Positions 1 to 64,000 of a stretch of 64,000 bases of DNA are shown here, in pieces. This DNA comes from Permianibacter fluminis. Lineage in GTDB: Bacteria > Pseudomonadota > Gammaproteobacteria > Enterobacterales > Permianibacteraceae. The stretch lies in the NCBI RefSeq assembly GCF_013179735.1, contig NZ_JABMEG010000001.1, positions 2,542,001 to 2,606,000 of the forward strand, written 5' to 3'. The notes beneath the pieces are model-generated. The model had not been told where the DNA came from, did no database searches, and saw only the letters and a list, made by a program, of their open reading frames with translations. A program made the position numbers and the translations under genes. Positions within the stretch are counted from its first letter, which is position 1; the number at the start of each line of letters is the position of its first letter.

Positions 1-709
<709 letters not shown>

Positions 710-730
710 GCTCGATGTGCCTATAAAGAT

Positions 731-754
731 AATGGGGGCCTTTAGGCCCCCATT
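731..754 (-). terminator. Rho-independent terminator of gltA
   Basis: A perfect 10-bp inverted repeat (AATGGGGGCC / GGCCCCCATT, 4-nt loop) lies 32 bp beyond the gltA stop. It is followed on the minus strand by an A/T-rich ATTATCTTTAT tract. Confidence 0.8.
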
Positions 755-785
755 ATCGCACAGCTTCAACGAACCAAACGATGGC

Positions 786-2081
786 CTAACCACGCTTACC
801 AAGTTCAACATAGTTACGCTCGGTATGCCCGGTGTAGAGCTGACGCGGGCGGCCGATCTTCTGGCTTGGCTCGGCGATCATTTCTTTCCACTGGGCGACC
901 CAGCCGGTGGTGCGGGCCAGCGCAAACATCACGGTAAACATGTTCATCGGAATGCCCATGGCCTTCATGATGATGCCCGAATAGAAATCGACGTTCGGGT
1001 ACAGTTTTTTCTCGACGAAGTAGGGGTCCTGCAGCGCAATGCGCTCCAGCTCCATCGCCACTTTCAGCAGCGGATCATTATCGGCGCCGAGGTGGTGCAG
1101 CACTTCATGGGCGGTTTGCCGCATGATGGTGGCGCGCGGATCAAAGTTCTTGTACACGCGGTGACCAAAGCCCATCAGACGGAACGAGTCGTTCTTGTCC
1201 TTGGCGCGGCGGATGTATTCCGGAATACGGTCAACGCTGCCGATTTCCTGCAGCATGTTCAGGCAGGCTTCGTTGGCGCCACCGTGAGCCGGGCCCCACA
1301 GCGACGCGATACCTGCTGCGATGCAAGCGAACGGGTTGGCGCCCGACGAACCGGCTAGGCGAACAGTCGAGGTCGAGGCGTTCTGTTCGTGATCGGCATG
1401 CAGAATCAGGATGCGGTCAATCGCGCGCACCAGAATCGGATTCGGTTCGTATTCTTCCGCCGGCACGGCGAACATCATGCGCAGGAAGTTGGCTGAATAC
1501 GACAGGTTGTTTTTCGGATACACGAACGGCTGACCGATGCTGTATTTGTAGCTCATCGCAGCCAGTGTCGGTACTTTGGCAATCAGGCGAATCGCGCTGA
1601 TTTCGCGATGGACCGGATTGGTGATGTCGAGCGAGTCGTGATAGAACGCCGACAGCGCACCGACCACGCCGATCATGATCGACATCGGGTGGGCATCACG
1701 GCGGAAACCCTGGAAGAACCGGGCCATCTGCTCGTGCACCATGGTGTGGTGGGTGATGCGGTAATTCCAGTCTTCGAGTTCGGCCTTGTTTGGCAGTTCA
1801 CCGTTTACCAGCAGGTAAGCGACTTCCAGAAAATCGGATTTTTCGGCCAGCTGGTTGATGGGGTAGCCGCGGTATTGCAGCACGCCGGCATCGCCATCGA
1901 TATAGGTGATCTTCGATTCGCAGGCGGCCGTAGCCATGAAGCCCGGATCGTAGGTAAACAGCTTGGCATCGCCCAATTTGCGGATGTCGACGACATCGTA
2001 ACCCTGGGTCGGCGAGTGGATCGGCAGCGAGACGGGCTCGGCGCGGTCAGGCAGGTGCAGTGTGGCGACCTTGTCTGCCAT
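786..2081 (-). CDS. gltA: Citrate synthase (hexameric, type II)
   Basis: This enzyme condenses oxaloacetate with acetyl-CoA to citrate, the entry step of the TCA cycle. The 431-residue length matches Gram-negative type II enzymes. Catalytic residues are visible in order: His in [11 protein letters not shown], His in [13 protein letters not shown] and Asp in NVDFYSG. The N-terminal beta-domain typical of the NADH-regulated hexameric form is present ([14 protein letters not shown] follows it). A strong AAGGAG site precedes ATG 2081. The gene is transcribed away from sdhCDAB, the usual divergent arrangement in gammaproteobacteria, so the 352-bp gap should hold both promoters. Confidence 0.97.
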
Positions 2082-2433
2082 GGTGTGCTCCTTAGACGGG
2101 CATGGAGGGCGCGCAAATCTATCGCGCCGCGTTTGACGTAAACAGAGCGTTAGTATCGCTCAGGCAGGGGCGGGGAAACTATAGGCGAAATGGGGGCAAC
2201 GTCAATTCGTCAATAGTGGCCTCGACAATGGCGCAATTGCTCAAAGCTTGTGCAATTCCCGAGGAATTCGCTATGAAAACTATCGTTGTCAGCGATTTGT
2301 CATCGGGGAGGGGCGCGCCTATAATTCGGCGGCCGCGCGGCAGCGGGCCTGAATCGGTTGATGATCAGGTTCCATTTGGCAGTCGCGCATCCGCCTCTTT
2401 GTCGGGGCCCACTCAAACAAGACGCATAAAACC
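2082..2433. promoter_or_regulatory. Divergent gltA / sdhC intergenic region
   Basis: A 352-bp non-coding stretch lies between the divergent gltA and sdhC starts and must carry both promoters. Known regulators of this locus in enterobacteria include ArcA, Fur/RyhB and CRP, but I cannot point to convincing binding sites. No gene is supported here. Confidence 0.6.
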
Positions 2434-2817
2434 GTGACCAAGCAACGTCCTGTCTTCCTGCCGCTTGCACCGGCTGACGTGATGGGGATGCCGGTGATGG
2501 CCATCACCTCCATCCTGCACCGCATCTCTGGCATTGTGCTGTTTCTGGGGCTGCCGGCCCTGCTGTATATGCTGCAAAAGTCGCTGGCTTCCGAGGCCAG
2601 TTTCGCTGAGTTGAAAGACTGCCTGGCTGCCGGTTGGGCCAAGCTGGCATTTTGGCTGCTGCTGTCAGCCGTGGCGTTTCACGTCATTGCCGGCGTCCGC
2701 CACCTGATCATGGACCTCGGTCATTTGGAAACCAAAGAGGGCGGCCACAAGGCGGCTTCGACCGTGCTGGTGCTGTTTGTCATTGCCGCCGCGTTGCTGG
2801 GGGTGTTCGTATGGTAA
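2434..2817 (+). CDS. sdhC: Succinate dehydrogenase cytochrome b556 subunit
   Basis: SdhC is a membrane anchor of complex II that binds heme b and ubiquinone. The protein of 127 residues from a GTG start shows the family signature SILHRISG near the N-terminus (quinone-site Ser and Arg). Three hydrophobic helices follow, and the heme-ligand His lies in the VRHLIMDLGH segment. The GTG at 2434 gives the standard N-terminus (TKQRPVFLPL). Its stop overlaps the sdhD start by 7 bp, indicating one operon sdhCDAB. Confidence 0.95.
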   Translation: MTKQRPVFLPLAPADVMGMPVMAITSILHRISGIVLFLGLPALLYMLQKSLASEASFAELKDCLAAGWAKLAFWLLLSAVAFHVIAGVRHLIMDLGHLETKEGGHKAASTVLVLFVIAAALLGVFVW

Positions 2818-3170
2818 AGGTCGCGACCTCCCTGGGCCGTAGCGGCCTGCATGACTGGCTGATCCAGCGGCTGTCGGCCGTGGTCATGCTGGCCTATGTC
2901 CTGTATCTGCTGGGCTACCTGATTGGCGCCTACATGGTCCAGCCGGAGCTGAGCTTCGGCCTGTGGCAGGGCTTTTTTGCCCGGCCAGTGGTCAAGATTG
3001 CCAGCTTCCTGGCCCTGCTGGCTGTGGTCAGCCATGCCTGGATCGGCATCTGGACCGTCTTCACCGATTACGTCAAACCGGTCGCCGTTCGGGTGGTGCT
3101 GCAAAGCCTGCTGATCGTCACCTGTCTGAGCCTGCTGTTCTGGGGCTTTTCCATTTTGTGGGGTGTGTAA
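2811..3170 (+). CDS. sdhD: Succinate dehydrogenase hydrophobic membrane anchor subunit
   Basis: The protein of 119 residues has three transmembrane helices. The motif SHAWIGIWTVFTDYVKP carries the SdhD heme-ligand His and the quinone-site Asp-Tyr pair. The ATG at 2811 overlaps the end of sdhC, and the stop abuts the sdhA ATG directly. With SdhC it forms the cytochrome b and quinone site of complex II in the inner membrane. Confidence 0.95.
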   Translation: MVKVATSLGRSGLHDWLIQRLSAVVMLAYVLYLLGYLIGAYMVQPELSFGLWQGFFARPVVKIASFLALLAVVSHAWIGIWTVFTDYVKPVAVRVVLQSLLIVTCLSLLFWGFSILWGV

Positions 3171-4940
3171 ATGGCGTATGCCGTTCAAACCTTTGACGCC
3201 GTCATCATTGGTGCCGGCGGCGCCGGCATGCGGGCGTCCTTGCAGCTGGCCCAGGCCGGCCTGAAGACCGCACTGGTCTCGAAAGTCTTCCCGACCCGTT
3301 CCCATACGGTAGCCGCCCAAGGCGGCATCACGGTCGCACTGGGCAATACCCATGAGGACGACTGGCGCTGGCATATGTATGACACCGTCAAGGGCTCCGA
3401 TTACATCGGTGACCAGGACGCCATCGAATACATGTGCTCGGTCGGCCCGCAGGCCATTTATGAGCTCGAGCACATGGGCCTGCCGTTCTCCCGTAACAAG
3501 GAAGGCCGGATTTACCAGCGGCCGTTTGGCGGCCAGTCCAAGAATTTTGGTGGCGAACAAGCTGCCCGCACCGCCGCCGCCGCCGACCGTACCGGCCACG
3601 CCCTGCTGCACACGCTGTATCAGCAGAACGTCAAGGCCAAGGCCGATGTGTACAGCGAATGGTTCGCGCTCGATCTGGTCATGAACGACAAGGGCGAGTG
3701 TGGCGGCGTTACCGTCATGAACATCGAAACCGGCGAAATCGTTGTGTTCAAAGCCCGGGCGGTGATTTTTGCCACCGGCGGTGCCGGCCGTATTTATTCC
3801 TCGACCACCAACGCCTTCATCAACACCGGCGACGGTGTCGGCATGGCGCTGCGCGCCGGCCTGCAAGTGCAGGACATGGAATTCTGGCAATTCCACCCGA
3901 CCGGTATTGCCGGCGCCGGTGTGCTGGTGACCGAAGGTTGCCGCGGTGAGGGGGGTTATCTGGTCAACAAGGACGGCGAACGCTTCATGGAGCGTTACGC
4001 GCCGAACGCCAAAGACTTGGCTGGCCGTGACGTCGTTGCCCGCTCGATGATCAAAGAAATCATTGCTGGTCGTGGCATGAAACTGCCGGACGGTTCCGAT
4101 TATGTTTACCTGAAGCTCGATCACCTCGGCGAGAAAACGCTGAACGAACGGCTGCCGGGTATCTGCGAGCTGGCGAAGACCTTTGCTCACGTTGATCCGG
4201 TCAAGGCGCCGATTCCGGTCGTGCCGACCTGCCATTACATGATGGGCGGGATCCCGACCAACGTGCACGGTCAGGCGCTGGTCAGTCGCAATGGCAAGGA
4301 TCAGGTTGTTCCGGGTCTGTACGCCGTCGGCGAAATCGCCTGCGTGTCGGTGCACGGTGCCAACCGTCTGGGCGGCAACTCGCTGCTGGATCTGGTGGTG
4401 TTTGGTCGCGCCGCCGGTCTGCACGTCACCGAAGCACTGCGCAAGGACGAACTGGGTTTCAGCAACATCAGCGACAGCGACATCGACAAAGCGATGGCCC
4501 GCTACAACCGCTGGGAAAACAGCAAAGACGGCGAAGATCCGGCGGTGCTGCGCAAAGCCATGCAGACCTGCATGCAGAACTATTTCGGCGTGTTCCGTAC
4601 CGGCGACTCGATGGCGAAAGGTTTTGCCGAACTCAAAGCCCTGCGTGCCCGTTTGCAAAACGGCGTACTGAAGGACAAGAGCAAGACCTTCAATACCCAG
4701 CGGGTCGAGTGCATGGAGCTCGACAACCTGATGGAAACGGCGTTTGCCACCGCGATGTCGGCCAATTACCGGACCGAGAGTCGTGGCGCCCATGCCCGCG
4801 AAGATTTCGAGAATCGCGACGACGAAAACTGGCTCTGCCACTCGGTTTACGATCCGACCAGCGAAACCATGAGCAAGCGCGGCGTCAACATGCAGCCGAA
4901 AACGGTTGAAGCGTTCGCGCCGAAAGTTCGCACGTACTAA
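3171..4940 (+). CDS. sdhA: Succinate dehydrogenase flavoprotein subunit
   Basis: SdhA oxidises succinate to fumarate using covalently bound FAD on the cytoplasmic face. The 589-residue length is normal. The N-terminal FAD motif GAGGAGMRA, the flavin-linking His in [10 protein letters not shown], the active-site segment [15 protein letters not shown] and the [10 protein letters not shown] motif are all present. Its start immediately follows the sdhD stop, so translation is tightly coupled. A long antisense open frame overlaps this gene and is rejected as a codon-bias artefact. Confidence 0.98.
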
Positions 4941-4991
4941 TTTTTGCCATCAGCTATCGCTGTTGGCAGAACTGGACAGGAGCAGTCTGTC

Positions 4992-5690
4992 ATGCGTTTT
5001 CAGATTTACCGTTACAACCCGGAAACCGACAACGAACCGAGCATGCAGGAGTTCGAAGTCGATGTGCCGGAAGGTCGCGACATGATGCTGCTCGAAGCGC
5101 TGCATCTGATCAAAGAAAAAGACACCACCCTGACGTTCCGCCGGTCCTGCCGTGAAGGCGTCTGCGGTTCCGACGGTATGAACATCAACGGCAAAAACGG
5201 TCTGGCCTGCACGACGCCGGTCAAGTCGTTGAAGCAGCCGGTTGTCGTGCGGCCGTTGCCGGGTCTGCCGGTGGTGCGTGATTTGATCGTCGACATGTCG
5301 ATGTTCTACAAGCAATACGAACGGATCAAACCGTTCCTGCAGAACAGCACGCCTGCGCCGGCAAAAGAACGGCTGCAAACGCCGGAAGATCGGGAAAAGA
5401 TGGAAGGGCTGTGGGAATGCATTCTGTGCGCCTGCTGCTCCACTTCGTGCCCGTCGTTCTGGTGGAACCCGGACAAGTTCGTCGGTCCAGCCGGTCTGCT
5501 GCAGGCCTATCGCTTCCTGGCCGACAGTCGCGACACCGCGACCGAAACCCGGTTGAATGATTTGGATGATGCCTACAGCGTGTTCCGTTGCCGCGGCATC
5601 ATGAACTGCGTCAATGTCTGTCCGAAAGGTCTGAATCCGACCCGGGCGATTGGCAAAATCCGCAGCATGCTGTTGCAGCGTGGCGCCTGA
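4992..5690 (+). CDS. sdhB: Succinate dehydrogenase iron-sulfur subunit
   Basis: The 232-residue protein carries electrons from FAD to quinone. All three cluster motifs are visible: the [2Fe-2S] set CREGVCGSDGMNINGKNGLAC, the [4Fe-4S] set CILCACCSTSCPS, and the [3Fe-4S] CRGIMNCVNVCPKGLNP. ATG 4992 was chosen because it gives the conserved RFQIYRYNPE N-terminus and has an AGGAG site about 9 nt upstream. The frame extends to 4944 but that extension is not conserved in type. It is the last gene of sdhCDAB. Confidence 0.96.
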   Translation: MRFQIYRYNPETDNEPSMQEFEVDVPEGRDMMLLEALHLIKEKDTTLTFRRSCREGVCGSDGMNINGKNGLACTTPVKSLKQPVVVRPLPGLPVVRDLIVDMSMFYKQYERIKPFLQNSTPAPAKERLQTPEDREKMEGLWECILCACCSTSCPSFWWNPDKFVGPAGLLQAYRFLADSRDTATETRLNDLDDAYSVFRCRGIMNCVNVCPKGLNPTRAIGKIRSMLLQRGA

Positions 5691-5755
5691 GTTGCCGGTC
5701 CGGTTGTTGATGAACCGTCCGCGCGCAGGCGCTGAACAAAAGTAGTAAGGCAGAG

Positions 5756-5788
5756 CCGTGTGAGCGCAAAAGGTGCTCACGCGGTTTT
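5756..5788 (+). terminator. Probable terminator or attenuator after sdhB
   Basis: A 10-bp stem with one mismatch (CCGTGTGAGC / GCTCACGCGG, 9-nt loop) is followed by TTTTGCTGTCTTT. It lies in the 219-bp gap before sucA and could separate sdh and suc transcription only partly. Confidence 0.55.
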
Positions 5789-5909
5789 GCTGTCTTTGGG
5801 CCTTTTTGATTTTAATGGAAGAGGCTAACGGCCCTGTCGGCTGGTTGCGGCAGGATTGTTTGTTGGGTCGGTAACGGCTCAATCATCGGACTCACAAAGG
5901 GTGAGTAAC

Positions 5910-8720
5910 ATGTCAGGTATTGCAGAGCTCTTTTCGACGAGCTATCTCAACGGCGGCTCGGCCGCTTATATCGAAGAACTGTACGAGCAGTTTCTCGCCG
6001 ATCCGGCGTCGGTGCCGGAAAACTGGCAACAGCTGTTCCGCGAACTGCGGCAAGGCGCGGCCGATTCCGCGCATGAGCCGGTCAAGGCGTATTTTCGCGA
6101 TGCCTGGAAACGTCCCACCACCGTAGTGGTGCAGGGCGCTGGCAAAAACGAAGAACATGATGCCAAACAGGTTGGCGTGCTGCGTCTCATCAACGCCTAT
6201 CGAGCCCGTGGTCACCAACATGCCCAGCTCGATCCGCTTGGTATCTGGAAACAAGAACATCTCTCGGACCTGACGCTGGAATACCACGGTCTGTCCGAAC
6301 GCGATTACAACACCACGTTCCGCTCGACGCTGTATGGCGCGACTGAACGGACCCTGAAAGACATTCACGAGCATCTGAGCCAGTGCTACACCAGCACCGT
6401 CGGCTTTGAAGGCTCGCACATCACCAACCAGAATGAACGCATCTGGTTGCGTGAATACATCGAAAGCTCGCGCTGCAAACCGCAGCTGAAAGCCGACAGC
6501 CGCAAAACGCTGCTGCAAGGCCTGACTGCCGCCGAAGGTCTTGAGCGCTATCTCGGCGCAAAATTCCCCGGCGCCAAGCGCTTCTCACTGGAAGGCGGTG
6601 ATGCCTTCATCCCGATGATGGGCGAAATGATCCAGCGCGCCGGTGAGCAGGGCGTCAAGGAAGTGGTGATCGGCATGGCCCACCGCGGCCGATTGAACAT
6701 GCTGGTCAACATTCTGGGCAAAAGCCCGGCCGATTTGTTTGACGCATTTGCCGGCAAGCATGCCGAGGTGCATGGCTCTGGCGATGTCAAATACCACATG
6801 GGCTTCTCGTCCGATTGCGAAACGGTTGGCGGCAAGGTTCACCTTGCGCTGGCGTTCAACCCGTCACATCTGGAAATCGTCTCGCCGGTGGTGACCGGTT
6901 CGGTGCGGGCACGGCAGGAGCGTCGCGAGCTGGATCTGGTCGGCCAGGACACCCGCAATCAGGTGCTCGGCGTTTCGGTGCACGGTGACTCGGCTTTCAC
7001 CGGCCAGGGCGTCGTGATGGAAACCTTCAACATGTCGCAGGCGCGTGGTTACACCACCGGCGGCACGGTCCACATCGTCATCAACAACCAGGTCGGTTTC
7101 ACCACCAACCGTCAGGATGACGTGCGTTCGACCTCGTACTGCACCGACATCGCCAAGATGGTTCAGGCGCCGATTTTCCACGTCAATGCCGATGATGCCG
7201 AAGCGGTGTTGTTCGTCACCCAGTTGGCGCTCGACTATCGCATCAAGTTCAAGAAAGACGTGGTGATCGATCTGGTCTGCTATCGCCGTTGGGGTCATAA
7301 CGAAGCCGACGAACCGACCGCAACGCAGCCGGTCATGTACAAAGAAATCAAGGCACGCGCCACCGCGCGGCAGATTTATGCCGAACAGCTGGTCAAAGCC
7401 GGTCATCTGAAAGACGCCGATGTGCAAGCGCTGGTGGATGACTATCGCAAGAAGCTCGATGCCGGCGAACAAGTCGCGCCGGGCATTGTGCCGTTCCAGA
7501 AGAGCGAATTCTCCGCAGACTGGTCGCCGTATTTCGGTCAGCGCTGGACGGCTGCGGCCGACACCACGGTCGATCAGGATCGCTTGAAGCGTCTGGGCGA
7601 AAAAATTACCGCGGTACCGGCCGGTTTCAAATTGCAGCCGCGGGTCGCCAAGATTGTTGATGACCGCAAAAAAATGACTGCCGGCGAATTGCCGCTGGAT
7701 TGGGGCTACGCCGAAACGTTGGCCTACGCCGCGCTGTTGGAAGACGGTTATCGGGTCCGCATTTCCGGTCAGGATTGCGGCCGCGGCACCTTCTTCCATC
7801 GCCACGCGGTGTGGCATGAGCAGGAAACCGGCAACACCCACGAAGTGCTGAAAAACATTTCCGACAAACAAGCGCCGTTTACTGTCATTGACTCGGTGCT
7901 GTCGGAAGAAGCGGTGTTGGCTTTCGAATACGGTTATGCCACCACATCACCCACCTCGTTGGTGATTTGGGAGGCGCAATTCGGCGACTTCGCCAACGGC
8001 GCGCAAGTGGTGATTGACCAATTCATTTCCAGTGGCGAGCAGAAGTGGGGCCGCTTGTGTGGTCTGACGTTGCTGCTGCCGCACGGTTATGAAGGCCAGG
8101 GCCCGGAACATTCGTCCGCCCGTCTGGAGCGCTTCCTGCAACTGTGCGCCGAACAGAACATGCAGGTGGTGGTGCCGACCACGCCGGCGCAAGTTTTCCA
8201 CATGCTGCGCCGGCAGATGATTCGTCCGCTGCGCCGGCCGCTCATCGTCATGTCGCCGAAGTCCTTGCTGCGTCACCGTCTGGCGACCTCGTCGCTGGAA
8301 GAGCTTAGCAGCGGCAAATTCAAGACCGTCATTGGCGAGATCGATCAGCTCGATCCGAAGCAGGTCAAGCGGGTGGTGATTTGTTCCGGCAAGGTTTATT
8401 ACGATCTGCTCGAAACCCGCCGCGCCCAGAACCGCACCGACGTGGCCATTGTCCGGGTCGAGCAGTTGTATCCGTTCCCGACCGCCAGTCTGAAGAAAGC
8501 GCTGGAGCCATACCAGCACGTGCGTGAATACGCCTGGTGTCAGGAAGAGCCGAAGAATCAGGGCGCCTGGTACAACAGCAAACACCACTTCAAGGAATGC
8601 CTGCCGAGCGGGTTCGTGCTGAGCTTCGCCGGTCGCCCGGCGTCGGCAGCACCGGCAGTCGGTTACACCTCGGTACATGATGAACAACAGAAAGAATTGA
8701 TCGCCAAGGCGCTTGGCTAA
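5910..8720 (+). CDS. sucA: 2-oxoglutarate dehydrogenase E1 component
   Basis: SucA is the thiamine-diphosphate-dependent decarboxylase of the 2-oxoglutarate dehydrogenase complex. The 936-residue length matches the family. The start ATG 5910 ([20 protein letters not shown]) gives the usual N-terminal E2-interacting peptide and has an AAAGGGTGAG site. The frame extends upstream to 5856 without support. Visible motifs include GMAHRGRLN, the ThDP-binding region GDSAFTGQG through INNQVGFTT, and the C-terminal EEPKNQGAW. It is followed 71 bp later by sucB. Confidence 0.97.
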
Positions 8721-8728
8721 AGAGATGT

Positions 8729-8755
8729 GAAGTGCGGGACCTGTGCCCGCACTTC
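8729..8755 (+). promoter_or_regulatory. Intercistronic hairpin between sucA and sucB
   Basis: A perfect 10-bp stem (GAAGTGCGGG / CCCGCACTTC) with a 7-nt loop starts 9 nt after the sucA stop. It has no U-run, so it is more likely an mRNA processing or stability element than a terminator. Confidence 0.6.
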
Positions 8756-8791
8756 CTGTGCACGCTGCAAAGGGCAGCAAAGGAGAGAAAG

Positions 8792-10042
8792 ATGAGTATC
8801 GAAATCAAGGTCCCGGTATTGCCGGAATCCGTTGCCGATGCCGTTGTCGCCACTTGGCATAAAAAGCCGGGCGAGTTCGTCAAACGTGATGAAAACCTGG
8901 TCGACATCGAAACCGACAAAGTGGTGCTGGAAGTGGTCGCGCCGGCCGATGGCGTGATCGAAAGCATCCTGAAAGACAAAGGCGCCACGGTTGGCGCGCA
9001 GGAAACCATCGCGCTGTTCAAGGCCGGTGATGCCAGCGCTGCTGCAGCTCCTGCGGCCAAAGTCGACGCACCGAAAACGGAAACGAAAGCGGCGGCGGCA
9101 CCAGCCCCGGCCGTTGCGGCTAGCACTGCCGAAGCCAGTGATGTGCTGACGCCGGCGGTTCGCCGTTTGGTGGCAGAGCATGGCCTTGATGCGAGCAAGA
9201 TCCCAGCCTCGGGCAAAGATGGTCGACTGACCAAGGAAGACGTTGAAGCGTTCATTTCGGGCAAAACCGCCAAGGCCGCTGCGCCGGCTGCTGCAGCGAA
9301 AGCCGCACCGGTCGCTGCACCTGCGGTCGCTGTTCCGGGTTCGCGCGAAGAGCGCCGCGTGCCGATGACTCGTCTGCGTCAACGTATCGCCGAACGTCTG
9401 CTCTCCGCACAACAAAACGCTGCCATTCTCACCACCTTCAATGACGTCAACATGAAGCCGGTGATGGAGCTGCGTGCCAAGTACAAAGAACAATTCGAGA
9501 AGACCCATGGCGTCAAACTTGGCTTCATGAGTTTCTTCGTCAAGGCCGCGACCGAAGCGCTGAAGCGCTATCCGGAAGTCAACGCCTCGATCGACGGTAA
9601 TGATGTGGTCTACCACGGTTACTACGACATCGGCGTTGCGGTCAGCGCGCCTCGTGGTCTGGTCGTGCCGGTGCTGCGTGATACCGATCGCATGGGCTTG
9701 GCCGACATGGAAAAGGCCATCGGCAGTTACGGTCAGAAAGCCAAAGACGGCACCCTGACCGTTGAAGAAATGACCGGCGGCACCTTCACCATTTCCAACG
9801 GTGGCACCTTCGGTTCGTTGTTTGCGACGCCGATTATCAATCCGCCGCAATCGGCCATTCTCGGCATGTTCCGTACCGAAGATCGCGTGATGGCGGTCAA
9901 TGGCCAGGTTGTCATCCAGCCGATGATGTATGTCGCGCTGTCGTACGATCATCGCATCATTGATGGTCGTGAGTCGGTGGGCTTCCTGAAGACCATCAAA
10001 GAGTTCATTGAAGATCCGGCACGTCTGCTGCTGAACGTTTAA
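8792..10042 (+). CDS. sucB: 2-oxoglutarate dehydrogenase E2, dihydrolipoyl succinyltransferase
   Basis: The 416-residue protein transfers the succinyl group to CoA. Domains in order are an N-terminal lipoyl domain (lipoyl Lys in [11 protein letters not shown]), an Ala/Pro-rich linker, a peripheral subunit-binding domain ([18 protein letters not shown]), a second linker, and the catalytic domain ending with the active-site [12 protein letters not shown] motif. ATG 8792 has an AAAGGAG site; the upstream frame extension to 8732 runs over the intercistronic hairpin and is rejected. No E3 (lpd) gene follows, so E3 must be encoded elsewhere. Confidence 0.97.
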
Positions 10043-10057
10043 GAGAGAGGACAGAAC

Positions 10058-11224
10058 ATGAACCTGCATGAATACCAGGCCAAGCAGCTGTTTGCTGAAT
10101 ATGGCTTGCCGGTTTCGCGCGGCGAAACCGTGCGCAGTGGCGAAGAAGCTGTCGCAGCTGCAGAACGCATCGGTGGCGGCCGCTGGGTCGTCAAGGCACA
10201 AATCCACGCCGGTGGTCGCGGCAAGGCCGGCGGCGTCAAGCTGTGCAAGAGCAAGACCGAAGTGGAAGAGGCCGTCAAGGCGATGGTTGGTCGCAACATG
10301 GTGACCTACCAGACCGATTCGAAAGGTCAACCGGTACATCGCGTTTTGATCGAAACCACCACCGATATCGCCAAAGAGCTGTATTTGTCGGCGGTGCTGG
10401 ATCGCGGCACTCGTCGCGTGGTGATCATGGCGTCGACCGAAGGCGGCGTGGACATCGAGAAAGTTGCCCACGACACTCCGGAAAAGATTCTGAAAATCAC
10501 CGTTGACCCGCTGGTTGGCGTGATGCCTTACCAAGCCCGTGAACTCGGTTTTGGTCTCGGTCTGAATCTGGACCAAATCAAAGAGTTCACCAATATCGTT
10601 TCCGGTCTCGGCAAGATGTTTGTCGATCTGGATCTGAGCCTGGTTGAAATCAACCCGCTGGTCATCACCACCGAAGGCAAGCTGCACTGCCTCGACGGCA
10701 AGATCAACGCCGATGACAACGCGCTCTATCGCCAGCCGAAGCTGCGCGACATGTACGATCCGACCCAGGAAGATGAGCGCGAAATCCGTGCCAAGCAATG
10801 GGAACTGAACTACGTCGCGCTCGAAGGCAACATCGGTTGCATGGTCAACGGTGCTGGCCTCGCGATGGCCACCATGGACATCATCAAGTTGCACGGCGGC
10901 AAGCCGGCCAACTTCCTCGACGTTGGTGGCGGTGCGACCAAAGAGCGCGTCTCTGAAGCGTTCAAGATCATTCTGTCGGATGACAACGTTAAAGGCATTC
11001 TGGTCAACATCTTCGGCGGTATCGTTCGCTGCGACATGATCGCCGACGGCATCATCGGCGCCGTGCAAAACGTCGGCGTCAAGGTGCCGGTGGTGGTGCG
11101 TCTGGAAGGCAACAACGCTGAGCTCGGCGCCAAGAAACTGGCCGAGTCGGGTCTGAATATTACGCCGGCGGTCGGTCTGACCGATGCCGCGCAGAAAATC
11201 GTTGCCGCAGTGGGAGGCAAATAA
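10058..11224 (+). CDS. sucC: Succinate-CoA ligase (ADP-forming) beta subunit
   Basis: The 388-residue protein matches the family length. It begins with the typical [12 protein letters not shown] and shows an ATP-grasp domain ([18 protein letters not shown]) and a C-terminal CoA-ligase domain ([24 protein letters not shown]). It forms the nucleotide-binding half of the enzyme that converts succinyl-CoA to succinate with substrate-level phosphorylation. It starts 15 bp after sucB with a GAGAGGA site and overlaps the sucD start by one base (TAATG). Confidence 0.98.
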
Positions 11225-12099
11225 TGAGCGTCTTGATCAACAAAAACACCAAGGTGATTTGCCAAGGCTTCACTGGCAAGCAAGGTACCTTCCACAGCGA
11301 ACAGGCAATCGAATACGGCACCAAGATGGTTGGTGGCGTGACGCCGGGCAAAGGCGGTTCGACTCACCTCGGCCTGCCAGTGTTCGACACCGTGCGCGAA
11401 GCGGTGGCCACCGTCAAACCGGATGCATCGGTTATCTATGTGCCGGCGCCGTACTGCAAAGACTCGATCATCGAAGCCGCTGATGCCGGTGTGCCGTTGA
11501 TCGTCTGCATCACCGAAGGCATTCCGGCGCTGGATATGCTGGAAGTGAAACTGTACGTCGATTCGAAAGGCATCCGCCTGATCGGCCCGAACTGCCCCGG
11601 TATCATCACCCCGGGCGAATGCAAAATCGGCATCATGCCGGGTCACATTCACAAGCCGGGTCGCGTTGGCGTGGTCTCGCGTTCGGGCACGCTGACCTAT
11701 GAAACGGTCAAGCAAACCACCGAACTCGGTTACGGTCAGTCGACCTGTATCGGTATCGGCGGTGACCCGATCCCGGGCACCACTTTCATCGATGCGCTGA
11801 AACTGTTCCAGAACGATCCGCAAACCGAAGCGATCGTCATGGTCGGTGAAATCGGCGGCAGCGCGGAAGAAGAAGCCTGCGAATACATCAAGGCCCACGT
11901 GACCAAGCCAGTGGTTGGTTTCATCGCCGGCATCAGCGCCCCTCCGGGCAAGCGCATGGGCCACGCTGGTGCGATCATCTCCGGTGGCAAAGGTACAGCC
12001 GAAGAGAAGTTCGCGGCCATGGCTGCTGCCAAGGTGCACGCCGTGCGTTCACCGGCCGACATCGGCAAAGGCGTCGCGCAGATCACCGGCTGGAAATAA
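11224..12099 (+). CDS. sucD: Succinate-CoA ligase alpha subunit
   Basis: The 291-residue protein has an N-terminal CoA-binding Rossmann domain ([20 protein letters not shown]) and the ligase domain. The phosphorylated His lies in the conserved GHAGAII segment near the C-terminus. Translation is coupled to sucC through TAATG. A strong terminator follows 23 bp after the stop, closing the suc operon. Confidence 0.98.
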
Positions 12100-12122
12100 G
12101 TCAGCACAGTCTGCTGCAATGG

Positions 12123-12155
12123 AAAACGCCCGCTTCTGCGGGCGTTTTCTTTTCT
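12123..12155 (+). terminator. Rho-independent terminator of the suc operon
   Basis: A perfect 11-bp stem (AAAACGCCCGC / GCGGGCGTTTT) with a TTCT loop and the trailing tract TTTTCTTTTCT follows sucD. Confidence 0.92.
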
Positions 12156-12270
12156 GGAACTCATGAAAGGTAGTCAGCGCTGGCCGGACAGGCGCCTGCC
12201 TGATTGCGACCATCCCGGCAGATGAGGCACACTCGGCGGCGATCAGTGCAACCTGCAACGGTGGACGTCA

Positions 12271-13167
12271 GTGCCTCTCACTCCGACCAAGCATCATGAA
12301 TCACGTCTGGGCGTGATGCTCGACCAGGCGCTGTCGACGGCACTGGCACAGTTATGGTCGGCCGTAGGCGGTGCGGAGTTCATGTCGGCCGTGCTTGATG
12401 TCCTGCATGCCGTTTGCCCCATCGACTCGGGGGGGACACTGGTCTACTACCGCAATCGCCGTCCGCTCAGTTTGTTGCATCGTTTCAACCCCAGTGAACG
12501 GCAAGTGCCTGCCGATATCTATTCCACCGGCCCTTACGCGCTCGACCCGCAATATCGCCTGTTCCTGAAAGGCTGTGCCAGCGGCGCCTATTGGCTGCGC
12601 GATGTCGCGCCGGATGATTTTTACAGCAGTGAATACTTTCTGACGTTCTATTCCAAAACCGGGGTGGCCGATTCGATCGATGTCATCTGGCGCATTGACG
12701 ACGACACCGCGATCAATTTCTTTTTGCAGCGCAATGTTCATAGCAATGAATTTACCGCTGCCGATTTGGCCGCGCTGCAGCTGGTCTTGCCGATTGTCTA
12801 CGCGGCCTTGGCCAAGCATCAGCAGATGACCGCAGGCTTCTTGCAATCAACCGTGGATGACAAGACTCACCTGCAGGTGGAATGTACGCTCAACAATTTT
12901 GCCAGCTCGTTGCTGACGCCGCGGGAACGGGATGTGCTGCTGTATATGCTGCGCGGGTACTCGTCGGTGCTGACGGCGCAAAAACTGAATACCTCGGATG
13001 GTACGGTCAAGATTCACCGCAAGAATATCTATCGCAAACTGGATATCGGTTCCCAGGCTGAATTGTTCTCGCTGTTCATCAATTGCATTCCGTTCGCCAA
13101 GCCGGACGAACAGTCCGATCCGCTACAGTTTTATCAGCAATCGCAGGTGTCGGTGCTGTCGCGCTGA
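12271..13167 (+). CDS. LuxR-family transcriptional regulator, DgcR-like
   Basis: The protein has about 298 residues. The C-terminal 60 residues form a LuxR/FixJ-type helix-turn-helix (LTPRERDVLLYMLRGYSS, then TVKIHRKNIYRKLDIGSQAEL); the N-terminal two-thirds has no recognised sensor domain. The GTG at 12271 is the longest start; an ATG at 12316 is a possible alternative. It is convergent with the dgcA/dgcN-like pair, 21 bp from dgcA. In the D-glutamate pathway described in marine bacteria, a LuxR-type regulator (DgcR) controls dgcN and dgcA, and the same gene trio occurs here. The regulator role is therefore well supported by context; the ligand is unknown. Confidence 0.75.
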   Translation: MPLTPTKHHESRLGVMLDQALSTALAQLWSAVGGAEFMSAVLDVLHAVCPIDSGGTLVYYRNRRPLSLLHRFNPSERQVPADIYSTGPYALDPQYRLFLKGCASGAYWLRDVAPDDFYSSEYFLTFYSKTGVADSIDVIWRIDDDTAINFFLQRNVHSNEFTAADLAALQLVLPIVYAALAKHQQMTAGFLQSTVDDKTHLQVECTLNNFASSLLTPRERDVLLYMLRGYSSVLTAQKLNTSDGTVKIHRKNIYRKLDIGSQAELFSLFINCIPFAKPDEQSDPLQFYQQSQVSVLSR

Positions 13168-13188
13168 GTCGATTCCAATTGTTGCCCG

Positions 13189-14172
13189 TCAGCCCCACAG
13201 CGCTGGCGTTGGCGGGTAGAGCAGAAAATTGTCGCAGCGCATCGCCTGCTCGCAATCACGGCTCTGCAGCTGCGGCCCATCCAGATCGACATAACGGCAG
13301 CGCTGGCCGACCAGAAAGGCTGGCGCCATCGCCAGCGAACTGCCGCACATATTGCCGACCATCAACTCAAAACCAAGCTCCTTGCCACGCTCGACCATCC
13401 GCAGGGCCTCGGTCAGACCGCCGCATTTGTCCAATTTGATATTGAGGTAGCGATAGCGACCGCGCAGCGCCGCGATGGATGCCGTATCGGTGCAGGATTC
13501 ATCCGCCGCAAACGGAATCGGATAATCCAGATCGAGCAGGCTGTCATCGTCACCGCGTGCAACCGGCTGTTCGATCAGTTCGACATTGTTGGCACGCAAT
13601 GCCGGCGACAACTGTTCAAGCAGCGGGCGCGACCAGGAGCCGTTGGCATCGATAATCAGCCGCGCCTGCGGTGCTTCTTCCCGGACAATCCGGATGGCAT
13701 CGAGATGGCGTTCGGCATCCACCTTGATTTTCAACAGCGGCGCATGATGTGCGGCGCGCGCTTCGGCGCGGGTCTGGTGATCATCACCGAGGCCGATGGT
13801 CATGGCCGTGGTCAACGTGCGTAGTGGCGGCAAGCCGGCGCGTGCAGCGGCACGGAGCCCGGTTTGTTTGCTGCGCAGATCCCAGAGTGCGCAATCGAGC
13901 GCGTTACGGGCGCCGCCGCGAGGCAGCATTGCCAGCAGCTCTTCGGTTTTGAGTTGGTTGCGCAGCAGATGCTGAATCGCGCTGATTTGCCGCGTCATGC
14001 TGGCCGGGGTTTCACCGTCATAGTCGATGCCCGCCGCTTCACCGCGGCCCTTGTTGCCGGCGGCATCACGCAGCTCCACCTGAATGACCGGAACATCCAG
14101 CATGGTGGCGCCGGCAATGCGAAACGGCGTCTTCAGTGGCCAGTGCACCGTGCTGACGGTGCATTCCATCAT
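13189..14172 (-). CDS. dgcA: Dipeptide-epimerase-like / N-acetyl-D-Glu racemase (DgcA-like) enolase-superfamily enzyme
   Basis: The 327-residue protein belongs to the muconate-lactonizing branch of the enolase superfamily. The catalytic KxK is at 148-150 (LLKIKVD). Metal ligands are Asp175 (IIDANGSW), Glu201 (LIEQP) and Asp224 (AADES), and a conserved lysine lies in the NIKLDKCGG segment (244-252). A DxD motif at 296-298 (YVDLDGP) is typical of L-Ala-D/L-Glu-type dipeptide epimerases. The start overlaps the dgcN-like stop (ATGA). In the D-Glu pathway DgcA racemises N-acetyl-D-glutamate. Whether this copy prefers an acetylated amino acid or a dipeptide cannot be read from sequence. Confidence 0.82.
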   Translation of the reverse strand: MMECTVSTVHWPLKTPFRIAGATMLDVPVIQVELRDAAGNKGRGEAAGIDYDGETPASMTRQISAIQHLLRNQLKTEELLAMLPRGGARNALDCALWDLRSKQTGLRAAARAGLPPLRTLTTAMTIGLGDDHQTRAEARAAHHAPLLKIKVDAERHLDAIRIVREEAPQARLIIDANGSWSRPLLEQLSPALRANNVELIEQPVARGDDDSLLDLDYPIPFAADESCTDTASIAALRGRYRYLNIKLDKCGGLTEALRMVERGKELGFELMVGNMCGSSLAMAPAFLVGQRCRYVDLDGPQLQSRDCEQAMRCDNFLLYPPTPALWG

Positions 14173-15191
14173 GGCTGTACCGCCGCAGAGCGCACCAACT
14201 CATCAACCAGCGCATCGACTCCGCCACGCAGCGGATCACACACCGGCAGCCCGAGTTCACTGCGGACACGGGTGAAATAATCCTGCGCTTGCGAATCTGT
14301 GAGGGTCGATGAATTGATGCTGACACCGACGCAGCGCACTGCGCGATTGGTCAGCCGCGCGGCTTCCAGATAGCGGTCGATTGCCTGCGCCAATGACGGC
14401 AACGGCATATGCGGATAGCCCTCGATGGTGCTGCGCGAGGGATCGTGGCACAGCACCAGCGCATCGGGCTGCGAGCCGTGCAGCAGCCCGAGCGTGACGC
14501 CGGCATAGGCAGGATGAAACAGTGCGCCTTGCCCTTCGATAATGTCCCAATGTTCGGCGTTGTTTGCCGGGGAGAGCAGCTCGGCGGCGCCGGCAATAAA
14601 GTCGGCAACGACCGCATCAATCGCGATACCGGCGCCCGCAATCATGATGCCGGTCTGGCCGGTGGCGCGAAACGTCGCCGCGACGCCGCGCTTGTGCAAG
14701 TTTTCGGTGATCGCCAGCGCGGTGTATTTTTTGCCGAGCGCGCAGTCGGTGCCGACCGTCAGCAAGCGTTTACCGCTGCGCTTGAGACCGGTTCCGGCGG
14801 GCAATGGCTGGTCGGTATGGCGGACATCAATGAGCTTGACGCCATTGCGCGCGGCCGCGGCAACCAGCCGAGGAAAGGTGCTCAGTCGGGTATGCATGCC
14901 GCTGACCACATCCATCCCGGCATCCAGCGCCTGCTCGAGGTCATCGAGCCAGGCATCCGGTATGGCGCCGCCAACAGCGGCAACGCCGATGATCAGCGAA
15001 CCCGCACCATGCTTGGCAGCCATCGCGGGCGACAGCAGATCCAATCCGAGTGAAACGGTGGCCGTTGGCAGACTCCACTCAGCCAGCACCTTGTCGCGAC
15101 ACCAGTCACGCAAACCAAAGGCGGTCTTGGCATCGGATTTGAGTTGGACATCGCCGAGGTAGAGCAAATAGGGTGCGCGTAAGGTATGCAC
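14169..15191 (-). CDS. dgcN: DUF1611 P-loop protein, DgcN-like (D-Glu N-acetyltransferase family)
   Basis: The 340-residue protein has the DUF1611 layout: an N-terminal Rossmann-like domain (APYLLYLGDVQLKSDAKTA) and a C-terminal P-loop domain with GTDCALGKKYTA at 147-158. Members called DgcN acetylate D-glutamate with acetyl-CoA, and DgcA then racemises the product. The start is a GTG at 15191, giving the usual short N-terminus before the conserved PYLLYLGD block. It is first in the leftward dgcN-dgcA operon and overlaps dgcA by 4 bp. The gene faces away from the TonB receptor gene, so the 253-bp gap probably contains shared control sites. Confidence 0.8.
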   Translation of the reverse strand: MHTLRAPYLLYLGDVQLKSDAKTAFGLRDWCRDKVLAEWSLPTATVSLGLDLLSPAMAAKHGAGSLIIGVAAVGGAIPDAWLDDLEQALDAGMDVVSGMHTRLSTFPRLVAAAARNGVKLIDVRHTDQPLPAGTGLKRSGKRLLTVGTDCALGKKYTALAITENLHKRGVAATFRATGQTGIMIAGAGIAIDAVVADFIAGAAELLSPANNAEHWDIIEGQGALFHPAYAGVTLGLLHGSQPDALVLCHDPSRSTIEGYPHMPLPSLAQAIDRYLEAARLTNRAVRCVGVSINSSTLTDSQAQDYFTRVRSELGLPVCDPLRGGVDALVDELVRSAAVQP

Positions 15192-15444
15192 GGCAAATTC
15201 TGCAAAGCAAAACAGGCGGCTAACTTAATCCGATCACGTTGGCTTGGCAGCGTTTACCGTCGGCAAATTCGCTCGACTACCGCCAACTGGGTAAGCCGAC
15301 GTGCGCAGCCGCAGCCTGTGGCCTGTCAACCTACCTCTAACGGGATATATGGCCGTTTGCAGGTAAGCGGTACCGTGCTGGCGAAGCTGCACCGGCCGAC
15401 GTGGACACAAGGCCGGCAATCACAATAAAAGTGGGGGATAGGTG
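15192..15444. promoter_or_regulatory. Divergent promoter region between the dgcN-like gene and the TonB receptor
   Basis: This 253-bp gap separates two divergent operons of one putative pathway. A short inverted pair CGTCGGC (about 15258) / GCCGACG (about 15295) is present and might be an operator for the nearby LuxR-type regulator, but it is too short to be convincing. No gene is seen. Confidence 0.45.
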
Positions 15445-18387
15445 ATGGCGAAGGCAAACCAGAAAGTGCTGCATCGTTCGTTGTTGGCGGCAGCGGTTGG
15501 CGCGGTACTCAGTTGCAGCCCGATGGTGTACGCCGTCGGCGAAGTAAACGGCGGCGTGAACGGCGTCGTGCTCGCCGATCAGGCCGAACTCGATGGCGCC
15601 ACCATCACTCTCACCCACAAGCAAACCGGCCTCACCCGTACGGTAAAGTCCGATGCCACCGGCCAGTTCCGGATAAATCAGTTGCCGATTGGCGAATACA
15701 CCGTCACGGTCGAAAAAGATGGCTACAGCAGCGCACCTCTGAATCTGGCGGTAAGCATCGGTAGCGGCACCTCGGTGGTGCTTGAGATGCAGGCCGCCGG
15801 TGCCGAGCGGGTCGAGGTGATTGGCAGCCGGGTCTCCCGTTTTGACATGGAGTCCACCGACAGCGGCCTGACCATTTCCGAGGTTGAGTTCGACCGGCTG
15901 CCAGCGCTGCGTGACATCAACAAGATCGCGCTGTTGGCGCCGGGCGTGTCCGAGGCCGACAATGATTTTGATGGCACTCCGGTGTTCAGCGGCGCCAGCG
16001 CAGCCGAAAACGTTTACTACATCAACGGCATGAACCTGACCGACTTCCGCTACGGCTGGGGCGGCTCAGAAGTGCCGTTCGAGTTTTTCAAGGAATTTCA
16101 GGTCAAGACCGGTGGCTATTCGGCAGAGTTCGGTCGCTCCGCTGGCGGTGTTGTCAATGCCGTTTCCAAGAGCGGGACCAATGAGTGGACCGCTGGCGCC
16201 AATCTTTACTGGTCGCCGAAGCGTTGGCAGGAAAAAAAGCGGGATGTCTATAACGCTGATGGTTTTCTGGTCGATTTCAACAGTGAAGATTCCGTTGACG
16301 ATCGTGAAATGAATATTGAGGTGGGCGGTCCGCTCATTCAAGATAAATTGTTTTTCTACGGCCTATACAATCCACGCTCGATCAAAGAGGATGACTATCA
16401 AAATGGCTATTTTGACAGAATAGAAAGGAAGGACGCCTTTTGGGGCGCCAAGCTGGACTATTTCATTTCCGATAACCATCATCTTGAGTACACGGCATTT
16501 TCCAACGAGGATACTGCCGAGTACGCGGAAAGTAACTACAGCAATGGTGCTGGACAGATAGCGGATTTTCGCGGAAATCTAAGGAAGATTAGCGGTGGAT
16601 TCAACCAGATTCTGCGCTATGTTGGCGTGTTCGCCGATGTGTTTACGGTTTCTGCACTTTGGGGCAGAACTGAAGCAGACCTGACCTCAACCTCCGGTTC
16701 CGCAGATCAACTACCTGTTATCAATTACTCAACGGACGGTGTGAATTATATTCCGCTCGGTGGTTGGGTGACGACAAGTCCGACGCTCAGCGATGATGTC
16801 AGGACGGTGAAGCGATTGGACTTTGACTGGGATATCGGCGATCACACGCTGAGCGTTGGTATTGACGATGAAGAATTGGTATCTCGTGAGAATTCCAACT
16901 ATTCCGGTGGCGTCTTGTACTACATCGACGATTATGCCGCAGAAGACCCGGATGAGACCAGTCAGCTCTGGGAGCAACACAAATACGTCAAAGGCACCTA
17001 TTCCAGTAAATCCAGCGCTGTCTATCTGGAAGGAACCTGGCGGCTGGGTGATGTCACCCTGACGACCGGTCTGCGCAACGAATACTTTGAGAACCTCAAC
17101 GGCAAAGGCGGCACCTTCCTTGAAATGAAGAACAACGCCTTGTCATTGGATGATCTGCTGCTGCGCAGCTCTGATCATCAGTGGGCCGCGCGTTATGGTG
17201 TGGTCTGGGATATCGGTGGTGACGGTGACGACAAACTGTTTGCCAACGCCGGCCGCTACTTCCTGCCAGTCGCGAATATCCTGAACATCAAGCTGGCGGG
17301 CGCCTATTACCGCGACCGCACCATCTATGAATGGGATGGCCAGTTTGACTCCAATGGTGTGCCACTTCCGGGAGCGGTCATTGACGATCTGACCATTCAG
17401 TTCGATGGCCAGACTGCCGACCCTCGCACCATCGTCAATCAAGACATCAAGCCGATGTATCAGGACGAATTCATCCTCGGCTACAGCCGTCAGCTCGACA
17501 GCAGCTGGACTGCCAAGATCTCGGCCATTTATCGTGATCTGAAACGGGCCATTGATGACTCGACACCGTGCAAGGCACTCGATGCCATTGCTGCCGACCG
17601 GTATGGCTACGATCTGGATGGCGAGGGCAGCTACTGTTATTCCATCACGCCGCCCTATGTGCTGACCAATCCGGGTGAGGGCATGGATTTCTGGTTTGAT
17701 TTCGGTGAGGGTGATGGCCTCGAACATCTGCAGTTGAGTGCAGATTCTCTTGGTTATCCGGAAGCCAAGCGGACCTACCGCGGTATTGATTTGACCTTCG
17801 ATCGGGCATTCGATGGCGTATGGGAGCTCAGTGCCTCCTATACCTGGTCAAAAACCGAAGGCAACTACGAAGGCACGGTTCGCAGCGATTATCCGAACGC
17901 TGACGGCCAGGCCGGCTTTACTACTGCGTTCGATTTCTACTCGATGCTGGAGCACGGCTACGGCTATCTGCCCAATGACCGCCGGCACAAGCTGAAACTG
18001 AGTGGCAGCTATGCGTTCGCGGAAAACTGGTTAGCAGGTTTCAATTTGAGCAGTGTTAGCGGTCGGCCGATCAGCTATTTCGGCATGCACCCGAGTGACC
18101 CGAATAACCAGTACTACATCGATCTCGGCAACTTCTATGACGAAGACGGCAACCCGGCGCCACGCGGCAGCCGTGGCCGAACCTCGTGGGTGCATGTCAT
18201 CGATCTTTCTTTGCAATACTCCTTTGCAGTGGCTTCGACTGATGCGTCGGTTCGACTGGACGTAAGCAATGCGTTTAATTTTGACAACGAAACTAGTGTC
18301 TACGAGCTTGGCGACGTCAACTACGGCTCGAAATGGGAACGACAATCACCACGCACAGTCATGTTGAGTGCCTCGGTCAAGTTCTGA
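15445..18387 (+). CDS. TonB-dependent receptor with N-terminal carboxypeptidase-like domain (Oar type)
   Basis: An outer-membrane gated channel of 980 residues. Order: signal peptide (to about VYA, residue 30), a CarboxypepD_reg-like beta-sandwich (GVVLADQAELDGATITLTHKQTG through YTVTVEKDGY), plug domain (YYINGMNLTDFRYG, AEFGRSAGGVVNAVSKSG), and a long beta-barrel ending in Phe (MLSASVKF), the outer-membrane insertion signal. ATG 15445 is chosen over GTG 15442; a GGGGGATAGG site precedes it. Such receptors import large substrates using TonB energy. Its position before an exported cyanophycinase-like peptidase suggests peptide or polymer uptake. The barrel region about 16220-16640 is clearly lower in GC than the flanks. 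Confidence 0.92.
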   Translation: MAKANQKVLHRSLLAAAVGAVLSCSPMVYAVGEVNGGVNGVVLADQAELDGATITLTHKQTGLTRTVKSDATGQFRINQLPIGEYTVTVEKDGYSSAPLNLAVSIGSGTSVVLEMQAAGAERVEVIGSRVSRFDMESTDSGLTISEVEFDRLPALRDINKIALLAPGVSEADNDFDGTPVFSGASAAENVYYINGMNLTDFRYGWGGSEVPFEFFKEFQVKTGGYSAEFGRSAGGVVNAVSKSGTNEWTAGANLYWSPKRWQEKKRDVYNADGFLVDFNSEDSVDDREMNIEVGGPLIQDKLFFYGLYNPRSIKEDDYQNGYFDRIERKDAFWGAKLDYFISDNHHLEYTAFSNEDTAEYAESNYSNGAGQIADFRGNLRKISGGFNQILRYVGVFADVFTVSALWGRTEADLTSTSGSADQLPVINYSTDGVNYIPLGGWVTTSPTLSDDVRTVKRLDFDWDIGDHTLSVGIDDEELVSRENSNYSGGVLYYIDDYAAEDPDETSQLWEQHKYVKGTYSSKSSAVYLEGTWRLGDVTLTTGLRNEYFENLNGKGGTFLEMKNNALSLDDLLLRSSDHQWAARYGVVWDIGGDGDDKLFANAGRYFLPVANILNIKLAGAYYRDRTIYEWDGQFDSNGVPLPGAVIDDLTIQFDGQTADPRTIVNQDIKPMYQDEFILGYSRQLDSSWTAKISAIYRDLKRAIDDSTPCKALDAIAADRYGYDLDGEGSYCYSITPPYVLTNPGEGMDFWFDFGEGDGLEHLQLSADSLGYPEAKRTYRGIDLTFDRAFDGVWELSASYTWSKTEGNYEGTVRSDYPNADGQAGFTTAFDFYSMLEHGYGYLPNDRRHKLKLSGSYAFAENWLAGFNLSSVSGRPISYFGMHPSDPNNQYYIDLGNFYDEDGNPAPRGSRGRTSWVHVIDLSLQYSFAVASTDASVRLDVSNAFNFDNETSVYELGDVNYGSKWERQSPRTVMLSASVKF

Positions 18388-18420
18388 CAAGCCGAGCCAT
18401 CTTCCCACTCAATGCAATCC

Positions 18421-18451
18421 GATCTGGCAGGGCAGGGTGCCCCGCCAGATC
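18421..18451 (+). promoter_or_regulatory. Intercistronic hairpin before the cyanophycinase gene
   Basis: GATCTGGC / GCCAGATC arms, extended inward by GGG/CCC after a one-base bulge, lie 30 nt before the next start codon and 33 nt after the receptor stop. There is no U-tract, so it may tune downstream expression rather than terminate. Confidence 0.5.
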
Positions 18452-18481
18452 GCCCCCATCGATTTTCCGGAAACGTTTCTG

Positions 18482-20233
18482 ATGTTGAAACCGGTAATTC
18501 TTGCCGTCGCCCTGTGTGGCAGCGTTTGTGTAGCCGCCGAGAAGCAAGTCTGGCTGATCGGCGGCGGTGAACCGCTGTGTTCCAGTATTGAGCCGGAGCT
18601 TTGCCGCGCCGAGGCGAAAGCTGACGCCGAGGCATTTTTCAATCGCACCGGCGCGGTACGCAGCAAAGAGTTTCGCTATTCGGCAACAGGCTTGCAGCGG
18701 CTGCAGGACTTTTCGCAATGGTTTGGCAGCGCCGGTCAGAAAGCGGCGGATCTGGCTTTGCTCGCGACCACGGCGGGCCCGGTGCAAGGCCAGCTGCTGA
18801 GCGAAGCGGTTTGGCATAAACGGCTCGAGCCACTGAACCTGTCAGAAGATCTGCTGCAACTCTACGATGATGTTTTCGAAGTCCGTCCCGTCGACAAATC
18901 CGGCAAGACCCGCAAATCGCTGGTTTATCTCGATGGCAGTGAACGCTATGTCCAGCAGATGTTTCGTGAGTTTGTTGCTGCCGCGGCCAGCAACCCGGCG
19001 CGTAAATCGCCAGGAACCCGTGCGTCAGCAAGTCGCCCACCGAAAGACCGGCCCCGTGTCTTGTTGATCACGGCATCGTCCAACAATCCGTATGAATATG
19101 TCGATTACTACTTGTCGTTGTTTGAGCAAGCCGGGGCTGAAGCTGTGTGGTTGCCCATTGAGCCGGCATTGCCGCGCACCCGCGATTGCCGAGCACTCAA
19201 CAGCAACCGCTTTGTCTCGAACGGCGCCTTTGATCGGGCCGCGCGCTATCCCGAATTGGCGGCCTATCAGAAGCCGTATTGCGAACGGCCGGAGCGCCTG
19301 CTGGAGCTGATTGACAGCGCCGACGGTATTTTCATCAACGGCGGCGATCAGTCCCTGACCATGCGCAGCCTTCAAGAGCCGTACGGTCAATTCACCGCCG
19401 TGGGCAAACGCTTGCTGGAGCGGATCAACGCCGGTGTGCCGGTGTCGGGCTCCAGCGCTGGCAATGCCGTGCAATCCGGCAACGCGACGTTCACGCTGCC
19501 GATGATCAGCGGCGGCCAGACCCGGCACGCGCTGCAACATGGTGCGCTGGCGACGGAGCCGAATGCGCCAGCTTGTGATTTGCACAAGACTTGCACGACC
19601 TCGGTCGCCGCCGATCAGCTGACCTATCGCGCGCTCGGTGGGCTCGGCTCGTTCACGCTGGGCGTATCCGATACCCATTTTCGTGAGCGCAATCGGGAAG
19701 GGCGCTTGCTGCGTTTGTTGCTCGACAGCCACAGCCATTTTGGCTTCGGTGTAGATGAAGCCACGGTGCTGCGCGCCTTCATCCAGCCCGATGGCTCGGC
19801 GCGGCTGTCGGTGCTCGGTGCCGGCGGCGTCTGGCTGATTGATACCCGTCAGGCGACGGTTCGGCAGGGTGAATCCGATTGGACGGCGGCCGGTTTTGTT
19901 ACGACCCGCTTGCTGGCCGGCGATACCGCCAGCTGGCACGACGGCCTGCAGTCTGTGCAGCTCAACTGCCCGGCCGAGGCATCGCCAAATGCTTCCAGTG
20001 CCGTCCTCGACAACAATGTCCTCGACAGCAGTGTCCTCGACCAGAACCTCATGCCGGAGCCGGAAACCTATGTCACGGATGCCGTCCAGCAATGGCAGCG
20101 ATTGCCGTCAGATGGCGCCGTCGCAGGTTGCCAGCGCGCGGACGGCCGTTGGCATTACGCGGGCTTGCCGCTGCGCCTCCATGTGCAACAATCTGCCGCC
20201 TCACGCACTGCAATTTCCGAGGCGACACCATGA
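18482..20233 (+). CDS. Exported cyanophycinase-family serine peptidase (S51)
   Basis: The 583-residue protein starts with a clear signal peptide (MLKPVILAVALCGSVCVAA). The following QVWLIGGGE and the central FINGGDQSLTM are S51/cyanophycinase fingerprints. The nucleophile elbow G-S-S-A-G lies at 323-327 with Ser325 the likely nucleophile. Cyanophycinases cut multi-L-arginyl-poly-aspartate to beta-Asp-Arg dipeptides; exported forms (CphE type) allow use of external polymer. ATG 18482 is chosen for the signal peptide; the frame runs up to 18368. The stop overlaps the permease start (ATGA). The protein is longer than typical cyanophycinases, with a 15-bp tandem repeat near the C-terminus. A different iso-peptide substrate is possible. 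Confidence 0.82.
   Translation: MLKPVILAVALCGSVCVAAEKQVWLIGGGEPLCSSIEPELCRAEAKADAEAFFNRTGAVRSKEFRYSATGLQRLQDFSQWFGSAGQKAADLALLATTAGPVQGQLLSEAVWHKRLEPLNLSEDLLQLYDDVFEVRPVDKSGKTRKSLVYLDGSERYVQQMFREFVAAAASNPARKSPGTRASASRPPKDRPRVLLITASSNNPYEYVDYYLSLFEQAGAEAVWLPIEPALPRTRDCRALNSNRFVSNGAFDRAARYPELAAYQKPYCERPERLLELIDSADGIFINGGDQSLTMRSLQEPYGQFTAVGKRLLERINAGVPVSGSSAGNAVQSGNATFTLPMISGGQTRHALQHGALATEPNAPACDLHKTCTTSVAADQLTYRALGGLGSFTLGVSDTHFRERNREGRLLRLLLDSHSHFGFGVDEATVLRAFIQPDGSARLSVLGAGGVWLIDTRQATVRQGESDWTAAGFVTTRLLAGDTASWHDGLQSVQLNCPAEASPNASSAVLDNNVLDSSVLDQNLMPEPETYVTDAVQQWQRLPSDGAVAGCQRADGRWHYAGLPLRLHVQQSAASRTAISEATP
20003..20047 (+). repeat. Three tandem 15-bp repeats inside the cyanophycinase gene
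   Basis: GTCCTCGACAACAAT, GTCCTCGACAGCAGT and GTCCTCGACCAGAAC follow one another and encode VLDNN-VLDSS-VLDQN (residues 508-522). The frame is kept, so copy number could vary without loss of the protein. Confidence 0.85.
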
Positions 20234-21681
20234 CGGGTTCTGCACACACACCGGATGCCAGCAAATGGCGCATGCCGGACACCCTGCTGATTGTTTTTTC
20301 CGTTTTGCTGATTTCGGCATTGCTGACTTTTGTTCTGCCGCGCGGCCAGTTTGATACCACGCTCGATCCGGCGACCGGTCGTCAGTTGCTGCAAGCCGAA
20401 AGCTTTCGCACCGCCAACGGCGGCGAGCCGCAACCGGTCGCGCTATTTGTTGACGGCGAAAACACCGGATTGCTCAGCGCTTTTTTTGACGGCATGACGT
20501 CGGGCTCACGCAATGGCTCGGCGATCGGCGTCATCGTGTTCATCCTGATCGTTGGTGGCAGCTTTGGTGTGCTGATTCGCACTGGCGCCATCGATGAAGC
20601 TTTGAAGTTGCTGATCGGTCGCATGCAGCACCGCGCACGACTTTTGCTGCCGGTGATGGCCGTGCTGTTCTCGCTGGGTGGTGCGGTTTTTGGCATGAGC
20701 GAGGAGGCCATGGCGTTCGCCATGTTTTTGGTGCCGCTGGTGCGCATGCTGGGCTATGACGCCATCACCGGCGTCTTGCTGACCTATGGCGCCACCCAAG
20801 TCGGGTTTGCCACCTCGTGGATGAATCCGTTTTCGGTGGCGATCGCGCAGAGCATTGCCGGATTGCCGCCGCTGTCTGGCGCCGGCTTTCGCTTGACCAT
20901 GTGGGTCGCGTTCACGCTGATCTATATCACCTGGTTCATGTGGCGGGCCGAGCGGCTGCGCAAATCGGCAACCGAGCAGCCGCTGGTCGGTGCGCTGGAG
21001 CATGCTTTCAGTCGCGGTCATCTGCTGGTGGTTCTGACGCTCTTTGTCGGCATGGTGTGGATTATCTGGGGCGTCATCGTCAAGGGCTATTACCTGCGCG
21101 AACTCGCGACCCAGTTCTTCGTGATTGCAATCATTGCGCTGACCATTGGCAGCGTGTTCAAACTCAATCGCGCTGGCGTCAATGATTACGTCGCGGCATT
21201 CAAGGATGGCGCCAGTCAATTGCTGCCGGCCGCGTTGGTGGTCGGTGTTGCCCAAGGCATCATCCTGATGCTGGGCGGTGCCAGCCCGGACAAACCCACT
21301 GTTATCAATACGCTGCTGCATCATGCCGGTGAAGCCATTTCCGGGCACGGCACCATGTTCTCGGCGCAGGCGATGTTGGTCTTCCAAAGCGGCTTCAATT
21401 TCTTTGTTACCTCCGGTTCGGGTCAAGCCGCGTTAACCATGCCGCTGATGGCGCCGTTGGCCGATTTGGTGAATGTTTCGCGGCAGGTGGCGGTATTGGC
21501 ATTCCAGTTGGGCGATGGTCTTGCCCATCTTTTTTATCCAACCTCGCCGGCATTGATGGGGACTTTGGCGATTGCCGGAGTCGAGTTTCTTGCCTGGCTG
21601 CGCGCCATGTGGCCGCTGTGGATTTTGCTGACGGTGATCAGCATGAGCACCATGGCCATCGCGGTCTGGACCGGCTTTTGA
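20230..21681 (+). CDS. YfcC/DcuC-superfamily membrane permease
   Basis: The 483-residue protein has about 11-12 hydrophobic helices and begins with MPDTLLIVFSVLLISALLTFVLPRGQF, the typical first helix of YfcC-family carriers. It has a periplasmic insertion after helix 1. Later motifs are GMSEEAMAF, GFATSWMNPFSVAIAQ and FFVTSGSGQAALTMPLMAPLAD. YfcC proteins are often annotated as basic amino acid or dicarboxylate carriers; no substrate is proven by sequence. The start overlaps the cyanophycinase stop by 4 bp, so the two are translated together and the permease probably takes up the products, such as Asp/Arg dipeptides. Confidence 0.85.
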   Translation: MTGSAHTPDASKWRMPDTLLIVFSVLLISALLTFVLPRGQFDTTLDPATGRQLLQAESFRTANGGEPQPVALFVDGENTGLLSAFFDGMTSGSRNGSAIGVIVFILIVGGSFGVLIRTGAIDEALKLLIGRMQHRARLLLPVMAVLFSLGGAVFGMSEEAMAFAMFLVPLVRMLGYDAITGVLLTYGATQVGFATSWMNPFSVAIAQSIAGLPPLSGAGFRLTMWVAFTLIYITWFMWRAERLRKSATEQPLVGALEHAFSRGHLLVVLTLFVGMVWIIWGVIVKGYYLRELATQFFVIAIIALTIGSVFKLNRAGVNDYVAAFKDGASQLLPAALVVGVAQGIILMLGGASPDKPTVINTLLHHAGEAISGHGTMFSAQAMLVFQSGFNFFVTSGSGQAALTMPLMAPLADLVNVSRQVAVLAFQLGDGLAHLFYPTSPALMGTLAIAGVEFLAWLRAMWPLWILLTVISMSTMAIAVWTGF

Positions 21682-21698
21682 CGGGATCGAGCATTCTG

Positions 21699-22877
21699 AT
21701 GATTACCCAACTGAAGAACATGGAGTGCTACGCCCCGGCTGCTCTCGGCAAGGTGGATGTCCTGATCAGTGGCGGCAGCATTGCTGCAATGGCTGCCGGT
21801 ATCGATATTCACGGTAGCGCGGTACAGGTTGTCGACGCACCGGATTGCCTTGTCGTGCCCGGCTTTGTCGATTCGTTGGCGCATATTATCGGCGGTGGTG
21901 GTGAAGGCGGTTTTCGCAGCCGCACCTCGGAGCTGCGGGTTGATGATGCCATCCGTGCCGGTGTGACCACGTTGGTCGGCGTGCTCGGCACGGACGCGGT
22001 GACGCGCACGCTGAGCAATCTGCTGGCCAAAGCGCGCGCACTGGATGAAGAAGGATTGACCTGCTTTTGCCACACCGGTTCGTATCAAATTCCGGCCCGG
22101 ACCTTGATGCGTGATGTCATGGAAGACTTGGTGCTCATCGACAAGTTCATCGGCGTCGGCGAGGTAGCCATTGCCGATCACCGTTCGTCGCAGCCGAGTC
22201 CCGATGAAATCAAGAAGCTGGCTTCGCAGGCGCGCGTGGGTGGCATGCTCGCCGGCAAGGCCGGCATTGTCAGCGTCCATGTGGGCGCAGCGTCGGCAGG
22301 TGTTGCGTTGCTGGAGCAGGTGGTCGCCGAGAGCGATATTCCTATCAGCCAGTTCTATCCCACGCACATGAATCGCAATCAGCGTTTGCTCGAACAAGGC
22401 TTTGGCTTTGTCCAACAGGGCGGCTATATCGATTTCACCACCAGCACCACCGCGCAGGAACTTGCCAGCGGTGAAATCAAATGCTCGCGGGCACTGAAGC
22501 TGGCGCTGGAGAACAGCGTTGACGTCAATAACATTACGTTCTCGTCCGACGCCAATGCTTCACTGCCGCTGTTTGACGAGCGCAATGCCTTCATTGGTCT
22601 GGGCGAGGGGAGAATTGCCAGCCTGTTCGAGGAGGTGGTGGATGCAGTCAAGCTCGAAGGCATTGCGCTGGAGACTGCGCTACGCGTCATCACCTGCAAC
22701 CCGGCCGCAATTCTGAAGCTGCCGCGAAAAGGTCAGCTGCGGGTCGGCAGTGATGCCGATCTGTTGCTGCTGGATCGTGACAGCCTGCGCATTCGCGCGG
22801 TCATGGCGGGCGGCCGCTGGCTCTACGCCGAACCGGAGCTGTCGCTACCGGTAACGCGCACCTCGCTGTTTATCTGA
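21699..22877 (+). CDS. iadA: Isoaspartyl-dipeptidase-like amidohydrolase with altered metal site
   Basis: The 392-residue protein aligns along its length with IadA, which hydrolyses beta-aspartyl dipeptides. IadA residues are kept: His62 (AHIIGGGGE), Glu69, Tyr129 (TGSYQIPART), Glu155 (GVGEVAIADHRSS, where E. coli has the carboxylated Lys and other members Glu), His194, His223 (PTHMNRN) and catalytic Asp284 (SSDANAS). The first His of the metal-binding HxH (QHVH in E. coli) is Leu60 here (D-S-L-A-H). Either a variant subfamily or a weakened enzyme results. It lies 17 bp after the permease gene, last in the operon; the gene symbol indicates family only. Confidence 0.8.
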   Translation: MITQLKNMECYAPAALGKVDVLISGGSIAAMAAGIDIHGSAVQVVDAPDCLVVPGFVDSLAHIIGGGGEGGFRSRTSELRVDDAIRAGVTTLVGVLGTDAVTRTLSNLLAKARALDEEGLTCFCHTGSYQIPARTLMRDVMEDLVLIDKFIGVGEVAIADHRSSQPSPDEIKKLASQARVGGMLAGKAGIVSVHVGAASAGVALLEQVVAESDIPISQFYPTHMNRNQRLLEQGFGFVQQGGYIDFTTSTTAQELASGEIKCSRALKLALENSVDVNNITFSSDANASLPLFDERNAFIGLGEGRIASLFEEVVDAVKLEGIALETALRVITCNPAAILKLPRKGQLRVGSDADLLLLDRDSLRIRAVMAGGRWLYAEPELSLPVTRTSLFI

Positions 22878-22988
22878 GTCTCGGCTCTTCAAAGCACCGC
22901 AGATGTTGACTTCCGTATGTGGTGGCTGGCATCGCACCCCGCTGATCTGGCAAGCTGAATACCTACTCCGCGAAATGGAAGGTCGGTG

Positions 22989-23474
22989 ATGAAGCGTGTA
23001 CTGCTGTTGGTGCTGTTTCTCGCCGTTGCCTATTGGCTGAAGTCTGGAAACGATCTGCCGGAACCGGCCGCAACGTCGGCCGCTGCATCGACCGCCACAT
23101 TGCCGGGCGAACAGCAGCCGGACCGTGAGGCAGACCAGTCAGCATCCGACGAATTGTCGCAAGCGTTTGCCAGTCGCCAGAGCAATCTGCAGCTGGCGGG
23201 CAGCGGTCGGGTGGTGAAGCTGCTGCGCGACGATACGCAAGGCAGCCCGCATCAGCGCTTTCTGTTGCGTACCTCGACCGGATTAACCCTGCTGGTCGCG
23301 CACAATATCGAGCTGGCGCCGCGGCTGAACGATCTGGCCGAAGGCGATACCGTCAGCTTTTACGGCGAGTACGAATGGAACGACAAAGGCGGCGTGATCC
23401 ACTGGACGCATCACGATCCCGCTGGCCGCCATCCCGATGGTTGGCTGGAGCATCGTGGCCAGCGCTATCAATAA
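22989..23474 (+). CDS. DUF3465-type exported protein
   Basis: The 161-residue protein has an N-terminal hydrophobic helix (residues 3-17), an Ala/Thr/Glu-rich linker, and a C-terminal OB-like domain. The C-terminal part contains [51 protein letters not shown] and [11 protein letters not shown]. This pattern is characteristic of DUF3465 proteins, of unknown function. A GGAAGG site precedes ATG 22989. It is convergent with the next gene. Confidence 0.8.
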
Positions 23475-23510
23475 GCGCTGGCGACTTGTTGCTTCAGTCT
23501 GCCGCGGCGT

Positions 23511-24143
23511 TCATCGCCGCAGCATCCAGAAACCCACCCAGATAAACCAGACAATCTGTGTCAACCCGAACACCGCTTTCATCATATCGAGTGAAGGGAT
23601 AACGGTGAGCACGCCAGCAACGCCAACGATGACACCGAACGCCGCCAGTGCGCGGGCGGCATTGCGAAGCAGCACCACGCTGAGCAGCAGCACCCAGACA
23701 CCGCCAAGCAATTCGACGCCACCACCGAGTGCATCCTGCACGACTTTGACCGTGGTCCAGACCGTCAGCGCCTGATCGGCGCTTTCGCCATGCAGTCGGG
23801 CAACGGCAGCAAATCCGATTTGACTGACCATGCCGCTCGCCATGACAAAACCGGCCCAGATATAGCCAAACGGTGTGGTGAGGGGCATCAGCACCGGCGC
23901 GCTGCTGTGCAAACGCTGGTGCAGACCTGCGGTGAGTACGACCAGCGCGATGCCAGAGGCGTAGTAAAGCAGCGCCCAGAATTGGGTTAGGCCACCGTGC
24001 TCCAGCGTGTAGCTGAGCTTTTGTGCCGCCGTCCAGCCGGTCGTGTCGCCGGGCTGAAAGGCGGCGAGCACGGCAAAGCTGATGAGGTAGAGCAGTGCTT
24101 GCGCCAATGCTGCGCAGGCGCCGGCTTTCACTAGTCGTTCCAT
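23511..24143 (-). CDS. DUF4386-type membrane protein
   Basis: The 210-residue protein has about six hydrophobic helices, with short loops and few charged residues. The overall pattern (alternating helices, WTAAQKLSYTLEHGG loop, conserved C-terminal FWML) matches small DUF4386 integral membrane proteins, whose role is unknown. GGGAGAACC precedes ATG 24143. It stands alone between a convergent and a same-strand gene. Confidence 0.7.
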   Translation of the reverse strand: MERLVKAGACAALAQALLYLISFAVLAAFQPGDTTGWTAAQKLSYTLEHGGLTQFWALLYYASGIALVVLTAGLHQRLHSSAPVLMPLTTPFGYIWAGFVMASGMVSQIGFAAVARLHGESADQALTVWTTVKVVQDALGGGVELLGGVWVLLLSVVLLRNAARALAAFGVIVGVAGVLTVIPSLDMMKAVFGLTQIVWFIWVGFWMLRR

Positions 24144-24196
24144 GATGGTTCTCCCTTTTCTGTGTTGGTGTGATTCCTGTCGGAAATGTCGATTGC

Positions 24197-25525
24197 TTAC
24201 AGCGTCGTTTTCAGCGCCGCCGCAATCGCACGCAGCGCCGGGTCAATTCCGTGTTGGTAATCCTGGTAACGCAGTGGTGCACTGATATCCGGCGCCAGCG
24301 ATTGCACCCGAATCGGATGCTTGAGGATCGAACCGTGACAATCGTCTTCCGGACAGCCAGTGACATAGTTATGCCGCTCGGTCGCAATCAGCACCTCCGC
24401 TTTCGATACCGGCAACTCCACCAGATTACCTTCCGCCCAGTATTCGAGTGCATCGCCAATCGGTTCGCCAACAATCACCACGCGATCACCACCCGCTTGC
24501 TTCAGATAGCCGAGGCTGGCGATGCCGGCCGAAAAGGTGCGGCCGGAGGTGATGGCGAAAATTTTTCCGTTCGGTGGCAGCATGGTCGGCAAGGTCTGCA
24601 TCAGCGCGCGGGTGTTGTTCAGGTCACCGCCGCTGTTGAGCCGCAGATCGACAATGATGTGTTGCGGTTTTTGTGCCGCAATTGCAGCCAGCACGGCGTC
24701 AATAAAACTGCTGTCGAGGCGCTGACCCGCTGCGTGGGTGTTGTAACGTAACTGCAGGTAAAAGGCGTTCAGATCCGGTAGTGATGCGTAGCGAAACAGC
24801 TTGTCTGGTTCGGCGAGATAAAGCGGCGTCGGGATGCGTGGCGACAGATTGGCTGGCAGCAGTTCGACCAGTCGCGAGTGGCTGAAGAAGGTATAGCGGC
24901 CATGTGCTGGCGGCTGCACCGTCGCCGGCAGGGAGACTTCACTGATTTTGCCCTTGCTGTTCTGCACACGCAGGGTCAGTACGTCAGGCTTTTCGGCAAG
25001 GCCGGCGGCGTGCAGCAGTTCGGCGGATTCCAGCCAATAGCCGAGCCAGTCGTCACGCTTGCCGGGTACGGCGCCCCAGTACTGCGCAAAGGCTTGCCGC
25101 AATTCGTCCACCGGATGGTCGTCGATGGCCAGAATTTTTTCGCCGATTAGGGTCGGCTCATCCGCATCAATGATGAAAAGCCCGTCGGCGAAGACGTGGG
25201 TGCGCACGGGTATCCGGTTGAATTGACTGGGCCACAGTCCCGCCACCAGCATGGTGTGACCGTTGTGGGCCAGAGCAAAAATTCGACTGACTTCAAGCTG
25301 GAATGCGGCGGTGCTGATGTCGCTGGCGCGTTTGCTCAGCGGCTCCAGCACGGCGTAGGCTTGTTCGCGCTCGGTGACGGTAAAGGCGGCATCCTGTTGC
25401 AGCAGCTTGCGTACGGTTTCGATGTCGGCAGTAAATTCATCGCCATAACAGACATGGATATAACCGGCATTGCCGAGCAACGCTGCCGCAAAGCAGAGCG
25501 TGATGCAACGCTGAGTGATCGCCAT
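24197..25525 (-). CDS. Exported S41-family (tail-specific-like) serine peptidase
   Basis: The 442-residue protein carries a signal peptide (ITQRCITLCFAAALLGNAG). The C-terminal half has the S41 catalytic core: IIVDLRLNSGGDLNNT (about 290-305), then GRTFSAGIASLGYL with Ser332 as the likely nucleophile and GEPIGDALEYWAEGN. There is a degenerate PDZ-like middle (ILAIDDHPVDELRQAF). ATG 25525 has a GAAGG site; ATGs further upstream lack support. It probably acts in the periplasm on peptides or proteins. CPEDDCHG may form a disulfide. Confidence 0.75.
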   Translation of the reverse strand: MAITQRCITLCFAAALLGNAGYIHVCYGDEFTADIETVRKLLQQDAAFTVTEREQAYAVLEPLSKRASDISTAAFQLEVSRIFALAHNGHTMLVAGLWPSQFNRIPVRTHVFADGLFIIDADEPTLIGEKILAIDDHPVDELRQAFAQYWGAVPGKRDDWLGYWLESAELLHAAGLAEKPDVLTLRVQNSKGKISEVSLPATVQPPAHGRYTFFSHSRLVELLPANLSPRIPTPLYLAEPDKLFRYASLPDLNAFYLQLRYNTHAAGQRLDSSFIDAVLAAIAAQKPQHIIVDLRLNSGGDLNNTRALMQTLPTMLPPNGKIFAITSGRTFSAGIASLGYLKQAGGDRVVIVGEPIGDALEYWAEGNLVELPVSKAEVLIATERHNYVTGCPEDDCHGSILKHPIRVQSLAPDISAPLRYQDYQHGIDPALRAIAAALKTTL

Positions 25526-25719
25526 CTTGCCTTCTCGCTTCGTCATATTGCCTGGGTGAAGCGCCACCCCGGCGGATGTGGTCCATACGCTAGCGTTCGT
25601 CGGTATGTGCGAGCCATGCAATTTGTCGCGAAATGTGAATGGCGGGAATAGTGCCTTGTTTTCGCGCCGGTTGGCGAACTAGCCTTCCGCCACGATTCAT
25701 GGGATCAGGGGATACCTCC

Positions 25720-26781
25720 ATGTGGCGCTGCGTCATGATCTTGTTTCTGTGCGTGCTGGCGAAAGCCAGCTTTGCTGCCGGCTTTACGCTGCACCAACTC
25801 GCTGATGGCATTTACGCAACCGAGCGAACCGAACCGGCGGGTCTGATGTTTGACGCCAACAACGTCTTCATCATCAATGAGGCCGATGTGATTGTGGTCG
25901 ACAGCAATATCAGCCCGGATTCCAGCAAGGAAGTGCTGGCGGCCTTGCGCAAATTGACCAACAAGCCGGTGCGTTACGTCATCAATACCCACTGGCATGA
26001 AGACCATATTCTCGGTAACAGTGTCTGGCGCGACGCGTATCCGGGCGTCGAGTTCATCGGCCATGTACAGACCCATGACGATTTGACCACCACGGGCGCA
26101 AGCAACCGCAAGAGTTTGCTGGAGAGTGGTGCCGATGGCGTTGCCAGTTTGCGCGAAGCCATTCGCAGCAAAGTTGGCTTGGCTGGCACTCCGCTGACCG
26201 AAGAAGAGCGCATCAGCCACGAAAGCGATATCTTTCTGGTCGAACGCTATCTGAAAGAGGCGGGTGCGTTGCCAATTATCGAGCCTGATATTGCATTGGA
26301 CTCGGAGCTGGTGTTGCAGCGCGGTCAGCGCCGGATTGACATTCGTTTTCTTGGCGCGGCGCATACCCGTTCCGATCTGGTGGTCTGGCTGCCCAACGAA
26401 AAAATTCTGATTGCTGGCGATTTGCTGGTCTGGCCGATTCCGCTGGTTGGCTCGACCTCGTATCCTGCGGCCTATGCCGAGACCTTGAAGAAGTTGTCGG
26501 CGCTGCCGGCAACATCCATCGTGCCCGGACATGGCCCGGTGTTTCACGATGACCACTACCTGCGGCAGATGATTGTGCTGCTGGACGGGCTGACGGCCCA
26601 GGTCAAGGCCGCCAAGGCGCGCGGCGAAACGCTGGAACAAGCGGCAAAGAGCGTCGATTTGTCAGCGCTGCGACAACCCTTTGTTGGCGACTCGATCTTG
26701 CTGAAGATAATCTTCAATATGTATGTGAAGAGTTCCGGCATTGCGGCCGCGTATCAGGAAGCTGCTGCGCCGGTGAAATAG
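25720..26781 (+). CDS. Exported metallo-beta-lactamase-fold hydrolase
   Basis: The 353-residue protein begins with a signal peptide (to about residue 20). The MBL signature is THWHEDH with ligands His91, His93, Asp95 and His96, followed by FLGAAHTRSDLVVWLP, AGDLLVWP and the C-terminal PGHGPV. The layout resembles quinoprotein-relay SoxH-like or subclass B3-like hydrolases rather than a proven beta-lactamase. AGGGGAT lies upstream of ATG 25720. Substrate is unknown, and resistance should not be inferred. Confidence 0.8.
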   Translation: MWRCVMILFLCVLAKASFAAGFTLHQLADGIYATERTEPAGLMFDANNVFIINEADVIVVDSNISPDSSKEVLAALRKLTNKPVRYVINTHWHEDHILGNSVWRDAYPGVEFIGHVQTHDDLTTTGASNRKSLLESGADGVASLREAIRSKVGLAGTPLTEEERISHESDIFLVERYLKEAGALPIIEPDIALDSELVLQRGQRRIDIRFLGAAHTRSDLVVWLPNEKILIAGDLLVWPIPLVGSTSYPAAYAETLKKLSALPATSIVPGHGPVFHDDHYLRQMIVLLDGLTAQVKAAKARGETLEQAAKSVDLSALRQPFVGDSILLKIIFNMYVKSSGIAAAYQEAAAPVK

Positions 26782-26914
26782 GGCAATGGCGATGGCTACA
26801 GTGTCTTACCACGTAGCTAGTGAAGAAGTGCGGCGGCATCAGCCATGCCGCTTGTATCGATACTGCCCACTTCAATAGGTGCCCGCGTTGACTGGTGCAA
26901 CTCAAGGACCCTGA

Positions 26915-27412
26915 ATGCCTTCTGGACATCATTCCGCACTGATTCGTGCAGCCCAGCCTGCTGATGTCCCGCTGCTGCTGCATTTCATACAGCAATTGGC
27001 GCTGGCAGAAGACTTTCCCGGGCCGGTGGTCGTCACCGAAGTGGATTTGCAGCGCCGGTTATTTGGTGCCGAACAACTGGCCGAAGCGGTGATAGTCGAG
27101 TGTGAGCAGCGACCGGTCGGGTTTGCCGTGTTTTACCAAACCTTTTCCACCACCACCGGAAAAGCCGGCCTGCATCTGGACGATGTCTATCTGGAACCAG
27201 CCATGCAGGGCAGGGGCCTTGGCAAGCAGGTGTTTGCCTGGTTGGCTGCGGAAGCGCTGCGCCGGGATTGTGCCCGATTGGAATGGTGGTCTTTGCGCTG
27301 GAATGAACAGGCCAATGCGTTCTATGGCCGGATTCACGCTTCCGTGCGTGAGGAATTGCAGATATACCGGCTGGACCGCGATGCGATGCAGCGTCTAACG
27401 GAACACTCGTGA
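26915..27412 (+). CDS. GNAT-family N-acetyltransferase
   Basis: The 165-residue protein has the GNAT core: IRAAQPADVPLLLHFIQQLA at the N-terminus, LHLDDVYLEPAMQGRGLGKQVFAWL (beta4 and the acetyl-CoA-binding loop Q/R-x-x-G-x-G/A) and WWSLRWNEQANAFYGRIHA. The last motif resembles diamine/thialysine acetyltransferases (SAT-like), in which small amines are acetylated. An AAGGACC site precedes the ATG. It is an isolated gene. Confidence 0.85.
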   Translation: MPSGHHSALIRAAQPADVPLLLHFIQQLALAEDFPGPVVVTEVDLQRRLFGAEQLAEAVIVECEQRPVGFAVFYQTFSTTTGKAGLHLDDVYLEPAMQGRGLGKQVFAWLAAEALRRDCARLEWWSLRWNEQANAFYGRIHASVREELQIYRLDRDAMQRLTEHS

Positions 27413-27530
27413 CAATGGCGCCTTGCGAACGAGCGACGGATGTCGCTTGTATCAGCAAACGAATGCTGTTTTCGTAACATCAGGCGGCGTAGTGGGACGT
27501 GCCGCCAGCAACCCGCAAGGAGCGGCCGAT

Positions 27531-28007
27531 ATGAACAAAAGCCAGAAATCCGTCAAGCCCATTCCCGATGGCTACCACGCAATTACTCCCTACCTGATTG
27601 TCAATGACGCTGCCGCGGCTATTCACTTTTACCGGACCGCACTCGGCGCCAGCGAATTGCTGCGCATGCCAGCACCCAACGGCAAAATTGCTCACGCCGA
27701 GATCCGCATCGGTGATTCCGTGCTGATGCTTGCCGACGAGCATCCGGACATTCACGCTTTCGGCCCCAAGCATTACGGCGGCTCGCCCATGAGTCTGATG
27801 CTGTACGTGGAGGACGTGGACGCGGTGATCAATGGCGCGGTCAAGGCCGGCGCCACGCTGGTGCGGCCGATTGCCGACCAGTTCTACGGCGACCGTAGCG
27901 GCATCATCACCGACCCGTTCGGCCACAACTGGTTTATCGCGACCCATATCGAGGATGTGTCGCCGGAGGAGCTGGCAAGGCGGTCGGCGGACCAGGGTAC
28001 GGCTTAG
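27531..28007 (+). CDS. VOC-family (glyoxalase/PhnB-like) protein
   Basis: The 158-residue protein shows paired beta-alpha-beta-beta-beta units: ITPYLIVNDAAAAIHFYRTALGA, then SVLMLADEHPD, SLMLYVEDVDAVINGAVKAGATLV and GDRSGIITDPFGHNWFIATH. This is the usual PhnB-like vicinal oxygen chelate pattern. ATG 27531 is chosen for its AAGGAG site at ideal spacing. Members include glyoxalases, dioxygenases and resistance proteins; function here is open. Confidence 0.88.
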   Translation: MNKSQKSVKPIPDGYHAITPYLIVNDAAAAIHFYRTALGASELLRMPAPNGKIAHAEIRIGDSVLMLADEHPDIHAFGPKHYGGSPMSLMLYVEDVDAVINGAVKAGATLVRPIADQFYGDRSGIITDPFGHNWFIATHIEDVSPEELARRSADQGTA

Positions 28008-28063
28008 TGAGATGTTGGCGGCGCAGACGATGGGCAAAGTCTGCGTCGCAAAATTTAGCATTC

Positions 28064-28089
28064 GTACGATTGCGCTTCGCTAATCGTAC
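28064..28089. repeat. REP-like hairpin 1
   Basis: GTACGATT-GCG-CTT-CGC-T-AATCGTAC forms a near-perfect stem. The motif ending in CGTACCTACGA resembles dispersed extragenic palindromes of gammaproteobacteria. Confidence 0.6.
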
Positions 28090-28134
28090 CTACGAGGTCT
28101 AGCCGAGTGCGGTAAATCCTTCGAGGTTACATTC

Positions 28135-28161
28135 GGCGGAAAACCCTTCGGGTGTTCCGCC
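28135..28161. repeat. REP-like hairpin 2
   Basis: GGCGGAAAACCC-TTCG-GGTGTTCCGCC forms an 11-bp stem with one mismatch and a UUCG tetraloop. It is directly followed by CTACGA, the same tail as hairpin 1, so the two probably belong to one repeat family. Confidence 0.6.
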
Positions 28162-28170
28162 CTACGATGC

Positions 28171-28551
28171 TCACTTTTTCGGAGTCAGACAAGCTCGATA
28201 CCACGGTGTCCTCTTCTCGGTAAATGAATTTTCCATAACGGTTAGTGGAGGAGGTGTGATGCATGTAATCACGGCGGAAATGGCTCCTCCCTCGTAATCT
28301 CGCAGCCGTTTAACTGCGCACGTCTCGCCTCCAGCTAGACTCTTTAGATAGTCGTTCAACAGTCCTATTCTTAGCGTCTGCTTTTTTTCGACGCTTAATT
28401 TCAATTCTCCGGAGAGTTCGATTATCTCTCGCGGAAAATTAAATTCATATTCATCGCTAGTTGGATCTGGGGTAAGAAGGCAAGGCTCGGTATCGCGCAA
28501 GAAACAGCCGCTCAAAACGGCTATCGTAATGACCGCACCCAAGATTCTCAT
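28171..28551 (-). CDS. Small putative lipoprotein, hypothetical
   Basis: The 126-residue protein has a lipoprotein signal (LSGC lipobox, Cys16 after a hydrophobic MRILGAVITIAV). The mature part is charged with no recognised domain and three further cysteines (CLL, ETCAVK, VITCI). The gene is clearly A/T-richer than its surroundings and is flanked by repeats on both sides, a sign of transfer or an orphan gene. No homologue is recognised. Confidence 0.5.
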   Translation of the reverse strand: MRILGAVITIAVLSGCFLRDTEPCLLTPDPTSDEYEFNFPREIIELSGELKLSVEKKQTLRIGLLNDYLKSLAGGETCAVKRLRDYEGGAISAVITCITPPPLTVMENSFTEKRTPWYRACLTPKK

Positions 28552-28888
28552 GTCTTAAACCCATTTGTTTGCTATCGCTAGTCAATCGAATTGCTTGGTG
28601 ACACTACCATTTTATCCGGTTAGAGCCAGCGTTAGATTATTTGCACCTGCAGGTATGGTTATGTCTGTGGCGCTGTAGTGGCGATTTAGTATTGCGTAAT
28701 CGTACACTTGATTGCCCTGAGCTTACTCATGAATATCCGTCGTGGGCAAGCCCGCTCCCACAACGGTGTGGCGCTCCAATCTAGTGCCCCGCAGCATCCC
28801 GCAAACCACTATAATTGCCTCCATGCCCTTGGCGGCCTGTCCTGCGTGGTGCGGACCGCGAGCCTTGGGTTGTCATTGAGCCATCGCC
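28552..28888. repeat. Intergenic region with a REP element (core 28738-28766)
   Basis: This is 337 bp without a gene. At 28738-28766 the sequence GTCGTGGGCAAGCCCGCTCCCACAACG (reading TGTGGGAGCGGGCTTGCCCACGA on the other strand) matches the REP type common in pseudomonads and relatives. A TATAAT hexamer occurs at 28810-28815, but no good -35 hexamer lies 17 bp upstream, so it is only a possible promoter for the next gene. Confidence 0.6.
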
Positions 28889-30538
28889 ATGCTCCGACTA
28901 TCTGAACTTCGTTTGCCCATCGACCATGCCCCGGAGGCCTTGCCGGTTGCCATCAAGGAACGGTTGAAGCTGGGCAAGGACGATCTGCTGGATTTTACCG
29001 TTTTCAAACGCAGCCACGATGCGCGCCGCAAGGACGCGTTGATGCTGATCTACATCGTCGATCTCAGCCTGAAGAACGAGGCAGCGGTGCTGAACCGCTT
29101 TGCCAAGGACAGCCATGTCCGGCCGGCGCCAGACATGAGTTACAAGTTTGTCACCCAGGCGCCGGCGCTGACGCCGCACCGGCCTGTGGTGATTGGCTTT
29201 GGCCCCTGCGGGATCTTTGCTGCGCTGATTCTGGCCCAAATGGGCCTGCGGCCGATTGTGCTGGAGCGGGGCAAGGAGGTGCGTGAGCGCACCAAGGACA
29301 CTTGGGGCCTGTGGCGCAAGAAAATCCTGAACCCGGAATCGAACGTGCAGTTTGGTGAGGGCGGTGCCGGCACGTTTTCCGATGGCAAGCTGTATAGCCA
29401 GATCAAGGACCCGAAATTCTACGGCCGCAAGGTGATGCAGGAGTTTGTCAAAGCCGGAGCGCCGGAAGAAATCCTGTACTTGAGCCGGCCGCATATCGGC
29501 ACGTTCCGTTTGGTCGGCATGGTCGAAACCATGCGGGCGAACATTGTGCAGCTTGGTGGCGAGATCCGGTTTCAGCAGCGGGTCACCGATATCCAGATCG
29601 AGGACGCTCAGGTCCGTGGCGTGACGCTGGCGAGCGGCGAGCAGATCCGCACCGATCACGTGGTGCTCGCGCTCGGTCACAGTGCGCGCGACACCTTCGA
29701 GATGCTGCATCATCGCGGCGTGTACATGGAGGCCAAGCCGTTCTCGATTGGTTTTCGCATCGAGCATCCGCAATCGATCATCGACAGGGCGCGGTTCGGC
29801 AAATTTGCCGGTCACCCGTTGCTCGGTGCGGCCGATTACAAACTGGTGCATCACGCCAGCAATGGCCGCGCGGTTTACAGCTTTTGCATGTGTCCTGGCG
29901 GTACCGTGGTCGCGGCGACGTCAGAAGAGAACCGCGTGGTCACCAACGGCATGAGCCAGTATTCGCGTAACGAACGCAATGCCAATGCCGGCATGGTGGT
30001 CGGCATCACGCCGGCCGATTATCCGGGTGGCCCGCTGGCCGGTGTTGCGTTTCAGCGCGAGTTGGAATCGCGCGCGTTTGTGCTGGGTGGCAGCACGTAT
30101 GAAGCACCCGGACAGCTGGTCGGCGACTTTCTGGAAGGCAAAGCCTCGACGCAGTTTGGCGAGGTGTTGCCCTCATACAAACCGGCGGTGCATCTGACCG
30201 ATTTGTCGTCGGCACTACCGGATTACGCGATTCAGGCGATGCGCGAAGCGCTGCCGGCGTTCAACCGCCAGATCCGCGGTTATGCGATGCATGATGCGGT
30301 GCTGACCGGCGTCGAGACGCGCACCTCATCGCCGCTGCGTATCACCCGCGGCCCGGATTACCAGAGCTTGAATACCAAAGGTTTGTATCCAGCCGGCGAG
30401 GGCGCCGGTTACGCGGGCGGTATTCTGTCGGCGGGTGTTGATGGCATCAAAGTGGCCGAGGCCTTGGCGCTCAGTTTGACCGGCCAGCATCCGATGCCCT
30501 TGCATGATGAAGAAATGCTCGGCGAGATGGATGATTGA
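28889..30538 (+). CDS. NAD(P)/FAD-dependent oxidoreductase (FAD-dependent dehydrogenase family)
   Basis: The 549-residue protein has a FAD/NAD fingerprint inside an N-terminal extension (VVIGFGPCGIFAALILAQMG, about residues 100-120). The family-specific block NVQFGEGGAGTFSDGKLYSQIKD follows. It ends with the C-terminal FAD-contact motif GLYPAGEGAGYAGGILSAGVDGIK. This matches the widespread uncharacterised flavoproteins annotated as FAD-dependent dehydrogenases. The substrate is unknown; it is expected to be cytoplasmic. No ribosome site stands out before ATG 28889. Confidence 0.85.
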   Translation: MLRLSELRLPIDHAPEALPVAIKERLKLGKDDLLDFTVFKRSHDARRKDALMLIYIVDLSLKNEAAVLNRFAKDSHVRPAPDMSYKFVTQAPALTPHRPVVIGFGPCGIFAALILAQMGLRPIVLERGKEVRERTKDTWGLWRKKILNPESNVQFGEGGAGTFSDGKLYSQIKDPKFYGRKVMQEFVKAGAPEEILYLSRPHIGTFRLVGMVETMRANIVQLGGEIRFQQRVTDIQIEDAQVRGVTLASGEQIRTDHVVLALGHSARDTFEMLHHRGVYMEAKPFSIGFRIEHPQSIIDRARFGKFAGHPLLGAADYKLVHHASNGRAVYSFCMCPGGTVVAATSEENRVVTNGMSQYSRNERNANAGMVVGITPADYPGGPLAGVAFQRELESRAFVLGGSTYEAPGQLVGDFLEGKASTQFGEVLPSYKPAVHLTDLSSALPDYAIQAMREALPAFNRQIRGYAMHDAVLTGVETRTSSPLRITRGPDYQSLNTKGLYPAGEGAGYAGGILSAGVDGIKVAEALALSLTGQHPMPLHDEEMLGEMDD

Positions 30539-30635
30539 TGGCATTCGAGCGTGACGCAGAGGTTTGCTGTTTGATGCAGTCGCTGTGTGGGGTGGTATGG
30601 CGTGGGGTGCTGTCGCTGCAGTTGCTGTAGCTGGT

Positions 30636-30878
30636 TTCACCCTCTCCCTGGCCCTCTCCCGTCAAGGGAGAGGGGATCAAACATGCAGCTGGCAATCTTG
30701 ATTGTATTGATGCGCTGTGAAGTGAGTGATGATTCATTCTGTGCTTCTGGAAGGCGGAAGTGTGTCAAGGCGTGGAGCGGATAGCTGACTTCACCCTCAC
30801 CTAAATCCTCTCCCATCAAGGACGAGGACTTTTATGACCCCCTCTCCCTTGATGGGAGAGGGTCAGGGTGAGGGTGAA
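30636..30878. repeat. MITE-like element with about 40-bp terminal inverted repeats
   Basis: The left end (30636-30675) reads TTCACCCTCTCCC...GGGAGAGGGG. The right end (about 30838-30878) is nearly its reverse complement and ends AGGGTGAA. A degenerate extra left-type copy lies at about 30790-30827. The interior has no gene. The whole 30539-31039 gap is otherwise empty. The same repeat family forms the array at 49660-50256. Confidence 0.7.
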
Positions 30879-31039
30879 GCCGTTCGAATGCCACCTAATT
30901 GATACAGGCAAATTGATGCAGACAAAATAGTGCTTTTCGTCGTCATCATTGTTGCCAATTTTTCTCGAACACAACTCTTTACAGCCGGCGAGTCAGCGGT
31001 TAAAACGACTATACCCACATAATAAGTGTCGTTATTCAA

Positions 31040-31846
31040 ATGACCGAACCCCAGCTTTCGCCGAGCCATCATCCCGAAACACCTTCCACGGATCCCTTTG
31101 CCGGTCCCAAATTGCCAGCGGTTCGTACTGTCACGCTGAGCGCGCCGCTGCTGTGGTTGCGCAAGGGCCTGAACGATATGCGGCTGCATCCAATCGCCAG
31201 CGGTTTGTACGGCATGGCGTTTGCGCTGATGGGTTGGATTCTGCAGTCCGTGTTGCTGAACGCGCTGCAGTATTTCACTACGCTGCTGTTCGGATTTTTT
31301 CTGCTCGGGCCGTTTCTGGCAACCGGGCTCTATAACGTGGCGAAGCAAACCGAGGCCGGCAAGCCGGCAACGGCGTGGCGGACCATGATGGCCTGGCAGG
31401 CGAATGTGCAGGGCATCGGTATTTACTTGCTGATCACCACGGTGATTCTGCTGATCTGGGGCCGCGCGTCGTTGATCACCTTTGCCATGTTCTTTTCATC
31501 CGGCTTGCCGGAGCTGAAGGATTTTCTGGCTCAGATTGTCTCGCTGGAGCATCTGGATTTTGTCATCACCTATCTGGTGGTTGGCGGCATTTTCGCAACG
31601 ATAGTCTTTGCCATCAGCGTCGTGTCGGTGCCGATGATGCTGGACCGCGACGCCGAAACCTTTGCATCCTGTTTCACCAGTCTGCGGGTGTTGGCGGCCA
31701 ATCCCTTGCCAATGCTGTTCTGGGCCGTGCTGATTGTGCTGCTGATTGGCGCCGGTTTTGCGACCGGCTTTTTCGGGTTGATTCTGACCGGGCCCTGGGT
31801 CGGTCTGGCTACCTGGCATGCCTACCGGGGGACGGTGGGCGAGTGA
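31040..31846 (+). CDS. DUF2189 integral membrane protein
   Basis: The 268-residue protein has a soluble N-terminus of about 45 residues, then five to six hydrophobic helices. The pattern LRKGLNDMRLHPIASGLYGMAFALMGW, LLGPFLATGLYNVAKQTEAG, SVVSVPMMLDRD and GPWVGLATWHAYR is typical of DUF2189 proteins, some annotated as cytochrome c oxidase subunit I-like. No function is established. Confidence 0.85.
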   Translation: MTEPQLSPSHHPETPSTDPFAGPKLPAVRTVTLSAPLLWLRKGLNDMRLHPIASGLYGMAFALMGWILQSVLLNALQYFTTLLFGFFLLGPFLATGLYNVAKQTEAGKPATAWRTMMAWQANVQGIGIYLLITTVILLIWGRASLITFAMFFSSGLPELKDFLAQIVSLEHLDFVITYLVVGGIFATIVFAISVVSVPMMLDRDAETFASCFTSLRVLAANPLPMLFWAVLIVLLIGAGFATGFFGLILTGPWVGLATWHAYRGTVGE

Positions 31847-31986
31847 CAGTCCTTGAGTGCTGGTAGCTGTGTGATGGTCGTTGACTAACGAAAGGGGCGA
31901 ACCCGGCGAGTCTCAACCATCGAGTGGCGGCAGCGGCGGCGCCAACACGCTAGAATAGCCGCATTGTTGCTGTTCGATTGAGCCTC

Positions 31987-32676
31987 ATGGATACCTGTCC
32001 CACCTGCTACAAAATCCGCCCGCTATGTGTATGCGACCTCGTTGAGCCGCATGACAACCGCGTTCATGTGCTGATCCTGCAGCATCCGCAGGAGCCGGAC
32101 AAAGAGCTTGGCAGTGCCCGGCTGGCCAATCTGATCCTGAAAAAATCCACGCTGAAAACCGCGTTGTCCATCGCCAACCTGCGCAAGGCGGTCGGTGAGG
32201 ACGCCAATCCGAATGAATGGATCGTGCTGTTTCTCGGCAGCAAATACAAATTCCGCGAGCTGGCCCGCATCGAAGACGAATCCGATCTGTATGTGTTCGA
32301 TCGCAAAGGCGAGATTGCCGATGTCGAAGCCGATGAGATCAAAGGCATCATTGCGATTGATGGCACTTGGGCCCAAGCCAAAACGCTGTGGTGGCGCAAC
32401 CCCTGGCTGCTGAAAGTGCGCCGCGCCGTGCTGAACCCGCGGGCACTGTCCAAGTACGGCAATCTGCGCAAGGAGCCGCGCAAGGAATGCCTGTCCACGA
32501 TTGAGTCGATCGCCTATACGCTGGAAGTGCTCGGCGAAGACAAAGCCACAACCGATGCGCTGCTGCATGGCTTCGAGGGTTTGCTCGGCAAGTATCGGGC
32601 TCATCGTAAGGCGCAGCGGCAAGTCGCAAAGCAAGCGCGAACGCTGCCTTCTTCTGAAGAGCCGTCAGACGAATAA
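31987..32676 (+). CDS. tapT: DTW-domain tRNA-uridine aminocarboxypropyltransferase
   Basis: The 229-residue protein has an N-terminal zinc-type cluster (CPTCYKIRPLCVC) and a C-terminal DTW domain with IAIDGTWAQAKTLWWRNPWL and the GNLRKEPRKECLSTIES block. Family members such as E. coli TapT (YfiP) install acp3U at position 47 of tRNA variable loops using S-adenosylmethionine. ATG 31987 is preferred over an upstream TTG at 31978. The gene is followed at once by a pair of REP elements. Confidence 0.85.
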   Translation: MDTCPTCYKIRPLCVCDLVEPHDNRVHVLILQHPQEPDKELGSARLANLILKKSTLKTALSIANLRKAVGEDANPNEWIVLFLGSKYKFRELARIEDESDLYVFDRKGEIADVEADEIKGIIAIDGTWAQAKTLWWRNPWLLKVRRAVLNPRALSKYGNLRKEPRKECLSTIESIAYTLEVLGEDKATTDALLHGFEGLLGKYRAHRKAQRQVAKQARTLPSSEEPSDE

Positions 32677-32682
32677 ACCACC

Positions 32683-32752
32683 GTAGGAGCGAGCTTGCTC
32701 GCGATGCCTGGATTTGCTGAACGGACCCGTCGCGAGCACGCTCGCTCCTACA
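32683..32752. repeat. Inverted pair of REP elements (BIME-like)
   Basis: The first copy is GTAGGAGCGAGCTTGCTCGCGA at 32683-32706. The second, CGTCGCGAGCACGCTCGCTCCTAC at 32728-32752, is its near reverse complement. Each also forms its own hairpin. They lie 7 nt after the tapT stop, typical of REP pairs in 3' regions. Confidence 0.85.
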
Positions 32753-32797
32753 GAAGCATTGCCATGGCGAGTGTGGCCACTCAATTGGAGTTCGCTG

Positions 32798-33235
32798 ATG
32801 TCAGATGTTGTGCGGGTTCGTGTCGCGGTGGTGGCGGATGCCGAATCCGTCGCACGCTTACTGACTGAATTGGGCTATCCCACTGAGCCGGCGACCGCGG
32901 CCGGATTGATTGCCGCAGCGAGCGCTGATGAGCAGCAAACCGTGCTGGTGATTGATGTTGGTGGCCAGGTGTCTGGGCTGGCGGCGCTGGTGACGTTTTT
33001 CTATTTCCATCAGGGCAAACGCATAGCCCGTTTATCGTCATTGGTGGTCAGTGACGCAGTACGCGGGCAGGGGCTGGGCCGACGTTTATTGCGTGCCGCC
33101 GAAGACTGGGCTAAAGCTCGTGACTGCGCGCAGATAGAGTTGACCTCCAGCAGCAAGCGCGAGCGGGCACATGCGTTTTATCAACGCGAGGGCTATACGC
33201 AGTCCAGCTACCGTTTTGTTCGCGATCTCAGTTGA
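32798..33235 (+). CDS. GNAT-family N-acetyltransferase
   Basis: The 145-residue protein carries the GNAT core: VRVAVVADAESVARLLTELGYP, ARLSSLVVSDAVRGQGLGRRLLRAAEDWA (acetyl-CoA loop R-G-Q-G-L-G) and ERAHAFYQREGYTQSSYRF. The ATG at 32798 has a GGAG site; upstream frame would run into the REP pair. The C-terminus resembles aminoglycoside/PhnO-like small-molecule acetyltransferases, but the substrate is unknown. Confidence 0.88.
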   Translation: MSDVVRVRVAVVADAESVARLLTELGYPTEPATAAGLIAAASADEQQTVLVIDVGGQVSGLAALVTFFYFHQGKRIARLSSLVVSDAVRGQGLGRRLLRAAEDWAKARDCAQIELTSSSKRERAHAFYQREGYTQSSYRFVRDLS

Positions 33236-33262
33236 ACAGTGACTTGGCGCGATAGGCGCAAA

Positions 33263-33292
33263 GAAAAAGGCGGAGCTTGCTCCGCCTTTTTC
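33263..33292. terminator. Bidirectional rho-independent terminator
   Basis: GAAAAAGGCGGAGC-TT-GCTCCGCCTTTTTC is a nearly perfect palindrome with A and T runs on both sides. It sits between the convergent GNAT and S46 peptidase genes and can serve both. Confidence 0.9.
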
Positions 33293-33310
33293 TTGGTCTC
33301 ATCCCGCTGG

Positions 33311-35482
33311 CTAGGGCGCCTTCGGGTATTTGATGGTCATTTCTTTCAACAGATTATCGGCGTGATCCACCTCTTGCATGATCCACAGCATGTAGCGGAT
33401 ATCGACATGAATGGCGCGGGTGATCGCCGGATCGAAATACCAGTCCTTGGTGATCGATTCGTAAGTGGAGTCAAAGTTGAGGCCGACCAATTCACCGCGG
33501 GCATTCATGACCGCCGAGCCGGAGTTGCCGCCGGTGGTATCGGCGCTGCTGAGGAAATTGACCGGTACGGTTTTCAGCACCGGATCACGGAACGGGCCAT
33601 AACGGCCAGCCTTGATCGCCTCCTGCAGCTTCAGTGGCACATTGAAGGGTTCTTCCGCCCGGTGTTTGGCCAGCACGCCTTCCACCGTGGTAAAGGGGCC
33701 TTTGCTGATGCCATCCACCGGTGAATAGGGACCGACGCTGCCGTAGCTGATTCGCAACGTGGAATTGGCATCCGGGTAGACCGGTTTGCCCTGCGATTTT
33801 TTCCAGGCGATCACCGCTTGCATATAACGCGGTGTCAATCGGTCGAATTCGCCGTCAATTTCCTTGCGTTGATCTTCCAGTGCCATAGCGGTGTCATAGA
33901 GCAAAGCCGCCAACCGGATCAAACCGTCTTTGCTGTTTTCGAACTGGCTGAGCGGTTGGCCAATCCAGCCCAGCCGCTTGCTGGTGTCGGCAAGTTCGGT
34001 GCCGCGATACAGCGCGGTCAGCCGGGCATCCAGATCCGAGCCGTTCGGCAACTGCTGATCGAAACCTTGGATGCGATCTTCAATCGGCAAACTGTAATAG
34101 CGCTTCAGTGAGGCTTGCCAGCGGGTGAAATCCACCTGAGCCACCAACGATTGCTCCAGACGGCTCAGGCGGGCGCGGATAAACGGCACATCGCGATCCT
34201 GATAACCGGGCTCGCGCTCGGCATCCGGCTTCTGGCTTTCCTTGGCCAGTCGGTGCAAGGTCATGGCGGCGCGCAGCAGCTCGCTGCCAGTGGCTTTTGA
34301 GAAGGCAAATTCCTGTCGGGTAATGACTTGATCGGCGGCAATCAATTCGTCGAGTTCATTGAGCAACTGCTGATTGCTCTCGGCATCTTTCTGTTTGCCA
34401 AGCCAACTGCGAAATGCCAGATCCTGTTTGTCCTTGATGGCCGCTATGTCTTTGCGGGCAAAGCCGTCGAGCAGGCCTTGCAGTTTCTTCATCCGGTTAT
34501 TGATGGACTTGACGGTGCTGGCGTAGCGGACCGGCCACTCGGCGTTGATACCGGTCGCTGCGGCGATGACGGCAAGGTCGGCTTCGTATTCCTGCACGCG
34601 CGCCGGATAGTCGATGTCGCGGGCAAAACGGATTTCGTTCGGCAGTTTGTAGCGGTTGGTGCGGCCGGGATAGCCCGCCAGCAGAATCGGATCGCCGTTC
34701 TTCAAGCCTTCGGCGGAGACCACGAGAAAATCTTTCGATTGATAAGGCACGTTGTCCGGCGAGGGATCGGCGGGCTTGCCGTCCTTGCCGACATAGGCGC
34801 GCAGAAAAGAAAAATCACCGGTGTGGCGCGGCCATTCAAAATTGTCGATGTCGCCGCCGTAATTGCCAATCATTTCCGCCGGCGCATAAACCAGCCGAAC
34901 ATCGCGAATCATCAGCTGCCGAATCCGGTAATACTCCAGACCACGGTGAAAGCTCGGCACCGAGCAGCGATAGGCCGGATCTTTTTCGCAATCGGCGATC
35001 AGCGCTTTGATGCGAGTCTGAATGGCTTCCAGCCGGGACTTGCCGGTCAGTGTGGCATCAAGACCTTTGAGGATTTTGTCGGTGACGTTTTCGACTCTGT
35101 CGGTGACGTAAATCCGTTCGTTCGGGCCGGCTGCCAGTTCCTCGGCGCGCGTGTTGGCCAGAAAGCCGGTCGCCAACAGATTGCGTTCAGCCGTTGAGTT
35201 GCGCTGGATGGCACCGTAAGCGCAGTGATGATTGGTGACCACCAGCCCCTGCGGCGACACAAACGAAGCCGAGCAACCACCCGTTGAAATGATTGCGCTC
35301 ATCGGCGGCTTGCCGAGGTCGGCCAGTTTTTCTGCCGGAATCGTGATGCCGATTTGCTTCAGTTCGGTTTTCAGCTGTAACAGCTGATGCGGCTGCCACT
35401 GGCCTTCATCGGCAGAACTGTTGGTGATGGGCAACAGCAGGGCGCAAAGCGCGACCGGCAAAGCACGAGGCAGACAGGTCAT
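33311..35482 (-). CDS. Exported S46 dipeptidyl-peptidase, DPP11-like (Asp/Glu specific)
   Basis: The 723-residue protein has a signal peptide (ALPVALCALLLPITNSSA) and normal S46 length. The catalytic triad is visible: His86 (TNHHCAYG), Asp223 (RHTGDF) and Ser654 (TGGNSGSAV). Eighteen residues after the nucleophile, at the known specificity position, stands Ser672 (LNFDSTYES). DPP7-type enzymes have Gly there, while DPP11-type enzymes that release dipeptides with Asp or Glu at P1 have Arg or Ser. This suggests acidic P1 preference. It would act in the periplasm, supplying acidic dipeptides. It shares a terminator with the GNAT gene. Confidence 0.88.
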   Translation of the reverse strand: MTCLPRALPVALCALLLPITNSSADEGQWQPHQLLQLKTELKQIGITIPAEKLADLGKPPMSAIISTGGCSASFVSPQGLVVTNHHCAYGAIQRNSTAERNLLATGFLANTRAEELAAGPNERIYVTDRVENVTDKILKGLDATLTGKSRLEAIQTRIKALIADCEKDPAYRCSVPSFHRGLEYYRIRQLMIRDVRLVYAPAEMIGNYGGDIDNFEWPRHTGDFSFLRAYVGKDGKPADPSPDNVPYQSKDFLVVSAEGLKNGDPILLAGYPGRTNRYKLPNEIRFARDIDYPARVQEYEADLAVIAAATGINAEWPVRYASTVKSINNRMKKLQGLLDGFARKDIAAIKDKQDLAFRSWLGKQKDAESNQQLLNELDELIAADQVITRQEFAFSKATGSELLRAAMTLHRLAKESQKPDAEREPGYQDRDVPFIRARLSRLEQSLVAQVDFTRWQASLKRYYSLPIEDRIQGFDQQLPNGSDLDARLTALYRGTELADTSKRLGWIGQPLSQFENSKDGLIRLAALLYDTAMALEDQRKEIDGEFDRLTPRYMQAVIAWKKSQGKPVYPDANSTLRISYGSVGPYSPVDGISKGPFTTVEGVLAKHRAEEPFNVPLKLQEAIKAGRYGPFRDPVLKTVPVNFLSSADTTGGNSGSAVMNARGELVGLNFDSTYESITKDWYFDPAITRAIHVDIRYMLWIMQEVDHADNLLKEMTIKYPKAP

Positions 35483-35695
35483 GGTCGTGAGGGTTCCTGC
35501 AACGTTGAAAACGGGGCCAATCGCTCCGACAGACTCAGAACCAGCCCTGTGTTTGATACAGCGGTAAACGCAAACTTAATCAGCAAATAAGCAGAGGTCG
35601 CGTTCACGGCCCTTGCTTTTCAATTCAATTTTTTCGGTCAGACTTTTCGGTTCGCCGCTTCAAGGCGCTGTTTAGCCGCGATTATTTTTCCGCGC

Positions 35696-36019
35696 CTATT
35701 TTTCCAAATACTGCAGCTTGTTCGGCACGCCATCCCATTTCTCGGCGTCTGGCAACGCGTCTTTCTTCTTGGTGATGTTCGGCCATTTGGCGGCCAGCTC
35801 GGCGTTCAGCGCGATGTATTGCTTTTGATCCGCCGGCACTTCGTTTTCTTCATAGATGGCGTTGACCGGGCATTCTGGTTCGCAGAGGCCGCAGTCGATG
35901 CACTCATCCGGATTGATCGCCAGAAAATTCGGGCCTTCATAGAAGCAGTCAACCGGGCACACTTCCACGCAATCGGTGTGCTTGCAGCGAACACAGTTGT
36001 CGACGACGACGAATGCCAT
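35696..36019 (-). CDS. fdxA: Seven-iron ferredoxin FdxA
   Basis: The 107-residue protein has the [3Fe-4S]/[4Fe-4S] cysteine pattern: [18 protein letters not shown], then [13 protein letters not shown]. The C-terminal extension ([18 protein letters not shown]) is typical of Azotobacter-type FdxA. It acts as a cytoplasmic one-electron carrier. The position next to mutS is conserved in many gammaproteobacteria. The 213-bp gap after its stop toward the S46 gene holds nothing I can identify. Confidence 0.95.
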
Positions 36020-36071
36020 GGTGAACTCCTGATTTCATGTGACCGCGCGGCAGCGATCAGCCATTAGTTGC

Positions 36072-36101
36072 TAAAAATGGCCCCGGGGCGTTTGCCGGGG
36101 T
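36072..36101 (-). terminator. Terminator of mutS
   Basis: CCCCGG / CCGGGG arms with an 8-nt loop, followed on the minus strand by CCATTTTTAG, lie 25 bp after the mutS stop. Confidence 0.7.
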
Positions 36102-36125
36102 GACAGACCTGATTTTGCCGGCGAC

Positions 36126-38744
36126 TCAACGCCGCAACGATTTCAATTGGTATAGCACGTCCAGCGCGTCGCGCGGACTGATGCGATCGATATCGAGCGC
36201 ATCGAGCAGGGCATGGGCCGCATCGGTTGCCGGCGCTGTGCCGGCAGTCGCGGTGGCTGCTGCCACCGGTGTCAGCGATTCGAGCTGGCCGAGATGGGCG
36301 CGGGCCCGGGCAATCACAGCCAGTGGCAGACCGGCCAGTTGCGCCACGTGAATGCCGTAACTGCGGTTGGCCGGACCGTCTTCAATGGCGTGCAAGAATA
36401 CCACCGAATCGCCGTGCTCGGTCGCGCTGACATGCAGGTTGACCATGCCGGTTTGCTGCTCTGGCAAGCGGGTCAGCTCGAAGTAATGGGTGGCAAACAG
36501 CGTCAAAGCCCTGATGTTCAAATGGATATGTTCGAGGCAGGCCCAAGCCAGTGCGAGTCCGTCATAGGTGCTGGTGCCGCGGCCGATTTCGTCGAGCAGC
36601 ACGAGGCTGCGGGCGCTGGCGTGGTGCAGGATGTTGGCGGTTTCGTTCATCTCGACCATGAAGGTCGAGGCGCCGCCGGCGACATCGTCACTGGCGCCGA
36701 TTCGGGTGAAGATGCGATCAACCAGACCGATTTCCGCGCTGTCGGCCGGCACGAAACTGCCGACGTGGGCGAGCAGGGTGATGAGCGCGATCTGGCGCAT
36801 GTAAGTCGATTTGCCGCCCATGTTAGGGCCGGTGATGATCTGGCTGCGACGCGTGCTGTTCAGCACCGTGTCATTGGCAACAAACGCTTCGCTGATGAAC
36901 GGTTCGACCACCGGATGACGACCACGCCGGATCACAATGCCGGGCTCGTCGCGCAGCTGCGGCCGGGCATAGTTCAGCGCACCGGCCCGATCCGCCAGCG
37001 ACTGCAGCACATCGAGGGTGGCCAGTGCATCGCTGCAGGCTTGCAGCGCCGGCAGATCCGTGCGCAGCGTCGCCAGCAGGTTTTCGTACAGCTCTTTTTC
37101 CCGTTGCAATGCGCGCTCGCTGCCACGCAGCACGCGTTCTTCCTGCGCTGACAGCGATTCGGTAATGAAGCGCTCGGCGTTTTTCAGCGTTTGCCGGCGG
37201 CGGTAATGTGCCGGCGCCAAATGCGCCTGACCGCGAGAGATTTCCAGATAGAAACCGTGCACGCGATTGAAGCCGGCCTTAAGAGTCCCGATGCCGGTCG
37301 CGGCGCGTTCTTCGGCTTCGATGCGTTCGAGAAAACCGTCGACACCTTCGGACAGTTCGCGTAGTTCGTCGAGTTCCTTGTCGTAACCGGCGGCGATGAC
37401 GCCACCATCGCGCACGAGGCTGGACGGTTGCTCGGCAATGACGCGGGTCAGCAGCGCTTCGACATCGGGGAACGCACGCAGGCCGCTGGTCAGTTGCCGC
37501 AGACTGTTGTTTGGCGTTGTGCTCGGGATCGCGTGCAAGACAGCGAACAGTTCAGGCAGCGCGCGCGTGGCTTCGCGGACCCGGACCAGATCACGCGGGC
37601 GAGCCGAGCCGAGCGCAATGCGCGCCAGCACCCGCTCCAGATCGCCGACCGATTTCAGTGCGGTGCGAACCTCGGCAAGCTGTGCCGAATTGAGCAGCGC
37701 CTCGACCGCATCCAGCCGCTGCTCGATGGCGGCGCGCTGACTCAGCGGCCGGTGCAGCCAGCGCCGCAGCAGCCGGGTTCCCATCGCGGTAACGGTGCGG
37801 TCGAGCACTTGCAGCAGAGTGTGGCGGTCGTCGCCGCGCAGGGTTTCCGACAACTCCAGATTGCGCCGCGTGGCCGGGTCGAGCTGCAGGGCATCGTCGC
37901 CGCGCTCGAAGGTTGGCGGCCGCAGGTGCGGCAGCGCGGTTTTCTGGGTTTCCTTGGCGTATTGCAGCAGCGCGCCGGCGGCGCCCAGCGCTGCCTCGAT
38001 TGTGCCGACTTCGACTGTGCCGGATTCTGCCGCGAGACCAAAGCCGTCGAGGTTGCGGACGTTGTAATGGCGCTGCAGCGCATCGCGCGCCGAGGCCGGG
38101 TCGAACTGCCAGGCCGGGCAGAGCCGGCGGGCGCCGAGCGGCGGCAACGGCAGTTCGTACAAAGTTTCATCAAGTAGCAGTTCTGCCGGTTGCAGCCGGT
38201 GCAGCTCGGCGCAGAGCTCGGGCAGCGAGCGCGGCTGACTTAATGCGAAACGGCCACTTGCCAACTCGAGGGTGGCAACGCCAAAGTGCGAACCGCCGTT
38301 ACGGTGGTCAGACCTTTGTGTGATCGCTAGAATCAGGTTGTCGCGGCGCTCGTCCAACAGTTCTTCGTCGGACAGCGTGCCGGGGGTGACAATACGGACC
38401 ACGCCACGCTCGACCGGGCCCTTGCTCAGTGCCGGGTCGCCGAGCTGCTCGCAGATGGCGACCGTGAAACCTTGTTTCACCAGCCGGGCGAGGTAAGGCT
38501 CCATGGCATGCCAGGGCACGCCGGCCATCGGGATCGGGTCGCCATTGGAGGCGCCGCGCTTGGTCAGCGTGATGTCCAGCGCCTGCGCGGCGGTGGCGGC
38601 GTCGTCGTAAAACAGCTCGTAGAAATCGCCCATCCGGTAGAACAGCAAATGCTGGGGATGAGCCGCCTTGATGCGCAGATACTGCTGCATCATGGGCGTG
38701 TGGCCGGACAGATCCGGCGTCGGGGGGAGTGTGGTCGTCGTCAT
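36126..38744 (-). CDS. mutS: DNA mismatch repair protein MutS
   Basis: MutS recognises mismatches and recruits MutL. The 872-residue length fits. The mismatch-binding GDFYELF motif (Phe-x-Glu) is near the N-terminus; the ATPase has Walker [14 protein letters not shown], Walker [19 protein letters not shown] and the C-terminal helix-turn-helix. ATG 38744 ([21 protein letters not shown]) gives the standard N-terminus; an upstream in-frame start at 38828 would overlap the divergent pncC promoter. Confidence 0.97.
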
Positions 38745-38830
38745 CGCCGGCATTCTACTGGCTGCGTCGGCCCAACCCAATACGAATAGTCGCCGCTGCG
38801 CACAGGCGCAGCGCTGCAAGGACAACAAAC

Positions 38831-39343
38831 GTGCAAACGCCAGATGCAGGCCGGGATGTGAACCGGGACATTGCTCAACAAGTGGCCAGTCTGGCGCAAG
38901 CGCTGACGGCCAACGGCATGTGGCTGGCGACCGCCGAATCCTGCACCGGTGGCTTGATCGCCGCGGCCTGCACCGCTTTGCCGGGCAGCTCGCGCTGGTT
39001 CGATCGCGGTTTTGTCACGTACAGCAATGATGCCAAGCAACAGATGCTCGGCGTGCCGGCCAGTACGCTGCTGCAATTCGGTGCCGTCAGCAGCGAAACG
39101 GTGATGGCGATGGCATTTGGCGCGCTGGCGCGCAGCAAGGCCGATATCGCAATCAGTGTCAGCGGCATCGCCGGTCCCGATGGCGGCAGCGATGCCAAAC
39201 CGATCGGCATGGTCTGGTTCGGTCTGGCGCGCAAAGGCGTGGCGGTGGAAGCGCGCGTGCAGCACTTCCCGGGTGAACGTGCGGCGGTGCGCGAACAGGC
39301 GCTTGAATACGGGCTGCAGTGGCTGCTCGACAGCTTGCGCTGA
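38831..39343 (+). CDS. pncC: Nicotinamide-nucleotide amidohydrolase (CinA C-terminal domain)
   Basis: PncC deamidates NMN to nicotinate mononucleotide in the pyridine nucleotide cycle. The 170-residue protein has the family motifs [12 protein letters not shown] (about 34-45), [15 protein letters not shown] and [20 protein letters not shown]. The GTG at 38831 is chosen for its AAGGAC site and normal length; longer upstream frame runs into mutS regulatory DNA. It is divergent from mutS with an 86-bp gap. In many relatives recA follows; here an acyl-CoA dehydrogenase does. Confidence 0.92.
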
Positions 39344-39392
39344 GTGGCCAAAACATTTTTTCAAAAAATCAGAAACGCTTCAGGAGACTTTC

Positions 39393-41153
39393 ATGACGTA
39401 TCAAGCCCCCATCCGTGATTACCGCTTTCTGTTGCTCGAATGGCTGAAACTGCCGGAACGTTGGCAACAGCTCGGCGGCCATGCCGAACTCGATGCCGGT
39501 TTGGTCGACGCGGTGCTGGAAGAGGCGGGCAAATTCTGCAGCGGCGTGCTGTCGCCAATCAATCGCAGCGGCGATGAAGAAGGCTGCAGCATCAGCAATG
39601 GTGTTGTGAAAACGCCAAAAGGTTTTCCGGACGCGTGGAAGCAGTTCGCCGAAAGCGGTTGGCAGTCGCTTTGCGGTGATCCGCAATACGGCGGTCAGGG
39701 CCTGCCGCGCACGCTGCATGTCGCCATCGAAGAAATGATCTACGGCGCCAACACCTCGTTCTGTCTGTATTCCTCGCTGACCAACGGTGCTACCGAATGT
39801 ATTGCCGCCCATGGTGACGAAGCCATGAAGGCAGCATATTTGCCGAAACTGCTCAGCGGCGAATGGACCGGTGCGATGTGCCTGACCGAACCGCATGCCG
39901 GCACCGATCTGGGTCTTTTGAAAACCAAGGCGACGCCGAATGGTGACGGCAGCTACAGCATCAGTGGCACCAAGATTTTCATCACCGGCGGCGAGCACGA
40001 TTTGACCGACAACATCGTCCATCTGGTGTTGGCACGGCTGCCGGACGCGCCGGCCGGCACCAAGGGCATTTCGCTGTTCCTGGTGTCGAAGTTTGACGTC
40101 AAAACGGATGGCTCACTCGGCGAGCGCAACGCCTTTAGCTGCGGTTCGATCGAACACAAGATGGGTATCAAGGCGTCGAGCACCTGCGTCATGAATTTCG
40201 ATGGCGCCAAGGGCTATTTGATCGGCAAGCCGAACGAAGGCCTGAAGTGCATGTTCACCATGATGAACGTCGAGCGCCTGTCGATTGCCGTGCAAGGTGT
40301 CGGCCTCGGTGAACTCGCCTGGCAAATCGCCGCGCGTTACGCCAGCGAGCGCAAGCAGAGCCGGGCACCGGGCTCGACCAACGCGGCTGATCCCATCATC
40401 GTCCATCCGGATGTGCAGCGCATGCTGCTGACCATGCGTGCCTACACCGAAGGTGGCCGCGCGCTGGCACTGTGGATGGGCAGCCTGCTCGATGAAGCAC
40501 ACAGCGGCAAAGATGCGGCAGTGAAAGTGAAAGCTGAAGCACTGTTGGCCTTCCTGACGCCGGTGGCCAAAGCGTTTTTCACCGATATCGGTTTCGACGT
40601 CTGCAATCATGGTGTGCAGGTGCTGGGCGGCCACGGGTATGTCCGTGAATGGGGCGTTGAACAGACCGTTCGCGATGCCCGCATCGCCCAGATTTACGAA
40701 GGCACCAACGGCGTGCAGGCCATGGATCTGGTCGGTCGCAAATTGATCGCCAACAAAGGTGAGACTGCGGAAGAATTGCTGCTGGCCATTCGCCGCTATG
40801 CCGAAAAACTGAAAGATGCCGAATGGAAAGCGTCGCTGACCCAAGCGGCCAGTGACTTCGAACTGGCGCTTGATACCCTGCTGGAAAATGCTGACGATGG
40901 TGGCCGCCATGCGGGCGCCAACGCCGTGCACTTCCTGCACTTGACCGGCCATTTGGTCTACGGCTGGTTGTGGTCGCAACAGGCGGCGCTGGCCGAGGCC
41001 GCAGAAGACAGCGACAGTTTTTACCAGCACAAACTGCTGACCGCCGACTTCTTCCGCCGCCAGCTGCTGCCGCGCACCGCAACGCTGCGGACGCTGATCG
41101 TCGGTGACGGTCACGACTGGGCCGAGCCGGACGCGAGCTACTTCGCGGTTTAA
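39393..41153 (+). CDS. Acyl-CoA dehydrogenase (FadE5/DmdC-like)
   Basis: The 586-residue protein has the acyl-CoA dehydrogenase N, middle and C domains (CLTEPHAGTDLG, ITGGEHDLTDNIVHLVLARL, GGHGYVREWGVEQ). The catalytic-base Glu lies in IYEGTNGVQAMDL. A C-terminal extension of about 110 residues is typical of the FadE5/DmdC class rather than short ACADs. It performs FAD-dependent alpha,beta-desaturation of an acyl-CoA; chain length is not readable. A CAGGAG site precedes ATG 39393, 49 bp after pncC. A terminator follows. Confidence 0.93.
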   Translation: MTYQAPIRDYRFLLLEWLKLPERWQQLGGHAELDAGLVDAVLEEAGKFCSGVLSPINRSGDEEGCSISNGVVKTPKGFPDAWKQFAESGWQSLCGDPQYGGQGLPRTLHVAIEEMIYGANTSFCLYSSLTNGATECIAAHGDEAMKAAYLPKLLSGEWTGAMCLTEPHAGTDLGLLKTKATPNGDGSYSISGTKIFITGGEHDLTDNIVHLVLARLPDAPAGTKGISLFLVSKFDVKTDGSLGERNAFSCGSIEHKMGIKASSTCVMNFDGAKGYLIGKPNEGLKCMFTMMNVERLSIAVQGVGLGELAWQIAARYASERKQSRAPGSTNAADPIIVHPDVQRMLLTMRAYTEGGRALALWMGSLLDEAHSGKDAAVKVKAEALLAFLTPVAKAFFTDIGFDVCNHGVQVLGGHGYVREWGVEQTVRDARIAQIYEGTNGVQAMDLVGRKLIANKGETAEELLLAIRRYAEKLKDAEWKASLTQAASDFELALDTLLENADDGGRHAGANAVHFLHLTGHLVYGWLWSQQAALAEAAEDSDSFYQHKLLTADFFRRQLLPRTATLRTLIVGDGHDWAEPDASYFAV

Positions 41154-41184
41154 GCAATGACGGTTGGTTTTTGTCAGCCATCAA

Positions 41185-41217
41185 AAAAGCGCAATCTCCG
41201 GATTGCGCTTTTCTTTT
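41185..41217 (+). terminator. Rho-independent terminator after the acyl-CoA dehydrogenase gene
   Basis: A perfect 12-bp stem AAAAGCGCAATC / GATTGCGCTTTT with a TCCG loop is followed by CTTTTAT. Confidence 0.92.
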
Positions 41218-41314
41218 ATCGGTTGGTAACGCACTGTTTCCTGATACGCGACGATCCGCTCGCCCGGGTTTCGCTACACTGAGGTCACGAAAGATCAGTG
41301 CCAAGCGAGACTTC

Positions 41315-42709
41315 ATGTACGACCGTTTGCAACAGGAACGCGACACCATTTCCCAGGTATTGGAAGCGGTGATGCAACACGCCACCGGCTATTTGCAGCA
41401 GTTACCGGACCGGCCGCCAGCGCAGCGGGCCGAGGCCTCAGTGCCGCAACCGCTGTCCAGTGAAGGTGTCGGGTTTGCCACTGCCTTGCAGCAGTTCAGT
41501 GAGCGCTGGCAGCCGCAGCTGAGCGCCAGTGCCGGACCGCGTTACCTCGGCTTCATTACCGGCGGTGCGACGCCGGCCGCGCTGGCCGGTGACTGGCTGA
41601 CCAGTGCGCTCGATCAGAACCCGATGAACAGCCTCGACGGTGCCGGGCAGTTGCTGGAACGGGAAGCGTTGGCCTGGCTGCGCGATTTGTTTGATTTGCC
41701 GGCCGAATTTGCCGGCAGCTTTGTTTCCGGCGCCACCGTTTCCAACATGGTCGGCCTCGCGATCGCGCGCGAGTGGTGCGGCGAGCAGCGCGGCATCAGC
41801 GTCGCCGATGACGGTCATGCCGCACTCGGCAAGATCGAGATTTTGTCCGGCGCGACCCATTCCAGTGTCTACAAAGCGGCGGCCATGCTCGGCATCGGGC
41901 GCAAGGCGATCCAATCGATCGCCTTGCTGCCGGATCGCGAAGCCGTCGATGTGGCCGCACTGGAGCAGGCGCTGGCAGCGCGCGCCGATCAACCGGTGAT
42001 CGTCGTTGCCAATGCCGGTACGGTGAACAGCGTCGATTTCGATGATCTGACGGCGATTGCCGCGCTGCGCGCGCGTTATCCGTTCTGGTTGCACGTCGAT
42101 GCGGCATTTGGCGCGTTTGCCCGCTTGCTGCCTCAGCACGCTGACAAACTGAAAGGGCTGGAGCTGGCCGACTCTGTCTGCATCGATTTGCACAAATGGC
42201 TCAACGTGCCCTATGACAGCGCCGTGCAATTCAGCCGTCGTCAGGATCTGCAAGTCCGGGTATTCCAGAACGCATCGGTCTACCTCGGTATGCCGACCGG
42301 CGATCCGGATTTCGTGCACCTGACGCCGGAAAATTCCCGTCGCTTTCGTGCCTTGCCGGCCTGGTTCAGCCTGCTCGCCTATGGCCGCGCCGGCCATGCT
42401 GACATCGTTGCCCGCAATGTCGCGTTGGCGGATGCCCTGAGCACGCGGCTGGCGCAGGAACCGCGTCTGCAATTGCTCGCACCGACCCGGCTCAACGTGG
42501 TTTGTTTCAGTCTGACCGACCGGCCGACGGCGGAACGTATCCAGACATTGGTCCGTTTGCTGCGCGATGATGGCGAAGTGTTTCTGACGCCGACGGTGTA
42601 TCAGGGCACTTGGGGCGTTCGCGCCGCGTTCAGCAATTGGCGCACGGAAGCTGCCGATATCGACCGTATCGTTGCGGCATTGGCGCGGGCGCTTGAGCGA
42701 TTGGGCTGA
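41315..42709 (+). CDS. Group II pyridoxal-phosphate-dependent decarboxylase
   Basis: The 464-residue protein belongs to the aromatic-amino-acid/Glu decarboxylase fold group. It has a GFITGGATPAALAGDWL N-terminal block, SGATVSNMVGLAIAR, the cofactor Asp in HVDAAFGAF, and the PLP Lys in DLHKWLNVPYD. Group II enzymes decarboxylate aromatic amino acids, Glu, Asp or diaminobutyrate; substrate cannot be fixed here. ATG 41315 follows a GCGAGA site. It lies between a terminator and tRNA-Arg. Confidence 0.88.
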   Translation: MYDRLQQERDTISQVLEAVMQHATGYLQQLPDRPPAQRAEASVPQPLSSEGVGFATALQQFSERWQPQLSASAGPRYLGFITGGATPAALAGDWLTSALDQNPMNSLDGAGQLLEREALAWLRDLFDLPAEFAGSFVSGATVSNMVGLAIAREWCGEQRGISVADDGHAALGKIEILSGATHSSVYKAAAMLGIGRKAIQSIALLPDREAVDVAALEQALAARADQPVIVVANAGTVNSVDFDDLTAIAALRARYPFWLHVDAAFGAFARLLPQHADKLKGLELADSVCIDLHKWLNVPYDSAVQFSRRQDLQVRVFQNASVYLGMPTGDPDFVHLTPENSRRFRALPAWFSLLAYGRAGHADIVARNVALADALSTRLAQEPRLQLLAPTRLNVVCFSLTDRPTAERIQTLVRLLRDDGEVFLTPTVYQGTWGVRAAFSNWRTEAADIDRIVAALARALERLG

Positions 42710-42757
42710 GCTGGCAATGGCCAAGACCGGGGCAGTTGGCTAGAATGCCGGGCCCGC

Positions 42758-42834
42758 GTCCCGGTAGCTCAGCTGGATAGAGCATCCCCCTCCTAAGGGG
42801 AAGGTCGGACGTTCGAATCGTCTCCGGGACGCCA
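42758..42834 (+). tRNA. tRNA-Arg (anticodon CCU)
   Basis: A full cloverleaf is visible: acceptor GTCCCGG / CCGGGAC, D-stem GCTC / GAGC, anticodon stem TCCCC / GGGGA with loop CTCCTAA (anticodon CCT), T-stem GGACG / CGTCT with TTCGAAT loop, discriminator G and encoded CCA. It reads the rare AGG codon. Single-copy tRNA-Arg(CCU) genes are common integration sites, but no integrase is seen here. Confidence 0.97.
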
Positions 42835-42935
42835 TCTCCTGTTGTTTCAGTAGGGCCCGCATGAGTCATCGTGACGACAGCGATGGCACGGCTTATCATG
42901 TGCGGGTTCCAAGCCGCCATTGATGGCCAGCCTCC

Positions 42936-44255
42936 ATGCATGTCACTTTTCCTTCTGCCAATAACTTCCAGTTGTCGCGTGGCATTTTCATTGCCGCCTG
43001 GAAGGTCTGGTTCAAGCGTTTTCATCCGCAGCCGGAAAGCTGGCGCGAAGGCCGTATTCCGCGTCATGACGCCGACGGCAAATTGTGCGAGGTGTTGGCG
43101 CGCGGTCATCGGTTTTCGGTGGATGTCATTGCCCGCTTGATGGTGCCGTGGCCGTTCCGCAATACCGTGCAGGCCAGTGATGATTTCATTCGGCTGAACC
43201 CGGCACTGCTGCGTTCCTGCAGCTATGTCGACGATGCTACCGGCAGCAATGTGCCGGGCGCGCGGCTGACCGATCAGGCGCTCGATTACTGGGATTCGCT
43301 GTCATTCGTTGCCCAGGAAATGTATCTGGTGTACGCCGAAGCGCGGGTGCAGGCCGATATCGAAACCTCCAGCGATGATCCGGTGGTGATCGACGATGGC
43401 GGCAATTGTGTCATTGGCGAAAGCATTTACCCGCCTGTGCTACCCAAAGCTGATGCGCCGGACAGCGATTACCTCAAGGCCTTGGTGCGCTGGATTGATG
43501 AAGAACCCTATCAGCCGATGTATCAGCGGCAGCCGGTCGGCGAACCGGTCAGCAGTTGGCATGATCGTCTGCAGAAATTTTTCTGGCCGAAACCGCGCAT
43601 TGGTTACAGCGCTTACGGCTTTCTGACCAATTCGCTGTTGTACCGTGCCCGTTTGCTGGCCAAAACGGTCGAAGACCAGCGGCAATGGAGCGTTGAAGAG
43701 CAATTTCTCGCGGTCAAAATCGCCAATGAGATTTTCAACCTGTTCGGTGTCCCGCAGCGTGAAGTAACCATTGATAACGTGCGTAAGGTGGTGCAAGCCG
43801 CATTGACCGCCGATGCCAGCGCCAAAGCCAAAATGAACAGCGGCTGGACCTGGCTGGCCGCCCTGACCACCGCGCACAAGGAAAGCGAAGCCGGCGCTTT
43901 GCCCTTGATTGGTTGGAATAGCCGGGTCTCGGCGTCACTGGTCTCGCGGCTGGATTTTCTGTTGGCAGAAACTGGTCAGCAAAACCTTGGCAAGCGCTTT
44001 GCGGCGCTCGGTACCGTGCCGGGTTACGGTGGCACCCGGCCACGGCAGTTGTCGCTGCAATGGCCTGATGCCTATCGCAGCTGGGAATCGCAGATCGCGG
44101 TCAGCAAGCTGGTGCGCGAGATTCGTGATTTGTTGAATAACGAACGCAAGCCGGATGGCTCGCTGCGTTATCGCGCCATGCCGCTGCCCACTGGCGGCAC
44201 GGCACCCTGGACAGTGCTGGGCGTTTGTTATGTGCTGATGGGAGATGGTTACTGA
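42936..44255 (+). CDS. Hypothetical protein, 439 residues
   Basis: I do not recognise this protein. It has no signal peptide and no convincing membrane helix, and it is mixed alpha with many Trp and Tyr. The C-terminal third has GWTWLAALTTAHKE, LPLIGWNSRVSASLVSRLDFLLAETG and VPGYGGTRPRQLSLQWPDAYRSWES. Codon use resembles the neighbours and the frame is long and intact, so it is very likely a real gene. It starts 101 bp after tRNA-Arg, a typical spot for acquired genes. There is no clear partner, and downstream it is convergent with the binding-protein gene. Confidence 0.7.
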   Translation: MHVTFPSANNFQLSRGIFIAAWKVWFKRFHPQPESWREGRIPRHDADGKLCEVLARGHRFSVDVIARLMVPWPFRNTVQASDDFIRLNPALLRSCSYVDDATGSNVPGARLTDQALDYWDSLSFVAQEMYLVYAEARVQADIETSSDDPVVIDDGGNCVIGESIYPPVLPKADAPDSDYLKALVRWIDEEPYQPMYQRQPVGEPVSSWHDRLQKFFWPKPRIGYSAYGFLTNSLLYRARLLAKTVEDQRQWSVEEQFLAVKIANEIFNLFGVPQREVTIDNVRKVVQAALTADASAKAKMNSGWTWLAALTTAHKESEAGALPLIGWNSRVSASLVSRLDFLLAETGQQNLGKRFAALGTVPGYGGTRPRQLSLQWPDAYRSWESQIAVSKLVREIRDLLNNERKPDGSLRYRAMPLPTGGTAPWTVLGVCYVLMGDGY

Positions 44256-44310
44256 TGCGACCGCCCAGGTTGCGTATTCACGCGACTGGGTTGTTGTGCG
44301 GAAACTTTTT

Positions 44311-45132
44311 CTATTTGACCTCTGGGTTTTTGGCTGCAGCATGACGAAACTCTTGCTGCAGTCTTTCCAACTGGCCACTGGCCCGCATCGTCGCCAATTC
44401 ACGATCAATCAACCGTTTCAGTGACGGACCGTAACGGTAATTGCGGGAGATTGCCATGACCAGCGGGGAGGGCTGCATATCGCCAATTGCGTGGTGGGCA
44501 ATTTCGCCGGAAGCCAGCACGTCCTGGCCGACAATCCGCAGGCCTTCGATGGTTTCCAGATTGTAGGGCAGTACATCGCAGCGGCCATTGCGCAGCATCC
44601 GGAATGCCGCGGCAAAATTTTCCGGCCCCATGTCGATGCGGTCCGACGGCAAATCAAACATCGCGAAATTGTGGCCGGCAATACCGCAGACCCGCAGGCT
44701 GCGCAAATCACGTTTGTTCAGCACCGGCGTAAAGTCCGGGTAGCGCGACTGCAGATAAAAGCTGTGAAAATGCACCTGAGCAAACGGCTCGGTCAGCAGG
44801 TAGGTGGCGATGCGTTCCGGATTGGGGCTGCTGTTGATCAGCAATTGATAGCGCTCGCCGTTGGCGACTTCCTGCTGACAACGCTTCAGCGGCAGCAGAT
44901 CCAGCTCCAGTCGCCAGCCGTTTCTGGCGAGAATGTCCCGGATCAGGGTATAGCCCAGCCCGCGCACCATCAGCTGGCCATCAGCGCCGGTTTCCCGCCA
45001 GCGGAAGGGAGGGTAGTCCTGGTCATTGTCGCAGGCGCGCACCAGCGGCGGTTCGGCTTGCGCAGGGGCACTCAGCCCGACCAGCGAGCTGAAAGCCAAT
45101 GTCAGCAGCAGAATTCGCGGTACGGCTGTCAT
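44311..45132 (-). CDS. Periplasmic solute-binding (family 3)-like protein
   Basis: The 273-residue protein has a signal peptide (ILLLTLAFSSLVGLSAPAQA) and the type II periplasmic binding fold of amino-acid binding proteins (RACDNDQDYPPFRW, GLGYTLIRDILARNGWRLEL, LRSLRVCGIAGHNF, LRNGRCDVLPYN). No ABC permease or ATPase is nearby, so it may act as a stand-alone sensor or orphan binding protein. AGAGGTAACAG precedes ATG 45132. It is divergent from the DUF1315 gene. Confidence 0.82.
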   Translation of the reverse strand: MTAVPRILLLTLAFSSLVGLSAPAQAEPPLVRACDNDQDYPPFRWRETGADGQLMVRGLGYTLIRDILARNGWRLELDLLPLKRCQQEVANGERYQLLINSSPNPERIATYLLTEPFAQVHFHSFYLQSRYPDFTPVLNKRDLRSLRVCGIAGHNFAMFDLPSDRIDMGPENFAAAFRMLRNGRCDVLPYNLETIEGLRIVGQDVLASGEIAHHAIGDMQPSPLVMAISRNYRYGPSLKRLIDRELATMRASGQLERLQQEFRHAAAKNPEVK

Positions 45133-45261
45133 CTGTTACCTCTGTTTTTTTTGGAGTATAGGTCCCTCGTCTTGCACTGGATACGACCGGGTTGGCAGCT
45201 TGGCGCACAGTAATGGGTAGATTTGCTAGAATCCCGCCGCTTTATACCACCGGAGCCGACC

Positions 45262-45537
45262 ATGACCGTAGACCAGCTGATTGCCAGCATGACGCCCGAC
45301 ATCCGGGAGAAATTGACCCGTGCGGTGGAGCTTGGCAAATGGCCGGATGGCGTTCGGCTCAGCGATGAGCAGCGCCAGACGATCATGGAGGCCTTGATGC
45401 TCTGGCAAGCCCGCTATGAGCCACATAACGGCGAGGCTTACACCATCGATGACAGCGGCGAGATGCGCTTTCTCTGTGACAGCGAGAAAGAACGGCTGGA
45501 GGCAGCGCACGCGACCTTCAAAATCACGCTGCAGTAA
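45262..45537 (+). CDS. DUF1315 family protein (YeaC-like)
   Basis: The 91-residue protein shows the DUF1315 pattern: QLIASMTPDIREKLTRAVELGKWPDGVRLSDEQR, then MLWQARYEPHNGEAYTID. It is small, cytoplasmic and of unknown function, conserved in gammaproteobacteria. ATG 45262 is chosen for the CGGAG site and conserved N-terminus. A strong terminator follows. Confidence 0.9.
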   Translation: MTVDQLIASMTPDIREKLTRAVELGKWPDGVRLSDEQRQTIMEALMLWQARYEPHNGEAYTIDDSGEMRFLCDSEKERLEAAHATFKITLQ

Positions 45538-45553
45538 CATCGCACCGTTCAAC

Positions 45554-45588
45554 AAAAAAGCTCAGGCCAAGACCTGAGCTTTTTTATT
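45554..45588 (+). terminator. Rho-independent terminator after the DUF1315 gene
   Basis: AAAAAAGCTCAGG / CCTGAGCTTTTTT forms a 13-bp stem with a short loop and trailing T/A-rich sequence. Confidence 0.92.
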
Positions 45589-45618
45589 TCGGATTGGGGA
45601 GATGCCTCGGTTCGTATG

Positions 45619-45709
45619 CCGTTACCCTTCGAGAAGCTCAAGGCGAACGATCTGTTTAACCTGCAGCACGTCACTTACCGTTCGTGGTGAGCTCGTCGAA
45701 CCATGAACG
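45619..45709. repeat. Inverted pair of dispersed extragenic repeats
   Basis: Copy one (45619-45649, CCCTTCGAGAAGCTCAAGGCGAACG) and copy two (45677-45709, CGTTCGTGGTGAGCTCGTCGAACC...) are imperfect reverse complements. They resemble the very common TTCGACAAGCTCAGGGCGAACGG repeat of proteobacteria. The 45589-45781 gap holds nothing else. Confidence 0.65.
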
Positions 45710-45781
45710 AGCTACAGTGAGCATCCCGCTGAGACAGCTACCTCATCGGGCATTTATTTGCCGTTATCTGGCCTGAAATCA

Positions 45782-46069
45782 TCAGCCCGTTTGACCCAGC
45801 AGCGCCGCAAACAAGCTGGCAAAGATCGAGCCGAGCACAACCAATAACAGCAAGGGCAGTAGTATGGCAAAGGCGAGTTTGAGTTCGGTCAACTGGTCGG
45901 CGACTGCTCGCTTGCGGCTCTTCAGGAAGAACTTGCGAAACTCGCTGCCGTGAGCGTTGCGCACATCCTTGATGAAGTTCTGCCGGTTGCCAAACCAGTC
46001 TTTGAGCAGGAACAGGGCAAACGGCAGACAGATCGCTGCGGCCAATCCGTAGCCGAGAAAGTCCGCCAT
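45782..46069 (-). CDS. Small two-helix membrane protein, hypothetical
   Basis: The protein of 95 residues from ATG 46069 (AAGGAC site 8 nt upstream) has two hydrophobic segments (GLAAAICLPFALFLL near the N-terminus, and LAFAILLPLLLLVVLGSIFASL near the C-terminus). A basic loop of about 40 residues lies between them. No family is recognised. It follows ansA by 55 bp on the same strand and might be co-transcribed. Confidence 0.65.
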   Translation of the reverse strand: MADFLGYGLAAAICLPFALFLLKDWFGNRQNFIKDVRNAHGSEFRKFFLKSRKRAVADQLTELKLAFAILLPLLLLVVLGSIFASLFAALLGQTG

Positions 46070-46124
46070 CACTTGCGTCCTTGCATCATGTTCTCGATTC
46101 AACCTCTCACATCAGCCTCTCGCA

Positions 46125-47141
46125 TCAACCTGGATGGGTCAATTCACCACGCAGGTTTTGCTGCATCCGTTGCTTGATGCTGGCCGTGTCGAGGCCGAGC
46201 GAGAACAGATAATAGAGTTTGGTCAGCGCCGCTTCCCGGGTCATGTCATAACCGCTGATGACGCCGTGCTGCATCAGTACGCGGCCGCATTCGTAGGTGT
46301 TCATGTCGACCAGACCGCGATAGCACTGGGTGCAATTGACCACGATAACGCCACGATCATTGGCTTCCTGCAGGACCCGCAGCAGCTCGGCATTTTTCGA
46401 TGGTGCATTGCCGCTGCCGTAACTCTGCAGAATCAAACCTTGCAGCGGTGGCTTCAGAAAATTTTCGATGATGCCGGCATTGATGCCGGGGAATAGCGAC
46501 ATGGTGCCGACCATCGGCGGATTCAGTTGTTGAACGCGCAGTGGTTTGTTCGGACCCGGCAGCAGCAGCGAGCGATTGACCTCGATCGAAATACCGACTT
46601 CGGCCAGCGGCGGAAAGTTGGGCGAGTCAAAGGCGTGAAAACCGTTGGCGTCGACTTTCTGACTGCGGTTGCCACGATACAGCCGGTCGTGGAAATACAG
46701 GCAGACTTCCGGAATGTCGTAATTGGCGGCGAGCAGCACGGCGCTGATCAGATTGTCGCGGCCATCGGTGCGCAACTCACACATCGGGATCTGCGAACCG
46801 GTGACGATCACCGGCTTGGCCAGATCTTCCAGCATGAACGACAGCGCTGACGCGGTGTAGGCCATGGTGTCGGTGCCGTGCAGAATCACGAAGCCATCAA
46901 ACTGATCGTAGTGATCGCGAATGTCCTGGGCGATGCGCCACCATTCCGACGGCGTCATGTCAGAGGAGTCGATCAGCGTTTCAAACTCGCGCACGACGAC
47001 TGTCGGCATGTCCTCACGGGCAAACTCCGGCATGGTCCGGATGACTTCATCGAGGTAGCCACGCACCGGCGCGTAGCCGTTGGCGGTCTTCTTCATGCCG
47101 ATGGTGCCGCCGGTGTGGGCGATGTAAACCGAACGCGTCAT
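46125..47141 (-). CDS. ansA: Type I (cytoplasmic) L-asparaginase
   Basis: AnsA hydrolyses asparagine to aspartate and ammonia. The 338-residue protein has both catalytic threonine motifs (IAHTGGTIGMKK and VILHGTDTMAYTASALSFML) and the Lys in the VTGSQIPMCELRTDGRDNL block. Without a signal peptide it is AnsA rather than the periplasmic AnsB. ATG 47141 with an AGGA site is chosen over the upstream frame extension. Its product, Asp, is shared with the isoaspartyl pathway at 12-23 kb. Confidence 0.94.
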   Translation of the reverse strand: MTRSVYIAHTGGTIGMKKTANGYAPVRGYLDEVIRTMPEFAREDMPTVVVREFETLIDSSDMTPSEWWRIAQDIRDHYDQFDGFVILHGTDTMAYTASALSFMLEDLAKPVIVTGSQIPMCELRTDGRDNLISAVLLAANYDIPEVCLYFHDRLYRGNRSQKVDANGFHAFDSPNFPPLAEVGISIEVNRSLLLPGPNKPLRVQQLNPPMVGTMSLFPGINAGIIENFLKPPLQGLILQSYGSGNAPSKNAELLRVLQEANDRGVIVVNCTQCYRGLVDMNTYECGRVLMQHGVISGYDMTREAALTKLYYLFSLGLDTASIKQRMQQNLRGELTHPG

Positions 47142-47733
47142 GTCAGGTCCTGTAAGGCGTGGCTCAGGGCAGGGGCCGGTGAAATGCGGCCGAGCCCGAG
47201 AATGGCCGCTATTGTAGCGGCCAAGGCCCAAGAAGGCTGAATAACAGGGACGGTCGGGCCAGTTTGGCACCGGCTTGGCCCGAAACAGGCTGAGTTCGCC
47301 GGAAAACGAGCCGGAAAGGGCCGCAACCCGGTGGAAATATGCCGCAACGCTCAGAAACCGCTCGCTTTTTGCGGCTCCGGCCCCTATAGTTCGCGCCCTT
47401 GCTGCGGGGCATCAAAACCGCAGCGGGTATGAGCCTCACCAATCCTCCCCCCTGTACGCGCCTCCTGGCGCCAGGTTCCAGCCAGCCCCCGCGGCCTGCC
47501 AGAACCTTGAATGACGCAGGTATCCGGCTTGGCGGCATGACGTGTTTTCGCCAAGTTGCGGATGATCTCCTCGGATCGCCTCCGGTTCCGGCTGACACAT
47601 TGACTCAAGTAAGGCAGTGGCCACCGCATATTCGCGGCATGGCGAGCGTTTGTGCGCTGAAATCAGCGTCCGCTTGCACGGCCTGAGCTGCCGATTGCGC
47701 TCCCTAGTCCTATATGCGATTGGGGGCAGGAAA
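47142..47733 (+). promoter_or_regulatory. Long leader region upstream of the DEAD-box helicase gene
   Basis: These 592 bp lie between the divergent ansA and helicase genes. Short frames here show no family features. A TATAGT hexamer at 47385-47390 could be a -10 box but lacks a convincing -35. Cold-inducible deaD/csdA-type helicase genes usually have long structured 5' leaders, so a regulatory leader is plausible. Nothing more specific is visible. Confidence 0.45.
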
Positions 47734-49584
47734 ATGATCTTGTCTAATTTCGACGTTAACGAAACCCCTATTGCCAATTCGACCGGCAATGCCGCGCTGA
47801 CTTTCGCTGACTTGAATCTGGACGCGCGGCTGAACCGCGCGCTGGAAGAACTGAATTTCGTCAACCCGACCCCGATCCAGCAGGAAGCCATTCCGGTCAT
47901 TCTGCAGAATCAGGATGTCATGGCCTCGGCCCAGACCGGCACCGGCAAAACCGCTGCCTTCATGCTGCCGACGCTGCACAAATTGCTGAGCGAGCCGGCC
48001 AAAGGCACGGGCAAAGGCCCGCGCGTGCTGGTGCTGTCACCGACCCGCGAACTGGCTCAGCAAATCAACGATGCCGTTCGTGATTTCGGCAAACACACCA
48101 AGCTGCGGGTCGGCACCATCGTCGGTGGCGTCTCGTATTTCAACCAAGAGAAATTGCTGTCGCGTCCGTTCGACATTCTGGTGGCAACACCCGGCCGTCT
48201 GATGGACCACATGGACAAAGGCCGTATCGATTTCTCGCGTATCGAACTGCTGATTCTCGACGAAGCCGACCGCATGCTGGACATGGGTTTTGTTGACGAT
48301 GTCGAGATGATCGCCGGCAAAATGCCAGCCGAACGGCAAACGCTGTTGTTCTCGGCGACGCTGGAAGGCGAGATCGAGCGCGTTGCCCGGCAACTGCTGA
48401 AATCGCCGGTCCGTATTCAGACTTCGAGCGTCAAAGAAAAGCACGAGTCGATTACCCAATCGGTGCTGGCTGCAGATGATTTCGGCCACAAAAATTCGCT
48501 GCTGACCTCGTTGCTGGAACGTTCGGATGTCAAGCAAGCGATTGTTTTCGTGGCGACGAAGAGCGGTACCGAAGAACTGGCGGATGTACTGAAGGGTCAA
48601 GGCATCAGCGCCGATGCGCTGCACGGTGACATGAAGCAAGGCTTCCGCCGTCGCGTGCTGGATCGCATGCATGTGGGCCAACTGAAAGTGCTGGTGGCAA
48701 CCGATGTGGCCGCCCGCGGTCTCGATGTCAAAGGTATCAGCCACGTCATCAACTTCGATTTGCCGATGGTCTCGGAAGATTATGTTCACCGTATTGGCCG
48801 TACCGGCCGCGGTGGTTCGACGGGCGAAGCGGTAACGCTGGTCAGCCCGCGCGAATGGCACAAGCTGTTCCGTATTGAACAAATGCTGGGCACCAAACTG
48901 GAAGAGCTCATCATTGAAGGTCTGGAGCCGCGCAGCGGTCGGCCGTCACGTGGTGGTGGTCGCAGTGGCGGCACCGGTCGTGGTGGCCCGTCGCGTGGCG
49001 GTGAGCGCAGCGGCCGCAGTTTTGGTGGTGGTCGCTCGCAAGGTTCGCGTGGCCCGAGCCGCAGCGATTTCGGTGGCGATGACCGGTTTGCCCGCGATCG
49101 CACTGAACGCGCTTTCGGTGACCGTCCGCGTGGCGATCGCCCACAGAGCGATCGTCCGTATGGTGATCGTCCGCGCAGTGACCGTCCGTATGGCGACCGC
49201 CCGCAAGGCGAGCGTTCCTACGCTGACCGTCCGCGCAGCGAGCGGTCGTATGAGAATCGTGGCAACAGCCATGAGCCGCGCCGCGAATACACCGAACTGA
49301 CCAGCCACACGCTGCGTCGCGATGACCGTCCGCGTTCGGATCGGTTCAGCCGTGATGCGGCGCCGGCGCGTGACAGCCGTGGCCCGAGCCGGTTTGATCA
49401 CAACGATCGTCCGCGCAGCGATCGCCCGCGTTCGGATCGTCCGAGCGAAGGCGCCCGTTTTGATCGCGCAGATCGTCCGGCCCGTTCGTTCGCCCAAGGC
49501 GAGCGTCTGTCGGTGCGCAGCGAGCGCCCGGCCGGTGCCGCGCCGCAAGGCGAACGCCGCAGCCGTCGATTCTCGAACGACTGA
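47734..49584 (+). CDS. DEAD-box ATP-dependent RNA helicase with long repetitive basic tail
   Basis: The 616-residue protein carries all helicase motifs: Q motif NPTPIQQEAIP, I AQTGTGKT, Ia PTRELAQQ, II LDEADRMLDMGF, III SATL, V VATDVAARGLDV and VI HRIGRTGRGG. After about residue 400 comes a Gly/Arg-rich, then Asp-Arg-Pro-rich tail of about 200 residues made of RSDRPYGD-like repeats, disordered and RNA-binding in type. It resembles RhlE/DeaD-class helicases in ribosome assembly or cold response. ATG 47734 has a GGGGGCAGG site. The upstream frame extension is not supported. Confidence 0.92.
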   Translation: MILSNFDVNETPIANSTGNAALTFADLNLDARLNRALEELNFVNPTPIQQEAIPVILQNQDVMASAQTGTGKTAAFMLPTLHKLLSEPAKGTGKGPRVLVLSPTRELAQQINDAVRDFGKHTKLRVGTIVGGVSYFNQEKLLSRPFDILVATPGRLMDHMDKGRIDFSRIELLILDEADRMLDMGFVDDVEMIAGKMPAERQTLLFSATLEGEIERVARQLLKSPVRIQTSSVKEKHESITQSVLAADDFGHKNSLLTSLLERSDVKQAIVFVATKSGTEELADVLKGQGISADALHGDMKQGFRRRVLDRMHVGQLKVLVATDVAARGLDVKGISHVINFDLPMVSEDYVHRIGRTGRGGSTGEAVTLVSPREWHKLFRIEQMLGTKLEELIIEGLEPRSGRPSRGGGRSGGTGRGGPSRGGERSGRSFGGGRSQGSRGPSRSDFGGDDRFARDRTERAFGDRPRGDRPQSDRPYGDRPRSDRPYGDRPQGERSYADRPRSERSYENRGNSHEPRREYTELTSHTLRRDDRPRSDRFSRDAAPARDSRGPSRFDHNDRPRSDRPRSDRPSEGARFDRADRPARSFAQGERLSVRSERPAGAAPQGERRSRRFSND

Positions 49585-49626
49585 TGATGTGCTATTGGCT
49601 TACGCATTAATCTGCGCAGGCCAAGC

Positions 49627-49659
49627 AAAAAAAAGGCAGCCAATGGCTGCTTTTTTGTT
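49627..49659 (+). terminator. Rho-independent terminator of the helicase gene
   Basis: AAAAAAGGCAGCC-AAT-GGCTGCTTTTTT with a T-run lies 43 bp after the stop. Its core GCAGCCAATGGCTGC recurs in the terminator at 50345, on the other side of the repeat array. Confidence 0.88.
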
Positions 49660-50256
49660 TCCCCCTCTCCCTTGATGGGAGAGGGCCGGGGAGAGGGTGA
49701 ACCAGCAGTAAGCTCGTATTCGGCAGCAAACTCGACGTCGAGGTTCACCCTCTCCCTAACCCTCCCCCGTCGAGGGGGAGGGGATCAAACCACTTCACCT
49801 TTCAAACGCGTTTGCACACAGTAAAACGCATTCTCACAATTCAGCGATGACGGCGCGCGGTAACTAAACACCAAACAATGACGGCTGCTCTGTTTTCCCC
49901 CCTCTCCCTTGATGGGAGAGGGACGGGGAGAGGGTGACCCAGTAGTAGGTTCGTATTCGGTAGCAAACTTGACGCCGAGGTTCACCCTCTCTCTAACCCT
50001 CCCCCGTCGAGGGGGAGAGGATCAAACCACTTCACCTTTCAAACGCGTTTGCACACAGTAAAACGCATTCTCACAATTCAGCGATGACGGCGCGCGGTAA
50101 CTAAACACCAAACAATGACGGCTGCTCTGTTTTTCCCCTCTCCCTTGATGGGAGAGGGCCGGGGAGAGGGTGACCCAGCAGTAAGCTCGTATTCGGCAGC
50201 AAACTTGACGTCGAGGTTCACTCTCTCCCTAACCCTCCCCGTAAAGGGGAGGGGAT
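49660..50256. repeat. Tandem array of about 237-bp repeats with palindromic, inverted-repeat ends
   Basis: CCCCTCTCCCTTGATGGGAG recurs at about 49663, 49900 and 50136 (period 236-237 bp). Its partner TTCACCCTCTCCC recurs at 49744, 49981 and 50217. The roughly 115-bp stretch between left- and right-type ends (49784-49896 and 50021-50134) is almost identical in the first two units, with no gene inside. The third unit is truncated and diverged. Left and right ends are inverted repeats of each other, so each unit is MITE-like. The 49585-50413 gap contains this array and the two flanking hairpins only. Confidence 0.88.
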
Positions 50257-50344
50257 CACGCAGCGTCCAGCAACGAGAGTGGGATCAAACAAGGTTTCTT
50301 CAATTAGTAGGCACTGAATTGAGTTGCCGTGCGAAATCGAATGC

Positions 50345-50381
50345 AAATAAAAACGGCAGCCATTGGCTGCCGTTTTTATTT
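50345..50381. terminator. Bidirectional terminator downstream of sppA
   Basis: A perfect 18-bp inverted repeat (AAATAAAAACGGCAGCCA / TGGCTGCCGTTTTTATTT) with a single central base lies 33 bp beyond the sppA stop. A- and T-runs on both sides suit both directions. Confidence 0.92.
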
Positions 50382-50413
50382 GGCCCGAACTCGCGCGGGC
50401 CGTTTCGGAATGT

Positions 50414-52273
50414 TTACTGCACTTCACACAGGCAGTGGACATAGGCGTGGTTCGGGTCATTCATTTCCAGAATGCTCTTGGCTTGTTTGGCGGCGAGTTT
50501 GGCCTGCATCAGCAGCGGGCTTGGCAGCGCGCTGTGTGATTGCGTCAGCCAGCTTTCCGGCAACAATACCTGCGCATGTGAGGTGAAGCCCTTCAGCAGG
50601 GCCTGGCCCGGGGTCAGTGCTTTTTCAACGTAGCGCACGGTGTAATTGTCACCCAGCTTGGCGCGTTCGGCGGCGGCTTTGACTGCGTCATTGAAGGTGC
50701 CGAGTTTGTCGACGAGACCGCGTTCATGGGCATCGACGCCGGCCCAGACTTGACCCTGGCCAATCAGATCAATTTCCTCGCGGGTCTTCTTGCGGCCGTT
50801 GGCGACCAGCGTCAGGAAGCGTTCGTAACCGTTGTTGATCGCTTGCTGAATGATGGTGCCGAGCTCCGGGTTTAGCGGTCGGGCCAAATCAAAGGCACCA
50901 GCGAGTTTGGTGGTGCCAACGCCATCGCGGTGCACACCGTATTCATTGGCCAGTGATTCAACGGTCGGGAACATGCCAAAGATGCCGATCGAACCGGTGA
51001 TGGTCCACGGGCTGGCGACGATTTCATCTGCAGTCGCACTGATCCAATAACCACCGGACGCGGCAACCGAGCTCATGCTGACCACAACCGGCTTGCCAGC
51101 TTTTTGGGTGGCTTCCAGTTCGCGTCGGATCACTTCCGATGCAAACGCCGACCCGCCGGGGCTGTCAACACGCAGTACGACAGCCTTGATGGAGTCGTCT
51201 TCACGGGCGTCGCGAATGAGTTGCGCAATGCTGTCACCGCCGCTCATCCCTGCCGGTGCTTCACCATCGACAATTTCGCCTTGCGCGACAATCACGCCGA
51301 CGCTGGTTTCGCCCGGCAGTGACGGCCGATCAAACAGGCTGGCATAGGCAATGGCATCAACTTGCTTGAAGCTCTCGCCCTTGCGATCTTCACCGACCAA
51401 TTCGCGCAGGTAATCTTCCCACTCGATGCGGCTCTTGAAGCCGTTGACCAAGCCGGCTGTCTGCGCCACTTTCGCCGTATCGCCTTGTTCGGCTTGCAGC
51501 AGCGTGGCCATGTTGTCGGCGTAAGCCTGAATCTGTTCCGGTTGCAGTTTGCGCGCTGCTGCGACGTCGGTTTTGTAACCGTTCCACAGCACGTTCAGCC
51601 ATTTCTCGGCGTTGGCTTTGGCTTCTGGCGACATGTCGTCACGCAGGTAAGGTTCCACCGCCGACTTGTAGGTGCCGACCTTGAACACGTGCATCTTGAC
51701 GCCAAAGCGCTCGAGCGCGCTCTTGAAGAAGGTGCGGGTGTGATTGAAGCCATCGATATCAATGGCGCCATAGCTGTCGAGATAGACTTCATCGGCTTGT
51801 GCGGCCAGGTAATAGCCGGCCTGACTGTACCAATCGCCACGGGCCAGCACTTTCTTGCCGGTCTTTTTGAATTCGGCAATGGCATCACGCAGTTCCACCA
51901 ATTTGGACGGGCCGATGCCCATCAGATGGCTGGTATCGATGACCATGATCTTGATGCGGTCATCTTTCGCGCCCTGCTGGATGGCGGTCAGCAGATCGCG
52001 CAATTCGGTTTGCGGCGGCTTGTCGTCGGAGAGATCTTTCATCACCGCTTCAAACGGGCTCGGATTATCGGCCTGTTCGACCACAAAGCCTTCCGGTTTC
52101 AATACCAGAGCACTGCCAGCTTCCACGTGCGGGCCTTTGTCGGAGAACAGGGCAGACAACAGAATCAGCATGAACACGAGGAACAGCAGATTCACGAACG
52201 CCCGGCGGGCATTGTTGATAAAGCGCCAGCTGGCGATCAGCACACGCACCGGGAAGCTACGACGTTTTTCCAT
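50414..52273 (-). CDS. sppA: Signal peptide peptidase SppA, 67K type
   Basis: The 619-residue length equals the duplicated 67K form. An N-terminal membrane anchor (FVNLLFLVFMLILLSALF) is followed by two S49 repeats. The general-base Lys lies in KVGTYKSAVEPYLR in the first repeat; the nucleophile Ser lies in SMSSVAASGGYWIS in the second. VLRVDSPGGSAFASE is also typical. It degrades signal peptides left in the inner membrane, acting on the periplasmic side. A bidirectional terminator follows. Confidence 0.95.
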   Translation of the reverse strand: MEKRRSFPVRVLIASWRFINNARRAFVNLLFLVFMLILLSALFSDKGPHVEAGSALVLKPEGFVVEQADNPSPFEAVMKDLSDDKPPQTELRDLLTAIQQGAKDDRIKIMVIDTSHLMGIGPSKLVELRDAIAEFKKTGKKVLARGDWYSQAGYYLAAQADEVYLDSYGAIDIDGFNHTRTFFKSALERFGVKMHVFKVGTYKSAVEPYLRDDMSPEAKANAEKWLNVLWNGYKTDVAAARKLQPEQIQAYADNMATLLQAEQGDTAKVAQTAGLVNGFKSRIEWEDYLRELVGEDRKGESFKQVDAIAYASLFDRPSLPGETSVGVIVAQGEIVDGEAPAGMSGGDSIAQLIRDAREDDSIKAVVLRVDSPGGSAFASEVIRRELEATQKAGKPVVVSMSSVAASGGYWISATADEIVASPWTITGSIGIFGMFPTVESLANEYGVHRDGVGTTKLAGAFDLARPLNPELGTIIQQAINNGYERFLTLVANGRKKTREEIDLIGQGQVWAGVDAHERGLVDKLGTFNDAVKAAAERAKLGDNYTVRYVEKALTPGQALLKGFTSHAQVLLPESWLTQSHSALPSPLLMQAKLAAKQAKSILEMNDPNHAYVHCLCEVQ

Positions 52274-52555
52274 GACACTCTCAAGGCAGGTACGAACCGG
52301 GGCTGGCCATCATGGCCAGCCGCAAGGCGGCCAAGTTTAAGGACATCTGGCTGGCCCGGCCAGCAGGCCAGCGGCAAACCGGCCAAACGGACTGAAGACT
52401 GTCTTACAAGTCACTGAGGCATATCGATTTTTTCGGCGCGGCCAAGCCGCCCAGCATTTGTAAGCAGCTATTGCCCTGCCGGTGGCGCGGAAGGCTTGCT
52501 GCCAGCCGGCCGGCTCCCTACACTTGCCGGAACCTTTCAAATGGTCCGACGAGTC

Positions 52556-54586
52556 ATGACTGCTGCTTACAACCACCTGCTGGCGCCACTGAATCTTGGC
52601 TTTTGTACGTTGCCGAACCGGGTTCTGATGGGTTCGATGCATACCGGTCTGGAAGAAGAGAAGGGCGGCTTCGAGAAAATGGCCGCTTTCTACGCCGAGC
52701 GGGCGCGTGGCGGGGTCAGCCTGATCGTCACCGGCGGCATCGCGCCGAATCTGGCCGGCCGTTTGGCGCCATTTGGTGCCCAGCTGAGCTGGCCCTGGCA
52801 GGTCGGCAAGCACCGCATCGTCACCGAGGCCGTGCATAAGGCCGGTGGTCGCATTGCGCTGCAGATACTCCACGGCGGCCGTTACAGCTATCACCCGCTG
52901 CAAGTCGCGCCGAGCAAAATCCAGTCGCCGATTACGCCGTTCAAGCCGTGGGCGCTGTCACGCCGTGGGGTCGAGAAGACCATCAAGGATTACGTCAATT
53001 GCGCCGCGCTGGCGCAGCGCGCCGGTTATGACGGTGTCGAAGTGATGGGCTCGGAAGGTTATCTCATCAATCAATTTCTCTGTTCGCGGACGAACAAACG
53101 CACCGACGAGTGGGGCGGCCCGTTTGAAAACCGGATGCGGTTCCCGGTCGAGATTGTCCGCCGGATGCGCGAGAAAGTTGGCCCGAACTTCATCATCATT
53201 TATCGCTTGTCGATGCTCGATCTGGTGCCGGATGGCCAGAGCTGGGACGAGGTCGTGCAACTGGCCAAAGCCATCGAAAAAGCGGGTGCGACGATCATCA
53301 ACACCGGTATCGGCTGGCATGAAGCGCGGGTACCGACCATCGCCACCATGGTGCCGCGAGGTGCGTTTACCTGGGTCACCAAAAAGCTGAAAGGCGAGGT
53401 CAAGCTGCCGCTCGTCACCACCAACCGGATCAATACCCCGGAAGTGGCCGAAGAGATTTTGGCGCGCGGCGATGCCGACATGGTGTCAATGGCGCGGCCG
53501 TTGCTCGCCGATGCCGATTTTGTCCGCAAGGCGAGTCAGGGCAAGAGCGATGAAATCAACACCTGCATCGGTTGCAACCAGGCTTGCCTTGATCATGTGT
53601 TCTCACACAAGCGCGCCAGCTGTCTGGTCAATCCGCGCGCCGCCTATGAAACCGAACTGAACTTTGGTCGCGCGCAAAAGAAAAAGAAACTGGCGGTTGT
53701 CGGTGGTGGCGCGGCCGGCATGAGCTTTGCGACCTATGCCGCCGAACGTGGCCACGATGTCACGCTGATTGAAGCGGCGCAGGAGCTCGGCGGCCAGCTC
53801 AATATCGCCAAGCAGGTGCCGGGCAAGGAAGAGTTTTACGAAACGCTGCGCTATTTCAAACGCCGGCTGGAATTGACCGGCGTGGCCGTTTGCCTCGGTC
53901 AGCGCGCCAGTGCGGAACAATTGATCGCCAACGGATTTGATGAAGTCGTACTCGCCACTGGCGTGCTGCCACGCAAACCGGATATTCCGGGCATTGATCA
54001 TCCGAAAGTGCTGAGTTATCCGGATGTGCTGCTGCACAAGAAACCGGTTGGGCAGAACGTGGCGATTATCGGAGCCGGCGGTATCGGCTTTGATATGGCC
54101 GAGTATCTGGTTGCGGATGAGGGCAAATCGCCGGATACCGAGCATTTTCTGAAAGAGTGGGGCGTCGATGCGGGTTACCAACATCGCGGTGCGGTGCTGC
54201 CAAAACCGGAGCCGCTGAAACCGGCACGGCAAGTGGTCATGTGCCAGCGCAAAGCGAGCAAGCCCGGTGCCGGCCTTGGCAAAACCACCGGCTGGATTCA
54301 TCGCGCCAGTTTGAAAATGAATCAGGTGCAGATGTTGTCCGGCGTCAGTTACGAACGTATTGATGATCAAGGTCTGTGGATACGCGAAGGCGAGCAGGGG
54401 CCGGTTCGCTGTCTGGCGGTGGATCACATCATCAATTGCACCGGCCAGTTATCGCAACGGGAGTTGGTCGAGCCGCTGCGTGCGCATGGCGTTATCGTGC
54501 ATGTGATCGGTGGTGCCGATGTGGCGTCGGAGCTGGATGCGAAGCGGGCGATTCGCCAGGGCGCCGAGCTCGCCGCCAGTATTTGA
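52556..54586 (+). CDS. fadH: NADPH-dependent 2,4-dienoyl-CoA reductase
   Basis: The 676-residue protein is near the E. coli length of 672. Domains: an OYE-like FMN TIM barrel (LPNRVLMGSMHTGLEE, QILHGGRYSYH, GSEGYLINQFL, NKRTDEWGGPFENR), a 4Fe-4S cysteine set (CIGCNQACLDHVF and the later Cys in RASCLVNPRA), then FAD- and NADPH-binding Rossmann domains (VVGGGAAGMSFATYAAERG, AIIGAGGIGFDMAEYL). It reduces 2,4-dienoyl-CoA in unsaturated fatty-acid degradation. ATG 52556 fits the family start. It shares lipid metabolism with the acyl-CoA dehydrogenase at 39393. Confidence 0.95.
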   Translation: MTAAYNHLLAPLNLGFCTLPNRVLMGSMHTGLEEEKGGFEKMAAFYAERARGGVSLIVTGGIAPNLAGRLAPFGAQLSWPWQVGKHRIVTEAVHKAGGRIALQILHGGRYSYHPLQVAPSKIQSPITPFKPWALSRRGVEKTIKDYVNCAALAQRAGYDGVEVMGSEGYLINQFLCSRTNKRTDEWGGPFENRMRFPVEIVRRMREKVGPNFIIIYRLSMLDLVPDGQSWDEVVQLAKAIEKAGATIINTGIGWHEARVPTIATMVPRGAFTWVTKKLKGEVKLPLVTTNRINTPEVAEEILARGDADMVSMARPLLADADFVRKASQGKSDEINTCIGCNQACLDHVFSHKRASCLVNPRAAYETELNFGRAQKKKKLAVVGGGAAGMSFATYAAERGHDVTLIEAAQELGGQLNIAKQVPGKEEFYETLRYFKRRLELTGVAVCLGQRASAEQLIANGFDEVVLATGVLPRKPDIPGIDHPKVLSYPDVLLHKKPVGQNVAIIGAGGIGFDMAEYLVADEGKSPDTEHFLKEWGVDAGYQHRGAVLPKPEPLKPARQVVMCQRKASKPGAGLGKTTGWIHRASLKMNQVQMLSGVSYERIDDQGLWIREGEQGPVRCLAVDHIINCTGQLSQRELVEPLRAHGVIVHVIGGADVASELDAKRAIRQGAELAASI

Positions 54587-54626
54587 GTAGCGCCGCTGCC
54601 GGAACGTTTTGCGGCGTTCTTGGTGC

Positions 54627-54662
54627 AAAGAAAAAGCCCGGTCATGCCGGGCTTTTTCTTTG
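54627..54662. terminator. Rho-independent terminator of fadH
   Basis: AAAGAAAAAGCCCGG / CCGGGCTTTTTCTTT with a 5-nt loop; A/T runs on both sides also suit the convergent PLA2-like gene. Confidence 0.92.
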
Positions 54663-54709
54663 CTTGTTAATCCGGGTTCTTGTTGCCCCGACTTACTTGT
54701 TGATTCGGT

Positions 54710-55285
54710 TTACTTGTTTATCCGATCCAGCGCGCTGGCGTTGATTGTGGTTTTCGGTAGTGGCGCCAAATACCAGTAAGCAGTTTTGGGCACAAACGCT
54801 TCGGCGGGCGCCGCATCAATGCTCTGCAGTATCAGCTCTTTTTCGGCATCGGTCAGCGGTTGATAGCCACGCAGATAATGCCAGCCATAGCCCCAGCGGA
54901 AGGTGGTTGGCCAGAATGGTGATCCGCCGGTGCGCACACCGGCCAACATCAGTTTGGCAATGGCCGGTTCGCCGACGTCGGCCACGCATTCGGCCAACGC
55001 TTCGTCGGCTGCGCTACGGTCCTCGTAGGTGCCGCCGGCCCAATACGCCAGATCGTGGGCAACACAGCAGTCGCGCCACAATTGCTGATTTTTCAATGAA
55101 CCATTTGGAAACGCGCTGCAACCATCGGTGGAAAAGGGACTCAGCTCGGCCGCGTTCGGTTCACTGCCGGAGGCTGGACGGTTAGCGGCAATCGGGTCAG
55201 CCGCAAAACCGTCCGTCACAATGCCGGCAACGGCAAAACCGATCAGCATCACGCCAAGCAATGCCGCGCTAAATCGCCATTTCAT
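54710..55285 (-). CDS. Phospholipase A2-like exported or membrane-anchored protein
   Basis: The 191-residue protein has an N-terminal hydrophobic segment (about 5-25). The middle has the secretory-PLA2 hallmark: DGCSAFPNG (54-62), then RDCCVAHDLAYW with Cys73-Cys74 and His77-Asp78, the catalytic His-Asp type arrangement. The C-terminal half is unassigned. The start overlaps the stop of the upstream delta-60-repeat gene (ATGA at 55282-55285), so the two are translated together. It probably acts outside the cytoplasm on phospholipids; activity is inferred from motif only. Confidence 0.78.
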   Translation of the reverse strand: MKWRFSAALLGVMLIGFAVAGIVTDGFAADPIAANRPASGSEPNAAELSPFSTDGCSAFPNGSLKNQQLWRDCCVAHDLAYWAGGTYEDRSAADEALAECVADVGEPAIAKLMLAGVRTGGSPFWPTTFRWGYGWHYLRGYQPLTDAEKELILQSIDAAPAEAFVPKTAYWYLAPLPKTTINASALDRINK

Positions 55286-57798
55286 TTCGGCACATTCAAT
55301 ACGCGCAGTGGCATCCGATTGGCTTGTGCCGACTGGCGTTGGCCACGCAGCGCCAGCAGACCCAGCAGTGCCAGCAGGCTCAATTCAGTGGTGCTACCGC
55401 CACCACCGCCACCACCACCGCCGGATGACTTCGCCGCGGTGGTACTGGTGAACGTATCGGAAACGCCGCCGATGGTCAGGGTGGTGCTGATCGTGGTGCT
55501 GTAGGCGCTTGACGCGATATGACTCAGGCAAACCGTATCGCCATTGCTGATAGTGCTGGCGGTATTGATGAAGGTATTGGTGCAGCCAATGGAGTAGCCG
55601 CCGCTGCCCGACACGGTGATGGCGGCAGGTACCGTCAAGCCGCTGATGGTGATGGTGTTGGAGCGCACCGTGGCATTGCGAGAGAGCCCGGTTTGATCGG
55701 TGAAGCTGAATGCATCCGGTACGGCGTCCGCCGCTGCCGCCGTGGTGGTGGTGAAGTCATCGGAAACATTTCCAACGGTCAGTGTGCTGGTCTTGCTGGT
55801 ATTCAGGGCATTGGCGCTGAGCTGCCGGATGCAGACGGTCTGGCCGTTGCTGATGCTGCCTGCAGTTGCGGTGAAGGTGCCATTGCAACCGATCGAGTAC
55901 TCGCCATTGCTGGTGCTGATCGGTGTCGCAATGTCGATGCCGTTGATGGTCACGGTATTGGACGTGATCCAGCTGTTGACCGCCACCTCGACCTGATCGG
56001 TCAGCGTGAAAGCATCCGGAATGGTATCGACCACTTCGGTGTGGCTGACAAATGTCGCGACAACCGGCATGCCCTGCACGATATCGCCATTGAATTGGGT
56101 GCTAACACCACCGACAGTCAAGGTCGTTGTCTGGTCGGTATCACCGAGGCCGCTGGCGTTGTGCTGCAAGCGAATGGTGTCATCGTTTACTGCCCAACCA
56201 GCATCGGTGGTGAAGGCGCCGCCATTCAGGCTATAGCTGCCATTGCTGACCCGCACCGGCACTTGCACGCCGGCGCTGAGTCCGGTGATGGTTTGACTGT
56301 TCGAGGTCAGCAGCGTGTTGGGCACGACATCCAGTTGCGCACCAAAGCTGATGGCATCGGGTTCGGTATCCAGCACATCGGCCGGTGCCACCGATAGCCG
56401 AGCCAGCATATAAGAGTTGAACGCGTTGCCACCACCGGCATCGTTCAGCGCCCGACCCGCGAGCAGCAATTTGCCATCGCCCTGCAAGGCAATGGTATTG
56501 GGTCGCGCGGCGATCAAGCCAAACGTTTGCCGACTGATGCCGGTCGCGCCGCTGTCGAAGGTGGTGTCGAGTGCGCCGGCGCTGTCGAGGCGGGCAACGA
56601 CGGCTTTGGTGGTAATCACGTTGATGTTGCCGCTCGGCAAGGTGACTTGTGCTTGCGAGCCGGCGACCAGAATGCGGCCGTCGGGCAACCGGGCCAGCTC
56701 ACTGGCGTTGAAAATGCTGCGATTGGAACCCGCCTCCGGTGCGATCAGCGTCATCCCGCTGCTGCCGAAGCTGGTGTCGGTGCTGCCATTGTTGTTCAGC
56801 TTGAGCACGCCGAGCGAGGCGATATTGTCGGTGCTGTCATCGACGGTAGTGGCGATCAGCAAGCTGTTGTCTGGCTGAATCAAAATCTCGTCGCCGAAGT
56901 CGCGCAGACCGGTGCGCAGATCAATGCCACGCACGCCATCCGTGTCGAAGCTGGTATCGAGCGAGCCATCGGCATTGAGCCGCCCCGCGAGTACCTGCAT
57001 GGTGGTGCTGGCACCGACGCTGCCGGTAAAGGCGAGTTTGCCGTTGGGGTAAAGATCAATGCCACTGATGCTGTCGTTGGCACTGCTGGAAAAAGCATAC
57101 AGACGTGTGCCGTTGTTGCCGAAGCTGGTATCGAGCTCACCGGTGGCAGTCAATTGTGCGAAAAAGCTGTCAATGGCGCTACTTTGATTGCTGTCGCCCG
57201 CCACCACAATGCGGCCATCGGGCCGCAACACCATGCCAAACACTCTTTCGCTGGAGCCGGATTTTGCGATGACAGCCAAACCGTCACCGCCACCAAAATC
57301 GGTATCGCGGGTTCCGTCGGCATTGTAACGAACAACAAATATCTCACCGAGGTTTGAGGTCGAGGGATTGTAGGTGAAACCAGACACCACGATCTTGCCA
57401 TCTGCCTGCACCAACACTTTCCAGCCAGCGTCGAAGATACCGGGTACCACATCATCAATGAGGTAACCGGTGCCGTTGAAGGTGGGGTCGAGCGCGCCGT
57501 TCTCGTTGAAACGGGCAACGAAGGTTTGAAACGGAGTCGTGCCATCCACCGGCGTACCGCCTTCACGATCACCCGTCACAACAATTTTGCCGTCGGCCTG
57601 AGTGGTGATTGAATTGATAATGACGAAGTAGTCCGTGCCACTGTCATCAAAAAAAGTTGCGGAATGGACGACCACGCCATCGCCATCAAAGCTGGTGTCC
57701 AGATCGGCACTGGCAGCGTGGCTGTGGCCGGAAAACGCCAGCGCACTGAGCGCAAACAGCGTCGGCAGAACCGGACGGATCGAGGGCAGGCGGGTCAT
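55282..57798 (-). CDS. Surface-anchored delta-60-repeat protein with GlyGly-CTERM sorting signal
   Basis: The 838-residue protein has a signal peptide (LPTLFALSALAFSGHSHA). It carries about seven delta-60 (beta-propeller-like) repeats of the LDTSFDGDGVV / LPDGRILVAG type in the N-terminal half. Three repeats of about 95 residues begin with variants of DTIPDAFTLTDQ. It ends with Ser-Ser, nine Gly, a hydrophobic helix (ELSLLALLGLLALRG) and a basic cluster, the GlyGly-CTERM signal processed by rhombosortases. Unusually about 15 residues follow the basic cluster. A strong AAGGAGT site precedes ATG 57798. It is co-transcribed with the PLA2-like gene. The exact function of the propeller is unknown. 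Confidence 0.85.
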   Translation of the reverse strand: MTRLPSIRPVLPTLFALSALAFSGHSHAASADLDTSFDGDGVVVHSATFFDDSGTDYFVIINSITTQADGKIVVTGDREGGTPVDGTTPFQTFVARFNENGALDPTFNGTGYLIDDVVPGIFDAGWKVLVQADGKIVVSGFTYNPSTSNLGEIFVVRYNADGTRDTDFGGGDGLAVIAKSGSSERVFGMVLRPDGRIVVAGDSNQSSAIDSFFAQLTATGELDTSFGNNGTRLYAFSSSANDSISGIDLYPNGKLAFTGSVGASTTMQVLAGRLNADGSLDTSFDTDGVRGIDLRTGLRDFGDEILIQPDNSLLIATTVDDSTDNIASLGVLKLNNNGSTDTSFGSSGMTLIAPEAGSNRSIFNASELARLPDGRILVAGSQAQVTLPSGNINVITTKAVVARLDSAGALDTTFDSGATGISRQTFGLIAARPNTIALQGDGKLLLAGRALNDAGGGNAFNSYMLARLSVAPADVLDTEPDAISFGAQLDVVPNTLLTSNSQTITGLSAGVQVPVRVSNGSYSLNGGAFTTDAGWAVNDDTIRLQHNASGLGDTDQTTTLTVGGVSTQFNGDIVQGMPVVATFVSHTEVVDTIPDAFTLTDQVEVAVNSWITSNTVTINGIDIATPISTSNGEYSIGCNGTFTATAGSISNGQTVCIRQLSANALNTSKTSTLTVGNVSDDFTTTTAAAADAVPDAFSFTDQTGLSRNATVRSNTITISGLTVPAAITVSGSGGYSIGCTNTFINTASTISNGDTVCLSHIASSAYSTTISTTLTIGGVSDTFTSTTAAKSSGGGGGGGGGSTTELSLLALLGLLALRGQRQSAQANRMPLRVLNVPK

Positions 57799-58017
57799 GA
57801 CAGCTACTCCTTCAGCTGGATACGACAGCTTTCTTGCTGGGCAGATTCGGGTTGGCGGCTTATGGCCGGCCGGTATATGCGGCGGCAGCCGCAGCAAACT
57901 GCAATGACGTTAACAAACTGCCCCCACAGGGTAAAGAACCGCCGGTCTGCCAAACGTGGCCTCGTACACTTTTATACAAAGGCCTGATGGTCGTCGCCGT
58001 GCAGCGACTCGCTTAGA

Positions 58018-58872
58018 ATGAGCGCCTTCGCTGACCTGACGGCCACCACCATGCCGGAATACCTGGGCAATATCGAAAAAATGCGGGCCACACTGGCGGC
58101 GCCCGTGCAATACGCCTTGCCAATCGGCGATTTTCATTTGCCGATGAATGAGTTGATTGGCCAGCGCCTGACGCTGGTGCATACCGGCCGCATTTACTGC
58201 GTGGCCTGCGGCCGCTTGACCAAGAAGAGCTTCAATCAGGGCTATTGCTATCCCTGTTTCACCCGGCTGGCGCAATGTGACAGCTGCATCGTCAAACCGG
58301 AGCTTTGCCATTTTGCTGCCGGTACCTGCCGGGAACCGGAGTGGGGCATGTTGCACTGCATGATTCCGCACGTGGTCTATCTGGCCAACTCTTCCGGTTT
58401 GAAGGTGGGTATCACCCGCCACAATCAGGTGCCTACCCGCTGGCTGGATCAGGGCGCGACGCAGGCGTTGCCGATTCTCTCCGTACAGTCGCGCTACCAA
58501 AGCGGTTTGGCGGAAGTGATATTCAAGGATTTTGTCGCCGACAAAACCGATTGGCGGGCCATGCTGAAAGCTGAAGCGACACCAATGGATTTGCCCGCTC
58601 GCCGTGACGAGCTGCTCGGCAAAGTCCAGTCAGGATTGGCCAGCCTGCGCGAGCGCTTTGGCAGTGACGCGGTGGTCGAGTTGACGCGCGAGCCGATCAG
58701 CATCAGCTATCCGGTGCAGCAATACCCGACCAAAGTCAGTTCGTTTGATTTTGACAAGACGCCGGAAGTGACAGGCCTGCTGCAAGGGATCAAGGGCCAG
58801 TATCTGATCTTCGATACCGGTGTCATCAATCTGCGCAAATTTGGCGGCTATGAGTTGCGGGTTGTTGCCTGA
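58018..58872 (+). CDS. DUF2797 family protein
   Basis: The 284-residue protein has a zinc-like cysteine cluster (CVACGRLTKKSFNQGYCYPCF, then CDSC) and the block HVVYLANSSGLKVGITRHNQVPTRWLDQGA, which has a GIY-YIG-like strand pattern (VYLA...KVGIT). This matches DUF2797 proteins of unknown function. ATG 58018 is taken; ATG 58051 (MPEYLGNIEKM) is an equally possible start since no ribosome site decides. It is divergent from the surface-protein gene. Confidence 0.85.
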   Translation: MSAFADLTATTMPEYLGNIEKMRATLAAPVQYALPIGDFHLPMNELIGQRLTLVHTGRIYCVACGRLTKKSFNQGYCYPCFTRLAQCDSCIVKPELCHFAAGTCREPEWGMLHCMIPHVVYLANSSGLKVGITRHNQVPTRWLDQGATQALPILSVQSRYQSGLAEVIFKDFVADKTDWRAMLKAEATPMDLPARRDELLGKVQSGLASLRERFGSDAVVELTREPISISYPVQQYPTKVSSFDFDKTPEVTGLLQGIKGQYLIFDTGVINLRKFGGYELRVVA

Positions 58873-58901
58873 AAGCGGTGCGCAAGGTGACTGCGAAGCT
58901 T

Positions 58902-58937
58902 GTTGAGTAAGGCCGTTGAGTAAGGCCGTTGGGTAAG
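58902..58937. repeat. 13-bp tandem repeat, nearly three copies
   Basis: GTTGAGTAAGGCC occurs twice perfectly, followed by a partial GTTGGGTAAG, in the 177-bp gap between convergent genes. Function is not apparent. Confidence 0.8.
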
Positions 58938-59049
58938 AAGATCGTGTGAATGGCTTGCTTGAAACGGCAGCCATAATCGCTGGCATTCACAGGCGTTCTT
59001 GCCGCGGTGGTCGAACCGATGATCGACCACCGCGGCAATAGTCAGTGCG

Positions 59050-59916
59050 TTAGCGAACCGCCTTGCTGAAGCGGGCTTCGTTTTCCGCGAACGGGCCGGC
59101 ATTGTTCAGCACTTTGGCGTTGGCAATGGCCTTCAGCCGATCAGCGGGCCGAGGATGGGTTTGCAGCAGCAGCGCCAGCGACGAATCTTCACTGCCGAGC
59201 GCTTCCAGTTTCTGCAGCACCGAGACAAACGCATACGGGTCGTAGCCGGCCTGCGCCATCAGCACAATGCCGTCTTTGTCCGCTTCGTATTCGTCGTCTT
59301 TGTCCAGCCCCCGTGCGTACAAGGCCTTGGTGGCGCCGAGCAGCTTGTCGGCAACCGCGCCTTTGGCGTCGGCATGCTGGCCGCCACTCTTGTTGATTTG
59401 CCGTTCACCGAGATAACCGAGCACATCGGTGGCGGCACCGAGCTGGTTGTTTTTTTGCACGGCTTTCAGATGATGCCGGTGATTGACGTGCTGCACTTCA
59501 TGCGCTAACACACCGGCGAGTTCGGCTTCACTGTCCAGTTTGCGCAGCAGGCCGCGGGTGACAAAAACATAACCACCCGGTGCGGCAAAAGCATTGACGG
59601 TTTCATCTTTCAGCACGCCAAATTTCCACGGCAAGCCCGGACGCGGACTTTGCAGGCTGACCCAGCGGCCGACCTGATTGACGTAACGCTGCAAATTCAC
59701 ATCCGGGTCGAGTGCCGAGGCGCCGAGCAGGGTGCCGGCCATGTGGCCACCGAGAGCAATTTCATCAAGCTCATTCATTTCGCCGGAGTTCGACAGTTTT
59801 TCCGCTGCTGAGACAAACGGGTCGAGTTTGACATCGCCGATTTGCATGCCTTTGAGCGCGCCGCAGCCGGTCAGCGTGATCGCCGCCGCCGTGAGGATGA
59901 CAAGACGCAGATTCAT
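59050..59916 (-). CDS. M48-family metalloprotease lipoprotein
   Basis: The 288-residue protein is a lipoprotein (LTGC lipobox, Cys18). Its M48 domain has HEVQH (139-143) and the third zinc ligand in DDEYEADKDGIVLM. It resembles LoiP/YggG-type outer-membrane quality-control proteases. It is last in the operon cyclase-SH3-M48: its AAGGAG site overlaps the stop of the SH3 gene, 3 nt before the ATG. It probably acts at the inner face of the outer membrane. Confidence 0.9.
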   Translation of the reverse strand: MNLRLVILTAAAITLTGCGALKGMQIGDVKLDPFVSAAEKLSNSGEMNELDEIALGGHMAGTLLGASALDPDVNLQRYVNQVGRWVSLQSPRPGLPWKFGVLKDETVNAFAAPGGYVFVTRGLLRKLDSEAELAGVLAHEVQHVNHRHHLKAVQKNNQLGAATDVLGYLGERQINKSGGQHADAKGAVADKLLGATKALYARGLDKDDEYEADKDGIVLMAQAGYDPYAFVSVLQKLEALGSEDSSLALLLQTHPRPADRLKAIANAKVLNNAGPFAENEARFSKAVR

Positions 59917-59919
59917 CGC

Positions 59920-60426
59920 TTACTCCTTGCCAACGGTGCGGCTGCTGACACCGCCTTGGGCGGCAAATTGGCGGGCGTCCGCATCGCTGACGGCGAACTG
60001 ATCCAGCTTGGCCAGTTCGCGCGGATTTTCTTTTGCCTGTTTCAGATCTTCAGCGGTCAGACCGCGAATGCCGGTCGCGACCGTGGTGTCGGTGCGGCTG
60101 GTGCTGCCCAATTTGACCAAGGTATCGACGCCATTCTTGCCCGGTTTGCTGCTGCCACCGGCTAGCCGGACATGCAGCAGCCGGACCCAGCCTTTGCCCT
60201 GGCTGGTTTCGGCGGCGTACCAACCGCCTTGGCGGTCATTGATCTGCAGCATGCTGCCGGCTGGCAAACTCGCCACGGTTTCCGCTTTGGGTTCGGGCTT
60301 GGTTTTCAGATCGGTAGTGGTCACGGTTTGCGCCTGTTGCGCGGCGTTGACCACTGCGGGCAGACAACATGACAACGCGGCTATCAGCGCTGCCTTCAGC
60401 GCCATTCCAGCTCCAGCCTTGTTCAT
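59920..60426 (-). CDS. Exported bacterial SH3-domain protein
   Basis: The 168-residue protein has a signal peptide (to about VNA) and one bacterial SH3 domain (TTTDLKTKPEPKAETVASLPAGSMLQINDRQGGWYAAETSQGKGWVRLLHVRL, residues about 37-88). A Lys/Ala-rich helical tail follows (GLTAEDLKQAKENPRELAKLDQFAVSDADARQFAAQGG). ATG 60426 gives the signal peptide and has a GAGAGG site. It lies between the cyclase and the protease gene and could bind cell wall or partner protease. Confidence 0.82.
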   Translation of the reverse strand: MNKAGAGMALKAALIAALSCCLPAVVNAAQQAQTVTTTDLKTKPEPKAETVASLPAGSMLQINDRQGGWYAAETSQGKGWVRLLHVRLAGGSSKPGKNGVDTLVKLGSTSRTDTTVATGIRGLTAEDLKQAKENPRELAKLDQFAVSDADARQFAAQGGVSSRTVGKE

Positions 60427-60436
60427 ACGCAGCCTC

Positions 60437-62287
60437 TCATGTCGACCGTCTCCTTGGTTCATATACGACAACCGGTTCAGCCCGGCCCTTCACCTTATAT
60501 TCGCCACACGCAATGAAGTCAAAAGCTTCACCGGTCGCGCGGGTTTGCGCCACACAGGCATCGCGTGTCGATTGTGAAACCAGCACGCGGGCGACGCCTT
60601 TGGTCAGGCCTTCCATGCGGCTGGCCAGATTCACGGTATCGCCTATGGCGGTGTATTCGTACCGTTGTTCCGAACCGAGCATGCCCACCACTGCCGGGCC
60701 GGTGTGCACGCCGATGCCGATGTCAAAATCGGTCAGGCCTTTTTCACTGACGAAGCGTTGCAGTTCATCGCACATGTCGAGCGCTGCCGCGACCGCATGG
60801 TAAGCATGGCGCTCGTCATCGAGCGGAGCACCCCAGAACGCCATGATGGCGTCGCCGATGAATTTGTCGAGCGTGCCCTGATGCCGAAAAATGCAGGCGA
60901 CCTGCTGACTGAAATAATCGTTCAGCAAGGACATGATGACTGGCGCCGGCTGTTTCTCCGACAAGGTGGTGAAGCCGCGGATGTCAGAGAACAGCACCGT
61001 GATATCGCAGTGGCGCGCGGCCAGACTGGCATCGGTCAGTCCATCACGAGCCAATTGCTCGACCACATTGGGATCAAGAAAACGGCCGAACAGATCCAGT
61101 GCCTCGGTGCGGGCATCGCGCTCACGCAAATAGCGCATCAACGCGCCCGACATCAGCAGCAATAACGCCGCCAGCAGCGGAGTGACGACGGCAATTAAAA
61201 CGCCACTGCGAATGGCCAGCACACTCAGCAGTATCAGCAGTGCGGCGGCGGCCACGGCTTGCATGGTCGTGCTGGACAACGAGGTGTTGCTGCGGATGCG
61301 CCAAAACAGCCAGAGCAACAACACGCTGCCGTAACCGAGTTGCCACCAGGCCGAGTAGGCGAGCTCCTGGTGATTCTTGATGTTGTCCAGGGTAATCGCC
61401 AGCATGTAGAGCGCCGGGTACTGGGCACTGACCGCGGTCGGCCGCAGATCGTGATTGCCGGACGCCGTCGAACCAATGAAGACGACCTTGTCGCGAAAGC
61501 GATCATCGGCATCCGCGTTGAGCGCCTTGGCGAATACATCGGCGTAGGAATAGGTCGGGTAGGGCGGTTTGCGCGCACGCCAATCCAGCCGCAGCGTTGC
61601 CTGACCCGGCAAGGCATAGCCCAAATCGCGGGCAACTACGGCCGGCAGCGAATAGAACCGCCAGCCATTGATGTCGCGATACAGCGAATAGCGGCGGGCA
61701 ACACCGTCGGCATCAGGAACAAAATTGATCAGGCCGAGCCGCCAGTGTTCCGGTTTGCCAATGGCCGGCAGAATGAGTTGAGCTTTTGCATTCGGGTCGG
61801 CCTGTGCTGTGCGCTCGATGGCGGCCAGTGGCGGATAACTGTCCAGCCGCCGATCAAGCTGCGGGGTCAGGCTGTTCTGCAACAGCGTCGGCATGTAAAC
61901 GTTGTCGTGGCTGGCCAGCGTTTCCGCGAAATAATCATCGAGTTCGCCACGGAATTTGTCGCGCTCGCTGAACCAGATGTCGAACACGATTTTCTTCGCG
62001 CCCTGATCAGTCAGCCAGTTGACCAATTCCGCGTGGACGCCGCGTGCCCATGGCCAGGAACCGTTGTCCGGCTCCATTGCGGTCATGCTGTAATCATCGA
62101 TATCGATGACCACAATCGACGGATCCGGCAATTGCTGCTCGGCACGCAGGCGGGTCAGCGCATCCAGCCAGAGAAAATCCAGCCGTTGCAGCGGCACGGC
62201 AACGCTGCCCAGCAACAGCAGCAACAGTGTCAGCGCGAGTGCCAGCAGCAGGCTGCGATTTTGCAGGCGATTGCGGCGCGTGATCAT
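60437..62287 (-). CDS. CHASE2-domain class III adenylate/guanylate cyclase
   Basis: The 616-residue protein: an N-terminal helix (about 13-32), a periplasmic CHASE2 sensor domain (about 35-300, IVVIDIDDYSMTAM to the FRDKVVFIGSTASG region), three transmembrane helices (about 310-390), and a catalytic domain. The catalytic metal Asp residues are in FSDIRGFT and FIGDAIMAFWG. The purine-selecting Lys (LDKFIGD) and Asp (YTAIGDTVNLASR) point to ATP as substrate. It would make cAMP in response to an external signal. It is first of the three-gene operon. Confidence 0.92.
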   Translation of the reverse strand: MITRRNRLQNRSLLLALALTLLLLLLGSVAVPLQRLDFLWLDALTRLRAEQQLPDPSIVVIDIDDYSMTAMEPDNGSWPWARGVHAELVNWLTDQGAKKIVFDIWFSERDKFRGELDDYFAETLASHDNVYMPTLLQNSLTPQLDRRLDSYPPLAAIERTAQADPNAKAQLILPAIGKPEHWRLGLINFVPDADGVARRYSLYRDINGWRFYSLPAVVARDLGYALPGQATLRLDWRARKPPYPTYSYADVFAKALNADADDRFRDKVVFIGSTASGNHDLRPTAVSAQYPALYMLAITLDNIKNHQELAYSAWWQLGYGSVLLLWLFWRIRSNTSLSSTTMQAVAAAALLILLSVLAIRSGVLIAVVTPLLAALLLLMSGALMRYLRERDARTEALDLFGRFLDPNVVEQLARDGLTDASLAARHCDITVLFSDIRGFTTLSEKQPAPVIMSLLNDYFSQQVACIFRHQGTLDKFIGDAIMAFWGAPLDDERHAYHAVAAALDMCDELQRFVSEKGLTDFDIGIGVHTGPAVVGMLGSEQRYEYTAIGDTVNLASRMEGLTKGVARVLVSQSTRDACVAQTRATGEAFDFIACGEYKVKGRAEPVVVYEPRRRST

Positions 62288-62418
62288 GTGCGCACCGGGG
62301 CGATGAGGTGATCGGGCTGGTGGCCGAAGTAGTGGCCGAGGTAGCGACCGAGGCTGTGGCCGGGTTCGTGATCGAAGCCGTGACCGAAGGTCAGCGCAGC
62401 AAGCAGCAAATCATCCAT
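62284..62418 (-). CDS. Possible small His/Gly-repeat ORF before the cyclase gene
   Basis: A 44-codon frame from ATG 62418 encodes a 4-residue repeat (TFGH-GFDH-EPGH-SLGR-YLGH-YFGH-QPDH) and overlaps the cyclase start in ATGA, which would permit coupling. The underlying DNA is a degenerate 12-bp tandem repeat (62320-62391). No ribosome site is visible, so coding status is uncertain. Confidence 0.3.
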   Translation of the reverse strand: MDDLLLAALTFGHGFDHEPGHSLGRYLGHYFGHQPDHLIAPVRT

Positions 62419-62452
62419 GAGGCACGACGGACCGTCGTCGGAGAGGTACTGA

Positions 62453-62496
62453 CAGCATACCGGCCGGTGGCGAAAGCGCAACCGGCCGGTATGCTG
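62453..62496 (-). terminator. Strong hairpin after the M16 gene
   Basis: A perfect 16-bp inverted repeat (CAGCATACCGGCCGGT / ACCGGCCGGTATGCTG, 12-nt loop) begins 18 bp beyond the stop of the M16 gene. There is no U-run, so it may stabilise the mRNA end or terminate imperfectly. Confidence 0.7.
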
Positions 62497-62514
62497 ATAT
62501 CAGAATGCCGGATA

Positions 62515-63918
62515 TCAGAACGCTTGATAACTGTCGGTGCTGATATCCACTTGTTTGACTTCACCGTATTTGCCGGCAATACCGCCGATGTCGGCGGCGT
62601 TGCCAATCAGGACGAATTGCAGTTTGTCCTGCGGCAAATGCTGGCGGGCGAGCTGGTTGGCTCGCTCGACGGTCAGGCCTTCGACATCGGCCAGGAAGCG
62701 GTCGAACTGGGCTTTGCTCATGTGGTTGTGATGCAGCACGGTCAGGGCTTCCGCCAGATCGGCGGCGGTTTCAAATTTCGGCGGATACAGACCTTTGACA
62801 TAGGCCTTGGCCGAGGCCAGCGTGGCATCGTCGATGCCCTGGGTCCACAGACGCTGATAAGTTTTCAGCGCCAGATCGATGGCCTTCTCGGTATTCGCCT
62901 TGGCGGTAAAGGTGGTGATGTTGAACAGGCCGCCACCGCGCAGCGCTTGCAGCTGGCTGCGGGCACCATAGGTCAAGCCGGAGTTCACCCGCAGCTCATC
63001 GTTGAGCCAGGAGGTGAAGCGGCCACCGAGGATGGTGTTGACGACCGTCAGCGCGTTGTAATCCGGATGATTGCGGGCCACACCGGCACCACCGATATAA
63101 AGCGTCGTTTCAATCGCATCGGGTTTGTTGACCAGCACCACGCGGGCTTTGTCGACCGCGACCGGCACCGCAGCCGGTTCTTCGGTTTTGCCGGCCGCGT
63201 TGCCGCGCCAGCTGGAAAACGCCTGCGCGATGCGCTTTTTCATGGCCTTGGCATCGTAATCGCCGACGACGATCAAGGCGCTGCCTTGCGGCACATAATG
63301 CTGGCGATAGAAGCGCTCGATGGCATCGCGGTCGAGTGCCTTGACGCTCGATTGCAAGCCGGATACCGGATTTGCGTAGACCGAATCGCGATACATCAGT
63401 TGCTGAAAATAATTGCCGATGACCTGGCGCGGGCTTTGCCGCATCAGCTCCAGTTCCTGCAGACGGCGATCGCGTTTCTTGTTGAACTCGTCGGCCGGAA
63501 AGCTCGGTTGCAGTAGCGCATCGACCAGCATCGGCAGCAGCGTATCGGTATCCTGATTGACGAACTCTGCGGTGATGCCGGCCGTTTCCAGATCAGCGTT
63601 GGCGGTCACGCTGGCGCCCCGCAAATCGAAGGCTTTTTCCAGTTGTTCCTTGCTGTAGCGTTTGCTGCCGAGCAGCAGGCTTTCTGCGGTCAGCAGGGCG
63701 ATGCCGTAGGCGTCGCCATCGGCGATGGCGCCGGCCGGCAGATCCAGCCGGACATGCACCAGCGGCACTTCCTTTTGCGGCATCAGATAGACCGTCAGGC
63801 CGTTGTCGAGTTGGTAGCGCTCGAATGCCGGCAGCTCAAAGTCAGCGTTGGCAGCGCCAGAAAGCGTGCCGGCGAAAACGCCGAACGCTGCGGCCAGCAG
63901 GGTTGTCAGCTTGTTCAT
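62515..63918 (-). CDS. M16-family zinc-peptidase homologue lacking the zinc motif
   Basis: The 467-residue exported protein (signal peptide to about ANA) has the two M16 halves (YQLDNGLTVYLMPQKEVPLVHVRL; later GGARVARN-like and LRVNSGLTYGARS). Where active members have HxxEH, this has YGIALLTAESLLLGS, with no His; so it is the non-catalytic type of M16 subunit, as in heterodimeric two-gene pairs. It starts 2 bp after the stop of the preceding M16 gene (63921-64000), which would be the active partner. Confidence 0.88.
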   Translation of the reverse strand: MNKLTTLLAAAFGVFAGTLSGAANADFELPAFERYQLDNGLTVYLMPQKEVPLVHVRLDLPAGAIADGDAYGIALLTAESLLLGSKRYSKEQLEKAFDLRGASVTANADLETAGITAEFVNQDTDTLLPMLVDALLQPSFPADEFNKKRDRRLQELELMRQSPRQVIGNYFQQLMYRDSVYANPVSGLQSSVKALDRDAIERFYRQHYVPQGSALIVVGDYDAKAMKKRIAQAFSSWRGNAAGKTEEPAAVPVAVDKARVVLVNKPDAIETTLYIGGAGVARNHPDYNALTVVNTILGGRFTSWLNDELRVNSGLTYGARSQLQALRGGGLFNITTFTAKANTEKAIDLALKTYQRLWTQGIDDATLASAKAYVKGLYPPKFETAADLAEALTVLHHNHMSKAQFDRFLADVEGLTVERANQLARQHLPQDKLQFVLIGNAADIGGIAGKYGEVKQVDISTDSYQAF

Positions 63919-63920
63919 GT

Positions 63921-64000
63921 TCAGTCTTCCTTGGCCGCGAGGATGCCGACGGTGCGGCGAGATTTGCTCAGGTAATCACGGGCAACGCGCTGGATGTCGG
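63921..64000 (-). CDS. M16-family peptidase, C-terminal end only
   Basis: The reverse translation ends DIQRVARDYLSKSRRTVGI followed by LAAKED and a stop at 63921-63923. This is the usual C-terminal strand-helix of M16 peptidases. Most of the gene lies beyond the right edge; it overlaps nothing and is transcribed with the next M16 gene. Confidence 0.75.
   Translation of the reverse strand, partial: DIQRVARDYLSKSRRTVGILAAKED

Follow-up and report, generated by a model that had tools for sequence, protein, structure and literature searches.

Cyanophycin is a nitrogen store of cyanobacteria. The described system closest to the locus discussed here is the “cyanophycin utilization locus”, which PMC10206079, in the sections available, credits to Ben Hania et al. 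and in which cyanophycinase, iadA, and transporter genes are clustered in a genome without cphA1. Further points of reference are CphE of Pseudomonas alcaligenes DIP1 (excerpts of PMC3235067) and the DgcN-DgcA pathway for d-glutamate (d-Glu; excerpts of PMC10845958).

Here, we analyze an island within a 64,000-nucleotide stretch of Permianibacter fluminis DNA (the window). The original prediction saw in it a single scavenging route for isopeptide or d-Glu-containing polymers that neither known pathway would explain by itself. This joint route turns out to be unnecessary, as two known pathways placed next to each other account for all of the enzyme genes; nearly the whole island is made of known parts, and a new “isopeptide” pathway is thus not needed. 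The island must be separated into two units, namely a cyanophycin-utilization locus and a separate dgcN/dgcA module.

Organization of the island

All seven open reading frames were found where they had been placed (12271 to 22877), and Pfam and NCBIfam family scans back each of the seven gene names. The rightward genes are tightly spaced, with a 94-bp gap between the receptor and S51 genes, a 4-bp overlap between S51 and YfcC, and a 17-bp gap between YfcC and IadA. Inspection by eye suggests ATG starts at 18482 for S51, 20230 for YfcC (overlapping the S51 stop), and 21699 for IadA.

Candidate enzymes and transporters for cyanophycin

The gene at 18482..20233 (+ strand) encodes a long S51 peptidase whose start resembles a signal peptide. 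It scores 27 bits against Pfam Peptidase_S51 (cut-off 23.9) and 79.4 bits against the NCBIfam cyanophycinase family TIGR02069, under the cut-off of 126.6, and is therefore named CphE-like only. The motifs GGDQ, SAG, DTHFxxRxRxxR, and DE are invariant in 18/18 aligned long S51 proteins. The residues named for CphEal in the excerpts of PMC3235067 (Gln136, Ser171, Asp222, Thr223, His224, Arg228, Arg230, Arg233, and Glu251) have Q290, S325, D397, T398, H399, R403, R405, R408, and E426 as counterparts, matched through motif and identical spacing rather than by aligning the CphEal sequence. Structures of CphB were aligned as well. The catalytic Ser-His-Glu and the pocket Gln, Asp, Thr, and three Arg of the CphE type are all present. 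The predicted model has a pLDDT of 85.5, and its best structure matches are solved cyanophycinases. Taken together, the protein is a candidate for a CphE-like secreted cyanophycinase.

Upstream lies the gene of an Oar-like TonB-dependent receptor (15442..18387, + strand), in which the Pfam scan found CarboxypepD_reg, Plug, and OMP_b-brl_4 domains. Among three related loci with a LuxR-type gene that were scanned, L053 and L054 carry the same receptor type and L056 has a sub-cut-off CarboxypepD_reg match. A search of the whole genome for the Porin_O_P family gave no match. Downstream, the YfcC/DcuC-family permease (20230..21681, + strand), presumed to take up dipeptides or amino acids, passes its NCBIfam cut-off (578 versus 500), and the last gene (21699..22877, + strand) encodes an isoaspartyl dipeptidase, IadA.

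Of 18 wider stretches fetched, 12 again hold S51, YfcC, and IadA genes together, and one of these 12 is a second locus of this genome. No cyanophycin synthetase (cphA1) match over the cut-off was found in the genome (99.48% complete), the best reaching 87.6 bits versus 850, and this absence fits scavenging. The assignment of receptor, S51, YfcC, and IadA to cyanophycin use, already part of the original prediction, is thus supported by gene content and sequence: it agrees with the known locus, as far as the available sections of PMC10206079 describe it, and with the CphE active-site residues.

An apparently dedicated regulator and twin operator-like sites

The first gene of the island (12271..13167, + strand) encodes a LuxR-type regulator with a GerE domain (51.4 bits). 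Its matches to named NCBIfam regulators are all sub-cut-off and fall nearly entirely in the HTH part (best 41.7 versus 300 bits). On the other hand, it is 65-74% identical to LuxR genes adjoining the same operon in the related loci L026 and L053-L057 (the L026 gene being that of L056). Among the 98 other genomes sampled from the order, G052 alone has a match above 60%, with no other exceeding 35%, and the regulator is apparently dedicated to this locus type. Its predicted structure is of low confidence (pLDDT 37.3), probably due to the shallow alignment of 7 rows.

In five gammaproteobacterial loci (three from Rheinheimera), the luxR gene comes first, a pair of operator-like palindromes spaced 53-54 bp follows, and the receptor gene comes next; dgc is absent from all five. 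Measured start to start, the spacing is 54 in the window and 53, 54, 53, 53, and 53 in the five relatives, which are not mutually independent, L056 and L057 being close to each other. In the window, both presumed LuxR sites are kept, between dgcN and the receptor gene: site 1 at 15277..15294 (+ strand, 12.3 bits, the weaker) and site 2 at 15331..15348 (+ strand, 18.8 bits). These scores come from a matrix built from the relatives' sites only, but the sites were chosen by eye after an alignment that contained the window. In 5/5 relatives a TA[TA][TA]AT element (TATTAT or TAATAT) follows site 2 after 22 nt; the window has a degenerate -10-like TACCGT in its place (15371..15376, + strand).

How specific are these sites? 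A strict operator pattern, drawn up after the alignment that took in the window, has only two matches in the 4.36-Mb genome, namely sites 1 and 2. Same-strand pairs 52-55 bp apart with both members of at least 12 bits occur once in the window and neither in the other loci (2.33 Mb) nor in 60 Markov-1 sequences, each 64 kb long. Taken singly, the sites stand out less: the relatives-only matrix ranks them second and fourth in the window, with the best match at 13029 in luxR and the third at 13439 in dgcA, and single matches of similar strength also occur in unrelated loci. A consensus promoter scan of the control region found no promoter. To our knowledge, no transcription factor with a twin operator for cyanophycin use has been described, and the candidate found here is a directly testable feature.

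The dgcN-dgcA pair: module or passenger

Between the regulator gene and the sites lie, on the minus strand, dgcA (13189..14172), a homologue of N-acetyl-d-Glu racemase, and dgcN (14169..15191), a homologue of the DUF1611 N-acetyltransferase. DgcA passes the NCBIfam NF042940 cut-off (404.7 versus 400). DgcN falls just below that of NF041892 (455.5 versus 480), has both DUF1611 domains in Pfam, matches PDB 7xrj over residues 5-333 of 340, and is the genome's sole match at E 1e-20. One ArgE-family match over the cut-off, sought as the N-acetyl-l-Glu deacetylase, is present in the genome; its action on N-acetyl-Glu is assumed.

The claim that the pair belongs to one conserved route did not hold. 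DgcN and DgcA occur near none of 80 related IadA loci (some of which end at contig ends). Matches to both an S51-type protein and DgcN are found in 7 of the 99 order-sample genomes, yet the two lie together only in the window's genome, the other six having them on different contigs. A conserved unit of S51, IadA, YfcC, and dgc was consequently rejected for the loci and genomes examined. Of the expected co-occurrence, the recurrence of S51, YfcC, and IadA stands; for the dgc pair, conserved co-occurrence outside this strain, the absence of which had been named as counting against the prediction, is largely lacking. Elsewhere, dgcN-dgcA has an aminotransferase-family or LysR-family neighbor in part of the loci. 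The pair is a portable module.

Could it then be an unrelated passenger that landed by chance between luxR and the receptor gene, is controlled independently, and works in d-Glu catabolism only? We give this reading an even chance. In its favor, besides the lack of co-location in any other genome examined, none of the other island genes was matched near DgcN in the 17 displayable of 19 fetched DgcN loci, and the interval between dgcN and site 1 holds no site of at least 12 bits. Against it, both operator-like sites are kept in the window, and the dgcN start is only 85 bp from site 1, so that the dgcN promoter (none was found in these 85 bp by consensus scan) must adjoin or fall within the presumed LuxR region. 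As dgcNA lies directly against these sites, the same regulation may have come to cover it in this genome; such shared LuxR control is plausible but inferred.

Composition says nothing on the origin of the pair, as its G+C content (about 0.63) lies above that of its flanks but recurs in the S51-YfcC stretch (0.62-0.63). Both of the nearest genomes have sucD, and the stretches fetched from them held none of the tested downstream neighbors or island genes; with no empty site seen there, we can only infer an insertion. No paper linking cyanophycin with DUF1611 was found in a literature search. A portable d-amino-acid module adjoining the presumed control sites of another operon is a directly testable feature.

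An isoaspartyl dipeptidase homologue lacking one metal ligand

IadA lies well above the TIGR01975 cut-off (468.3 versus 331.25), and its HxH metal motif (H68 and H70 in E. coli) is incomplete, reading Leu60-x-His62 (Leu60 codon TTG at 21876-21878). The first metal-binding His is Leu in 38/38 gammaproteobacterial rows of one clade (the LxH subfamily), and eleven other compared metal or substrate positions are invariant in the same rows. Of these, we take D285, Y137, R169, and S289 to be active-site positions. H70, the bridging K162/Glu, H201, H230, E77, T106, and R233 are named for IadA in the available sections of PMC10206079. Cys124, which turned up in a search for a residue compensating for the missing His, is LxH-specific (35/38 versus 4/57 rows).

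With a metal ligand missing, IadA activity is not to be taken for granted. The protein may be inactive as a dipeptidase and have a binding or regulatory role, with another enzyme splitting the dipeptide, and the loss across the whole clade would fit, as would the need of the studied mycobacterial NagA for both metals in efficient catalysis. The invariance of the eleven other positions argues against this, as does E. coli NagA, which is mononuclear; QxN replaces HxH in the E. coli and V. cholerae enzymes (excerpts of PMC6016474 for all NagA data). We consider an inactive IadA improbable. No paper on a mononuclear isoaspartyl dipeptidase with a metal-histidine theme was found in a literature search.

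Another isopeptide polymer as substrate (e.g., poly-gamma-glutamate or d-Glu peptidoglycan stem peptides), with dgcNA taking the d-Glu and S51 and IadA cutting isopeptide bonds, would suit the d-Glu module, the other dipeptidases of the S51 family, and the PepE-type structures that come next among the fold matches, but is very improbable, since CphB and CphE are reported to have the very residues found in the S51 pocket, IadA retains its other active-site residues, and the related loci examined carry the operon without dgc.

Proposed route and its control

The reading we prefer, and hold to be quite likely as a whole, is a cyanophycin-scavenging operon with a dedicated LuxR activator and twin sites, into which dgcNA was inserted and with which it is perhaps co-switched. 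It builds on gene content, active-site residues, the conserved sites and their spacing, and the absence of dgc from the related loci examined. The exported CphE-like cyanophycinase would cut environmental cyanophycin to beta-Asp-Arg, the receptor would carry polymer or oligomers over the outer membrane, the dipeptide, or the amino acids from it, would enter through YfcC, and IadA would split beta-Asp-Arg into Asp and Arg. The neighboring LuxR-type protein would bind the two palindromes about 53 bp apart, the nearer presumably some 42 bp upstream of the transcription start, and activate rather than repress. The portable module would have come to lie between luxR and the sites most simply by insertion; it points outward from the 250-bp control region that also faces the operon, and may be switched with the latter. 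Joint switching would suit life on dead cyanobacterial cells, two constituents of which, cyanophycin and (peptidoglycan) d-Glu, would then be used under one switch.

More tentatively, and with more doubt than belief, we propose that in gammaproteobacterial receptor-linked loci an IadA subfamily lost one metal ligand in a single event (His to Leu) and acts on beta-Asp-Arg with just one metal or with a changed site, and that dgcNA was captured here by a LuxR-type activator that has a twin operator and is specific to cyanophycin. The LxH clade, likewise directly testable, deviates from the family's binuclear-metal motif; it would be informative on how far amidohydrolases tolerate the loss of a metal ligand.

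Comparison with known systems

Literature searches found no paper combining cyanophycinase, a TonB-dependent receptor, and an isoaspartyl theme, and none on such a locus, judged by title, among those on cyanophycin with Rheinheimera. Like CphE, as excerpts of PMC3235067 describe it, the S51 protein has a signal-peptide-like start, catalytic triad, and substrate pocket, and carries the Thr replacing Gln173 of CphB. It differs in its length (583 aa versus a 1260-bp gene), in a linker (501-529) that is poorly predicted and leads into a C-terminal part, and in its sub-cut-off NCBIfam score. IadA resembles the E. coli and Leucothrix mucor enzymes in family score and other active-site residues, and the latter also in the Glu at the bridging position, but has Leu for the first His of HxH. 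Both genes of the DgcN-DgcA pathway (excerpts of PMC10845958) are present and adjacent, overlapping by 4 bp; here, however, they sit in a cyanophycin locus by LuxR-operator-like sites.

Clustered cyanophycinase (only CphE-like), iadA, and transporter genes in a genome without cphA1, the arrangement of the cyanophycin utilization locus in the available sections of PMC10206079, are found here as well. To this the window adds an outer-membrane receptor and a LuxR-type regulator with twin operator-like sites, with dgcNA between the two and an IadA of the LxH type. Compared with the known locus, what looks new is thus its own LuxR regulator, the two conserved operator-like sites, the adjoining dgc pair, and an IadA lacking a metal-binding His.

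Gene content of the locus

Family scans confirmed that the seven genes named in the original prediction are all present in the window, with the names given to them (12271-22877). On the forward strand, luxR encodes a regulator with a LuxR-type GerE domain (51.4 bits), while the reverse strand carries dgcA and dgcN, whose products score above (404.7, cut-off 400) and slightly below (455.5, cut-off 480) their family thresholds, respectively. The rightward four, namely the TonB receptor, the S51 protein, the YfcC permease, and the isoaspartyl dipeptidase homolog IadA, follow each other with short intergenic spacing. YfcC (578, cut-off 500) and IadA (468.3, cut-off 331.25) are clear family members; the S51 protein passes Peptidase_S51 (27 vs the Pfam cut-off of 23.9) but does not reach that of cyanophycinase TIGR02069 (79.4 vs 126.6). 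Elsewhere in the window, the reverse strand encodes a Peptidase S46 family protein (33311-35482), an Asparaginase-family protein (46125-47270), and a large protein with DUF5122 beta-propeller repeats (55282-57897).

The core operon and its regulator across genomes

S51-type matches occur in 23 of the 99 order-sample genomes, weak ones to short S51 proteins included. In 12 of the 18 wider stretches fetched, S51, YfcC, IadA, and a receptor-sized frame are found together, two of these stretches being from one genome (G052) and one being P. fluminis's own second locus (L035). Of the remaining six, four have a weaker S51 match and lack both YfcC and IadA, and in the other two a short S51 adjoins IadA. 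From an IadA-profile scan of species genomes we retained the best 80 of the 527 relatives that were confirmed. Five of these loci (L053-L057) match the window's gene order of LuxR, receptor, S51, YfcC, and IadA, and L052 and L058 hold a partial version on contigs that end there.

The second cyanophycin-type locus of the window's genome (L035, G000:C1:601500-621400) has S51 divergent from receptor-YfcC-IadA. All four receptors scanned from this divergent layout (L028, L031, L033, and L035) are of the ordinary TonB_dep_Rec type. Among three LuxR-type loci scanned, the receptors of L053 and L054 are of the CarboxypepD_reg/OMP_b-brl_4 type, as in the window, and that of L056 gives only a sub-cut-off CarboxypepD_reg match.

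The LuxR-type regulator appears to accompany the operon, since among the 98 other order-sample genomes only G052 has a close homolog (66%), next to that genome's operon, and no other exceeds 35%.

The control region

In L053-L057, which are partly non-independent (L056 and L057 are close), two palindrome-like sites (approximately CTATYSCTAA..GRATAG) lie between luxR and the receptor, at a spacing of 53 or 54 bp. TATTAT or TAATAT follows 22 nt after the second site, which thus lies about 42 bp before the expected transcription start, a usual position for a LuxR-type activator. Both sites are kept in the window (15277 and 15331, a spacing of 54 bp). A strict site pattern, fitted with the window in view, matches the whole genome at those two places only and none of 100 dinucleotide shuffles of the window. 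With a scoring matrix built from the relatives' ten sites alone, 15331 ranks second in the window (18.8 bits) and 15277 fourth (12.3 bits); the first (13029, 20.4 bits, inside luxR) and third (13439, 17.6 bits, inside dgcA) are presumably chance matches, and single matches reach 22.5 bits in unrelated loci. The firm part of the operator case is the spaced pair of candidate sites, which occurs once in the window, and neither in 2.33 Mb of other loci nor in 60 Markov-1 sequences of 64 kb.

The dgcN-dgcA pair

The original prediction joined S51, IadA, and the dgc pair in a single pathway, which is unsupported as a conserved unit. At 1e-10, tblastn detected neither DgcN nor DgcA in any of the 80 related IadA loci (best 80 of 527, several stopping at contig ends). 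At 1e-20, DgcN occurs in 20 of 99 order-sample genomes and is absent from the sampled same-genus and same-family genomes (G001, G002). Seven order-sample genomes have both DgcN and S51-type matches, and dgc lies beside S51 in one of them, the window's own (G000); in the other six (G005, G030, G041, G058, G072, and G078) the two are on different contigs of draft assemblies.

In the class sample, DgcN was found at 1e-40 in 12 of 369 genomes, the window's own included. We collected 19 DgcN loci, taking every non-own place of the class sample (12) and 7 of the 20 non-own order-sample places; 17 of them had the DgcN frame found and the neighborhood displayed, L136 and L138 being left out. LuxR, receptor, S51, YfcC, and IadA had no match within 6.5 kb of DgcN in any of these 17. 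A DgcA-family frame is present in 16 of the 19 loci; among the 17 displayed, 14 have it directly beside DgcN. Families represented by one scanned member each, Aminotran_4 and a LysR regulator, recur in 8 (6 inside the displayed 6.5 kb) and 6 (5 inside) of the 19 loci, respectively. From this survey, dgcN-dgcA is therefore a portable two-gene module. As dgcN starts 85 bp from the first site (15277), the pair sits between luxR and the presumed operators, reading away from them; its insertion there would be simpler than loss in every relative. The G+C content of the pair (0.63) is equalled in the S51-YfcC stretch (0.62-0.63) and does not bear on where the pair came from.

The IadA subfamily

The IadA of the window has Leu-x-His at its first metal motif (LxH; Leu60 vs His68 in E. 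coli). Among the best 80 of 527 loci, 25 are LxH, all gammaproteobacterial by record title, and 55 are His-x-His (HxH), Bacillota by record title except L069; the query profile being itself LxH, this is no fair census of the two. L069 is titled 'Pseudomonas sp. ISL-84', its IadA falls among Bacillus in the tree, and the record is probably mislabelled or contaminated. With the window and order loci added, 38 LxH and 57 HxH rows are split by one branch (support 99/85), i.e., by one change, which is a loss of His because characterised enzymes have HxH. L042 and L043, HxH rows of the same order as P. fluminis, have IadA beside a short S51. The second locus, L035, likewise encodes an LxH IadA, which clusters with L033, the copy from the same genus.

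A long S51 gene is found in 22 of the 25 LxH loci (best 80 of 527); it is absent from L110 and L131, and L120 ends at a contig end. Eleven other compared active-site positions are invariant in 38 of 38 LxH rows. Cys124 (22068-22070 in the window) is specific to the LxH clade (35/38 vs 4/57) and might possibly compensate for the missing His.

Comparison with known systems

According to PMC6016474, the E. coli and V. cholerae NagA enzymes carry QxN where others have HxH, the E. coli one being mononuclear, and efficient catalysis by the mycobacterial NagA studied needs both metals. For the LxH IadA, a working one-metal enzyme seems the likeliest reading.

The window's S51 protein, aligned with 17 other long S51 proteins, shares invariant GGDQ, SAG, DTHF, three Arg, and DE. 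For CphEal, PMC3235067 lists a triad (Ser171, His224, and Glu251) and a pocket (Gln136, Asp222, Thr223, Arg228, Arg230, and Arg233), with Thr replacing Gln173 of CphB. Judged by motif from this published list, the window's protein has counterparts to 9 of 9 residues, in the same motifs and spacing. In a fold search with its predicted model (pLDDT 85.5), solved cyanophycinases rank first, with PepE-type structures behind. No cphA1 over the cut-off was found in the window's genome, and clusters of a cyanophycinase, an isoaspartyl dipeptidase, and a transporter in genomes without cphA1 are considered probable scavenging loci in PMC10206079. The core operon is therefore an already known kind of scavenging locus. 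The dgc neighbor module has so far been seen at such a locus in the window's genome only. Overall, the locus is of the known scavenging kind; what sets this variant apart is a LuxR-type regulator of its own, an IadA from an unusual subfamily, and the neighbor module.
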